Positions 1-40,076 of a stretch of 40,076 nucleotides of DNA are shown here, piece after piece; positions within the stretch are counted from its first letter, which is position 1, and each line of letters begins with the position of its first letter. The stretch is from a virus: positions 1-40,076 of the IMG/VR virus record IMGVR_UViG_3300035142_000041. The stretch is one strand, 5' to 3'. The position numbers and the translations under genes are program-made. Below the pieces are notes generated by a model, which had not been told where the DNA came from, did not search any database, and was given only the letters and a program-made list of their open reading frames with translations.

Positions 1-127
1 AGATTTGTCTATACAAGAAATGTTCCAGGCTGGTAGTAGCAATTCTGGCGCTTTTATTGTAGAAGACATTGCGAATAACCTTATATTTAGCGACAAGGTT
101 TTTTCTATCTCTAAACGTTTAACATAT
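1..127. repeat. Terminal direct repeat (circle overlap), left copy
   Basis: Bases 1-127 are identical to 39950-40076. A 127-base overlap is typical of a circular contig closed by a de Bruijn assembler with k=127. It shows that the genome is circular or circularly permuted, with 39,949 unique bases. It is probably not a physical terminal repeat of the virion DNA. Confidence 0.95.
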
Positions 128-553
128 GCGTCAAGTGCAACTTTTGATATAATATTAGACCCTACCGGGTGCACATGTGATTTTGTTGTATTTTTACCAA
201 TATTTTTAAATGCTTATGGAGCAGGTCCAATTAATATCGATCTTTATATCGGTGCTACATATGACGACACAACAGGGACCGAAATAGAATCTATAAATAG
301 AAATAACGAATCTACAGCAATAGCAAAAACAAAAGTATATCTATCGCCGACAGTGTCAGATCCAGGCACTAAGCTGCCAGTAGAATTTATTATTTTATCG
401 AATGGGACGGCAGCAACAGCGACAGCAGGCGGAGCAGTTAAAGAAGACCTTACTTTTAACGCAAAAAAAGATCAAGTTTATATGTTTCGTATAACGAATA
501 CAGAAGCAAGCGCGGCATCTGGGTCTATATCGGCAAATTGGTTTGAATTGTAG
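1..553 (+). CDS. Head-region structural protein, 3' part of a gene that starts at 39933
   Basis: Joined across the circle, the gene runs from ATG 39933 to 553 and encodes 189 residues (MSLQNKDLSIQEMF...). In this window only the part from codon 7 onward lies here; a TTG at base 5 is in frame but is not the start. The protein is rich in Thr, Ala and Ser and looks beta-stranded, with no membrane segment or known motif. It sits between the small head gene at 39699 and the connector gene at 562, so a virion decoration, head-fibre or neck role is likely by position. The specific function is not recognised. Confidence 0.8.
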   Translation, partial: DLSIQEMFQAGSSNSGAFIVEDIANNLIFSDKVFSISKRLTYASSATFDIILDPTGCTCDFVVFLPIFLNAYGAGPINIDLYIGATYDDTTGTEIESINRNNESTAIAKTKVYLSPTVSDPGTKLPVEFIILSNGTAATATAGGAVKEDLTFNAKKDQVYMFRITNTEASAASGSISANWFEL

Positions 554-561
554 GTAAAAAA

Positions 562-1071
562 ATGGCTATTTTAACAACAGAAAAAGTAAAAGAATTTTTG
601 CAAATAACATCTACAACATACGATACTCTAATTGATGCTTTAATAGTTGAAGCTGAAAGTCTGTATTTATTAGAAAGAAATTTGCCATTTTATAAAATAA
701 CTGGAGAAACAACAACAGGTAATTTTACAATTGAATCTATTTCTAATCTAAAAGCAGTGTCAAGGATGGATTTATTGTCCAGTACAAGTCAGACAGGAAT
801 TATAACCGCTATTGATACAGATAACGAATACGTTACACTTGATACAGCAGCAACAGCAACAACAGAAGAAGAAAATTTTATTGTGTATCCAAAAGGCTAT
901 AGATATATAGCAAGTAAAATCATTGGCTGGCTTATGAGCAAACAAACAATGAGCGGAGTTAAATCAGAAAGTTTTAGGTCTTATAGTTATGAAAATGATG
1001 ATATGTCAGTCTTATCAGGATTACCGCAGACAATAGCCAATAATATAACGACTTTCGCAGGTGTAAAATGA
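562..1071 (+). CDS. Head-tail connector protein (gp6/gp15-like)
   Basis: The 169-residue protein begins with an acidic helical pattern (TTEKVKEFLQI, then DTLIDALIVEAESLYLLERN) typical of phage head-tail adaptors that dock under the portal. It lies downstream of the capsid genes and overlaps the next gene by 4 bases (ATGA), as in the connector cassettes of SPP1- and HK97-like phages. The residues after about 50 are less typical and may be an inserted beta domain. Assignment rests on the N-terminal pattern and gene order. Confidence 0.6.
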   Translation: MAILTTEKVKEFLQITSTTYDTLIDALIVEAESLYLLERNLPFYKITGETTTGNFTIESISNLKAVSRMDLLSSTSQTGIITAIDTDNEYVTLDTAATATTEEENFIVYPKGYRYIASKIIGWLMSKQTMSGVKSESFRSYSYENDDMSVLSGLPQTIANNITTFAGVK

Positions 1072-1538
1072 TTGAAAGTTTTTATAATAAAACAATAGCT
1101 TTTTTAAAAAAAGAAACAACAGGCGCACCGTTATTTCGTGAAACATGGGCGATAGACATTGTTACAACTGGTATGATTGATTTGTTAACTGGTCGGAATG
1201 CTGTAAGAGATGAACAAAATGCGATTATCGCCGATACTTTTTTAGGTTGTCCAGTAGTTAATATAACGAATGGTTATATGGTGCAGGATGTGCAAGGACA
1301 TGTAATAACAAGTGCAGACGTAGGAGACGAAGCTACGTATTGGCATAGCACAGACGGGTCAACCTGGACCCAAACAACTAATTTAGATTTAGGCGTAACT
1401 TATAATTTTTATCTTGCAACAGATAGCGCAGGAACTAACGGAAAAGCAGACGGCCAACTATACGAAATAGAAAGCATTGCAAATGCAAACGGGTTAGATC
1501 ATCATTTAGAAATTACAATGCTAAATAAGAAGGTGTAA
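1068..1538 (+). CDS. Putative head-closure (stopper) protein
   Basis: The 156-residue product is mostly predicted beta structure and ends in a pattern (LYEIESIANANGLDHHLEITML) like the last strands of phage head-closure proteins. It is the second gene of the connector cassette, overlapping the adaptor gene and 3 bases before the HK97-gp10-like gene. In related phages this slot holds the stopper that seals the portal channel. Sequence support is weak and the call is mainly positional. Confidence 0.45.
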   Translation: MIESFYNKTIAFLKKETTGAPLFRETWAIDIVTTGMIDLLTGRNAVRDEQNAIIADTFLGCPVVNITNGYMVQDVQGHVITSADVGDEATYWHSTDGSTWTQTTNLDLGVTYNFYLATDSAGTNGKADGQLYEIESIANANGLDHHLEITMLNKKV

Positions 1539-1541
1539 CGA

Positions 1542-1913
1542 ATGGCGTTTGATGATAAAACAAAAGATGTGCAAATTGAAGTAGATAGCAAAACATTAAA
1601 AGCTCTTTATGCTGCTGGAAACATTGCAAAAAATGAAGCACAGGAAGTGCAACGAAAAGAAGGTCACATTGATACCGGGGCAAGTGTTAACTCTAAACAC
1701 TTTGTTATGTTTACAGGCGAAATTGGTAAAGACGACGATTTTGACGAAAAAGCAAAAACAGCAACAAAGCCGACAAAGCCAAATTCAGTTAAAATTTCAA
1801 CAGGCATGGACTACGATATTTATTTAGAGCGTCCTTATGCGATTATGGCTGCCAGTCAGGATAATTCAGTACCTGTAATAAATAAGGTTTTAAAACAAAT
1901 TTATGGCAAATGA
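1542..1913 (+). CDS. HK97 gp10-like head-tail protein
   Basis: The 123-residue protein shows the family's hallmarks: an early helix with many Lys, Ala and Glu, a central DTGASVNS segment (family pattern D-T-G-x-L-x-x-S), and a late TGMDYDIYLERPYAIM segment (family pattern G-x-x-Y-A-x-x-x-E). Proteins of this family act at the head-tail joint or tail completion. The gene overlaps the next one by 11 bases, consistent with translational coupling. Confidence 0.65.
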   Translation: MAFDDKTKDVQIEVDSKTLKALYAAGNIAKNEAQEVQRKEGHIDTGASVNSKHFVMFTGEIGKDDDFDEKAKTATKPTKPNSVKISTGMDYDIYLERPYAIMAASQDNSVPVINKVLKQIYGK

Positions 1914-2316
1914 TTTTAAAAATAATATTTATACTTACTTGCGAACCGTAACGGATTTGTCGCAAATAGTAACGTACGGCGGTAATATAACTGAAGAATT
2001 AGTTGGAGCGCAAGAAATCGCCTGGGGGGATTATCCCCAGAATTTAACGAATAAAATAGTTTATAAAAAAATATCAGACCCGCAACTATACGATTTTAGA
2101 CGGGATTTTCAACGCTGGCGTTTTTGGATTCAGCATCCGGATAAATTTTTATGCAGTCTGATAGCAGAAATATTAAAAGATAATCTTAACTTATATCGGG
2201 GCAATTTTGGAACTGAACAGGTAAGTTATATTTTTATGTTGGATAACAGCGATCCTTTTTACAGTAAAGATTTGCAAAGTTATCAAATAATACAAGATTA
2301 TAGATTACAAAATTAA
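1903..2316 (+). CDS. Tail terminator / tail completion protein
   Basis: The 137-residue protein has the layout of small tail terminators (DUF3168/gpU type): an N-terminal helix followed by strands with basic and aromatic residues (YDFRRDFQRWRFWIQ), then a helix and a final strand ending in YQIIQDYRL. It stands immediately before the tail-tube gene, the normal place for the protein that caps the tail end facing the head. It overlaps the upstream gene by 11 bases. Confidence 0.6.
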   Translation: MANDFKNNIYTYLRTVTDLSQIVTYGGNITEELVGAQEIAWGDYPQNLTNKIVYKKISDPQLYDFRRDFQRWRFWIQHPDKFLCSLIAEILKDNLNLYRGNFGTEQVSYIFMLDNSDPFYSKDLQSYQIIQDYRLQN

Positions 2317-2328
2317 GAGGTAAAAAAA

Positions 2329-3156
2329 ATGGCATATATACCAACAACGGTACAGAATAGAGACCACATTTTAGAAGGTGCTTGTAAAATTTCAATTGCT
2401 GCTTATGGCGTGGCGGTTCCTGCATGGCTTGACATAGGAGCAGTAAACGGATGTACAATAACAGAAAATCTAGGAAGCACAAAACAGGAAAGTCAAAACG
2501 TTCGTGATACTTACGCTATGTCTGCGCAAAGCGCAACCGTTACAATGGACTGGTTTGAGCAGATGTATTCAGCTGCAAATCAAATCTTACGTAGTGATAT
2601 TGACAATATAACAAACATTGCAGGTGCTCTTGTAAGTGGTGCGACACAAACAGTCGATTCAGGTGACTGGGGATATGATAAATTTGTTAAAATTGAAAAT
2701 CAGAACGGTGATGGATCTGCAATAACTGTAAACAGTGTAACAGGTGGGACAGATGGTGCTTTAGTTTTAACAACTGATTATGTGGTAGGACAAAACAATT
2801 TTGATGAATACGGAATTTATTTAAAATCTGGTGGGAATATAACAACTTTAAGTCAGGACCTAGTAATCGATTACGATTACACGCCAACCGCAAAACAGCA
2901 AATTGACACCGGCGGGTTTGATGGCGAGATTCCAAAATTCCAAATGAAAATCGAAAACATTTATGCAGTTGGTAAAAATGTTACTTATTATATCTGGTTA
3001 TGCCAATTAACTAATGGTCGCAACTTAGAATTTAAAAAATATAATGAAGATGATACACGACTGGTAGCAACTGTAGAAATTGAAGCACAATTAGATCCAA
3101 CGAGAAGCGCTGCAAATAAAGACCAGTTAATGAGAATAGAAAATGAAAGGATTTAA
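2329..3156 (+). CDS. Major tail (tube) protein
   Basis: The 275-residue protein is beta-rich and lies directly before the tail chaperone pair, the usual order for the tube protein. A GAGGT ribosome site stands 8 bases before the ATG. The middle (about 95-185) is Gly/Thr/Asp-rich and probably forms a surface domain. The C-terminal part has a strand pattern (LEFKKYNEDDTRLVATVEIEA) in keeping with a tube subunit. No sheath gene follows, which suggests a non-contractile tail. Confidence 0.65.
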   Translation: MAYIPTTVQNRDHILEGACKISIAAYGVAVPAWLDIGAVNGCTITENLGSTKQESQNVRDTYAMSAQSATVTMDWFEQMYSAANQILRSDIDNITNIAGALVSGATQTVDSGDWGYDKFVKIENQNGDGSAITVNSVTGGTDGALVLTTDYVVGQNNFDEYGIYLKSGGNITTLSQDLVIDYDYTPTAKQQIDTGGFDGEIPKFQMKIENIYAVGKNVTYYIWLCQLTNGRNLEFKKYNEDDTRLVATVEIEAQLDPTRSAANKDQLMRIENERI

Positions 3157-3158
3157 AA

Positions 3159-3587
3159 ATGAGATTAAAAGAGCGTGATTTAAGATTATTACAGAGAGAG
3201 CGGCCAGTTTACCGGATTAAAGACAAATCCGGTAAAGTTTTTCGTGTTCCTCTTTTTGTAACGCCTGCGTTAGTTGTTTTGATTGACGAAAAATACGCAA
3301 AAGACAAAGAAGACGAACTTAAAAAAGGAATGCAGGCAATTCTTGAGATTTTTAAACGGGAGTATCCCGAAATTGATCAAGAATGGGTTGCTGAAAATAT
3401 TGATTTATCTTTGTACAATCAAATTATATCTGATGTTGTTCATCTATCGTGTACGTGTATTGAGAACATTGACGAAATGAGAGACGCAAAAAAAAACACG
3501 AAAACGAAAAAAAAGACAATGTTGAAAGAAGCAAAGAAGATATTGAAAGCAATATTGAAGAAGAGCAAAGCGGAGAATATTCTTTAA
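3159..3587 (+). CDS. Tail assembly chaperone, zero-frame product
   Basis: The 142-residue helical, highly charged protein lies between the tube and tape-measure genes, the fixed place of the gpG-type chaperone. It starts 3 bases after the tube gene stop. Its last 35 residues are Lys-rich and are coded by A-runs that include two slippery heptamers at about 3490-3515. This product is expected to be the major form, with the frameshifted longer form made at lower level. Confidence 0.7.
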   Translation: MRLKERDLRLLQRERPVYRIKDKSGKVFRVPLFVTPALVVLIDEKYAKDKEDELKKGMQAILEIFKREYPEIDQEWVAENIDLSLYNQIISDVVHLSCTCIENIDEMRDAKKNTKTKKKTMLKEAKKILKAILKKSKAENIL

Positions 3588-3823
3588 TTGAACCAGCTTG
3601 TTTAATAGCGCATGTTTTTTCTTGTTATACGGTAGAAGAAATATTGTGGAACATGGATTTAATGTTATATATGTCGTTATACGAGCAAGCGGTAAAATTA
3701 AAATATAACGTTGATTTAAAAAATGTTAAAAAAGATGAAAATATTAAATTTAAATCATCGGGTGCAATGAGTTTAGAAGAATATGAGCGAAGGTTGAAAA
3801 ATGGCGAGTATAAACGCGGGTAA
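3159..3823 (+). CDS. Tail assembly chaperone, -1 frameshift fusion (gpGT-like)
   Basis: A second frame, displaced by -1, is open through the A-run and continues to a TAA at 3821-3823. Zero-frame codons AAA-AAA-AAG at 3507-3515 form the dnaX-type slippery heptamer A-AAA-AAG, and A-AAA-AAC lies just upstream. Slipping at the first site gives a product of about 221 residues whose added part contains an amphipathic Leu/Tyr-rich stretch (IEPACLIAHVFSCY). It overlaps the tape-measure start by 23 bases. The slippery sites and open frame are seen; use of the frameshift is inferred from the conserved arrangement in siphophages. Confidence 0.6.
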
Positions 3824-6308
3824 TGTTTTTTACACTCTTGAAATTAAAGACGAAAACTTTGAAGGCAAACTGCGTTTAAGTTCCAAAGCCGTTGTTAATT
3901 TTGATAAAAACACAAAGAAGAGTTTTGGGAATGTTGACAAAAGTGTACGCACAACAACTGCGTCACTTGGTAATTTACAAACTGTTTTAAAAGGTCTTAG
4001 TGCTGCCCTGGGTGTCCGGGAAGTTATTCGACTTACTGATAGTTATACTAATCTTAACAACAAACTTAAACTTGTAACCGACAACGAAACACAATTAGTT
4101 CAAACAAGAAAAGATTTATTTGCAATTGCTACAGAGACACGAAGCAGTGCAGAAAGTACGGTTGAACTATACGCAAGATTAGCGCGTTCAACCAAAGAAT
4201 TAAATTTATCCACTGAAGATCTGCAATTAGTGACGAAAGGAATAAACCAGGCTTTCCAAATTTCTGGAGCATCCGCAGAAGAATCGGCAAACGCTATACG
4301 ACAATTGGCTCAGGGTTTAGCTGCAGGAGCTTTGAGGGGTGATGAGTTCAACAGTGTGTCTGAGCAGGGATCACGTATAACGGAAGTATTAACTGCAAAA
4401 TTAGGAATAACGGTAGGTGAACTGCGACAATTAGCCGCACAGGGGCAAATAACCAGTAAACTTATTATAGACGCTTTTAAAGATCAATCAAGCGTATTGC
4501 AAGCAGAGTTTGACCAACTAACACCAACCGTTGACGGTGCTTTTGAAGTATTGCAAACATCCTTGTTGGATTTCATAGGAGCTGGGAACGATGCAACAGA
4601 GTCAGGTAAAATAATAGCTGAATTGATAATAGATTTATCTGAAGTTGTAAATTTTCTTGCTGAAAACATCGACATTGTTGTCTTTGCAATAAAAGCTTTG
4701 TTAGCTTTAAAAGTAGGTTCAGTCTTAACAAATTATACGCAAAATTTTTTAAGTGCCGCGACCGCTGCCGGAGCTTATGCGAAAGGGGCAGGAATAGCAA
4801 CAAACGCAACAAGTTTGTTGAAAGGCGGCATAAAAGGTCTTTCAACAGTAATAAAAGCAAACCCGCTTGGACTGTTGATTATTGCAGTTACATCGTTAAT
4901 AGACTTATTTAGTGAATTAAACAAGTCTATCGACGATTTAAGCGCAAAACAAAAAGAGTTAGCCGCGCAAACAACAATAGAAAAATTGACTCGATCAGCT
5001 GCACAATATAAAGATACTTTATTTCAATTAAATACTGAAGCAGATAAGTTTGACGATGTAACAAGAGATTTTGCACAACAAACACTTGCTAACAGCGTTA
5101 AACGTTTCGATCAGGAATTAAAAATTTTAGAAAATACACTACAAGGTATTTCGTTAAAACAAAAAGAAAATTTATTATTTTCAATTTCTGGAAATGCAGA
5201 ACTTGAGAAATTATTTAAAAAACGTATTCAGTCTCTTAAAATCTTTACAGATGAACAAAAAAAAGCAACAAAAACGCGTGTAAAAAGTTTTAACGTTTCT
5301 AAAAAAAGTATAAAAGATGAAACAAAAGATTTAGATAAATTTTTAGACAGCTTTAATGATGTATACGACAACATCGAACAAAAAAGATTAGATGATCTTG
5401 ATAAAGCTGCTAAATTTTATCAAAAAGGCTTGTTAGATTTTGAAACATATCAGGATACTTTAACACAAATAAATGACAGAGCAAGTCAGGAACGTATAGC
5501 GGCAAACCTGAACTCGTTTAACGCCGTTGCTGGCGGTCTAACAAACCTTACAGGACAACTAAGTCAAATCTATGCAATGCAGGAAAGCAACGAACTTGCA
5601 CGTTTAGAAAATCAAAAACAAAGACAGCAGGAAGAAATAGAAGAGCAATACAATGCGCAGTTGGAAGCAATCAATCAGGAAGAATTGACAGAAGCTGAAA
5701 GAAATGCAAAATTAAAAGCGTTAGACGAACAAAGAGAAAGAGATGAACAAGCGTTAGAAGAACAAATAGAAAAGCAAAAAAGAAAAGCGCAAAGAGACGC
5801 GGCGAAAAAACAAAAACAAATTGCAATTTTTGAAGCAGCACTGGCAATCCCGACAAGCGCGAGCGCTGCGTATAAGTCTTTAATCGGTATTCCGGTTGTC
5901 GGGCCAGCATTAGCAGTTGCTGCGGCTGCGGCTGCAACAGCACTACAATTAAAAAAATTACAATTGATACAACAACAACCACTGCCAGAACTGGCGGCAG
6001 GTGGTGTTTTTTCCGGTGCTGCAGTAGTCGGCGAAGCAGGGAGAGAAATGACAATCCCGACCGGGCAACAATCCGGTATAGCTGTTCCGCTTGAAAGTCA
6101 ACAAGGGCGTAATGCGATTAGTGTTTTTACTGATCAGTTGATAGATTCAGTTAATAGACGACAAAATACGGCTACGGTTTCTTCTGCTCAAGAACAAATG
6201 ATGCGTATAACAATTAATTTAGGTGGCGAGTTGTTATACGACGATATAACAAGGGCATCTTTTGCAAAAGAAATTATAATATCTAAAGATGCGATAAGCG
6301 AGGCATAA
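3801..6308 (+). CDS. Tail tape measure protein
   Basis: At 835 residues this is the longest protein. Residues about 70-230 match the lambda-type tape-measure N-terminal domain (tail length tape measure, TIGR02675 type), with runs such as SAESTVELYARLARS and QLAQGLAAGALRGDEFNSV. A hydrophobic helix follows (NPLGLLIIAVTSLIDLF), then long coiled coils rich in Glu, Gln and Lys (about 570-680). It sets tail length and probably passes into the host envelope at DNA entry. It overlaps the frameshifted chaperone and is joined to the next gene by a 1-base overlap. Confidence 0.9.
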   Translation: MASINAGNVFYTLEIKDENFEGKLRLSSKAVVNFDKNTKKSFGNVDKSVRTTTASLGNLQTVLKGLSAALGVREVIRLTDSYTNLNNKLKLVTDNETQLVQTRKDLFAIATETRSSAESTVELYARLARSTKELNLSTEDLQLVTKGINQAFQISGASAEESANAIRQLAQGLAAGALRGDEFNSVSEQGSRITEVLTAKLGITVGELRQLAAQGQITSKLIIDAFKDQSSVLQAEFDQLTPTVDGAFEVLQTSLLDFIGAGNDATESGKIIAELIIDLSEVVNFLAENIDIVVFAIKALLALKVGSVLTNYTQNFLSAATAAGAYAKGAGIATNATSLLKGGIKGLSTVIKANPLGLLIIAVTSLIDLFSELNKSIDDLSAKQKELAAQTTIEKLTRSAAQYKDTLFQLNTEADKFDDVTRDFAQQTLANSVKRFDQELKILENTLQGISLKQKENLLFSISGNAELEKLFKKRIQSLKIFTDEQKKATKTRVKSFNVSKKSIKDETKDLDKFLDSFNDVYDNIEQKRLDDLDKAAKFYQKGLLDFETYQDTLTQINDRASQERIAANLNSFNAVAGGLTNLTGQLSQIYAMQESNELARLENQKQRQQEEIEEQYNAQLEAINQEELTEAERNAKLKALDEQRERDEQALEEQIEKQKRKAQRDAAKKQKQIAIFEAALAIPTSASAAYKSLIGIPVVGPALAVAAAAAATALQLKKLQLIQQQPLPELAAGGVFSGAAVVGEAGREMTIPTGQQSGIAVPLESQQGRNAISVFTDQLIDSVNRRQNTATVSSAQEQMMRITINLGGELLYDDITRASFAKEIIISKDAISEA

Positions 6309-7048
6309 TGTTTATATTATATGACAACTTATTAGACGATGCTACGTTGACAATTCCCGACGAAAATCTATATTATGGTGCTGATAATCTGCAAGATACA
6401 CGATTGTCTAAATATTATAGATCAAATACGCTGAGTTCTAATATTGTAATTGACCTGGGTAGCGCAAAACAGGTAACCTCTTTTTTTGTTGTCGATCATA
6501 CTTTTACATCAAGTGCAGTAGTAAAAATACAGGCTAACACTACTGATAGCTGGACAACTCCAGCTTTTGAATTAACTTTATCAATTACAGATTATATATT
6601 ATACGATTTTTCTTTTGACGAAACTTATCAATTTTGGCGTTTAGAGTTTGCCGATCCAACAAACCCAGAATTTGTGCGTATTGGTCGTATAATGCTAGGC
6701 GTTCCATTGTCCGGATTATACATGGAACCTGATCAGGTATTTAGTGTTAAAACAACAACAGAAACGGCAACAAATAGAACCGGTCAAACTTTTGTAAAAA
6801 AAGGTTACGCATATAAAAATAATACAATAAATATAAAAAACATATCGCATGATAAAGAAGCAGAAATTCACGCGATGTTTTTTGCAAACAGCAACAGCAA
6901 CCCGGTAATTTTAGTGATTTACGAAAATGATACAATTAAAAAACCCCCCGTTTATTGTTTTATTACAAACGAGGGAGCAGATTTACAAAATCAAGTGGAT
7001 TTAATAAATCCGTACAAAACAAGTTTTCAATTTAGACAAACTTTTTAG
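6308..7048 (+). CDS. Distal tail / tail tip protein
   Basis: The 246-residue protein directly follows the tape measure, where distal tail proteins sit. Residues about 35-125 look like a discoidin-type beta sandwich (NIVIDLGSAKQVTSFFVVDHTF, then FWRLEFADP), which often binds carbohydrate. The remainder is beta-rich and resembles a tail hub domain. A hub or adsorption role is inferred from position and fold pattern. Confidence 0.55.
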   Translation: MFILYDNLLDDATLTIPDENLYYGADNLQDTRLSKYYRSNTLSSNIVIDLGSAKQVTSFFVVDHTFTSSAVVKIQANTTDSWTTPAFELTLSITDYILYDFSFDETYQFWRLEFADPTNPEFVRIGRIMLGVPLSGLYMEPDQVFSVKTTTETATNRTGQTFVKKGYAYKNNTINIKNISHDKEAEIHAMFFANSNSNPVILVIYENDTIKKPPVYCFITNEGADLQNQVDLINPYKTSFQFRQTF

Positions 7049-7059
7049 GAGCAAAAAAA

Positions 7060-7944
7060 ATGGCTGGAAACATAATAAGTTATTATACAGATATCACGGA
7101 CATGACAACCGTGTTAGATTCTTTAGAGAAACAACGACGTGGTTTTATCAATATCAGTTTAACGGAATGGTCAAACTCAACTGTTCCGAAAATAAAAACA
7201 GGATCGGTTGTAAACAATGACGGTAGCCTTTTTGAATTTGATTCAGACACGATTGTTGCAGGTAGTCCGTCTGACGGTGCTGTTTGGATAAAATTAGTTG
7301 TATCAACGGGGGCATTGCCTTCAGATACAACCGTTATTCCAACATGGACAAATATAACGCCAGCGTGGAACGACGAAAAACAAGGATATTACGAAGGTGC
7401 CAGCGAACGCGTTATTGCAGGTGCAACAAAATCAGGGTCCAGCTACACAGACAAATACATTTTGCACGACAGGGAAAGTTTTTATTTACGCCGGTATGGC
7501 ACAGGCAATATAGAAGTTATAAGCGGTTATTCCGGTAATTTTACAACTAACAATGTCGTTACTGGTAACATAACGACAGCAAATATTGCAACTATAAATT
7601 CTCGAGATTATAGTAAAACTTTCTCACTCACTGCAAACCCTGCGTCTTCTCTTGTTTTCACGACAGAAGTAATGTCGACTGTTAGACTGTTTATGCAAGC
7701 TCCAGCACCTGTTACATGGGATGGATTTTTAAAAGTCTATGACGGTGCGACATATCAACTTATCAACACTGTTACTTTTTCTGCAGTAAATCCAGCAGCA
7801 ATTAGCAAAGTATTTGTAATTGGACCTGGACAATACGAAATATCAGCAACGGGTACAGCAGGATATAACGTAGAACTTGAATTTATTGGTTGTTTTGGTT
7901 TGGATGATAACACACAAAGTAATGTTGTAACAATAATTCCGTAG
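7060..7944 (+). CDS. Tail tip-associated protein, possibly fibre-like
   Basis: The 294-residue beta-rich protein is not assigned to a family. Residues about 155-185 hold a short Thr/Asn/Ile repeat (TTNNVVTGNITTANIATINS), like the shaft of a trimeric fibre, followed by a compact C-terminal domain with many aromatic residues. It lies between the distal tail gene and the large tip gene with short spacers. A receptor-binding or fibre-attachment role is plausible but unproven. Confidence 0.5.
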   Translation: MAGNIISYYTDITDMTTVLDSLEKQRRGFINISLTEWSNSTVPKIKTGSVVNNDGSLFEFDSDTIVAGSPSDGAVWIKLVVSTGALPSDTTVIPTWTNITPAWNDEKQGYYEGASERVIAGATKSGSSYTDKYILHDRESFYLRRYGTGNIEVISGYSGNFTTNNVVTGNITTANIATINSRDYSKTFSLTANPASSLVFTTEVMSTVRLFMQAPAPVTWDGFLKVYDGATYQLINTVTFSAVNPAAISKVFVIGPGQYEISATGTAGYNVELEFIGCFGLDDNTQSNVVTIIP

Positions 7945-7951
7945 GTTTGAA

Positions 7952-10123
7952 ATGAGCAAAATAATAACTATAATAGAAATAGATGTAAAAAAACTAACCA
8001 GCATTTTTATTAGTTATGAGCCTGGTATACGTTTTGCGACTTTAAGCCCAGATCCTGCGGAGCCGTTTGTTGATACAGACGGTCGCGTTTGGTTTTGGAC
8101 GAACCAGGGATCCAAAAAAATTACTGCGCAGGCTGTAAGAATAATTGACAATACAACAAAAACTGTAATTGATTTATTCCCGACAAGTTCCTTAGTGAAC
8201 TTAAGAACTCAACCTAACGGTTTTTTTTACGACACAGAAACGACTAATTTATTTTTAAATTTAGGGACAGGCCGAGACATAAGCAAAAAATATTTTATTG
8301 ACGTCGGGCAAAAAGAAGGGTTTACCGACAAAGTCGATGGAATTAGAATTGAAAAAGCGCACTATAATAATTTATATTATCCGCCGTTACTTAAAAATGC
8401 ACCGTCAATAAAATATAACAAAGAAACATTGTATTATGGAGTGTTTAAAGAAAACTCGATAAACGTTACTTTTGATAATAACGAAGGTTTTTTTGACGAT
8501 TACGGAAGAAACATTTTTAATAATACTGCTATAATTAAAATTGCTCCGGAAGGAACCGAATATGAAAATTTTGAAACTATTTTCAACGGCATTGTTGCGA
8601 GTTATTCAACTAGTTTAAAACAATTTAAAATAAAATTAAAAAGTAAAATTTTTGGTTTTACTCGAAAGCTGCCAGTTAATAAATTTACTAAATCTGAATA
8701 TTCTTTTTTGTCAGATAACGATGTTGATAAACCTGTACCTCTCGCGTATGGTAGCGTTATTGGAGTAGAACCTTATATAATTAACCAGGAGAATGCAACC
8801 GCAACAGATTATTTTTATTATTTAGCAGAGAACGTAAGTAGTGTTGAAGAGGTGCGAATTGACGGTGTAGTATACGCAGGATATACAGAATATTTAGATG
8901 AGGGATATATCTCTATCCCGACAGCAGATGCAAAAGACGTCGACGACAATTTTTTAGATGTTATAGTTGATTTTACGGGTGGTTCTGCAAATGGGCTTAC
9001 TGTTATGCGAGATATTATTACAAAATACATCGGTGCAACATATAACGGTGATAATTACGATACAAATCAGTGGAGCGAGCAAGAAAGTATAGCGAAAGAC
9101 ATTACATATTTTATAAATGAAAAAACAGAAATTAAAAAAATATTTGAAAAAATTTCTTTTGCTCAATTTGGTTTTTTTGATGTTACGAAAAACGGCAAGT
9201 TTACTTTTAGAAGTTTTTCGGAAAGTGCGCAACTTAAAACAGCTTTGTTATATGATGACTGGATCTCAGATCCGACAAGAACAGAAAATTTTAATGAGTT
9301 TTTGACAAGCGCAACTTTTAAATACAATAAAAATATTTCAACTGGAAAATTTTTTACTCTTGAAAATAAAGTTAATGAAGACGTATTGTTGCAAAAATAC
9401 GGACTTGCAAAAGAAAAAGAATTTGAAATAAAATTAGCAAATCAGTCTGACGTCGAGGACTTTTCTAATTTATTTCTTGCAGATAGAAACGATATACTTA
9501 CAACTTATTCCAGAACCTGTGATTTAAAACACGGTAATGCTGCTGCACAATTTAAAGATATAGAAATAATGGATTTAATAAGTACAGCGCATAACAGAAA
9601 TCAAGATGATTATAATGTTTATGAAATAACTGGAAAAAGCTACAATATAGACAAAGAACAACTAACGTTTGAAATGCGATTTTTAAAAGAATTAAATTTG
9701 TCTGATTATGTGAAAGAGGGTTTTTATAAATGCGAAGGCGATATTGATGTAGGCGGAATAGATTTTAATCATTTAGTCAATTTAGATTTTTCGTTTTTTG
9801 ATGAAACTATAAATTATTATGATTTAGATTTTTATAATAATTTTTACCTAGCACCTAACTTTTGCTATTATTCGAAGCTATATCAACGACCTGCCGGGTT
9901 TACAGAAATAAGATTGACAGTATCGAGCACAGGTGGCCGAATAAGATTTCAGTATAGAGACATTCAAAATTCTGGGATTATACCTAATTTTACAGGTTTG
10001 ACGACATTAAGTTCAGGATTGAATATTATAACGTTGCCCGGTATACAGAATTTGCAATATAGAATTTTTGGTGTCAATTCTGACGCAGAAATAATAAATA
10101 TAATAGAAACAAGTATAACATAA
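7952..10123 (+). CDS. Large tail tip / hub protein (Tal-like)
   Basis: The 723-residue protein takes the place of the tail-associated hub protein between the distal tail and fibre genes. Residues about 140-470 contain hub-like beta domains, and AYGSVIGVEPYIINQ is a typical 'complete construction' phrase of tail hub proteins. The last ~120 residues form a separate beta domain. No peptidase or lysozyme motif was seen. Confidence 0.6.
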   Translation: MSKIITIIEIDVKKLTSIFISYEPGIRFATLSPDPAEPFVDTDGRVWFWTNQGSKKITAQAVRIIDNTTKTVIDLFPTSSLVNLRTQPNGFFYDTETTNLFLNLGTGRDISKKYFIDVGQKEGFTDKVDGIRIEKAHYNNLYYPPLLKNAPSIKYNKETLYYGVFKENSINVTFDNNEGFFDDYGRNIFNNTAIIKIAPEGTEYENFETIFNGIVASYSTSLKQFKIKLKSKIFGFTRKLPVNKFTKSEYSFLSDNDVDKPVPLAYGSVIGVEPYIINQENATATDYFYYLAENVSSVEEVRIDGVVYAGYTEYLDEGYISIPTADAKDVDDNFLDVIVDFTGGSANGLTVMRDIITKYIGATYNGDNYDTNQWSEQESIAKDITYFINEKTEIKKIFEKISFAQFGFFDVTKNGKFTFRSFSESAQLKTALLYDDWISDPTRTENFNEFLTSATFKYNKNISTGKFFTLENKVNEDVLLQKYGLAKEKEFEIKLANQSDVEDFSNLFLADRNDILTTYSRTCDLKHGNAAAQFKDIEIMDLISTAHNRNQDDYNVYEITGKSYNIDKEQLTFEMRFLKELNLSDYVKEGFYKCEGDIDVGGIDFNHLVNLDFSFFDETINYYDLDFYNNFYLAPNFCYYSKLYQRPAGFTEIRLTVSSTGGRIRFQYRDIQNSGIIPNFTGLTTLSSGLNIITLPGIQNLQYRIFGVNSDAEIINIIETSIT

Positions 10124-10135
10124 CGAGGTAAAAAA

Positions 10136-11968
10136 ATGACATATACACCAAGAGAAAAAAAAGACGCTCAGATCAGTCTTGTAACAGCAGAGGACCAAAA
10201 CCAAAGTGTTGATAATGATATTGATTTTGATGCAAGGTTGACCGACCATGAAGGGCGTATAACAACAAATGAAGGCGATATAACAACAATAGAAGCTGCT
10301 TTACCGGACAAGGCAAGTCTTAGCGGGAATAACGTTTTTACAGGAAATAATAACTTTTCTAATGCGCCTATTATCGCAGGTTACACGATGCCTGGTGCAG
10401 ATGGGACACCGGGACAAGTTTTAACGACAAACGGATCAGGTACAGCTTATTTTGCAACGCCCGTAACAGGTGGCGGCGGTTTTGACATTGTCATAACAAA
10501 TCAAACAGAATTTAATAACTTATTTGTTCGAACTGCAGCAAATCAATATGATATAAACGGCAGCTATAAAACGGTTTATATCAAGGTGGGTACATACGAT
10601 TTTACGTCAACTGGTGCGTTAAGCGGCGGCGATACATGGGGGTCTCTGAATACTAATTCATGCCGCCATTTTTACTGCGAACCTGGTACAATAATAGACG
10701 TTGGAGCAAATGAAAGCTACATGAATGTCGAAACAAGTTATTGTCAAATTGAAAATGTGCAATGGAACGGGCTGGCCTCTTCCGCTGCAGCAATTTCGAG
10801 AAGCTTCCTGACTGGAGCTCAGTATATTACATATAAAAATTGCAGTAGTGCCGACCGACAAACAAATGTTGATATGCGAGTTTTTCAGGGGTCGGGAATA
10901 AGTGCGAACGATTCAACGACAGTGTTTGAAAATTGTGGAATTTTAAATATAACAAGTACATCCGGGTTGTTGTACGGCTTTGACCGTTCGCAAAACATGA
11001 GAAATTGTAAAATAGAAGGACTGCTGGGGACAGCCGCCGTAACAGGATTCGCCAGCGTGGGAAATGCAGCAAATTGCAAAATTGATGGTATAACAAGTGC
11101 GGGTGATGTTCGCGGGTTTGATAATGGTTTTAATTTAACGTGTTGTTTGGCGAATGATCTTGAAGCAACAGGGGCTTTTCAAGTATATGGGTTTTCCGGA
11201 ACTTATCTTTCAAATTGTCGGGCAACAACGATAGCAAATACCGGAACAGGGAATGCCTTTGGTTTTTCTTCGGCTAACCATGCATCTAACTGTAGTGTAG
11301 ATGGGCTATCGTCTACGGTATTAGCAATAGGCTTTCAGAGTTGCGAATATGTTTCAAACAGCGAAGTAGCAAATTTAAGTGGGTTAGGAAATATATATGG
11401 GTTGTCAGGATGTTCACAAATTTCGTCGTCAAAAACAATTGGACAAACATTGTCAGGAAGTGGAACAAATACAGGTTTTTATAATTGCGTTCACATAAGT
11501 TCTTGTTGTGTGGAAAATTTGTTAGGCGGAACGGCTCGGGGTTTTTGGGCGTGCACTGAAGTTGCATCAAGTATATCGAAAAACATAGCAAGTGTTGGTG
11601 GTATTGCTTCTGGATTTTCCGGATGTGAACAAGTTTCTGGTTGTAAAGCTGAGACAATTGATGCTCCAACTGCTGCTTTGATAGCAGCAGGTTTTTCAAG
11701 TTGTGAAAGAATATCGGCTTGTTATGCAACCGATATAGATGCAGCGGGAACATCATCGGCGTATGGTTTTTTGAGTAATTTGATGCTAGGTGCATGTTTT
11801 GCAGATAACGTAAATTCTGTGAGTGGAACAGCGGAAAATTTTAATAACAATCTTTATGTGTCTTCTGTGAATAATAATGGCGGAAATAATACCGGAAACA
11901 ATTTTGTTGATACAGCAGATACGACACCGGCTAACCAAGAAAGTTGTATAAACACAAACTGGACATAA
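10136..11968 (+). CDS. Tail fibre with Cys-rich beta-helix repeats
   Basis: The 610-residue protein has a charged N-terminal segment (about 1-60), a collagen-like or fibre-head region with Gly and Asn, then from about residue 180 to 590 a regular series of rungs about 20-22 residues long. Many rungs follow the pattern G-F-x-x-C-x-x-[IV]-S-x-[CS]. This is the signature of a right-handed parallel beta helix, usual in receptor-binding fibres and tailspikes. Stacked Cys at the same rung position is unusual. No polysaccharide-lyase active site could be identified by eye. Confidence 0.65.
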   Translation: MTYTPREKKDAQISLVTAEDQNQSVDNDIDFDARLTDHEGRITTNEGDITTIEAALPDKASLSGNNVFTGNNNFSNAPIIAGYTMPGADGTPGQVLTTNGSGTAYFATPVTGGGGFDIVITNQTEFNNLFVRTAANQYDINGSYKTVYIKVGTYDFTSTGALSGGDTWGSLNTNSCRHFYCEPGTIIDVGANESYMNVETSYCQIENVQWNGLASSAAAISRSFLTGAQYITYKNCSSADRQTNVDMRVFQGSGISANDSTTVFENCGILNITSTSGLLYGFDRSQNMRNCKIEGLLGTAAVTGFASVGNAANCKIDGITSAGDVRGFDNGFNLTCCLANDLEATGAFQVYGFSGTYLSNCRATTIANTGTGNAFGFSSANHASNCSVDGLSSTVLAIGFQSCEYVSNSEVANLSGLGNIYGLSGCSQISSSKTIGQTLSGSGTNTGFYNCVHISSCCVENLLGGTARGFWACTEVASSISKNIASVGGIASGFSGCEQVSGCKAETIDAPTAALIAAGFSSCERISACYATDIDAAGTSSAYGFLSNLMLGACFADNVNSVSGTAENFNNNLYVSSVNNNGGNNTGNNFVDTADTTPANQESCINTNWT

Positions 11969-11971
11969 AAA

Positions 11972-12310
11972 ATGAAAACAAAAATAATTAAATTTTTAGA
12001 AATAATTGGAATACCATTTTTGGCAGCGTCGTTAACGGCGCTGCTCTGGGTAAATAGTCACATAACATCGAACGCAAAAGATATAAGTTTTCTTTCGCAA
12101 CGATTAACTATACAAATAAACGACTACAAAGAATATCGCAGAGAATCTCTCGAATATCGTAAAAACGTAACTGACTATTTGCGGCAAATAAACGAAAATA
12201 TTGCCGATGTTACAGTCGGAATAAAAGTTTTGCAAGAAAAAATGAAGGATAAAGAAACAAAAAATGGAAAAAATTCGAAAATGTATGCTGCTGAGTCAGA
12301 AGGCATATAA
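11972..12310 (+). CDS. Membrane-anchored coiled-coil protein, possible lysis or superinfection factor
   Basis: The 112-residue protein has one N-terminal membrane helix (about 8-28, IIGIPFLAASLTALLWV) followed by a long charged helix (about 40-95) likely to form a coiled coil. This layout resembles XhlA-type or spanin-like accessory lysis proteins. It lies 3 bases after the fibre gene and overlaps the lipase gene by 47 bases, so both probably belong to the same release module. No single family match is claimed. Confidence 0.5.
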   Translation: MKTKIIKFLEIIGIPFLAASLTALLWVNSHITSNAKDISFLSQRLTIQINDYKEYRRESLEYRKNVTDYLRQINENIADVTVGIKVLQEKMKDKETKNGKNSKMYAAESEGI

Positions 12311-12995
12311 AGGAAAATACGGAAAAACAAACATAGATAAAGAAATAACAGGCGTTACCTGGTATACAGATATAGAGTTTTACACTTGCTATGACAGTCA
12401 AAATAATCTATATATTGTTTTTAAAGGATCATCTGGTTTGCAAGATTGGATAGATAACCTGGATTTTTTATTTAAAAAAGACGGGAAATTCAAAATCCAT
12501 TCAGGCCATCTGGATCAATTTAAAAAGGTTAAAAATGAAATCTTTGCTATTGTCGCAGAACATCACATAAATTATCAGACAAAAATATATGTGACAGGCC
12601 ATAGCCTGGGAGGCTCTCTTGCGCACATAACTGGGTTAATGCTGGTTAGGCATTTCCCGTATTTAACAAATTTTTTGCATATTTACAGTTATGGAGCGAA
12701 TAAATGCTTTAATTACAAAACTGTAAAATGGTATAATAAGCATGTACAGTATTCAACTCGAGTTGTCAACAACGATGATATAGTCCCTAAACTACCGCCT
12801 AAAACATCGTTATTCGGATTATTAAAAAATCTGTCTTTTTTTCATGTTAAAAATAAAGTTAGAATTGGTAAAAAGCAGCCCTGGTGGTATATTTTCCGAA
12901 TTTTTACAAATATAAAAGGCGACATAAAGTCTCATTACCCGCAAGAATATGTCAAAAATCTGACAAGAGCGGGACTCGAACCCGCATCGTCCTGA
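12264..12995 (+). CDS. Class 3 lipase-like alpha/beta hydrolase
   Basis: The 243-residue protein carries the lipase nucleophile elbow G-H-S-L-G-G at residues 112-117 (Ser114), an NNDDIVPKLPP segment at 169-179 that supplies the acid residue (Asp171 or 172), and a late SHYPQEY segment with His224. Together these make a full Ser-Asp-His triad as in the PF01764 (lipase class 3) family. An oxyanion-type IVFKGSSG stretch is at 51-58. There is no signal peptide. A second in-frame ATG at 12285 is an alternative start. The last residues (RAGLEPASS) are coded by the antisense of a tRNA-like T arm, so the true C-terminal function ends before them. It may cleave host membrane lipids during lysis; that role is inferred from its place at the end of the late operon. 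Confidence 0.75.
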   Translation: MEKIRKCMLLSQKAYKGKYGKTNIDKEITGVTWYTDIEFYTCYDSQNNLYIVFKGSSGLQDWIDNLDFLFKKDGKFKIHSGHLDQFKKVKNEIFAIVAEHHINYQTKIYVTGHSLGGSLAHITGLMLVRHFPYLTNFLHIYSYGANKCFNYKTVKWYNKHVQYSTRVVNNDDIVPKLPPKTSLFGLLKNLSFFHVKNKVRIGKKQPWWYIFRIFTNIKGDIKSHYPQEYVKNLTRAGLEPASS

Positions 12996-13048
12996 TTCAG
13001 GATAGTTCCCACGCTGCAAACACATACGATTGTTTGCCCTACCTTGCC
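12961..13048 (-). tRNA. tRNA-like gene lacking a canonical D arm
   Basis: On the minus strand, GGCAAGG (13048-13042) pairs with TCTTGTC (12968-12962) with two G-U pairs. A perfect T arm (GCGGG, loop TTCGAGT, CCCGC) occupies 12985-12969 and the discriminator is A at 12961. CCA is not encoded. There is no normal D arm with GG in its loop. Instead a 7-bp hairpin (GCAAACA/TGTTTGC, 8-base loop) and a 5-bp hairpin with a 3-base loop (TCCTG/CAGGA) fill the middle. No 5-bp anticodon stem with a 7-base loop and U33 could be drawn. It begins one base after the stop of the minus-strand gene ending at 13049 and overlaps the lipase end by 35 bases. Confidence 0.5.
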
Positions 13049-13315
13049 TTAAAATCTTTCTTTAAATTTTTTCTGATTTAAAGATATTTCTTTTTTTACT
13101 TTTAAATTTTTATTCTTAGCATTTTTTAACATTTCATAAGTTATAGTTCCCCCGGGGTTTACACTTTCTTGTAATTCGCTTAAAACTTCATCTGTAAACC
13201 TGAAAGCATAGTTCGCAGTTTTCCGGGTATCATAACAGCCAGGCCGCCACACTTGATATGAACTTATAACATATTCATATGTTCTTTTTTTTTCATTATA
13301 AATTTTGTGAATCAT
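13049..13315 (-). CDS. Hypothetical small phage protein
   Basis: The 88-residue protein starts after a GGAAGGT ribosome site. A conserved-looking centre (WRPGCYDTRKTANYAFRFTDEVLSELQ) is followed by a Lys/Asn-rich tail. The family is not named here. It is the last coding gene of a leftward operon and its stop codon touches the tRNA-like gene, so both are probably on one transcript. Confidence 0.7.
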   Translation of the reverse strand: MIHKIYNEKKRTYEYVISSYQVWRPGCYDTRKTANYAFRFTDEVLSELQESVNPGGTITYEMLKNAKNKNLKVKKEISLNQKKFKERF

Positions 13316-13358
13316 TTTTTACCTTCCCAGTTATACTTTTTCATAAAATCATCCAATC

Positions 13359-13529
13359 TTATTCCTTTTTTCCCCCAACACTAATACATAAACTAAAAAA
13401 TAAAAAATGTATAAAATAATTATTTATATAAATAACCTTATTTTTGTATTTTGTAATTTCAAAATACAATCCGAATCCTTTTTTAATTCTTTTAATATTT
13501 ATAAAAAAATTAATTCCAACATCTTTCAT
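13359..13529 (-). CDS. Small hypothetical protein with C-terminal hydrophobic segment
   Basis: A 56-residue frame starts at an ATG that overlaps the stop of the upstream mini-gene (ATGA). It has a basic N-terminal half and a hydrophobic stretch near the C-terminus (YFIHFLFFSLCISV) that could insert in a membrane. It reads in the same direction as its operon neighbours. Expression is plausible by coupling but not shown. Confidence 0.4.
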   Translation of the reverse strand: MKDVGINFFINIKRIKKGFGLYFEITKYKNKVIYINNYFIHFLFFSLCISVGGKKE

Positions 13530-13573
13530 AAACTAGCCCCACAATTTTTACAATATTCTTGATTTTCTTTCAT
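13526..13573 (-). CDS. Mini-ORF with a C-x-x-C knuckle
   Basis: A 15-codon frame (MKENQEYCKNCGASL) follows a good AAAGGAG site at normal spacing and is coupled by ATGA to the 56-residue gene downstream. The single CxxC suggests the remains of a zinc ribbon or a leader peptide that loads ribosomes for the next gene. Confidence 0.3.
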   Translation of the reverse strand: MKENQEYCKNCGASL

Positions 13574-13578
13574 TGTTT

Positions 13579-14124
13579 TTACTCCTTTTCTAAAATTGCA
13601 AATCTGTCATTTAACATTTTAATTTCATGCAATTTTTCTTTTGTTTTTAAATTCTCCCCTAATTGCTCTTTTAATTCTTTTAATTCTTCTTTAAATTTTT
13701 GACATTCTTTATTTATATTTTCACACTCTTCAGAAATTCGTTTATTAGATTCTTTGTACTTTTCAATTTGTTTATATAAAAATGTTCGTGTTGTATCGTA
13801 AGATCGTCTATTTTCTTGTACTTGTTCAAAATATTCTTTAAAAGTGTCGGTGTAGTATTCACTTATCTCATTTTCTATCCCATATCCACCAATAATTACC
13901 AGCTCACACATTATATTGTCATAAATAAATTTTATTGAGGCTTCAAAACGAGAGCCCTCCGGGCAATCATGATTTCCATCTTTAAATTCATTATTCGTAT
14001 TAACGATATAGATATTCCTTCCTATTTTTCCTTTTTTCAATTTGTTTACATGGCAAGCTTGGAAAAGGTCATCTATATTCAACCGGGGGAAATCTTCTTT
14101 AAATTGTGTGAATAAATCTTCCAT
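13579..14124 (-). CDS. Hypothetical protein with C-terminal coiled coil
   Basis: The 181-residue product follows an AAAGGAG site. Residues 1-105 look globular (mixed alpha/beta with an INTNNEF-like strand region), and residues about 105-178 form a heptad-rich Glu/Lys coiled coil. The coiled coil suggests oligomerisation. No family is recognised. Confidence 0.7.
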   Translation of the reverse strand: MEDLFTQFKEDFPRLNIDDLFQACHVNKLKKGKIGRNIYIVNTNNEFKDGNHDCPEGSRFEASIKFIYDNIMCELVIIGGYGIENEISEYYTDTFKEYFEQVQENRRSYDTTRTFLYKQIEKYKESNKRISEECENINKECQKFKEELKELKEQLGENLKTKEKLHEIKMLNDRFAILEKE

Positions 14125-14147
14125 TGTTTACTCCTTTCCTTGAAGGT

Positions 14148-14161
14148 GGGGCCGAAGCCCC
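14148..14161 (-). promoter_or_regulatory. cUUCGg tetraloop hairpin in the leader of the 14124 gene
   Basis: On the minus strand GGGGC and GCCCC flank a UUCG loop, the very stable C(UUCG)G hairpin. It lies about 25 bases before the start of the minus gene at 14124 and is not followed by a U-run. It is more likely an mRNA processing or stability element than a terminator. Confidence 0.5.
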
Positions 14162-14255
14162 GTTAAAAACTAAAATATTTTAAATAAATATTATGAACGG
14201 CACCTTTTTTTTCGGCTGGTGCAGGCCTTTATTTTTAAATCGATATTTTTTCGAT

Positions 14256-14732
14256 TTAATTTACATTTAAATTATAAAATAAATCGCAAATTCGTGACAA
14301 ACAAAAATCAAATAGACTTTCTTGAATATCGTCTTCAACATTTTTAAAATTACATTCTACAGTTGTCGTTTTTTTTCTAAAATCTTCAATTACGCTAATA
14401 ATAAACCCAGGCTCAATATCTTCTTTTTTTTGTAAATTCGGCGCGATATAAAATAATAAAGAAAAAACTGAATCCCCATGATTCGAAAAATATTCGTGAT
14501 GAAGTATGAAAGAAGCACCAACATTGTATTTCATATGATATAAAAACAATTTTTCTTCGTCAGTGAGTTCATCTATTCCGTAATAATAATTTTCTAATTT
14601 TTTTACAAGCTTGAATAGAAAATTGTCTTCATCTGCGAGTAATTCTTGTAGAGTTATTAGATTTTTCGCCGCATTATCTGTACCGTCATGTAACGGTAGA
14701 TCTTCAATAATTTTAAGTTTTTTTAAATCCAT
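14256..14732 (-). CDS. Hypothetical protein
   Basis: The 158-residue, acidic, mostly helical protein starts after a GGGGGA site. A segment near 60-100 (DEEKLFLYHMKYNVGASFILHHEYFSNHGDSVFSLL, quoted in part elsewhere as FILHHEYF) is rich in aromatic residues. No motif is recognised. It is the third gene of the leftward operon from the 15225-15253 promoter. Confidence 0.65.
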   Translation of the reverse strand: MDLKKLKIIEDLPLHDGTDNAAKNLITLQELLADEDNFLFKLVKKLENYYYGIDELTDEEKLFLYHMKYNVGASFILHHEYFSNHGDSVFSLLFYIAPNLQKKEDIEPGFIISVIEDFRKKTTTVECNFKNVEDDIQESLFDFCLSRICDLFYNLNVN

Positions 14733-14753
14733 CTGTATAATCCCCCTTTTTTT

Positions 14754-14966
14754 TTATATGTTTTTATAAAACATAAATTCTTCAGATATTTTTTTAGAAA
14801 ATAAATATCCTAAATTATGTAATTTAGTTTTTATTTTTTTTAATGTTGGAAAACCATAATCAAGATCAAAACTAATAGTGACTCCATAATCTTCTTTATT
14901 ATGTTCAACATATAATTCTAAATTTGATGGATATTTTTTTAAATTAAAATCTTTTATTCTTTTCAT
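14754..14966 (-). CDS. Hypothetical small protein
   Basis: The 70-residue protein (MKRIKDFNLKKYPSN...) uses the ATG at 14966, which is preceded by an AAAAGGATG site. An upstream in-frame start would overlap the previous gene and has no ribosome site. It is Lys-rich with alternating strands (LELYVEHNKEDYGVTISFDL). Function unknown. Confidence 0.65.
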   Translation of the reverse strand: MKRIKDFNLKKYPSNLELYVEHNKEDYGVTISFDLDYGFPTLKKIKTKLHNLGYLFSKKISEEFMFYKNI

Positions 14967-14980
14967 TTTGATCATCCTTT

Positions 14981-15187
14981 TTAGTTGTTTTGCATTTGTT
15001 GCAAAACGCAATAAACTTCCTCTAAAAATTTTTCTCTGCTGCGAAAACCATAATAATCGTTTTCCTTTCTAACTTCTTCACATGCTTTATAATAATCCTT
15101 CATCTTAAAAACACAATTAGAAAAATCCCCAGCACTTGCTCTTTTTACACTTGCGAAACTTATTCTTTTTTGTTTTGTTAATTTCAT
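14981..15187 (-). CDS. First gene of the leftward operon, hypothetical
   Basis: The 68-residue protein (MKLTKQKRISFASVKRAS...) starts at ATG 15187 after an AAAGGGGATTT site. A longer frame exists but its upstream codons lie inside the promoter. The N-terminus is basic, the rest helical. Its promoter and leader are almost the same as those of the 21952 gene on the other strand, so the two are probably regulated together. Confidence 0.65.
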   Translation of the reverse strand: MKLTKQKRISFASVKRASAGDFSNCVFKMKDYYKACEEVRKENDYYGFRSREKFLEEVYCVLQQMQNN

Positions 15188-15291
15188 TTTTAAATCCCCT
15201 TTATTCTGTAATAATCTTAAATTAAATATAGCAACAAGGTTACCTTTTGTCAAGCTTTTTTTTTATTTTTTTTCAAAAAAGTTATAAATCA
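15185..15291 (-). repeat. Promoter-leader cassette, inverted copy A
   Basis: Read on the minus strand, this ~106-base stretch matches 21849-21954 on the plus strand except for one substitution and two single-base length differences. It contains a TTTATAACTTTTTT element, an A-tract, the promoter, a transcribed leader and the ribosome site with start codon. Confidence 0.9.
15225..15253 (-). promoter_or_regulatory. Leftward promoter for the 15187 operon
   Basis: TTGACA (15253-15248), 17-base spacer, TATATT (15230-15225) on the minus strand. The A-tract upstream looks like an UP element. The spacer starts with AAGGT-A-ACCTT, a near-palindrome just after the -35 and so a candidate operator. Confidence 0.85.
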
Positions 15292-15696
15292 TAATATTTT
15301 CTTGACCAAATCGGAAAACCCCTGGTTTTTTGTTTCAAAATTTAATTTTTGTGAAATCTCTGCAATAACAAGATCTCTGTCGAGTTGCACGTTTTTAAGA
15401 ATACTGCTAACAATATTATTCACAGCTTTAACAAAGTCTTTTGTATTTTTAAAATCGCTGAAAATTGGTAACTCAATGTTATTTATTAGTTTTTTAATAA
15501 ATTCCCGATCACTTTTATATTTTATCGCCAGCTTAATTCTTTCCCAATGCTGTCCACTACTAGGTATAGGTGGCATATGCCCTTCATTACCCTCAATTGT
15601 AATACTTGGACCATTTACTAAACCACCACGTGATCCTTTTGGAACATATTCACCAGCTTTTGGAGGTTTTTCACCTGGTTTTATTTTAATTCCCAT
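15289..15696 (-). CDS. YjzC-like N-terminal domain protein
   Basis: The 135-residue protein uses ATG 15696, which follows an AGGAG site; codons further upstream lack one. Residues 5-55 (KPGEKPPKAGEYVPKGSRGG, then HMPPIPSSGQHWE) resemble the small YjzC-like family of Gram-positive bacteria. The C-terminal 75 residues are helical. Its stop lies within the start of repeat cassette A. Function unknown. Confidence 0.6.
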   Translation of the reverse strand: MGIKIKPGEKPPKAGEYVPKGSRGGLVNGPSITIEGNEGHMPPIPSSGQHWERIKLAIKYKSDREFIKKLINNIELPIFSDFKNTKDFVKAVNNIVSSILKNVQLDRDLVIAEISQKLNFETKNQGFSDLVKKIL

Positions 15697-15731
15697 AATT
15701 TTTCTCCTATGGGATGGGAAACATCTTAACA

Positions 15732-15775
15732 ATTGATTGACAATTTAATTGGAAACAATTAAATTGACAATCAAT
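15732..15775. repeat. Near-perfect 20-bp inverted repeat with GAAA loop
   Basis: The two 20-base arms (15732-15751 and 15756-15775) match at 19 of 20 positions around GAAA. Each strand also contains TTG(A/T)CA and TAAATT at 17-base spacing. It lies in the leader region of the minus gene that starts at 15696 and may be an operator or a symmetric promoter-operator. No U-run follows it. Confidence 0.8.
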
Positions 15776-15840
15776 AACACTTATTTATTGTCAGATGCCG
15801 GTCATCATATTTCTATGCCCAGTATTTGACCTTTATAATA

Positions 15841-15864
15841 AACTCCAGATTGCCGTCTGGAGTT
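15841..15864. repeat. 9-bp hairpin
   Basis: AACTCCAGA and TCTGGAGTT pair around a TTGCCG loop. Neither side has a convincing U-run. It may be an additional stop or stability element between leftward units. Confidence 0.5.
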
Positions 15865-15904
15865 TAATATCTCATCTCTAAAAATTTTTAAACTCTTCAT
15901 ATTT

Positions 15905-15930
15905 TAAAAAATTGCCGGCCTTTCACCGGC
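15905..15930 (-). terminator. Terminator of the leftward 16781 operon
   Basis: On the minus strand GCCGG-TGAAAGG-CCGGC is followed by AATTTTTT, a simple intrinsic terminator about 45 bases after the stop of the 15973-16155 gene. Confidence 0.6.
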
Positions 15931-15972
15931 TCGCCTGCTCGCGCAAGTAAATTTTTAAAATAAAGGAGAAAA

Positions 15973-16155
15973 CTAAATATACCTGTCGAGACTGTTTTGT
16001 TGTCGATAGTATTCGTATTCCTGCCTGTCTGCTTCCAATTTAAGTTTATCATTAAAACTTAAACTCTCATAATATTCGTCATAAGTCATTTCTTCGATCC
16101 GTTCTTTTTTCTCTTTTATGTTTTGCAGCATTACTGCTGTTAATAATTTTTTCAT
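15973..16155 (-). CDS. Small helical hypothetical protein
   Basis: The 60-residue protein is rich in Lys, Glu and Tyr and likely all helical. A GGAGG site precedes the ATG. A 5-bp GC hairpin (16180-16167) stands just before the ribosome site. It is the last gene of the leftward operon. Function unknown. Confidence 0.65.
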   Translation of the reverse strand: MKKLLTAVMLQNIKEKKERIEEMTYDEYYESLSFNDKLKLEADRQEYEYYRQQNSLDRYI

Positions 16156-16191
16156 GTTTCCTCCAGGCCCCTGCCGGGGCGTTTAAAATTT

Positions 16192-16602
16192 TTATAATAT
16201 TACTGATTTTGGTATCCAGATTATTTTTCTTGCAACAAGCATTTTTATCGCTTTTTCTGTTGTTGTTATTATTTTTCCTGTAAATGTTTTTTTTAAATTA
16301 TTTTTTTCTGCAAACCAGGTTTTAACTGCAAATTTATTTTCTTCTTTAGATTTTATAGTTTCTTCTAAAACTAAAAATTTTTTGGAAATCCACACATGTT
16401 TACAGACACTAATTTCTTTCCTAAGTCGATTATAATATTTTACAGCTATTTTGTAGCTTTTAACTGTTTCATCTAAAACAGGGCAATTTTCTAATCTTTG
16501 CAAAAAACTATAATTAGAAAAAACACATTTTGTCATTTGTAAAAATGCTGGGTTTTCTTCGTCTACTAAATATCGAACATTTTTAATAATTAAAGAAATC
16601 AT
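16192..16602 (-). CDS. Hypothetical protein
   Basis: The 136-residue basic protein starts with a strand-rich segment (MISLIIKNVRYLVDEENP) and continues as helices and strands with many Lys. The start overlaps the stop of the upstream gene by 4 bases (ATGA), so it is probably coupled. No family recognised. Confidence 0.65.
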   Translation of the reverse strand: MISLIIKNVRYLVDEENPAFLQMTKCVFSNYSFLQRLENCPVLDETVKSYKIAVKYYNRLRKEISVCKHVWISKKFLVLEETIKSKEENKFAVKTWFAEKNNLKKTFTGKIITTTEKAIKMLVARKIIWIPKSVIL

Positions 16603-16781
16603 TCTTCCCCCCTGCTTGCTGCGACATAAATTGCTATTACAGCATGCTTACTTATTTCTAAGTTACGATTCACACACGAAATTAAAGTACGTAGATCATC
16701 GCAATATCTTGATTCTCCATCCGACAATATAAAACCATGCTTGCCATGTTTACTATTTGATACATATCGTAAATTTTTCAT
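16599..16781 (-). CDS. First gene of the leftward 16.8 kb operon, hypothetical
   Basis: The 60-residue protein follows an AAAGGGGATTT site identical to those of the repeat cassettes at 15187 and 21952, and its first five codons match the 21952 gene (MKNL). It contains a few Cys and His but no clear zinc motif. It may be an early or regulatory protein, being first behind the divergent promoter pair. Confidence 0.65.
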   Translation of the reverse strand: MKNLRYVSNSKHGKHGFILSDGESRYCDDLRTLISCVNRNLEISKHAVIAIYVAASRGEE

Positions 16782-16808
16782 TTTAAATCCCCTTTATTTA
16801 ATATATAT

Positions 16809-16837
16809 AATATATTATAACTTTGTTTAAAAGTCAA
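16809..16837 (-). promoter_or_regulatory. Leftward promoter of the divergent pair
   Basis: TTGACT (16837-16832), 17-base spacer, TATATT (16814-16809) on the minus strand. The flanks are a diverged third copy of the repeat cassette (TTTATAAC element, A-tract, AAAGCTTGAC). It faces away from the rightward promoter at 16878. Confidence 0.8.
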
Positions 16838-16877
16838 GCTTTTTTTTAAAAAAAAATAAAAAAAGTTATAAAAATAG

Positions 16878-16905
16878 TTGACAAAAAGATTATCTTCTAT
16901 ATATT
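16878..16905 (+). promoter_or_regulatory. Rightward promoter of the divergent pair
   Basis: TTGACA (16878-16883), 16-base spacer, TATATT (16900-16905). AAGAT-T-ATCTT, a perfect 11-base palindrome, lies directly after the -35 (16887-16897) and is a candidate operator. An AAAGTTATA copy at 16863 is an inverted partner of TATAACTTT at 16815. Confidence 0.8.
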
Positions 16906-16936
16906 ATAAATAAATTTAAAAAAAAGGAGTTGTGAG

Positions 16937-17131
16937 ATGAAATGTATATGGTCTAGATCTTTTGATGAACATTTTGTGGTGAGTTGTAATAATATAACAA
17001 GAGCCAGCAGGGAATTTAAACCCTGTGAAAAAATTAAAAATACAAAATGGGATTTTATTTTCTGTCCTTTCTGCGGACAAAAAATAAAAATAATAGATAT
17101 GTATAAAAATGGAGAAAAAAATGAATTTTGA
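16937..17131 (+). CDS. Small zinc-ribbon protein
   Basis: The 64-residue protein follows an AAAGGAG site and is the first rightward early gene. It has Cys pairs including C-P-F-C-G-Q-K-I near residue 43, a typical half zinc ribbon; the partner cysteines are probably Cys3/Cys17 or Cys30. It overlaps the nuclease gene by 11 bases. Such proteins often act as transcription or host-takeover factors; the role here is unknown. Confidence 0.65.
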   Translation: MKCIWSRSFDEHFVVSCNNITRASREFKPCEKIKNTKWDFIFCPFCGQKIKIIDMYKNGEKNEF

Positions 17132-18185
17132 ATTTTTTGAACATCTACAGATTGAATATCTGAATGATGATTATTTAGTTGAACCGGAACATTATAACAT
17201 AAGAATAGACAATTCCGGCCGCCGGTTCTACGCAAGAGTCTACAAAGCAGGCGAGAAAGTTTATGTCAAGACTGCTCCGTCCGTGACAACGATCTTGGCA
17301 GAATTAAAACCAGGTTTCGGCTTAATGGAATTTTACAAAAAAAATGACGTGGAAAAAATAAAATTTATCTCGCATTACTCAGCATTGTACGGAACAATTT
17401 TCCACATTCTTGCAGGAAAATTGCTCAGAGGCGAAAAAATATCTTGTTCTAAGGGTAAAGTTTACGAAATGATGCAAGAACACTGTACAGAGCATTTAGA
17501 ACAGTCTGAGAGGCTGTTTGAATATATGCGAGAAGCAAAAAGAGACATAATCAAAGATTTGTTTGCTTTTCAGCAATGGATCAAAGATTTTGACGTTAAG
17601 CCGATTGCAATTGAATATCCTGTTATGTGCAATGAATACGCCGGAACGATTGACCTGGTTGCTGAGATAAGCATAAAAAAGAAATACACAAAATCTGAAT
17701 TGATCGAAATAGCATTAAAAAAAACAAAGCACAAAAAAACGCATTTGAACAAGATGAAAAAAGAAGAACTGGAAATAATTTTAAAGCTGAATAAGCAAGA
17801 AAGAAAGCTGGTTCTGATCGATCTAAAATCCGGTCTTAACGGTTTCTTTCGTCCGCATATCATGCAGTTACACGCATACCGGACAGCCTGGAATGAAGAA
17901 CACAGTGACTTGCTGATTGATGCGATTTTCAACTGGGGATGCAAGAATTATCGCTATCCAGCTGTAAAGTATAACTTTACAGATCAGAGTGACAACCCGG
18001 TTATCTTTGCAGAGTTCGAAGCGTTCGTTAAATATTATTACTGCGATCCTGAACGCAGCAAGATCAGACCGGTTTACGCTATGAGTGAAGATAAAACGTT
18101 CAACGAAGATGAACACGACACACTTATAGAGTTAGTCGATCCGGTAGAAGAATTGCGGGAATACTATGCAATGGAGGTTTTTTAA
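17121..18185 (+). CDS. RecB/Cas4-type PD-(D/E)XK exonuclease with an inserted SAP-like segment
   Basis: The 354-residue protein (start MNFEFFEH, GGAG 6 bases upstream) has the nuclease core: E165 in IEYPV, D178 in GTIDLV, D234-x-K236 in LIDLKSG, then the Q249-L-H-A-Y253 motif. Between D178 and D234 lies a Lys-rich helical insert (about 189-224, YTKSELIEIALK ... MKKEELEIIL) resembling a SAP or HeH DNA-binding element. It probably processes double-strand ends for recombination, together with the downstream RDF-like protein and the SSB at 30282. Confidence 0.8.
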   Translation: MNFEFFEHLQIEYLNDDYLVEPEHYNIRIDNSGRRFYARVYKAGEKVYVKTAPSVTTILAELKPGFGLMEFYKKNDVEKIKFISHYSALYGTIFHILAGKLLRGEKISCSKGKVYEMMQEHCTEHLEQSERLFEYMREAKRDIIKDLFAFQQWIKDFDVKPIAIEYPVMCNEYAGTIDLVAEISIKKKYTKSELIEIALKKTKHKKTHLNKMKKEELEIILKLNKQERKLVLIDLKSGLNGFFRPHIMQLHAYRTAWNEEHSDLLIDAIFNWGCKNYRYPAVKYNFTDQSDNPVIFAEFEAFVKYYYCDPERSKIRPVYAMSEDKTFNEDEHDTLIELVDPVEELREYYAMEVF

Positions 18186-18850
18186 TGCGAATTGTAAGAA
18201 AAAATAAAGAACGTCGAATGTCGTCGTTTATTGGTAAAATTAAAATTGGCGAAAAAAACGAAAATGGTTATCCTGTTAGTTTAGATTATTTTCGAGCAAG
18301 TTGTAAAAATGTTGAAAATATTCAACGTTTTGTGCAAATTTTCGGTAAAAAACCAACAGCGCTAAAAATTCGTATTCCCGATGTTGAGAACTGTCTTGAT
18401 GTTCGGTACGAATTGCGCAAGGGAACAAAATTGGTTGCAATCTCAGACGGAGAACAGGTGTGGACTTATGATAAACAGAAAGGCGAAAAAGTCTTGCATG
18501 AAAAAACATTCGATCAGGTGCATGATAGCTTCGAAAAAAAAGCCTGTAACGCCTGGGCGGAAATATTAAGGCTTGCTTTTATTTTACCAGATACCCAGTT
18601 AATGGGCATTTGGCTTTTCGAGACGAAAGGAGCAAAGTCAACTATTAAGAATATAGAAAATTATTTCGATACGTTGCAGAAACAAAATTTGCCGTTAAAC
18701 AAACTAACGTACATACTAACGGTAGAAAAAGTTAAAAGTCAAATTTTGGAAAAGGCTGTTTTTCCGGTCGTGAATATCGTAGCAGATCTACAAGAGAACG
18801 CCCAGTTTATCGGGAATGATAATAAAAATTTAATAGATAACGAGGTATAA
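18185..18850 (+). CDS. RDF-like / recombination-associated protein
   Basis: The 221-residue protein shows the layout of the gp3-like recombination directionality factor family found in many phages: G-K-I-K-I-G-E-K near 18-25, L-D-Y-F-R-A-S near 33-39, a G-K-K-P-T-A-L-K-I motif near 54-62 and an I-S-D-G-E-Q-V-W segment near 85-92. In strictly lytic phages this family is often beside nucleases. It shares 1 base with the exonuclease stop. No integrase is present here, so a repair or recombination role is more likely than excision control. Confidence 0.5.
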   Translation: MRIVRKNKERRMSSFIGKIKIGEKNENGYPVSLDYFRASCKNVENIQRFVQIFGKKPTALKIRIPDVENCLDVRYELRKGTKLVAISDGEQVWTYDKQKGEKVLHEKTFDQVHDSFEKKACNAWAEILRLAFILPDTQLMGIWLFETKGAKSTIKNIENYFDTLQKQNLPLNKLTYILTVEKVKSQILEKAVFPVVNIVADLQENAQFIGNDNKNLIDNEV

Positions 18851-18853
18851 TAT

Positions 18854-19204
18854 ATGAACAAAAACAGCAAAGAATATTTAAACTTTAAAAACAAAATATT
18901 AAAAAAACTTGAGGCGTACAGCCACACGCAATTATATAAGATGAAAGCATACGGGATGTACTACAATCGGGCTATTAACCCGAGTTGGAAAAAACTACAT
19001 CAGATTGCTGAAGCAATCGAACAAACAAAGCCCCAAAAGCCGAGGCGAGGTCGCATCAGACAGCACGATCAGGCAACGATTGATAAAATATTAAAGATGC
19101 GCAGCCAGGGACGTACACATAAGTACATTGCGGAACAGTTAGATATGACTAACCAGCAAGTCGGTCTAATTTATAATTATTATAAAAAAAAGGATAATGA
19201 TTAA
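18854..19204 (+). CDS. Homeodomain-like HTH DNA-binding protein
   Basis: The 116-residue basic protein has a C-terminal helix-turn-helix (residues about 70-110: DQATIDKILKMRSQGRTH, then KYIAEQLDMTNQQVGLIY) like the resolvase/Hin type. The N-terminal half is helical and may hold a second domain. Its recognition-helix coding sequence (19130-19161) is repeated exactly at the end of the next gene. The next gene starts at its last base, so the two are coupled. Confidence 0.65.
   Translation: MNKNSKEYLNFKNKILKKLEAYSHTQLYKMKAYGMYYNRAINPSWKKLHQIAEAIEQTKPQKPRRGRIRQHDQATIDKILKMRSQGRTHKYIAEQLDMTNQQVGLIYNYYKKKDND
19130..19161 (+). repeat. 32-bp direct repeat, left copy
   Basis: Identical to 19663-19694. 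It codes for A-E-Q-L-D-M-T-N-Q-Q-V in the HTH gene. Both copies are read in the same protein frame. The pair flanks the nuclease-like gene. Confidence 0.95.
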
Positions 19205-19707
19205 TGACTACAATAGAAATGGAAATTTATTTATCTAAGTTTTTTAATTTCAGAAAAAATATAATAGTTCCTAATGTGAGTTGGGGACTTAATATTCACG
19301 AATGTGATTTATTTATAATTTCAAAATCAGGCTATGTTACAGAAATTGAAATAAAAATATCAAAATCTGATTTAATAAAAGATAAGGATAAAAAACATAG
19401 TCATGAATCAAATAGAATTAAAAATTTGTATTTTGCGTTCCCTGATAATATAGATATAGAATTTATTAAAGAACACATTCCTCGAAGAGCTGGTATTATA
19501 ATTGTTAAAAATAATGGTATTTGTCATATTTATAGAGGTTCTGAGATAAATAAAAAAGCTGTTAAATTAAAAGAAAAAGAGATTTATCAAGTAGCTAGAT
19601 TAGGAGCTATGAGAATTTGGAGTTTGAAAAATAAAATAGTAAAGGAAAAGAAAAAATTATTAGCGGAACAGTTAGATATGACTAACCAGCAAGTTTTAAA
19701 AAATTAA
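19204..19707 (+). CDS. Putative PD-(D/E)XK nuclease, possible inserted gene
   Basis: The 167-residue protein contains E33-x-D35-L-F-I-I followed by V-T-E47-I-E49-I-K51, the core of PD-(D/E)XK nucleases (compare MmcB-like repair and restriction endonucleases). Its last 16 residues repeat part of the recognition helix of the preceding HTH protein, caused by a 32-bp direct repeat. The gene therefore looks like an insertion into, or a duplication event at, the HTH gene. It may cut DNA during repair or act as a mobile endonuclease; both are inference. Confidence 0.6.
   Translation: MTTIEMEIYLSKFFNFRKNIIVPNVSWGLNIHECDLFIISKSGYVTEIEIKISKSDLIKDKDKKHSHESNRIKNLYFAFPDNIDIEFIKEHIPRRAGIIIVKNNGICHIYRGSEINKKAVKLKEKEIYQVARLGAMRIWSLKNKIVKEKKKLLAEQLDMTNQQVLKN
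19663..19694 (+). repeat. 32-bp direct repeat, right copy
   Basis: Exact copy of 19130-19161, 533 bases downstream, within the last codons of the nuclease-like gene. Confidence 0.95.
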
Positions 19708-19748
19708 AGCAAGATTTCAATATTACAATATTACAATTGAGGGAAAAA

Positions 19749-20015
19749 ATGGACAGATTTAAATTTATAGAAAACAGAAATATAAACGGCCCGGTTATTT
19801 GTGTAAACAAAGATTTAATCGAGATAAAAAATAGAGCTGAAAAGTTTTTTAGTCTGCCCAAATTGGCCAGGAAGATTTTTAAAATAAAAAAAAGAAAAAT
19901 AGATCCTAGAAAAAATTGGGAAGCCATAAGTGAAGCCGAAAAAAATTTACAGATGGCTGGGTTGAGTACAAGTCGGTCGATAAATTGTAGATGTGCGCAT
20001 ATTATTTTAAAATAA
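19749..20015 (+). CDS. Duplicated small basic protein, copy 1, with a MuF-like tail
   Basis: The 88-residue protein starts at ATG 19749 after GAGGG. Residues 1-47 closely match the protein at 20366 (MDRFKFIENRNINGPVI, DLIEIK-x-RA-x-KF). Residues about 50-88 differ: the end (GLSTSRSINCRC) resembles the C-terminus of the MuF head protein at 36710 (GLSASQAINCRC), and the DNA is similar too. It looks like a chimera of the duplicated gene with a head-gene fragment. Function unknown. Confidence 0.65.
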   Translation: MDRFKFIENRNINGPVICVNKDLIEIKNRAEKFFSLPKLARKIFKIKKRKIDPRKNWEAISEAEKNLQMAGLSTSRSINCRCAHIILK

Positions 20016-20063
20016 TATATCCATTTTTGCTCTGACTACTTAAGTTCAGGAGAAAATTAATTA

Positions 20064-20092
20064 TTGACACCAGAATTATATTTTTTTATATT
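20064..20092 (+). promoter_or_regulatory. Promoter of structured RNA copy 1
   Basis: TTGACA (20064-20069), 17-base spacer, TATATT (20087-20092). It is homologous to the promoter of RNA copy 2, sharing ATTATTGACA-x-CAG. Expected start near 20099. Confidence 0.85.
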
Positions 20093-20098
20093 ATACAA

Positions 20099-20207
20099 AG
20101 ACAAGACTTCTTATAAACCTCTACTGTAACAAGTTTTGTAAAAAACTGAAAGCTCGTTGATCTCCCGTAGAGGACCTGAGAAGGTGGGAGATTAGCGGGC
20201 TTTTTTA
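20099..20207 (+). ncRNA. Structured pseudoknot-terminator RNA, copy 1
   Basis: P1 is CAAGACTT (20102-20109) with AAGTTTTG (20131-20138). The P1 loop holds CCTCTAC (20118-20124), which pairs with GTAGAGG (20167-20173) inside the loop of the terminator stem, giving a pseudoknot. P2 is a 16-bp stem (20151-20166 with 20186-20201). P3 is ACCT-GAGA-AGGT (20174-20185). A U-run follows (20201-20206). Copy 2 at 20736-20838 keeps the same architecture with compensatory base changes. It could be a free small RNA or an attenuator for the 47-codon gene at 20222. Confidence 0.8.
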
Positions 20208-20221
20208 TTTTGAGGTATAAA

Positions 20222-20365
20222 ATGAATTTAAAAACATGGGAAGAATTAAAACAAAGAATAAACGACATGATAGAAACAGACGAACCAGGCTCAGAGAGTC
20301 AGCGCGCCTGGCATGTAGTTTTAATGACAATGAATGAAATAGAAAAAGAAGGGGAAGAGGTTTAA
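20222..20365 (+). CDS. Small acidic hypothetical protein
   Basis: A 47-codon frame (MNLKTWEELKQRINDMIETD...) starts after GAGGTATAAA, the ribosome site type common in this genome. It lies just behind the terminator of RNA copy 1, so it is made by read-through or from elsewhere, and is followed directly by the copy 2 protein (TAA-ATG). It is Glu-rich and helical. Function unknown. Confidence 0.6.
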   Translation: MNLKTWEELKQRINDMIETDEPGSESQRAWHVVLMTMNEIEKEGEEV

Positions 20366-20638
20366 ATGGACAGATTTAAATTTATAGAAAACAGGAATAT
20401 AAACGGACCAGTCATCTACAATAACAATGATTTAATTGAGATAAAAAGCAGAGCTGGAAAGTTTTTAAGCATGCCGGGAATGGCGCGGAAGATTTTTAAG
20501 TTTAAAAAGAAAATAAAAATGATATATGGAAATGAATTTCATTTTTTCGAAATAGATGAAGCGGCAGGAGTAAGCGACGAAACAGAGGACAGCGTTTCGA
20601 AAAAAATTTTACAGATAATTGCAAAATATAATTATTGA
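20366..20638 (+). CDS. Duplicated small protein, copy 2
   Basis: The 90-residue protein matches copy 1 (19749) over residues 1-50, then has its own acidic C-terminus (FFEIDEAAGVSDETEDSVSKKILQIIAKY). Its TGA stop forms part of the -35 box of the promoter for RNA copy 2. The two genes and their RNAs form a tandem duplication. Function unknown; a link between the protein and the RNA is suggested only by co-duplication. Confidence 0.65.
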   Translation: MDRFKFIENRNINGPVIYNNNDLIEIKSRAGKFLSMPGMARKIFKFKKKIKMIYGNEFHFFEIDEAAGVSDETEDSVSKKILQIIAKYNY

Positions 20639-20663
20639 CATCAGGGCTATCTTTTTGTATATT
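20635..20663 (+). promoter_or_regulatory. Promoter of structured RNA copy 2
   Basis: TTGACA (20635-20640), 17-base spacer, TATATT (20658-20663). The -35 overlaps the stop codon of the upstream gene. Confidence 0.85.
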
Positions 20664-20669
20664 GAATAG

Positions 20670-20840
20670 TGATTTGTAACATACCTCAGTCGCTTATTGA
20701 GGTGCAATAGAACAGACGTTATGTCTGTTCTATTGCAAGACTTATTGGAACTCTCCGCTTCAGTAAGTTTTGAATAAAACTGAAAGCTCGTTAATCTTCC
20801 GCGGAGACCCGAAAGGGGGGAGATTGACGGGCTTTTTTAT
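20670..20840 (+). ncRNA. Structured pseudoknot-terminator RNA, copy 2
   Basis: Two extra 5' hairpins are present: ACCTCA/TGAGGT (20683-20703) and a perfect 14-bp stem with GTTAT loop (20704-20736). The core repeats copy 1: P1 CAAGACTT/AAGTTTTG (20736-20743, 20765-20772), pseudoknot TCTCCGC (20752-20758) with GCGGAGA (20801-20807), P2 of 16 bp (20785-20800, 20818-20833), P3 CCC-GAAA-GGG, and a U-run. Three of the seven pseudoknot pairs show double compensatory change relative to copy 1. A zinc-ribbon gene starts 12 bases after. Confidence 0.85.
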
Positions 20841-20852
20841 TTGGAGGAAAAA

Positions 20853-21047
20853 ATGTATTGGAACGATGTAAAATGTCCAAGTTGTGGAATAGAAGAATAT
20901 TTTATTGATGACATTTCTGATTATGCTTTTAGTATTTTAGTTGAAGAGAGGTTTATTATTGAGTGTTATAATTGCAAGAAAAAAATAATAATTAGACTTG
21001 AAGATTGTCAAGTTAATGCCGAGGTTAAAAATGATACAAAATATTGA
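20853..21047 (+). CDS. Small zinc-ribbon protein
   Basis: The 64-residue protein (MYWNDVKCPSCGIEEYF...) starts after GGAGG. C-P-S-C at 8-11 and C-Y-N-C near 41-44 give a complete four-Cys zinc ribbon. It overlaps the replication gene by 17 bases. Expression probably depends on read-through of the RNA copy 2 terminator. Confidence 0.65.
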   Translation: MYWNDVKCPSCGIEEYFIDDISDYAFSILVEERFIIECYNCKKKIIIRLEDCQVNAEVKNDTKY

Positions 21048-21858
21048 GAAAGTAAAAAATATAAAAACAGAGTGTGACGGCGATTTAATTTTTGTGACAG
21101 TTGCAAAATATAAACTGTTTTTGAGTTACGGTAAAATAGGAATAGATGCTTATGTTTTATATTCGCATTTAATGTTTACGGCAAGATTGCAGGGAACCAA
21201 CCAGGTCAAAGCAAAAGATATTTATTTACGCGCTGGCCTGGAATGGGGAGAAAAAAGAGTAAAAAGAGCCAAAAGATTATTATATGATTTAAATTTGATA
21301 GAACTAATAAGGGTAAGAGATAATAAAGGTATATTTACAGATTCTTATTTGCGAGTAGAGACCAGGACAACTCCTTTTGAGATAAAAAGTGTTGAAAATC
21401 AATCCACAGGGTCAGTTGCCACCCCGGTGGATAGCCACCCCGGTGGCAATGAAGAACAAATGCTTAAACGAAAAAGTAAATGCTTAAACGAAAAAGTAAA
21501 TACATATACTAATTTCTACGAAACAATTTTTAATAAATGGATTTTTTATAAAGACTTAATGCAACATAAATCCATAAATACTTTCAAAAAGCAGATAAGC
21601 AAAAACAAAGTAAAAGATATACTTGAAGAATACTCTTTAACAGAAGTAACTAACTCTATAGACAATTATAATTTTGTTTTAACTAATAGTGAATATACTT
21701 TTACATATAGATGGCCATTGTGGGATTTTTTAAATCGGGGATTACACAAATTCGTGGATCTGGCAAACCCCCTTACTAACTACAAAAAAAGAAACTATAA
21801 CCAGGAGAGCCAATCTAATACAGTAAACAGACGTATAGTAAATGCCTCTGATTTATAA
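21031..21858 (+). CDS. Replication initiator-like protein
   Basis: The 275-residue protein starts at ATG 21031 (GAGGT upstream). Residues about 15-115 resemble the winged-helix N-terminus of phage replication proteins (YGKIGIDAYVLYSHLM, KRVKRAKRLLYDLNLIELIRV). A short variable linker (about 125-150) is coded by DNA with direct and inverted repeats. The C-terminal region (FNKWIFYKDLMQHKSIN ... FTYRWPLWDFLNRGLHKF) matches the conserved C-terminal domain of phage initiators. It probably recruits the DnaB-type helicase at 25421. Confidence 0.65.
   Translation: MIQNIEKVKNIKTECDGDLIFVTVAKYKLFLSYGKIGIDAYVLYSHLMFTARLQGTNQVKAKDIYLRAGLEWGEKRVKRAKRLLYDLNLIELIRVRDNKGIFTDSYLRVETRTTPFEIKSVENQSTGSVATPVDSHPGGNEEQMLKRKSKCLNEKVNTYTNFYETIFNKWIFYKDLMQHKSINTFKKQISKNKVKDILEEYSLTEVTNSIDNYNFVLTNSEYTFTYRWPLWDFLNRGLHKFVDLANPLTNYKKRNYNQESQSNTVNRRIVNASDL
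21416..21501 (+). other. Candidate replication origin inside the initiator gene
   Basis: Two 13-base copies of GCCACCCCGGTGG (21418-21430, 21434-21446), each near-palindromic, lie within a larger inverted repeat TTGCCACC/GGTGGCAA (21416-21449). They are followed by two tandem 20-base units (21458-21477, 21478-21497) and AT-rich sequence. Iterons in the middle of the initiator gene are the arrangement of lambda-like origins. Confidence 0.45.
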
Positions 21859-21954
21859 CTTTTTTGGAAAAAAATAAAAAAAAAGCTTGACAAAAGATAA
21901 CCTTGTTGCTATATTTAATTTAAGATTATTACAGAATAAAGGGGATTTAAAATG
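21849..21954 (+). repeat. Promoter-leader cassette, copy B
   Basis: Nearly identical to the minus strand of 15185-15291. It begins at the last codons of the initiator gene and ends at the start codon of the 21952 gene. Confidence 0.9.
21887..21915 (+). promoter_or_regulatory. Rightward promoter for the 21952 gene
   Basis: TTGACA (21887-21892), 17-base spacer, TATATT (21910-21915), with an upstream A-tract. AAGAT-A-ACCTT just after the -35 is a variant of the candidate operator at 15 and 16.9 kb. Confidence 0.85.
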
Positions 21955-22239
21955 AAAAATTTAAAAAAAGTTAAGTTAACAACAAATGTAAGAAGAAATA
22001 CACATTTGGCAGGAACTCAGCATGAATACAAGAGAGGACAAGAGTTAGATTTATATTTTGAAACTTTCATAGAAATTTATAATAAGAAAGGTGATTATAT
22101 AATGACTGTTGATTCTGATTATCCGTTTGGTTATAATAGCTGGTATTATTCAAAAGATGAATGTGCAACAAAAGAATTTGTTGCACCTGTTCTTGATAAT
22201 ATAAGATTAAGTTCAAATGAGTATGAAATAATATTTTAA
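21952..22239 (+). CDS. Hypothetical protein ahead of the ribozyme
   Basis: The 95-residue protein starts after AAAGGGGATTT. It is strand-rich with many Tyr (YFETFIEIYNKKGDYIM, YNSWYY). No family recognised. Its stop codon is followed at once by the hammerhead, so cleavage would give this mRNA a new 3' end 35 bases after the stop. Confidence 0.65.
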   Translation: MKNLKKVKLTTNVRRNTHLAGTQHEYKRGQELDLYFETFIEIYNKKGDYIMTVDSDYPFGYNSWYYSKDECATKEFVAPVLDNIRLSSNEYEIIF

Positions 22240-22309
22240 TTTTCGAAACGCTCCGGCAGGAAGGACGGGGCGTCCGTCGGAAGGTGGTTGACCGGCGCTG
22301 ATGAGAAAG
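22240..22309 (+). ncRNA. Type II hammerhead self-cleaving ribozyme
   Basis: All core elements are in type II order. GAAA is at 22245-22248; stem III is CGCTCCG (22249-22255) with CGGGGCG (22266-22272), 7 bp; the cleavage triplet GTC is at 22272-22274; stem I is CGTCGG (22275-22280) with CCGGCG (22292-22297), 6 bp with one G-U; CTGATGA is at 22298-22304. The open stem II is TTTTC (22240-22244) with GAAAG (22305-22309), 5 bp with one G-U. Cleavage is expected between 22274 and 22275. Stem II is AU-rich and short, so activity may be modest. Every conserved core base is present. Confidence 0.88.
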
Positions 22310-22323
22310 ACCAATTCCCTTTA

Positions 22324-22341
22324 GCCCCCTTAGCGGGGGGC
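22324..22341 (+). promoter_or_regulatory. GC-rich hairpin between the ribozyme and the STAS-like gene
   Basis: GCCCCC and GGGGGC form a 6-bp stem with a 6-base loop; TTCCCTTT and AAAGGGAA may extend it outward. It could protect the 5'-OH end made by ribozyme cleavage or set translation of the 22374 gene. There is no U-run, so it is not a terminator. Confidence 0.5.
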
Positions 22342-22373
22342 AATTTAAAAAAAGGGAAAAAAGGGGATTAAAA

Positions 22374-22676
22374 ATGAAAAATCAGGAAATAATTTTAATA
22401 CAAAAACATGGGAAAAAACAAGTAATTTTTACAGAAGAAATTAGGTTTGAGAGAATTAAAAAACTACAATGGCAGCTTGACAGAATAGAAAATTATAGTC
22501 ATCTGGAATTAGATTTCAGGCTAACAGAAGACGCGCACGTATCGTTAGTCGGGTTATTGTTAGATCTTAAAAGCCGCCTTGAAAAAGCAGGGAAGACATT
22601 TGTAATAAAAGTTTCGGAACAAATTAAGAAGATACTTCGAAATTTAAAGATGCTTGAATATTTTAAATTAGCATAA
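22374..22676 (+). CDS. STAS-like (anti-sigma antagonist type) domain protein
   Basis: The 100-residue protein follows GGGGATT. Residues 30-100 fit the STAS fold pattern: a strand (HLELDFRL), a helix after a Ser (HVSLVGLLLDLKSRLEKAGK), a strand (TFVIKVS), then helices ending in LRNLKMLEYFKL, as in bacterial anti-sigma factor antagonists. The phosphorylated Ser position may be Ser in HVSLVG but this is uncertain. A STAS protein would be unusual in a phage and might act on host sigma regulation. The assignment is by pattern only. Confidence 0.45.
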   Translation: MKNQEIILIQKHGKKQVIFTEEIRFERIKKLQWQLDRIENYSHLELDFRLTEDAHVSLVGLLLDLKSRLEKAGKTFVIKVSEQIKKILRNLKMLEYFKLA

Positions 22677-22993
22677 TGGACATAATGGATGGGATAATTC
22701 GAATGAACAAAAGAATTAAAAAAAATATAAATGTTGTAGCAGAACAACTCGGGGGAAGCTACAACGAGATAAAAAATTTAGCTTTTCAGGTCGTTGAAGA
22801 GCTAAGAAGAATGAAAGTTGACTATGCAACTCTTAGTCAACAAACTGATAAAATGAAAAGTGATTTGATTGAATGTGCTTTAATCGAATCCAAAAAAAAT
22901 TTTGATAAGTTTACTTCAAAATTTTTGACTAACCCTGAGTTTGCAAGACTTTTTAAAATAAAAATATTTAATGAATTACAAAATTTCAATTAG
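22676..22993 (+). CDS. Hypothetical helical protein
   Basis: The 105-residue protein starts at the stop of the STAS-like gene (TAATGG overlap), with later in-frame ATGs at 22685 and 22703. It is mostly helical, charged and may bind nucleic acid (KRIKKNINVVAEQLGGSYNEIK). No family recognised. The ~100 bases after it lead to the tRNA-like gene. Confidence 0.6.
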   Translation: MDIMDGIIRMNKRIKKNINVVAEQLGGSYNEIKNLAFQVVEELRRMKVDYATLSQQTDKMKSDLIECALIESKKNFDKFTSKFLTNPEFARLFKIKIFNELQNFN

Positions 22994-23016
22994 AATTTTT
23001 GTTTTTTTCTTGTAAT

Positions 23017-23044
23017 TTGAAACAGAAAAAACTAAAAATATAGT
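23017..23044 (+). promoter_or_regulatory. Probable promoter of tRNA-like gene 1
   Basis: TTGAAA (23017-23022), 16-base spacer, TATAGT (23039-23044). The leader that follows has an AGCTT/AAGCT stem and a GTCGG/CCGAC hairpin before the acceptor strand at 23092. Confidence 0.5.
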
Positions 23045-23091
23045 CTAGCTTTGGCGGGTTTAAGCTGACAGTCGGGAAAGACCGACGTTAA

Positions 23092-23200
23092 GGCAAAGTG
23101 GCGGAATTGGTAGACGTTAAAGTACAACGGGATAAGATTAACGGCGGCCCTAAGACACCCGGTAACGTTAATCATGAGGGTTCGAGTCCCTCCTTTGCCA
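23092..23200 (+). tRNA. tRNA-Leu-like gene with an expanded anticodon/variable region
   Basis: A perfect 7-bp acceptor stem (GGCAAAG 23092-23098 with CTTTGCC 23193-23199), a leucine-type D arm (GCGGAATTGGTAGACGT, 23101-23117) and a perfect T arm (23176-23192, loop TTCGAGT) are present. Between the D and T arms are 58 bases, about 25 more than in tRNA-Leu. They contain an 8-bp stem GATTAACG/CGTTAATC (within 23135-23173) that replaces or extends the usual arms. A clear anticodon loop was not found. CCA is not encoded. Confidence 0.6.
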
Positions 23201-23221
23201 AATAATTAAAGGAGATTATAT

Positions 23222-23626
23222 ATGCGAACACAAGAGGAAATATTGAATAGAATAAAAGAAAGGAAAAGTGTAGATTTTTTAGGATTCGAGGTATATGAAT
23301 ATATACTATATTTAACTTTTGAGAATGCTAAGCCATTTTTGAAAGATGAAGTTAAAAAAAAGGATTGGGAACAAGAACAAAAAAAAGGAGTAGAAAAAAT
23401 TAAAGCCTACATGAGTTTTGCATTTGAAAAAGCTTATAATCAACGTGGTATATCTTCCAATAGGAGCATAATTCACATACTTGCGTGGCTATGGCTGGAT
23501 GATCACCCAATATATCCAAAAGTGGCGTATATGTATCAGCACGAATACACGAATTATGGTTTAAATATTTTGAAATATATAAGTAAAGAATTAGGGATAA
23601 AAAATCAATATAATAAAATAGATTAA
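23222..23626 (+). CDS. Hypothetical protein between two tRNA-like genes
   Basis: The 134-residue protein follows AAAGGAG. It is helical and rich in Trp/Tyr in its second half (IIHILAWLWLDDHPIYPKVAYMYQHEY). No family recognised. Its stop lies 4 bases before the acceptor strand of tRNA-like gene 2, so it is probably co-transcribed with both. Confidence 0.65.
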   Translation: MRTQEEILNRIKERKSVDFLGFEVYEYILYLTFENAKPFLKDEVKKKDWEQEQKKGVEKIKAYMSFAFEKAYNQRGISSNRSIIHILAWLWLDDHPIYPKVAYMYQHEYTNYGLNILKYISKELGIKNQYNKID

Positions 23627-23630
23627 AAAA

Positions 23631-23769
23631 GACACGGTGGCGGAATTGGTAGACGCTAGCAAGTGAGTAGAATTGGCCGGACGTATCAATCACTATATTA
23701 ACAATATATATTGAGCCGGAAGCTAAAACACTAAAAAACTAATTGCAGGTTCGAATCCTGCCCGTGTCA
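23631..23769 (+). tRNA. tRNA-Leu-like gene with a very long insertion
   Basis: A perfect acceptor stem (GACACGG 23631-23637 with CCGTGTC 23762-23768), a canonical leucine-type D arm (23640-23656, with GG in the loop) and a perfect T arm (23745-23761, loop TTCGAAT) enclose 88 bases, nearly three times the normal length. The insert can fold into a long interrupted hairpin: TAGC/GCTA, CCGG/CCGG, TCAAT/ATTGA and TATATT/AATATA. Far too short for a group I intron. The product may be a tRNA mimic. Confidence 0.6.
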
Positions 23770-23791
23770 ATTTCGTAAAGGAGTAAATAAA

Positions 23792-24049
23792 ATGGAAAAT
23801 TTAAAAGAATGTTATTTTTTAGTTTTAGAAGAAAATGAAATGTCACACGACCTGGAATTTTCGTCAGGTCATAACGCAGAAGATGCGGAGAAAAAATATA
23901 GAAAACTTTACGAAATTGACGAAGAAGTAGATTTAATACTTTATAATTTAAGCCAGAGCCAATATAATATTCTCAGCAAGACAGAAGATGATAACGGTTA
24001 TAACGAAGACGTTTTTTTTGAGACTTTAGAGCAGGTAATGGAAAAATAA
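23792..24049 (+). CDS. Acidic hypothetical protein
   Basis: The 85-residue protein follows AAAGGAG. It is very acidic (many Glu/Asp) with one conserved-looking stretch (ECYFLVLEENEMSHDLEF). Acidic small phage proteins sometimes mimic DNA, but nothing specific supports this here. Confidence 0.65.
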   Translation: MENLKECYFLVLEENEMSHDLEFSSGHNAEDAEKKYRKLYEIDEEVDLILYNLSQSQYNILSKTEDDNGYNEDVFFETLEQVMEK

Positions 24050-24050
24050 T

Positions 24051-24233
24051 ATGGAAATAATTTTAAAAATTAGCGTAATATGTTTTATTATAAGTCTTTT
24101 ATCTTTTTTTATAAGTTTAATCGTTGTCATATGGACAGAGATGGAAAATTATGTTGCTATAAAAACGATGCTTACATCCTTAATTTTACTTTTCTTTTTT
24201 GCAATAACAGTTTCCATTTTGGGTGATTTATAA
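24051..24233 (+). CDS. Two-helix membrane protein
   Basis: The 60-residue protein has hydrophobic helices at about 4-28 and 40-58, separated by a short polar turn (TEMENYVAIK). It begins 1 base after the previous stop. The size and topology fit a small inner-membrane protein or holin-like protein, but it lies in the early region rather than by the lipase. Confidence 0.6.
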   Translation: MEIILKISVICFIISLLSFFISLIVVIWTEMENYVAIKTMLTSLILLFFFAITVSILGDL

Positions 24234-24234
24234 A

Positions 24235-25155
24235 ATGAAAATTAAAAATCTTTTTATAAATAAAGTCAAGATAACGGCGGAAATGGTCGGGCAGGATTGC
24301 ATAATAACAAACGATTCTGACACGCTGCGCAGGATGGAATATAATAATCAGTATTGCGCAGAAGTTGGAATTGATGTAAAGCAAAGATCGGTTGTTCAGC
24401 TTCGTTATTTGTTTGCAGCTTTTCGACTAATAAAAGAAAATATGGGAGACGATCCGAATTTTAACACAATTGAAAAAGTTAAAGAGCAAGTAAAATTAGC
24501 AGCCCGGTTTGTTGATTCTTACTTTTATTATGACAATCAGGTTGTGAGAGAAAAATTTTTAATATTAAACGATAAATTTTTATTTATGCGGGATTACGGG
24601 TTGATAAACAAAAAACAATGTGATTCTTTAATAAATGATTTAAATCAAATAATTAAAAATGGTAAAACACTTAATATAAAAACAAAATCTTTGTCTTTTA
24701 AATATTTAGAGCATTACGAAGCTTGCAAGATTATTGATAGTATGCTTGAAGTTTGCTGCGAATTTTTACAATGCACACGGGAAGAGCTGGAAGAGACAAT
24801 TAAACAAAGAGAAAAGAACCGGGATGTTTGTACAATCTGTGGAAAGAAAGCAACACAAAAACATCATAAGTTTTCACAGATGAAAGATAACATCGCGAAA
24901 TACAGTAAAAAAGTTATAGATATGAATTTTAATCTTTTGCCCGTTTGCCATGATTGTCATAGCAGCCATGCAAGTCCGGAGTTATGCGCTCAATATATTT
25001 TAAAAGAAAGTGATTTTGATGAATTGATATTGCAGCAAGAAAATGCATTAGAGATTATCAATTTTATAAAATCAGAAGACAAAAAAGAAAAATTATTGTC
25101 CAGGTTAAAAATAGGTAATGTAACAAAAATGTTTGATGGTGAGGTTCTAAAATGA
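24235..25155 (+). CDS. HNH-type zinc-finger endonuclease-like protein
   Basis: In the 306-residue protein, C199-T-I-C202, K-H210-H211-K, N233-L-L-P-V-C238-H-D-C241-H242 form the zinc-supported HNH core. Residues 1-190 are a long helical N-terminal part with no named domain. It could be a free-standing homing endonuclease or a protein for packaging or defence. It starts at ATG 24235 just after the membrane protein gene and overlaps a mini-gene at its stop (ATGA). Confidence 0.65.
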   Translation: MKIKNLFINKVKITAEMVGQDCIITNDSDTLRRMEYNNQYCAEVGIDVKQRSVVQLRYLFAAFRLIKENMGDDPNFNTIEKVKEQVKLAARFVDSYFYYDNQVVREKFLILNDKFLFMRDYGLINKKQCDSLINDLNQIIKNGKTLNIKTKSLSFKYLEHYEACKIIDSMLEVCCEFLQCTREELEETIKQREKNRDVCTICGKKATQKHHKFSQMKDNIAKYSKKVIDMNFNLLPVCHDCHSSHASPELCAQYILKESDFDELILQQENALEIINFIKSEDKKEKLLSRLKIGNVTKMFDGEVLK

Positions 25156-25229
25156 CAAATATTAGTTTTATAATTTTTTATTGCATATTTGTTTTTTTTA
25201 TTATGTTTTTATTTTTTTTAAAAAAATGA
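25152..25229 (+). CDS. 25-residue single-span membrane peptide
   Basis: The frame begins with an ATGA overlap to the HNH gene. Apart from the ends it is entirely hydrophobic and Phe-rich, ending in LKK. A membrane micropeptide is likely if translated. Confidence 0.4.
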   Translation: MTNISFIIFYCIFVFFIMFLFFLKK

Positions 25230-25238
25230 GGTATAAAA

Positions 25239-25412
25239 ATGAATAAAATTAACTTTTTATTAAATTTTTTGTTAATTAAAATGTTTGCAATTTGTATTTT
25301 TGCAATATATTTTTACAGCAATAAAAATATATTTTTGTTTTTCATTACTATTGCTATTTTTTTTATTGTATATTTTTTATGGTTATTTATAATTTTTAAA
25401 TTTGATATGTGA
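25239..25412 (+). CDS. Small two-span membrane protein
   Basis: The 57-residue frame starts after GAGGTATAAAA. Two hydrophobic helices (about 5-27 and 31-53) flank a short YSNKN turn. It ends 8 bases before the helicase start. Confidence 0.55.
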   Translation: MNKINFLLNFLLIKMFAICIFAIYFYSNKNIFLFFITIAIFFIVYFLWLFIIFKFDM

Positions 25413-25420
25413 GAGGGAAA

Positions 25421-26695
25421 ATGAATAATATTGAACCAGTTATATTGTCGCATATTCTACAGAACTGGCGGAAAAATATTGATAATATAATTTCGCTTAA
25501 ACCAGAATATTTTTCAAAATGGGAAAACAAAATAATCCTGTTAGGACTTAAAAAAATTATGGAAGAAAATCTGACATTCGATTTGCCAACTTTGCATTTA
25601 ATTTGCTCCCAGATTAGCGATAAACTTGACGTTAAAGTAATTGCTAATCTGTTCAAACCTGGAATTTCTTTTTCTATAAAAAAACATTTGTTTGAACTTA
25701 AAGAAAAATACAATAAAGAACAAATAAAATTAAACGCTCTTGATTTTGCAACATTGGCGGGGAGCGATGAACTTAAGAGCGTCGAGATTTTAAAGCTTAT
25801 AGAAAACAAAGTGTTTGATTTAAGTAATCTAACTGAAGAAAAAGACGAAACTTTTGATTTAGAAAAAAGTTTCAATGATAAATTACATGCGTATGAAACT
25901 TGCATTCCAGATTTGAATAAAATGTCAAAAGGCGGATTTTTTAAAAATGATTATAATATAATCGCAGCACGGCCGGGAATGGGAAAAACAACTTTTGCGT
26001 TGAACTGTTTGTTATTGAATGCCCGCAAGAATATTTTTTCTTTATTGTTAACAGCAGAGATGTCAGAGGAGCTGATATTATATAAGTTGTTTAACATAAT
26101 AACCGGTATTGATTTTGATAAAATAAGAACTAAAAATTTAAATGAAAAAGAAAAGAACGAAATAAGAAAAGCGTATAACGAAATAAAAGAACTACCTTTA
26201 AAAATTAAGTATGCGACAACATTGTCCGAGGTTAAGAACACAATAATTAAATATAATTATTCGTATAACGACGGGTTATGTTTTATCGATTATTTTCAAC
26301 TCCTTAAAAATGACTTAATTAAAACTTATGATAAGTTGGAAAGATTCGAAGATATGAGCGGGCAATTATTAAAACTTGCAAATACAACAAATTTCAGTGT
26401 TAACGTGCTTGCACAATTATCACGGAAAATTGAAGAGAGAATTGATAAAACGCCGTTGATGTCCGACTTAAAACAGTGCGGCAAACTCGAACAGGATGCC
26501 GTCAATATATATGCGTTATATGCAGAGCAAGAAAAAATCTATTGTGGAGTTGAGGAGCGCAATTATGTCTTAGGGCTAAAACAACGCTTTGGGCAGCAAT
26601 ACGTAAAAGGGGAATTTATATTTAATAAGCCAGCTGGTTTAATATACGGTATTGAAACCGGATCAAGAAAATTTAATGAGTGCAAAGAGGTATAA
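25421..26695 (+). CDS. DnaB-type replicative helicase
   Basis: The 424-residue protein has a helical N-terminal domain (about 1-125) and a RecA-like core with Walker A A-R-P-G-M-G-K-T (183-190), TAEM after strand 2 (211-214), Walker B FIDYFQLL (288-295) and the QLSRKIEER region (332-340) typical of the DnaB family. It unwinds the fork with the initiator at 21031 and the SSB at 30282. No primase domain is fused and none is seen in the window, so host primase is probably used. Confidence 0.88.
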   Translation: MNNIEPVILSHILQNWRKNIDNIISLKPEYFSKWENKIILLGLKKIMEENLTFDLPTLHLICSQISDKLDVKVIANLFKPGISFSIKKHLFELKEKYNKEQIKLNALDFATLAGSDELKSVEILKLIENKVFDLSNLTEEKDETFDLEKSFNDKLHAYETCIPDLNKMSKGGFFKNDYNIIAARPGMGKTTFALNCLLLNARKNIFSLLLTAEMSEELILYKLFNIITGIDFDKIRTKNLNEKEKNEIRKAYNEIKELPLKIKYATTLSEVKNTIIKYNYSYNDGLCFIDYFQLLKNDLIKTYDKLERFEDMSGQLLKLANTTNFSVNVLAQLSRKIEERIDKTPLMSDLKQCGKLEQDAVNIYALYAEQEKIYCGVEERNYVLGLKQRFGQQYVKGEFIFNKPAGLIYGIETGSRKFNECKEV

Positions 26696-26696
26696 A

Positions 26697-27020
26697 ATGT
26701 TTTTAATAAAAATTGTTGTTAACGAGAAAAAAGCTTTTTTTGATGTTAAAAAATGTACAGACATCCAGGAGAGAGAAAAAGAATATGTAGTAAAAGTGGA
26801 AGGTTTCACAAAGAAGATTCCGTTAAACGGTATAAACAAAGTTAAAACTAACAGTGTTTATACTTATCGTAACGTAGAAAATTTCGAAAATTTTGTTTTC
26901 TCAAAAACAGAAGAACAAGGAAAGAAAATATTAATAGATGCGTACTTTGCGCATTGCGATAAATATCGAAAAGCTTTTATGCAATTTAACAGATTGGTAA
27001 ACGAATATGAAGAAAATTAA
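26697..27020 (+). CDS. Hypothetical basic protein
   Basis: The 107-residue protein starts at ATG 26697 after GAGGTATAAA, 1 base after the helicase stop. Strands dominate its first half, helices its second. It overlaps the coiled-coil gene by 14 bases. Function unknown. Confidence 0.65.
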   Translation: MFLIKIVVNEKKAFFDVKKCTDIQEREKEYVVKVEGFTKKIPLNGINKVKTNSVYTYRNVENFENFVFSKTEEQGKKILIDAYFAHCDKYRKAFMQFNRLVNEYEEN

Positions 27021-27405
27021 AAAAATATTACAGAAAATGAAGGAAAAAAAATATATAAAAAATTTGGATAAAATTAAAGAAGACACTGCAAAACAGGTAA
27101 AAAAACAGCTTGAAAAAGAGTTCAAAGCGGAAAAAAAACGGATCGAAGAAATAAACAATACAAAAATAGCAGAGATGCAAGCAGAAGTAAATTTTTTGAA
27201 TAAAGAAAATAGCAGACTGAATAAAAAATTAAACGAAATAAAAAATATGAAAGTGTTTTATAGAAATAAAGCGCTTGAAATAAGAATGATGTTTAATAAA
27301 ATAAAATACTGGGTGACTGAGCAACAGATGAACAAAACAGATTCTTTCCAATTTGCTTTGTCGCTTACAGACGATCTGCAAAAAATTGAAAAGGGGGAAA
27401 AATGA
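27007..27405 (+). CDS. Coiled-coil protein
   Basis: The 132-residue protein is Lys/Glu-rich with heptads from about 5 to 85 (KKIKKILQKMKEKK ... LNKKLNEIKNMK), then a shorter helical end. It overlaps both neighbours (14 bases upstream, 4 downstream). Probably a self-associating structural or regulatory protein. Confidence 0.6.
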   Translation: MKKIKKILQKMKEKKYIKNLDKIKEDTAKQVKKQLEKEFKAEKKRIEEINNTKIAEMQAEVNFLNKENSRLNKKLNEIKNMKVFYRNKALEIRMMFNKIKYWVTEQQMNKTDSFQFALSLTDDLQKIEKGEK

Positions 27406-28019
27406 ACAAAAATGAATTAAATTTATTGTTAGAACATCACACTGAATGGTTAGATGATGAAGGTGGGGAACGAGCTGACTTGTCCGGAGCAGACTTGTAT
27501 AAAGCAGATTTGAGTGGGGTAAATTTGGGAATAGCTAACTTGGTCGGAGCTAACTTGAGTAAAGCTAACTTAGAACGAGCTAACTTAAGAGGAACTAACT
27601 TGAGTGGAGCTGACTTGGTCGAAGCTAACTTGAGTGAAGCTGACTTAGAACGAGCTAACTTGTCCGGAGCTAACTTGAGTGAAGCTGACTTGAGTGAAGC
27701 TGACTTGAGTGGAGCAGATTTGTTTGGAGCTAACTTGTCCGGAGCAGACTTGAGTGGAGCTGAAATAACAGCACAACAACTGTTTTATGCAATTACTAAT
27801 AAAACAAAATTGGATCATATTTTGCTAAAAGTAGAAGGTTCAAATTGTTTGTTTTGTGCGTATAATTTAGGGATAAAAATAGGATGTGTTTACGCAACGT
27901 TAGATTACTGGAAAAAAAATTATAAAGAAATTGCGGAAAAGAAAAACATTGGAAATAAAGGAATAAAGGAATATTTAAATTACATAAAAATATATGAACA
28001 ATTGTTAAAAAAAGGATAG
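27402..28019 (+). CDS. Pentapeptide-repeat protein
   Basis: The 205-residue protein has about 20 consecutive A-[DN]-L-x-x repeats (residues about 25-120), forming a square right-handed beta helix. A C-terminal domain of about 85 residues follows with Cys residues (SNCLFCAYNLGIKIGC). Pentapeptide proteins can mimic DNA and inhibit or protect gyrase; a host-takeover role is possible. The repeat DNA itself is repetitive and prone to expansion. Confidence 0.85.
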   Translation: MNKNELNLLLEHHTEWLDDEGGERADLSGADLYKADLSGVNLGIANLVGANLSKANLERANLRGTNLSGADLVEANLSEADLERANLSGANLSEADLSEADLSGADLFGANLSGADLSGAEITAQQLFYAITNKTKLDHILLKVEGSNCLFCAYNLGIKIGCVYATLDYWKKNYKEIAEKKNIGNKGIKEYLNYIKIYEQLLKKG

Positions 28020-28023
28020 CGGA

Positions 28024-28758
28024 ATGGAAGAAAAAAAGTATAAAATATTAGGCGGAAAAGCGTACGGTAGTATCCCCCATCTAAGCGGAAGCCGTTTAGG
28101 TACAGCCGACAAAAAAGTAAATCCAGGACAAGAAAAAATTGCAACAGTAAAAACAAGAGATAAAAAAGACGTCGTAATTGTACAAGAAAAGTTAGATGGC
28201 TGTTGTTGCGCAGTTGTAAAACATCAGGGTGAATTGTGGGCTCTGACCCGTTCCGGATATAATTGCATTGATTCTCTATATCCGCAACATCAATGGTTTG
28301 TTTCTTTTTTTTTAATGAATAAACATAGATTTGATTCATTGCTACAAGAGGGTGAAAGGGCTGTCGGAGAAAATTTATCAGTTGCGCATGGTACGCGTTA
28401 TGCTTTACATCATGAACCTTTTGTGTTATTCGACATTGTAAAAGGAGTTGGAAAAGCCAGTCGGAGAATGCCGTTGCATTATTTGATTCGACGAAATAAT
28501 GCAACGGCCGGGTTTATTCTGCCAAAAATTTTACATTACGCAAGGAGTGCCGTAGATGTAGAAACAATAAAAAATATTATTGATAAAGAAGGGTCCGGGC
28601 ATGGAGCAATTGACCCAGTCGAGGGAGCAGTTTGGCGAGTTGAAAGGGAGCGCCAGGTTGATTTTTTATGTAAATATGTCAGATACGAAAAAATTGACGG
28701 GTTTTATTTACCCCAAAAAACTGGTGATTTGCCTGTTTGGAATAATATGAAAAGATAA
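28024..28758 (+). CDS. ATP-dependent RNA ligase-like nucleotidyltransferase
   Basis: The 244-residue protein has motif I E-K56-L-D-G (54-59), a GERAVGENL segment (110-118), motif III FVLFDI (133-138), motif IV V-E-G-A-V-W-R (199-205) and motif V D-F-L-C-K-Y-V-R (213-220). This is the nucleotidyltransferase core of Rnl2-type RNA ligases. The extra Cys run after motif I (CCCAV) is odd. It could repair cleaved tRNAs or join RNA ends. The presence of a ribozyme and tRNA-like RNAs in the same genome makes an RNA substrate attractive. Confidence 0.8.
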   Translation: MEEKKYKILGGKAYGSIPHLSGSRLGTADKKVNPGQEKIATVKTRDKKDVVIVQEKLDGCCCAVVKHQGELWALTRSGYNCIDSLYPQHQWFVSFFLMNKHRFDSLLQEGERAVGENLSVAHGTRYALHHEPFVLFDIVKGVGKASRRMPLHYLIRRNNATAGFILPKILHYARSAVDVETIKNIIDKEGSGHGAIDPVEGAVWRVERERQVDFLCKYVRYEKIDGFYLPQKTGDLPVWNNMKR

Positions 28759-28777
28759 ATAAAAGAGGTGTTGGAAA

Positions 28778-29101
28778 ATGATTGAAGAAATTAAAAAATA
28801 TCTATTTGAACAACAAAAAAAGAATGAAGAACTATTAAAAAAAGTAAAAAAAGAAGATGAAAAAGAAAATCAGCTGTTGATCGGTGCAATTATTGCAACT
28901 AATAAAATTATTATAGATATATGTGATATAATTGAGTGTTATTTATTTGGATCGTCAGGTGATCCGATTCAAATCGAAAGAACAAAAAACATAAAAAAAA
29001 TGAAGTTTAAACTTAAAAAAGATATAGATAAAAAAAATAAGTCTATCAAAAAGATAAAAAAAAGACATAAAAAAATTAGAGAATATTTAGGAATGTCGTA
29101 A
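28778..29101 (+). CDS. Helical Lys-rich hypothetical protein
   Basis: The 107-residue protein has charged coiled-coil ends (about 1-35, 70-105) and a less charged centre (LLIGAIIATNKIIIDICDIIE). Good GAGGTG upstream. Function unknown. Confidence 0.6.
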   Translation: MIEEIKKYLFEQQKKNEELLKKVKKEDEKENQLLIGAIIATNKIIIDICDIIECYLFGSSGDPIQIERTKNIKKMKFKLKKDIDKKNKSIKKIKKRHKKIREYLGMS

Positions 29102-29102
29102 A

Positions 29103-29237
29103 ATGAATAAAAAAGAAATACCCGTAGAATGTTATTCAAGAGTAGTTGGATACTTCAGGCCGGTTAAACAATGGAATAATGGAAAACAGGAAGAGTTTTC
29201 ACAAAGAAAAATTTTAAAACCAAAGCCAATATATAAA
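29103..29237 (+). CDS. Mini-protein matching the NrdD glycyl-radical motif
   Basis: The 44-residue frame starts 1 base after the previous stop. Residues 11-35 (YSRVVGYFRPVKQ, then WNNGKQEEFSQRK) match the extreme C-terminus of class III anaerobic ribonucleotide reductases, where the Gly in R-V-x-G-Y carries the radical; here it is Gly16. The rest of NrdD is missing from the window. It may be a spare radical domain working like GrcA/YfiD does for pyruvate formate-lyase, or a remnant. An anaerobic host is implied if it works. Confidence 0.6.
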
Positions 29238-29297
29238 AAAAATATTGACAAAAAAAATGAAAAATATAGTATGTAGATACTTTCACAATTCCCTTTT

Positions 29298-29346
29298 AAA
29301 AAAAAGAGAGGCGCGCCCCCAACAATTTCCCAAATCGCGCCTCTCT
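29298..29346 (-). terminator. Leftward intrinsic terminator inside the rightward operon
   Basis: Arms at 29305-29315 and 29336-29346 (AGAGAGGCGCG and its complement) form a perfect 11-bp GC-rich stem with a 20-base C-rich loop. On the minus strand the stem is followed by about eight U. On the plus strand it is followed by AATTT, so it acts mainly against antisense transcription, or as a strong hairpin in the plus transcript. Confidence 0.6.
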
Positions 29347-29373
29347 AATTTAAAATGTAGGAAAAGGTATAAA

Positions 29374-29457
29374 ATGAGTAAAAATACAAAAAAAGAAGAA
29401 AAAAAAGAAATATTCTACACAGATGATAACCGGGTTGTTATCATAAAAAAGGTATAA
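29374..29457 (+). CDS. 27-residue small protein
   Basis: A short frame (MSKNTKKEEKKEIFY...) starts after AGGTATAAA and ends 1 base before the XRE gene. Its codons for D-N-R-V-V-I-I contain an 8-bp inverted repeat (ATGATAAC/GTTATCAT, 29424-29443), which may be an operator or coupling hairpin for the regulator. Confidence 0.45.
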   Translation: MSKNTKKEEKKEIFYTDDNRVVIIKKV

Positions 29458-29458
29458 A

Positions 29459-29749
29459 ATGCGAATCGGAAAACTTTTGAAATATAACAGAGAAAGAGAA
29501 TACTTGAGTGTAAAAGATTTGGCGAATGTATTCGGAATGTCACCCGGTCATCTGAATGACATAGAAAATGGAAGAGTTTTAGTGCCGATCAGCGGGAAAT
29601 ATTACAAAAAAATAGCAAGATATCTAAAAATGACGGTAATTCAATATTTAAAAATAGCATTTGAAGAAAGATTAAAAAAAAGAATTAGTGAAGAAAAAAA
29701 GATAGAATCAACAAAAAATTCAAGGTTTGGCAATGGGAAAAATTTATAA
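29459..29749 (+). CDS. XRE-family HTH regulator
   Basis: The 96-residue protein has an N-terminal Cro/C1-type helix-turn-helix (residues 5-58: LLKYNREREYLSVKDLAN, SPGHLNDIENGR, YYKKIARYLKM) and a basic C-terminal tail. It could bind the palindromic operators after the -35 boxes at 15, 16.9 and 21.9 kb, but its target is unknown. Confidence 0.75.
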   Translation: MRIGKLLKYNREREYLSVKDLANVFGMSPGHLNDIENGRVLVPISGKYYKKIARYLKMTVIQYLKIAFEERLKKRISEEKKIESTKNSRFGNGKNL

Positions 29750-29767
29750 AATTAAAAGGTATAAACA

Positions 29768-30013
29768 GTGTCAAAAAATAAAAAAACAGAGTTCATTTTA
29801 GAACTTATCGAAAATGGCGACGAAAGCCTGATAGATAAAGTTGTCGAAGTTTTAAAACAAATAAGCAAGAAAAACCGTAGATGGAAGCCTAAAGAGGGCG
29901 AAAACTATTTTTACATAAATGAATGTAGTGTCGTCGACGAAAATGGTTTAAAGTTTTTATTTAAGAGGGGATGTGCCATTTTTGAAAACAGAAAAAGAAA
30001 TAAAAGGAGCTGA
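29768..30013 (+). CDS. Hypothetical protein with a W-K-P-K-E-G-E motif, GTG start
   Basis: The 81-residue protein starts at GTG 29768. Its second half (RRWKPKEGENYFYINECSVVDENG) resembles a small phage domain with the W-x-P-x-x-G-E-x-Y-Y-x-I pattern. The end is very basic. Function unknown. Confidence 0.6.
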   Translation: MSKNKKTEFILELIENGDESLIDKVVEVLKQISKKNRRWKPKEGENYFYINECSVVDENGLKFLFKRGCAIFENRKRNKRS

Positions 30014-30015
30014 GA

Positions 30016-30252
30016 GTGAAATCAACAAAAACTTTTTATTATTGTGAATACTGCAATGAAGAAATTGAAAAAGGACCATTTTTTGATGAACATTTTAAAA
30101 ATGGTTTAATTTGCATAAAAGAAGGAAATATGTTATTGACACAAGAGATTGTTCAAAGAGACGATTTAGAATGTCCAGTAAAAAATATTGACGGTTATTA
30201 TTGCAATCTTGAATGTTTGATAAGTCATTTAAAAAAAATATTGTATAACTAA
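30016..30252 (+). CDS. Zinc-binding hypothetical protein, GTG start
   Basis: The 78-residue protein starts at GTG 30016 after AGGAGCTGA. C-E-Y-C near residue 9 and a late C-N-L-E-C near residue 66, with two Cys between, suggest zinc binding. Function unknown. Confidence 0.6.
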   Translation: MKSTKTFYYCEYCNEEIEKGPFFDEHFKNGLICIKEGNMLLTQEIVQRDDLECPVKNIDGYYCNLECLISHLKKILYN

Positions 30253-30281
30253 TAAAATTGAAAATAAAGAAGGTGTGAAAA

Positions 30282-30728
30282 ATGGCAAACGATTTAAATA
30301 AAGTTGTTTTGATAGGAAGACTTATCAGGGATCCCGAATTGAGAGTTATTCCTAGTGGGACCTCAATTGCTTCTTTTTCAATTGCAAATAGTAAAAATTA
30401 TTTGCAACAGGGGGAGCGAGTAGATAAAGTTTCTTTTTTCAATTGTATTGCATGGGGAAAAACTGGTGAAATAATTGCTCAGTACTGTAAAAAAGGCAAA
30501 CAGATTGCAATTGAGGGACGTTTACAGTCAGATTCCTGGGAAGATAAAGAGACCGGGAAAAAACGTACTAAAGTTGAAATTGTTGTAGATAATTTTCAGT
30601 TTTTATCAAATGCGCAATCAACTGGTGATACATATAATGCATCAGAGGCAAAAGGGTCTAACGCTGGTGATTCAGGTTCTGTACCGGATATCAACAAAAA
30701 TCAATTTGATGAAGATATACCATTTTAG
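30282..30728 (+). CDS. ssb: Single-stranded DNA-binding protein
   Basis: The 148-residue protein is a typical bacterial-type SSB: OB fold over residues 3-108 (NKVVLIGRLIRDPELR, VSFFNCIAWGKTGEI, QIAIEGRLQS, VEIVVDNFQFL), a flexible linker, and the acidic D-E-D-I-P-F tip that binds partner proteins. It serves replication and recombination with the helicase and exonuclease. Confidence 0.95.
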   Translation: MANDLNKVVLIGRLIRDPELRVIPSGTSIASFSIANSKNYLQQGERVDKVSFFNCIAWGKTGEIIAQYCKKGKQIAIEGRLQSDSWEDKETGKKRTKVEIVVDNFQFLSNAQSTGDTYNASEAKGSNAGDSGSVPDINKNQFDEDIPF

Positions 30729-30739
30729 CAGGGGGAAAA

Positions 30740-30964
30740 ATGGCAATAATAGTTTTTTTATATATATCTTGTTTTTTTGTTTTCTATAGTTTAGGAAAAC
30801 AAGTTTTAGAACAACACGGTTTAGAACAAAAAACAAAAAAAGAGCAAAAGAATCTTAAGTTCTGTAATTTTTTATTATCATTGTTTTTCCCGATAACTGT
30901 TTTTATTTTTTGTTTAATGTTTCTATACTTAATTATAGATTTTTTTGTAAGAAAATTTTTTTAA
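30740..30964 (+). CDS. Two-span membrane protein
   Basis: The 74-residue protein has hydrophobic helices at about 2-20 and 45-70 with a charged loop between (KKEQKNLK). Start follows AGGGGGAAAA. Function unknown. Confidence 0.6.
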   Translation: MAIIVFLYISCFFVFYSLGKQVLEQHGLEQKTKKEQKNLKFCNFLLSLFFPITVFIFCLMFLYLIIDFFVRKFF

Positions 30965-30991
30965 AAAAATAATAGATTAAGGAAATTAAGA

Positions 30992-31426
30992 ATGAAAGAA
31001 TCTGATTTTCATAAAGAAGTTGTCAAAAATTTAACAGCTATTGGTGCATATTGCAAAAAACTTGATGACAGACCGGGTGGAAATCGATGCAAACAGCCTT
31101 TCGATTTGTTCGGATCGTATAACGGTAAATCTTTTGCGATAGAATGCAAACAGAAAAAGAAATATGGATCATTTTCAAAATCAGATTTGAACGGGGATCA
31201 AGAAAAAACTTTAACCGATTATGAAAACCAGGGTGGCGGCAAAGCGTTTGTTTTTTTAGATATAAGATTAGCAGATGATTACAGCCATATTTTTATTTTT
31301 TCATGGAAAAATTTAAAAAAAATATGGGAAAAAGGAAGCATAAAAAAAGAAGAATTAAAAAAAATGGAGTATATCGAAGGTGTTAAAGGGTATATTCGAT
31401 TTACAAAATTTATAAAAATGATATAA
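30992..31426 (+). CDS. RecU-like PD-(D/E)XK nuclease
   Basis: The 144-residue protein has the core P-F-D38-L-F-G ... F-A-I-E51-C-K53-Q and the later GGGKAFVFLDIR segment seen in RecU-type Holliday junction resolvases and similar phage nucleases. It is shorter than host RecU (about 200). It may resolve branched DNA before packaging. Confidence 0.7.
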   Translation: MKESDFHKEVVKNLTAIGAYCKKLDDRPGGNRCKQPFDLFGSYNGKSFAIECKQKKKYGSFSKSDLNGDQEKTLTDYENQGGGKAFVFLDIRLADDYSHIFIFSWKNLKKIWEKGSIKKEELKKMEYIEGVKGYIRFTKFIKMI

Positions 31427-31437
31427 TAGGTGTAAAA

Positions 31438-31548
31438 ATGTCAAAACGATTAAAATTCGAAAATTATAAAAAATATAAAGATAAAAAAATGGGCGATTTT
31501 TGGTGTAGTAAAAAAATTATTGAATTTTTAGAAAATTTACATAAGTAA
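31438..31548 (+). CDS. 36-residue basic small protein
   Basis: A short frame follows AGGTGTAAAA. It is Lys-rich with an amphipathic end (KKIIEFLENLHK). Function unknown. Confidence 0.45.
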   Translation: MSKRLKFENYKKYKDKKMGDFWCSKKIIEFLENLHK

Positions 31549-31637
31549 CTACCGCGTTATACGCGTTAGAAATAAAGGCTACGGGCAGCCGATTAAAACA
31601 GTCCGGGTAAAAAATAGTTGTTTAACAAAAAGTAATT

Positions 31638-31654
31638 GCCGGGCTATGCCCGGT
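31638..31654 (+). promoter_or_regulatory. GC hairpin directly before a ribosome site
   Basis: GCCGGGC-TAT-GCCCGGT (7 bp, including one G-U) ends 1 base before AAGGAGG of the 31668 gene. A CGCGT/ACGCG hairpin and a GGCT/AGCC hairpin lie just upstream (31552-31600). No U-run follows any of them. Confidence 0.5.
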
Positions 31655-31667
31655 AAGGAGGACAAAA

Positions 31668-31850
31668 ATGTTAAAAAATAATGTAGAGACAATAGAATAC
31701 AATTTTAGTTTCAAAACATACAAAGGTGATAAAGGGTATTGGGCTGAATGTGTAGAATTGCCAGGTTGCTTCACGCAAGGCGAAACAAAAAAAGAACTCA
31801 GGGCAAATATGTACGAAGCGATAAACTGTCATCTTAGTAGTTTGGAATAG
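31668..31850 (+). CDS. Solitary HicB-like antitoxin-fold protein
   Basis: The 60-residue protein contains the HicB N-terminal pattern: GYWAECVELPGCFTQGET, then ELRANMYEAI. It follows AAGGAGG. No HicA toxin gene is next to it, and no HTH or Arc domain follows. It may neutralise a host HicA or serve a different role. Confidence 0.65.
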   Translation: MLKNNVETIEYNFSFKTYKGDKGYWAECVELPGCFTQGETKKELRANMYEAINCHLSSLE

Positions 31851-31858
31851 AGTAAGAA

Positions 31859-32353
31859 ATGTATTATTTTTGCGAAAGATGTGGTTCGCTTGAAATTGAT
31901 TATATTCAATATTTATCAGGAATAAAATTTAAATGTAGAAGTTGTGATTATGAATATTATCCAAAATCTAATTTTGATCAAGGGGAAAAAGAGGTAATAA
32001 ATATGAAAAAAAGTGATCTGAAGACAGGGATGTTGGTTAAAACAAGGGGCGGGGAGAGACTTATAGTTTTTTTAAATTCATGTGGTGGCGAAGATTATCT
32101 AGTTGACAATACTCATGCTTATTTAAATTTGGCTTCTTACTCTGATGACCTGATTATTTTTCCAAAAAATGTTTTTTTTGATATCAAAACCATCTATGGT
32201 TTCATAGATGGAAATAGGCGTTCTTCTTATTTTTCATTTTCTATCGAAAAACGCAAAATTCTTTGGGATCGAAAAGAAGAATACTTAGTGACAATGCAGC
32301 AAATAGCGGATAAATTTGGTATTAATGTAGAAAATTTAAAGATAAAAAAATGA
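31859..32353 (+). CDS. Zinc ribbon joined to a phage 'MKKSDLKTGM' domain
   Basis: The 164-residue frame starts with a ribbon having C-E-R-C (5-8) and C-R-S-C (31-34). From residue 49 it continues as MKKSDLKTGMLVKTRGGERL, which looks like the native start of a separate phage protein family. An intact GAGGT ribosome site (31992-31996) precedes that internal ATG at 32003, so two products may be made. Function unknown. Confidence 0.6.
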   Translation: MYYFCERCGSLEIDYIQYLSGIKFKCRSCDYEYYPKSNFDQGEKEVINMKKSDLKTGMLVKTRGGERLIVFLNSCGGEDYLVDNTHAYLNLASYSDDLIIFPKNVFFDIKTIYGFIDGNRRSSYFSFSIEKRKILWDRKEEYLVTMQQIADKFGINVENLKIKK

Positions 32354-32634
32354 AAAATTTTTTAATTTTTTTGTGGTATTTGTGGTGTGCATTCTTAGTG
32401 TTTTGTTTATTTTTAACGTTAATTGCAAAATGTGATGAAGAAGTAGCAAAAGAAAAGAGATGTTATGATAAGTATAAATATAGAATTGACAGTGATTACG
32501 GGCGGTATTGTACAAATGATTATAAAATAAAACAAGGGCATATCCTATTTATAGACGAAATTTCAAAAACTAAAAGAATATTGCAAAGATATGAATTAAC
32601 TGAGTTTATAGAATATGAAGGAATAAAAAAATGA
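32350..32634 (+). CDS. Hypothetical protein with N-terminal membrane helix
   Basis: The 94-residue protein has one hydrophobic helix (3-26, FLIFLWYLWCAFLVFCLFLT) and a charged soluble part with several Cys. It overlaps the upstream gene by 4 bases and the next by 4 bases. Confidence 0.6.
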   Translation: MKNFLIFLWYLWCAFLVFCLFLTLIAKCDEEVAKEKRCYDKYKYRIDSDYGRYCTNDYKIKQGHILFIDEISKTKRILQRYELTEFIEYEGIKK

Positions 32635-32744
32635 TAATTAAAACAAAATATAATTTAAATGAAGAAGTTTGCTATAAAGGTTTTGACCCTATAACTGAAG
32701 AAGAAAAAGAAATAAGAAAAGTGAAAAAAAATGGGAAATATTGA
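32631..32744 (+). CDS. 37-residue small protein
   Basis: ATGA overlap with the previous gene. The sequence (MIIKTKYNLNEEVCYKGFDP...) resembles the start of short phage proteins with a beta-hairpin. Overlaps the next frame by 14 bases. Function unknown. Confidence 0.45.
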   Translation: MIIKTKYNLNEEVCYKGFDPITEEEKEIRKVKKNGKY

Positions 32745-32892
32745 TAAAAATAATTATTTAGAAGATTTAATTAATGACAAAAGTAATAAAGTTAAACTTT
32801 CAAGTGAAAGTGTTTTTTATGTTGAACCTGCGGATATATTAGATAGCGATTCATTTGAAGAGCAGCTTGAGCAATTGGAACATTTTAAATAA
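32731..32892 (+). CDS. 53-residue acidic protein
   Basis: The frame overlaps the previous one. It is acidic with a C-terminal Glu-rich helix (SFEEQLEQLEHFK). Function unknown. Confidence 0.45.
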   Translation: MGNIDKNNYLEDLINDKSNKVKLSSESVFYVEPADILDSDSFEEQLEQLEHFK

Positions 32893-32960
32893 AATAGAAC
32901 AAGTTTTATTTTTATCAAAAATAGTTGTAAACATTATGCGTCAAGGGGAAAAATTAAAGA

Positions 32961-33395
32961 ATGAAAAGAATAAATTTAAATAAACCGTTAATAATCTGCG
33001 GAACAAAATATAAAGTAATAAAAACTAAATATTTAAGAGACGTTGCGGAAACTTTAGACAAAATAGGGTCAATAAGTTATCACCGTAAAGAAATAATTCT
33101 GTATGATAACATACATAAAGACGAACTATACTGTATTTTTTTGCATGAGGTAATTCATGGTATTTTTCATGAAACCGGCATAGCGGATTTAATTGGAGAC
33201 GAAGAAAAATTAGTTGAGATATATTCAAGATATCTCAGCAGAAAACCTCTTTCCTGGTTTTCTTCGCTGGAAAATCTACAAAACGATTCTGTTTTCAAAA
33301 ACAGTGGTTTTGTGCATGAAACGTATAACATTATGTTTTTAACTCTATTCGCGAAAGCAATAAAGGACATAATAGAACACAACTGTTTGAAATAA
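32961..33395 (+). CDS. HExxH zinc metallopeptidase-like protein (ImmA/IrrE type)
   Basis: In the 144-residue protein H62-E63-V-I-H66 stands in LHEVIHGIFHETG, the zinc-protease motif of ImmA/IrrE-like and small phage metallopeptidases. Such proteins cleave repressors in mobile elements. The XRE regulator at 29459 would be an obvious candidate substrate, but they are not adjacent. Confidence 0.65.
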   Translation: MKRINLNKPLIICGTKYKVIKTKYLRDVAETLDKIGSISYHRKEIILYDNIHKDELYCIFLHEVIHGIFHETGIADLIGDEEKLVEIYSRYLSRKPLSWFSSLENLQNDSVFKNSGFVHETYNIMFLTLFAKAIKDIIEHNCLK

Positions 33396-33399
33396 AAAC

Positions 33400-33428
33400 T
33401 TGACAAAAAATGAATCTATTGTTATATT
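33400..33428 (+). promoter_or_regulatory. Promoter for the packaging genes
   Basis: TTGACA (33400-33405), 17-base spacer, TATATT (33423-33428). Start expected near 33435, upstream of the leader hairpin of the small terminase gene. Confidence 0.85.
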
Positions 33429-33446
33429 ATTTACAAATAATATGAT

Positions 33447-33527
33447 AGGAGTTATACCCGGAGTTCTCCTTTTTTTTAATGAACAAACATATTAATCGAA
33501 TCTTCTCCGGGTATAACATTAAAAAAA
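33447..33527 (+). promoter_or_regulatory. Leader hairpin that bridges the Shine-Dalgarno to the small-terminase ATG
   Basis: GTTATACCCGGAG (33451-33463) and CTCCGGGTATAAC (33505-33517) form a perfect 13-bp stem with a 41-base loop. The only good Shine-Dalgarno, AGGAG (33447-33451), is 76 bases from the ATG in the linear sequence, but folding leaves only the 10 bases 33518-33527 between the stem and the ATG. Structure-bridged ribosome sites of this kind are known in T4 late genes. Confidence 0.55.
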
Positions 33528-33983
33528 ATGGCAAAAATAGGAAGACCACCTCTTTTTAAAACACCTGAACAGATGCAAAAGAAAATAGATGAGTATTTTG
33601 ACAAGGTTTGCGGTGTAGAGTTTTTCAAAGATGACGAAACCGGTAAAATCCAACTTGATAACAATAAGAAACCAATAATATTAAGTATTAAACCACCTAC
33701 CGTGACAGGTTTGGCGTTACACCTGGGGTTCAGTGATCGGCAATCCCTTTATGATTATGAAAAAAGAAAAGATGACAAAGAAGTTTATGCTTGCCTTATT
33801 AAAAAAGCAAGAACGCGAGTTGAAAATTATTTAGAAGAGAAAACCACAACAGAAGGAAAAGCCGGGCAAATATTTTTAATGAAAAACCACGGCTGGACTG
33901 ATAAGCAAGAGATAGAGCATTCAGGGAATAAAGAACGACCTCTTACAATAAATATCCAAAACGGCGGAAATGGAAGTCAATAG
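33528..33983 (+). CDS. terS: Terminase small subunit
   Basis: The 151-residue protein starts MAKIGRPPLFKTPEQMQ, with a helix-turn-helix-like centre (PPTVTGLALHLGFSDRQSLYDYEKR) and a helical region (KARTRVENYLEEKT, FLMKNHGW) typical of phage small terminases. It overlaps the large subunit gene by 14 bases. It recognises phage DNA to begin packaging. Confidence 0.8.
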   Translation: MAKIGRPPLFKTPEQMQKKIDEYFDKVCGVEFFKDDETGKIQLDNNKKPIILSIKPPTVTGLALHLGFSDRQSLYDYEKRKDDKEVYACLIKKARTRVENYLEEKTTTEGKAGQIFLMKNHGWTDKQEIEHSGNKERPLTINIQNGGNGSQ

Positions 33984-35178
33984 AGCGTACCCCGAAAAGA
34001 TGCTACCTTTTTTCACATCACGCAAAAGATACAACGTCGCGTGGGGGGGGAGAGGCGGATCAAAATCATGGACCTTTGCGGACATACTTATTTTACAAGC
34101 ATATAGAGAAAAGTTATTTATTCCTTGTTTGCGACAATATCAAGTATCAATCCGAGATTCAGTACATAGATTACTCGCCAGGAGCATAAAGGAATTTAAT
34201 CTAAATCAATATTATCAGATACAAGATAACCGTATAACGTGCGATAATGGGTCTGAGTTTATTTTCAAAGGGTTAGCGCGAAATTTAAACAATTTAAAAT
34301 CGCTCGAAGGTGCAGACAGATGCTGGATAGCAGAAGCACAGGACGTCAGTAAAGAAGCATGGGAAAAACTAATACCGACAATCCGGAAACCAGGTTCACA
34401 ATTTTGGATTGATTTTAACCCGGATGAAGAGGAAGACCCAACTTACCAAAGATTTATAAAAAATCCCCCAGATGACATTCTTTCCGTTTTTATAAATTAC
34501 TATGACAATCCTTTTTTCCCTGATACATTAAGAACAGAAATGGAATATGATAAAAAGTACAATCCAGATGATTTTCCTAACATCTGGTTAGGTGAATGTA
34601 AGAAAGTAACGGCTGCACAGATTATGCGCGGCAAATGGGAAGTCAAAGACTTCGATATTCCGAAAGATGCTATTTTTTATCTCGGATCTGACTGGGGTAA
34701 TACCGGAACAGGAGACCCGGACGCGATAATTAAATGTTATGTGGACGATGGCAGTTTGTATATATGTAATGAATCATATGCGCATGTAATGAATATAGAA
34801 GATTACCAGCAATTTTACAACTCGATGCCAGGCAGCAAGCAATGGAAAATAACTTGCGACAACACGATGCAAAAGTTTAGACGTTATTTGAACGACAGGG
34901 GGTATAATCTTGTAGACGCAAAAAAAGGTCCAGGCAGCGTAGAGGCGGGTATAAAGTTTCTTAGATCTTTCAAGCGTATATATATACACCCACGTTGCAA
35001 GCACACAATATATGAATTTAAAAATTATAAATATAAAGTTGATCAAAAAACTGGTGAAATTCTAAACATAATAGTTGACAAACATAATCATTTAATAGAT
35101 TCTTTACGATATGCGACAGAGAAATTGAATATTGTAAGAAAGCATAATAATAAAACAGCAAGATCGATGGGGTTCTAA
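33970..35178 (+). CDS. terL: Terminase large subunit
   Basis: The 402-residue protein has Walker A G-G-R-G-G-S-K-S (26-33), Walker B around C-W-I-A-E122 (118-122), and the C-terminal RNase H-like nuclease with D241 in LGSDWGN and D377 in HLIDSLRYA. This is the SPP1/PBSX-type (Terminase_3) enzyme that powers packaging and cuts concatemers. Headful packaging would give permuted ends, in agreement with the circular assembly. Confidence 0.95.
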   Translation: MEVNRAYPEKMLPFFTSRKRYNVAWGGRGGSKSWTFADILILQAYREKLFIPCLRQYQVSIRDSVHRLLARSIKEFNLNQYYQIQDNRITCDNGSEFIFKGLARNLNNLKSLEGADRCWIAEAQDVSKEAWEKLIPTIRKPGSQFWIDFNPDEEEDPTYQRFIKNPPDDILSVFINYYDNPFFPDTLRTEMEYDKKYNPDDFPNIWLGECKKVTAAQIMRGKWEVKDFDIPKDAIFYLGSDWGNTGTGDPDAIIKCYVDDGSLYICNESYAHVMNIEDYQQFYNSMPGSKQWKITCDNTMQKFRRYLNDRGYNLVDAKKGPGSVEAGIKFLRSFKRIYIHPRCKHTIYEFKNYKYKVDQKTGEILNIIVDKHNHLIDSLRYATEKLNIVRKHNNKTARSMGF

Positions 35179-35180
35179 CG

Positions 35181-35258
35181 ATGACAGAAAAAGAGATAAT
35201 GAGTTTTCACAATATAACTTATGACGAAAAGACAGAGGGAAAAAATGTCACAGAATGA
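35181..35258 (+). CDS. 25-residue frame between terminase and portal
   Basis: A short frame begins 2 bases after the TerL stop and overlaps the portal start by 14 bases. It has a weak ribosome site and may only couple translation to the portal gene. Confidence 0.25.
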   Translation: MTEKEIMSFHNITYDEKTEGKNVTE

Positions 35259-36729
35259 AAATTTAATCCAAAACGGACAATTTAGCATAGAAATTAAAAC
35301 AGCAGATGACGGAAAGTTAAACGGCCAGCAAGTCGCATGGCTCGTTAACAAAGCCGACAAAGTTTTAAAGCCACAATACTTAAACAATCAGTTATACGTG
35401 AGTGGAACACACCCGGAGATAAACAAAGCGCCGGCTAAAGATGATCCCGACAACAGGTTGTCTATACCAATACCGCGAAAAGCGATAAAAACAATGTCCG
35501 GATACCTGGCAAAACCGGGTAACGTTATATACACGACGGAAGAAGCATACGCGGAATACTTGACAAAAGTTTTTAAGGAAAATTACGAATCTTTAGAGAC
35601 AAACAGAGCTCTTGAAGAAAGTTTGACAAATGGGAGAGCATTTGAAATACATTATTACGTTGACGGAGAATTGCCACAGTTCAAGTTTGTCGACCCGAAA
35701 GAAATAATTACTATATACAGTGCAAATATAAAACCAGAATTATTATATTTTATACGGTATTGGACAGTCGTAGAACTCGACGCAAAAGGAACAGAGAAAA
35801 TAATATATTATGCGGATGTTTATTACCCTGATGTGATCCAATCATGGAAAGTAGAAGGTGTCGCAGGCATGCGCAGCACAGGCGTAATAAGCGGAGAATA
35901 TACTTTTTTAGGCGAAGTGGAACATTTTTACGGCGTGCCCCCTCTTGTTGAATATAACATCTCGTTAGACAAAAGCAACTTTATTGATCACGTTAAGCCG
36001 ATCAACGATAGTCTTGATAAGTTGTATTCCTATGATGTAGCTAATGAGATTGAAAAGTTAGCTAATGCTTATTTAGCGCTTGCAGATAAGATAGACGACG
36101 TGCGAGAAGACGAAAACGGCGAAACTGCGTTAGATAAAATGAAGCGCACAAAAATTATAGAGCTTCAGCCGGGAGAAGGAAAAAGCATCGACGGTTTAGT
36201 TAAATATATTATAAAGAATATAGATACAAGCTTTCTTGAGTTTAGCGCCAAAAATTTAGAGCGTTTAATTTATCAGATGCTAAGCGTAGTAAATTTTGAT
36301 TCTGAAGATTTCGCAAACGCAGCAAGCGGAATTTCGTTAGCCTATAAACTCCTGGGTATGGAGACGCAAGCAAGCGTTGTTGAAGCTAATTTTCAAGCAG
36401 GATTACAACAACGTATAACGTTAATCAACAATATAGCAGAAGTCAAAACCGCCGGATTTCAGTCATACCCCGTTAACATCACAATGAAACGTAATTTGCC
36501 GTTTGACAAAACAGAATCAGCGGAAATAATAGAAAAATTGTGGGGCAAATTAAGCAAACAAACTTTAATAAAAATGTTTGGCGGGGACCTGGTTGATAGC
36601 GTAGAAGAGGAGCTTAAGCGCATAACAGAAGAACAGGACCAGGCATTTGAAAGAAATTTAGAGTTACAAACAAAAATAGAAGAACCTCGACTGGACGAAG
36701 ATGACGAAGATGGCGAAAAAGACATATAA
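35245..36729 (+). CDS. Portal protein (SPP1 gp6-like)
   Basis: The 494-residue protein starts at ATG 35245 after GAGGG. It shows typical portal segments: NRLSIPIPRKAIKTMSGYLAKPG, ALEESLTNGRAFEIHYYVDG, then a stem region and SAKNLERLIYQMLSVVNF, followed by an acidic C-terminal tail. It forms the ring at the capsid vertex through which DNA passes. It overlaps the MuF gene by 20 bases. Confidence 0.9.
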   Translation: MSQNENLIQNGQFSIEIKTADDGKLNGQQVAWLVNKADKVLKPQYLNNQLYVSGTHPEINKAPAKDDPDNRLSIPIPRKAIKTMSGYLAKPGNVIYTTEEAYAEYLTKVFKENYESLETNRALEESLTNGRAFEIHYYVDGELPQFKFVDPKEIITIYSANIKPELLYFIRYWTVVELDAKGTEKIIYYADVYYPDVIQSWKVEGVAGMRSTGVISGEYTFLGEVEHFYGVPPLVEYNISLDKSNFIDHVKPINDSLDKLYSYDVANEIEKLANAYLALADKIDDVREDENGETALDKMKRTKIIELQPGEGKSIDGLVKYIIKNIDTSFLEFSAKNLERLIYQMLSVVNFDSEDFANAASGISLAYKLLGMETQASVVEANFQAGLQQRITLINNIAEVKTAGFQSYPVNITMKRNLPFDKTESAEIIEKLWGKLSKQTLIKMFGGDLVDSVEEELKRITEEQDQAFERNLELQTKIEEPRLDEDDEDGEKDI

Positions 36730-37681
36730 TAATCTTGAAAAACAAACATATAACGCATCGTTGAAGGAAGTAGAGGAGACAAATAAAAAGCTACTCAAGA
36801 TATATAAAAAAGCAAATGACAACTTAATGAAACTGATAAACAGCCAGATAGAAAAAATAATATCAGGGCGAGTGAAAAGTCTTGATAAATTAGCACAGAC
36901 AGAAATTCTACAAGCTCAAGTTGCGAACCAGATAGAAAAATTAAACAAGCGTGTAGACAGTGTTATACGATCAGGATATTTGACAAATTACGATAATGTT
37001 TATTACAGCACTGCATACAACTTGGAATTTGCAGCAACACAACGTTTCGGTTATTCGTTAGAATTTCAAGTGCTTAACACTGAGTTAGCCGCTGCTAGTC
37101 TTGATGAACTGGTTGGCGGTGAAACTTTTCGCGGCAGAATGTTAAAACAACGGCTTAAGCTGCAAAACTTATTACGTGAAAATATAGCAACCGCAACAAT
37201 CGAGGGCATTTCAACAAAAGAACTTGCAAAAAGATTGCAGGATATGCGCAAAAGTTTGAAATTGAGTTTAAGCAATGCTACAAGAATAGCAAGAACTGAG
37301 TTACTCCGAGCACATTCAATTAGCAATGACAAAGCAATTGAACAGTCTATCGCATCAGGGCTCGAAGGCGAAAAAGTCTGGAATGCTACACTTGATAGTC
37401 GAACGCGCCCGGATCATGTGACAATGGATCAAAAAAAAGCAGACAAAGACGGATACTTTACATTGCCGAACGGAGATCGGGCAAAAGGGCCACGCATGCC
37501 CGGGTTGAGTGCAAGCCAGGCGATAAATTGTAGATGTTATGCGCAGTTTAGACCGTTTGGAATTACCCCAACTGGAAAATCGAAAAAAATAGATGATAAA
37601 TACAAGAAAAGAATAAGCATAAGCGACTTCAGAAAGTTTAAAACCAGCCTAAAACGCCAACAAAATCAAACAACTGTGTAA
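36710..37681 (+). CDS. MuF-type minor head protein (SPP1 gp7-like)
   Basis: The 323-residue protein has the helical N-terminus and the C-terminal MuF domain (ARTELLRAHSISNDKAIEQS, SRTRPDHVTMDQ, LSASQAINCRCYAQFRP) of head morphogenesis proteins injected with the DNA. An ATG 9 bases earlier (36701) is also possible. The end of the coding sequence resembles the end of the 19749 gene. Confidence 0.85.
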   Translation: MAKKTYNNLEKQTYNASLKEVEETNKKLLKIYKKANDNLMKLINSQIEKIISGRVKSLDKLAQTEILQAQVANQIEKLNKRVDSVIRSGYLTNYDNVYYSTAYNLEFAATQRFGYSLEFQVLNTELAAASLDELVGGETFRGRMLKQRLKLQNLLRENIATATIEGISTKELAKRLQDMRKSLKLSLSNATRIARTELLRAHSISNDKAIEQSIASGLEGEKVWNATLDSRTRPDHVTMDQKKADKDGYFTLPNGDRAKGPRMPGLSASQAINCRCYAQFRPFGITPTGKSKKIDDKYKKRISISDFRKFKTSLKRQQNQTTV

Positions 37682-37708
37682 AAATTACACAATATGGTAA
37701 TATCTACT

Positions 37709-37737
37709 TGACTAAATTTGTATTAGTGTTTATATTT
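37709..37737 (+). promoter_or_regulatory. Promoter for scaffold and capsid genes
   Basis: TTGACT (37709-37714), 17-base spacer, TATATT (37732-37737). A CTTG-CGGGG-CAAG hairpin lies in the leader before the AGGAGC ribosome site. It would raise capsid expression above that of the portal. Confidence 0.8.
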
Positions 37738-37795
37738 AATATAAATAAAATACTACACTTGCGGGGCAAGAACTCGCGGGGAACAGGAGCAAAAA

Positions 37796-38482
37796 ATGGA
37801 AATAAACGATATTATCCAGCAACTGCCGGAAGAGAACAGAGCCGAGGTAACAGATTTTTTAAATAATTTAAATCCGATTGCAAAAATCGAGAACAAAGAT
37901 CAAGCGTTAGAATTTATTAAAAATAATTCTTTGCTTAATAGCGCATATGATAGCGCTGTAAGCAAAGGAGTTGAAAAATTTAAAGCTAATCATCTTGATA
38001 TTGCAGTTAAAGAAGCAGAAGAAAAAGCGAGGGCGGATGAAAGGGCAAAAGTTACAAAAGAGCTTAACCCGGAAATTACTCCCGAGCAAGAAAGATTAAA
38101 CAATCTTGAAAAAGCAAATAACGATTTGTTAGCAACTTTGAATAAAAAAGAACAAAAAGAAGTTGGGTTAAATTATATAAAAACAGCATTGCCAGGCGAT
38201 GCGCAAACCATAAGCGAACTTTATAACATAGATCGTTATGTTGGGCAAAACCAGACAGAGACAATAGAAAATCTGGAAAAAAATATTATCAATCCATTTA
38301 AAAATTTTAAAGAAAAACAAGACACCGCTATTAAAGAAATTGTTGAAAAAACAATATCTGAGCGATTAAAACAAAGCCAGCATACGCCCGGCCGTTCAAA
38401 AGTACAAACAACTAACGAAAAAATCGAGTTGAAAGGAAACTGGCAGGACACGCTAGCGAATACACCATATTACGAAAAATGA
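37796..38482 (+). CDS. Capsid scaffolding protein
   Basis: The 228-residue protein is almost wholly helical, Glu/Lys/Asn-rich, with a coiled-coil centre (EAEEKARADERAKVTKEL) and a basic C-terminal tail. It lies immediately before the capsid gene, the standard scaffold place. Confidence 0.8.
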   Translation: MEINDIIQQLPEENRAEVTDFLNNLNPIAKIENKDQALEFIKNNSLLNSAYDSAVSKGVEKFKANHLDIAVKEAEEKARADERAKVTKELNPEITPEQERLNNLEKANNDLLATLNKKEQKEVGLNYIKTALPGDAQTISELYNIDRYVGQNQTETIENLEKNIINPFKNFKEKQDTAIKEIVEKTISERLKQSQHTPGRSKVQTTNEKIELKGNWQDTLANTPYYEK

Positions 38483-38492
38483 GGATTAAAAA

Positions 38493-39656
38493 ATGAGTAG
38501 TATTACAGAAAATAATTTTAGTTATGAATATGCTAATAAAATAAGAAGCGTTGACCAGGCTTTTCAACAAATGATACAAAGTTCTCCGACCTTTCTAAGT
38601 TTGATAAACCCAAACGGAATGACACCAATTAACACAAAACACGAATGGTTAGAAGATGAAGTTACACCTTTTTCAAGTGCAATAACGTCGTTTGACACAG
38701 ATGGTGACGGTACTGGAGTTAACGTTGCAAGTACAGCAGGCTTAATTGCCGGAAGTATTATAGGGGTAAGAAAACCAACTGGTGCAAGTGTTACTGAAAT
38801 TATGAAAGTTGCGTCTGTAGACAGTGCAACAGATCTAACAGTTGTTAGGGATTACGGCGGGTCAACTGGCGTACTGTTAGTTGTAGGCGACATATTGTTT
38901 TTAATTTCAAGCCCGAAAAATTCAGGCACTAACGCAAGTCCGACAGCTGGACAAGAGCCTGATACGAATTACAACTATGTTGAGATCTTCGATGACACTA
39001 TAAGCATTCCTGGAACAACGATGGAAATGGGAATGTACGGAATTGACAACATTATAAACTATCAGATGGGAGTACGCATGCAGCAATTAGCATATAGGTT
39101 AAACAATGCAGCTATCTTCGGCAGGCGTGTTGCAAGGTCCGCATCTGAGAACGGAACAATGGGCGGAATTTTGCAATATATGGAAGGCGGCATTGTGGAT
39201 ACGACAGGCGGCGCGATTAGTTCTACTATCATCAACAATGTGTTAGAGGACGTTTATGTAGCAGGCGGTTATGCACCACGTTTAGCGATGCTGATGAACA
39301 CAAACCAAGCTCGGAAAGTTTCTGCATTCTTAAAAGCAGCGAACGAACCGATCATTTACAAAAATGATTCAGGTTTTCAAACTGCCGGTTATGCGGTTAA
39401 TAAGTTTCAAGGTGATTTGCCAACTGTGAACGGTTCGTTTATTACGGATGTTGTAGTTGATCCGAATTTTCCGAAAGATCAAATTGCAATTCTAAACATG
39501 AACAAGATTGAGTTGAATTATTTGAGACAACTAAAAGACGAAGACGCAACCCCAAAAGGTTATGACGGAGTGCAAAGACGGATCTTGACAGAATTGACAA
39601 TGACAGTTAAAGACGGACAGACAGCACATGGATTGATCACAGGTTTAGACCTATAA
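38493..39656 (+). CDS. Major capsid protein (SU10-like, DUF5309 type)
   Basis: The 387-residue protein shows the N-arm MTPINTKHEWLEDEV, the central MYGIDNIINYQMGVRMQQLAYRLNNAAIFGRR helix (given here in part), and NMNKIELNYLRQL near the end, as in the SU10 major capsid family of HK97 fold. It forms the capsid shell with the scaffold upstream. Confidence 0.9.
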   Translation: MSSITENNFSYEYANKIRSVDQAFQQMIQSSPTFLSLINPNGMTPINTKHEWLEDEVTPFSSAITSFDTDGDGTGVNVASTAGLIAGSIIGVRKPTGASVTEIMKVASVDSATDLTVVRDYGGSTGVLLVVGDILFLISSPKNSGTNASPTAGQEPDTNYNYVEIFDDTISIPGTTMEMGMYGIDNIINYQMGVRMQQLAYRLNNAAIFGRRVARSASENGTMGGILQYMEGGIVDTTGGAISSTIINNVLEDVYVAGGYAPRLAMLMNTNQARKVSAFLKAANEPIIYKNDSGFQTAGYAVNKFQGDLPTVNGSFITDVVVDPNFPKDQIAILNMNKIELNYLRQLKDEDATPKGYDGVQRRILTELTMTVKDGQTAHGLITGLDL

Positions 39657-39662
39657 TATAAA

Positions 39663-39681
39663 ACCCCCGTATAACGGGGGT
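39663..39681 (+). terminator. GC hairpin after the capsid gene
   Basis: ACCCCCG-TATAA-CGGGGGT is a perfect 7-bp stem 7 bases after the capsid stop. No U-run follows, so it may protect the mRNA or reduce read-through rather than end it. Confidence 0.5.
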
Positions 39682-39698
39682 AATTCATAGAGGTAGAA

Positions 39699-39929
39699 AT
39701 GAAATTTAAAAATAAAATATCTAAAAAAGCAACATACACGTTTGCAGGACAAAAGAGAAAATGCCAGGATGGCTTTATACATGTTGAAGACGAAAAAGAA
39801 ATAGAGTTTCTTGAAAAAAATCCTTTTTTTGAAAAAGTCGATGCAAAGAAAAGTAGCAACGAAGATATTAAAAAAAATGATATCAAAGAAAAAAAAGAAA
39901 TTAAAAAACCTGAAATAATGGAAAAGTAA
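39699..39929 (+). CDS. Small head-associated protein
   Basis: The 76-residue protein follows GAGGTAGAA. It has a globular first half (ATYTFAGQKRKCQDGFIHVEDE) and a long charged Lys/Glu tail. Its place after the capsid gene suggests a head accessory or decoration role. Confidence 0.6.
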   Translation: MKFKNKISKKATYTFAGQKRKCQDGFIHVEDEKEIEFLEKNPFFEKVDAKKSSNEDIKKNDIKEKKEIKKPEIMEK

Positions 39930-39932
39930 AAA

Positions 39933-40076
39933 ATGAGTTTGCAAAATAAAGATTTGTCTATACAAGAAATGTTCCAGGCTGGTAGTAGCAATTCTGGCGC
40001 TTTTATTGTAGAAGACATTGCGAATAACCTTATATTTAGCGACAAGGTTTTTTCTATCTCTAAACGTTTAACATAT
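39933..40076 (+). CDS. Head-region structural protein, 5' part (continues at base 1)
   Basis: ATG 39933, 3 bases after the previous stop, starts the 189-residue protein described at 1-553. The last 127 bases here are the same as bases 1-127. Confidence 0.8.
   Translation, partial: MSLQNKDLSIQEMFQAGSSNSGAFIVEDIANNLIFSDKVFSISKRLTY
39950..40076. repeat. Terminal direct repeat (circle overlap), right copy
   Basis: Identical to bases 1-127; see that entry. Confidence 0.95.

Follow-up and report, generated by a model that had tools for sequence, protein, structure and literature searches.

A tRNA-framed RNA without a D arm in a tailed-phage genome, and a wider class of tRNA-framed elements in viral contigs

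A tRNA frame at a convergent gene junction

The window, meaning the whole stretch of DNA analysed here, comprises 40,076 bases of an IMG/VR record. It carries an exact terminal repeat of 127 bases and is probably a complete genome, circularised or terminally redundant. Searches with Pfam and PHROGs identify genes of a tailed phage: Terminase_3, an SPP1-type portal, Mu F, tape measure, major head protein, DnaB helicase and SSB. The closest named terminases are at most 44% identical, and their sources include Nitratiruptor and Bdellovibrio phages. Neither a tyrosine integrase (PF00589) nor a serine resolvase (PF00239) was found in the phage, despite a Gp3-like recombination directionality factor (PF18897) at 18185-18847 on the plus strand. 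Diverged repeats occupy 19747-20859 (plus strand), where stretches of 157 and 127 bases are about 80% alike and give off-diagonal matches.

One relative, IMGVR_UViG_3300035133_000039, is the sole match for the lipase, an 88-amino-acid protein, a 723-amino-acid tail protein and the tape-measure protein, each of which was searched. A search with the terminase also retrieved a 20.9-kb fragment, which has the same sequence as the window across 16848-24147, and three distant records; the lipase was found in neither the fragment nor the distant records. Searches with the lipase and tail protein by tblastn, and against named phages with the DNA of the element described below, returned no match.

That element, E1, lies on the minus strand at 12961-13048 and is numbered from nucleotide 1 at position 13048. 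It sits at a convergent junction between a leftward ORF of 88 amino acids (13049-13315, minus strand), which has no match in Pfam or PHROG, and a rightward Lipase_3 ORF (12264-12995, plus strand; PF01764, 2e-28). The TAA codon of the leftward ORF ends at 13049 and E1 begins 0 nucleotides later. Because the lipase ORF ends at 12995, its last 35 bases are antisense to E1, and the RAGLEPA in the lipase is the antisense reading of the E1 T arm. The lipase of the relative has the identical end, LTRAGLEPASS. No intrinsic terminator-like site was found beside E1. The leftward block that begins here (13049-16602, minus strand) contains small ORFs with G+C-rich hairpins between them, for example near 14148 and 16165, in an otherwise A+T-rich genome.

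E1 is 88 nucleotides long and aligns over its full length with the Rfam tRNA model. The 5' acceptor strand, GGCAAGG (13042-13048), forms all seven pairs with 12962-12968, two of them G-U; the pairs of nucleotides 1-7 with 81-87 are G-C, G-U, C-G, A-U, A-U, G-C and G-U. U8 and A9 follow. The D-arm position is taken by a plain hairpin of 7 bp with an 8-nucleotide loop (13016-13037, nucleotides 12-33), whose pair probabilities are 0.94-1.0, and the anticodon/variable-arm position by a second hairpin of 5 bp with a 3-nucleotide loop (12990-13002, nucleotides 47-59), whose pairs can form with a model probability of 0.03-0.04. The T arm, GCGGG-UUCGAGU-CCCGC (12969-12985, nucleotides 64-80), is perfect in sequence and has an energy-model probability of 0.03. 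The 3' acceptor strand UCUUGUC and a discriminator A at nucleotide 88 (12961-12968) complete the frame, and CCA is not encoded. A first-pass annotation of this DNA had described a sound acceptor stem and T arm, two hairpins replacing the D and anticodon arms, a start directly behind a stop codon, and an overlap accounting for the RAGLEPASS end of the lipase; on all of these points it proved accurate.

The pattern exceeds chance expectation. The 40-kb window contains three perfect T-arm hairpins, compared with 0.30 per dinucleotide shuffle; a T-arm hairpin with an all-GC stem occurred in 0 of 827 dinucleotide shuffles of the window, and a T arm together with a 7/7 acceptor in about 0.023 per shuffle. 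The Rfam tRNA model aligns end to end with E1 at 24.8 bits, below the gathering score of 29, with an E-value of 0.0021 when 151 bases are searched and 0.55 when the search covers the whole window. ARAGORN in default mode calls no tRNA anywhere in the window, and at thresholds of 30-50% it reports a weak tRNA-Gln with the boundaries of E1 alongside obvious nonsense matches.

In the minimum-energy fold of E1 (-31.0 kcal/mol, compared with -28.5 kcal/mol with the T arm), the 3' strand of the T stem pairs elsewhere. Normal tRNA-Leu controls also fare badly in this energy model, with T-arm probabilities above 0.5 in just 26 of 78, so the predicted fold is weak counter-evidence to the tRNA frame.

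The relative is the single other carrier of E1 found in the viral collection. Its copy differs at two of the 88 positions, giving 97.7% identity compared with 94.2% across 1,686 bases around and including E1. This conservation is compatible with constraint, and one relative with no changed pair is too little to show it. The first-pass annotation had looked to relatives that keep the lipase end and lose the frame; no such loss is seen in this one, and since both of its substitutions are unpaired, the comparison does not test the pairing of E1.

Sister elements, and one interior in two frames

E2 and E3 are two further tRNA-framed elements on the plus strand of the same genome. E2 (23092-23200, 109 nucleotides) was found by an Rfam scan of the whole window and scores 36.0 bits with the tRNA model, above the gathering score, and is not called by ARAGORN in default mode. 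E3 (23631-23769, 139 nucleotides) was located through the third perfect T arm. The acceptor and T stems of E1, E2 and E3 are all in tRNA register, with 7/7 and 5/5 pairs. A D arm with GG in its loop is absent in E1 and present in E2 and E3, where it is of the Leu type (GUGGCGGAAUUGGUAGACG). From this arm to the GGTTCGA of the T arm there are 62 bases in E2 and 92 in E3, compared with 32-42 in normal tRNA-Leu genes; 59-89 nucleotides of other sequence stand in place of the anticodon arm.

The positions of these sisters bear on the proposal, made in the first-pass annotation, that excision of E1 matures the 3' end of the leftward mRNA. A mainly cis-acting E1, which would mature that end or separate the convergent transcripts, would account for its start immediately after a stop codon at a convergent junction, and the lack of a terminator-like site there means that other ways of ending the transcript may be needed. 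E2 and E3, in contrast, lie within rightward operons, 21 and 22 nucleotides upstream of start codons (E3 begins 4 nucleotides past a stop codon), so a 3'-end role is not general. Apart from the position of E1, nothing supports the proposal, and we regard a mainly cis-acting role as improbable.

E1 and E2 also resemble each other. The genome has just two copies of TTAAGGCAA[AG]GT, one at the very 5' end of each element, and at the sixth acceptor pair one element has G-C where the other has A-U. The shared 5' ends and the compensated pair suggest that the two are paralogues.

An interior is not tied to its frame. The relative carries the E3 interior within another frame, with the acceptor AGCCTTG/CAGGGCT and a different outer pair in the T stem; there, the GACACGG/CCGTGTC frame, directly upstream of the gene that E3 precedes in the window, contains another interior. 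A comparison of both copies of the E3 interior shows changes on both sides of 7 of 33 pairs (four in the acceptor, one in the T stem and two in an interior hairpin). All cells (100%) pair, falling to 19-38% when the partner is slid by 1-3 columns; the structure was drawn by hand from these two sequences, so these figures support compensation in the end stems and a single interior hairpin but do not establish the full structure. In a second family (L055, L078, L081 and L104), three interior pairs are changed on both sides, and the acceptor of L081 is broken at three pairs. One interior thus occurs in two frames, with both ends compensated.

Type II hammerhead ribozymes were also observed in both phages, at 22241-22315 (plus strand) of the window with 49.7 bits and at 9217-9291 (plus strand) of locus L102 from the relative with 45.5 bits. 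Both score above the Rfam threshold and lie within about 1 kb upstream of tRNA-framed RNAs.

A wider class in viral contigs and bacterial genomes

Elements of this design recur widely, in at least about a hundred other viral contigs. When viral contigs were scanned for a Leu-type D arm separated from a T arm by 62-92 bases, at least 120 stretches were returned. Among the matches listed are 122 elements, including the two from the window, with a 7/7 acceptor in 99 and a 5/5 T stem in 115; the 23 elements without a 7/7 acceptor include neighbouring tRNAs and apparent assembly slips. The matches listed comprise 108 distinct sequences, or 104 when 30-nucleotide flanks are required.

A control scan used the same arms 32-42 bases apart, and distinct elements with both stems perfect were compared. 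Among the matches listed, ARAGORN calls none of the 79 long-gap elements and 77 of the 78 normal-gap controls (73 with Leu anticodons). CCA is encoded in 1/79 long-gap elements compared with 43/78 controls, and the discriminator is A in 61/79 compared with 76/78, also among the matches listed. With fewer discriminator A residues and almost no encoded CCA, the 3' end of the class bears less resemblance to a tRNA.

Pairing of the ends holds across the class. The largest acceptor type begins with AGTCAGG; outside this group and its near variants, 35 of 47 elements among the matches listed have two acceptor strands that pair 7/7. Cross-pairing the strands of different elements outside the group gives 7/7 in only 22 of 2158 combinations (1%), and sliding the register by 1-3 positions either way gives 0/47 each time. 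These non-AGTCAGG acceptors comprise 33 different 5' strands, and the 35 with 7/7 pairing show all four Watson-Crick pairs at each of positions 1-6.

Looser criteria applied to the collected loci and the window (1.16 Mb in all) gave 158 T-arm/acceptor units outside ARAGORN's 157 calls, 94 of them with the AGTCAGG 5' strand; since the loci were picked by pattern, these counts, all taken on real sequence, describe the class and give no frequency. One contig, L056, holds 11 units beside 16 called genes. In 57 AGTCAGG-type elements, conservation extends from about nucleotide 1 to about 4 bases beyond nucleotide 73, so the conserved stretch matches the tRNA frame in extent. The interiors are diverse, falling into 103 unrelated groups among 129 distinct inserts, and no common function is visible in so many unrelated groups.

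E1 shares with this class a paired acceptor and T arm, U8, a non-anticodon interior and its invisibility to ARAGORN; it is missing the Leu-type D arm present in most members. Departures from that arm are common, occurring in 30 of 99 AGTCAGG/GGTCAGG-frame elements. A hairpin replaces the D arm at L056 11140-11229, much as in E1, and some AGTCAGG/GGTCAGG-frame elements carry a hairpin inside the D loop. E1 is the weakest of the class, given its sub-threshold Rfam score, missing D arm and a T arm outside the predicted optimum. That E1 belongs to a large class, of which its own genome holds two clearer examples, goes beyond the first-pass annotation.

The sub-threshold score and missing D arm, with two G-U acceptor pairs and a 5' end common to E1 and E2, are what would be expected of a decaying relic, in which an E2-like tRNA-framed gene, or a tRNA, was copied and the copy then lost its D arm and stopped working. 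Decay sits poorly, however, with the fact that all seven acceptor and five T-stem pairs can form, that a compensatory change separates E1 from E2 at the sixth acceptor pair, and that neither of the two changes in the relative falls in a stem; the frequency of D-arm departures elsewhere in the class also makes a missing D arm less telling. We consider a relic rather unlikely, though a serious rival reading for E1 taken singly.

The long gap could instead represent a short intron in the anticodon loop, spliced out to yield a decoding tRNA. With introns allowed, ARAGORN does report a tRNA in 72 of 83 long-gap elements. The anticodons it assigns belong to many different amino acids, and the rate is no lower for shuffled inserts (229 of 249); on this basis a spliced tRNA was rejected. 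Self-splicing introns are longer than these inserts, which are too short to be such elements. The phage encodes an RNA-ligase-like protein (28024-28755, plus strand; PF09414, 1.5e-12) that might join exons. RNA ligase is not enriched among records that carry such elements, being present in 5/50 element records and 11/50 controls (50 of 59 chosen records per group), and it was dismissed as a partner. A 2017 survey describes three cyanobacterial tRNAs whose anticodon loops hold short inserts, which it classes as group I introns (PMC5733544); this favours splicing. On balance, a spliced decoding tRNA seems very unlikely.

Members also occur outside the viral collection. Lactobacillus phage Lenus has an unannotated candidate (37361-37467), flanked on each side by a tRNA-Arg gene, with a 7/7 acceptor and an unusual T arm, as read by eye. 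A bacterial genome collection yielded 39 stretches, of which 35 gave rows (L140, L145, L160 and L166 gave none); by eye, 17 of the 35 look like true members and not tandem-tRNA artefacts, 14 with a 7/7 acceptor and three (L144, L155 and L176) without. They include Sphingobacterium cellulitidis, whose element is the same as that of viral contig L074, Pararobbsia alpina and two Nostoc strains.

Cyanobacterial arrays were observed at L146 3700-5150 (minus strand), L164 6900-7400 (minus strand) and L151 5450-5900 (plus strand). In them, a near-identical core (CCTTG..CCTTGCC..GGCCGAAGAATTGAGGGTTATC) occupies the place of the anticodon arm in several tRNA frames, and ARAGORN in default mode calls no tRNA in these three 8-kb loci. 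The core of the Nostoc and Paraprochloron arrays resembles conserved motifs quoted in the 2017 survey (PMC5733544), so a related phenomenon may already carry another name. Two further interiors share a core, at L148 4165-4290 (minus strand) in a Chlorobiaceae MAG and L149 2445-2580 (plus strand) in a Desulfobulbus MAG, and by eye they appear to covary (GGCAGT/ACTGCC versus GGCCGT/ACGGCC). A Chlorobaculum tRNA-Leu-like gene (L156 150-259, plus strand; Rfam tRNA 42.7 bits) has an interior of one long hairpin at the anticodon position and a variable arm.

Phage attachment sites frequently duplicate the 3' portion of a tRNA gene. E1 might accordingly be such a site, or a host tRNA-gene fragment left by integration, and the Gp3-like directionality factor would fit with either. 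No tyrosine integrase or serine resolvase was found, though, and the copy number, three in this genome and as many as 11 in a single contig, also speaks against this reading. Nor does a 26-base T-arm/acceptor pattern have an exact match in the bacterial genome collection, in a search that required AT before the T stem and would miss a host with the AC variant of the relative. An attachment site was rejected on these grounds, and we judge an origin by integration to be exceedingly unlikely.

Proposed role and relation to known systems

We propose that E1 is a non-decoding phage RNA built on a tRNA frame, one of three in its genome and of a large class, which is excised, stable and functional through its interior. 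We put the probability of this reading at roughly 0.6. The frame would be transcribed within a polycistronic phage mRNA and cut by host RNase P and the 3' tRNA-maturation enzymes, and the excised RNA would then receive a CCA tail. The product could be a stable RNA with protected ends and a working interior, comparable to the tRNA scaffolds made in the laboratory. Transcription, processing, CCA addition, stability and every function are predictions here.

The interior may bind a host or phage factor, or the RNA may serve as a decoy for enzymes that act on tRNA, including anti-phage defences that cut tRNAs. Of the candidate functions, a decoy or binder of tRNA-handling enzymes, defence nucleases among them, appears the most likely, because the constant part of these elements is what such enzymes read. 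Several anti-phage systems cut tRNAs, according to two reports (PMC12851939, PMC13096335). An antisense guide directed at the phage's own genome was rejected, as no match is longer than those that shuffles yield.

More tentatively, the class may consist of arrays of tRNA-capped cassettes, in which an exchangeable frame (often AGTCAGG...CCTGACTA) carries fast-changing structured cargo, with E1 as a stripped-down member; such arrays would be nature's equivalent of the tRNA scaffold. The cargo might act as decoys or binders directed at host factors, for example defence enzymes that cut tRNA, and recombination might move cassettes from one frame to another. If this cargo model is true, it would describe a general route by which phages obtain protected small RNAs, and would offer a testable idea of counter-defence. 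As an ordinary tRNA finder misses these genes, phage genomes may hold many unannotated stable RNAs. Among titles and abstract openings of open-access papers retrieved with the terms used, no phage class of this design was found.

The class parallels canonical tRNA-Leu (RF00005), with which it shares the acceptor stem, the T arm and, in most members, A73; E2 and E3 share the Leu-type D arm as well. Unlike tRNA-Leu, the class lacks an anticodon arm: no arm of the decoding type (a 7-nucleotide loop on a 5-bp stem, positions 27-43) was called in the window or in the 79 long-gap members. The gap from D arm to T arm is 62-92 nucleotides instead of 32-42, CCA is almost never encoded, and ARAGORN does not call these elements.

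Like tmRNA (RF00023), E1 would be a non-decoding RNA with a tRNA-like end domain, and the end domain of tmRNA has a degenerate D arm. Only the 17-nucleotide T arm of E1 matches the tmRNA model, however (14.5 bits, model positions 347-363 of 374), and no tag-peptide or pseudoknot domain was identified in E1; tmRNA was rejected as an identity for this reason. Phage T4 encodes the stable RNAs species 1 and 2, of unknown function, which are made together with tRNAs. The likeness to the phage-encoded stable RNA proposed here is drawn from description, and we know of no frame-plus-variable-interior design in the T4 species.

YrlA (RF02553) is likewise a noncoding RNA that mimics tRNA, and a Listeria phage study considers Y RNAs as tRNA mimics in phages (PMC12282133). 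The match of E1 to YrlA is limited to the T arm (12.7 bits, compared with a gathering score of 69) and no Ro/TROVE protein was found in the phage, so this identity was set aside; a Ro protein might still be encoded by the host.

Engineered tRNA scaffolds, as described in two reports (PMC3753655, PMC7590224), place an RNA of interest inside a tRNA frame, the same arrangement as in the phage elements. Those scaffolds are laboratory constructs, whereas the phage design is natural and recurrent.
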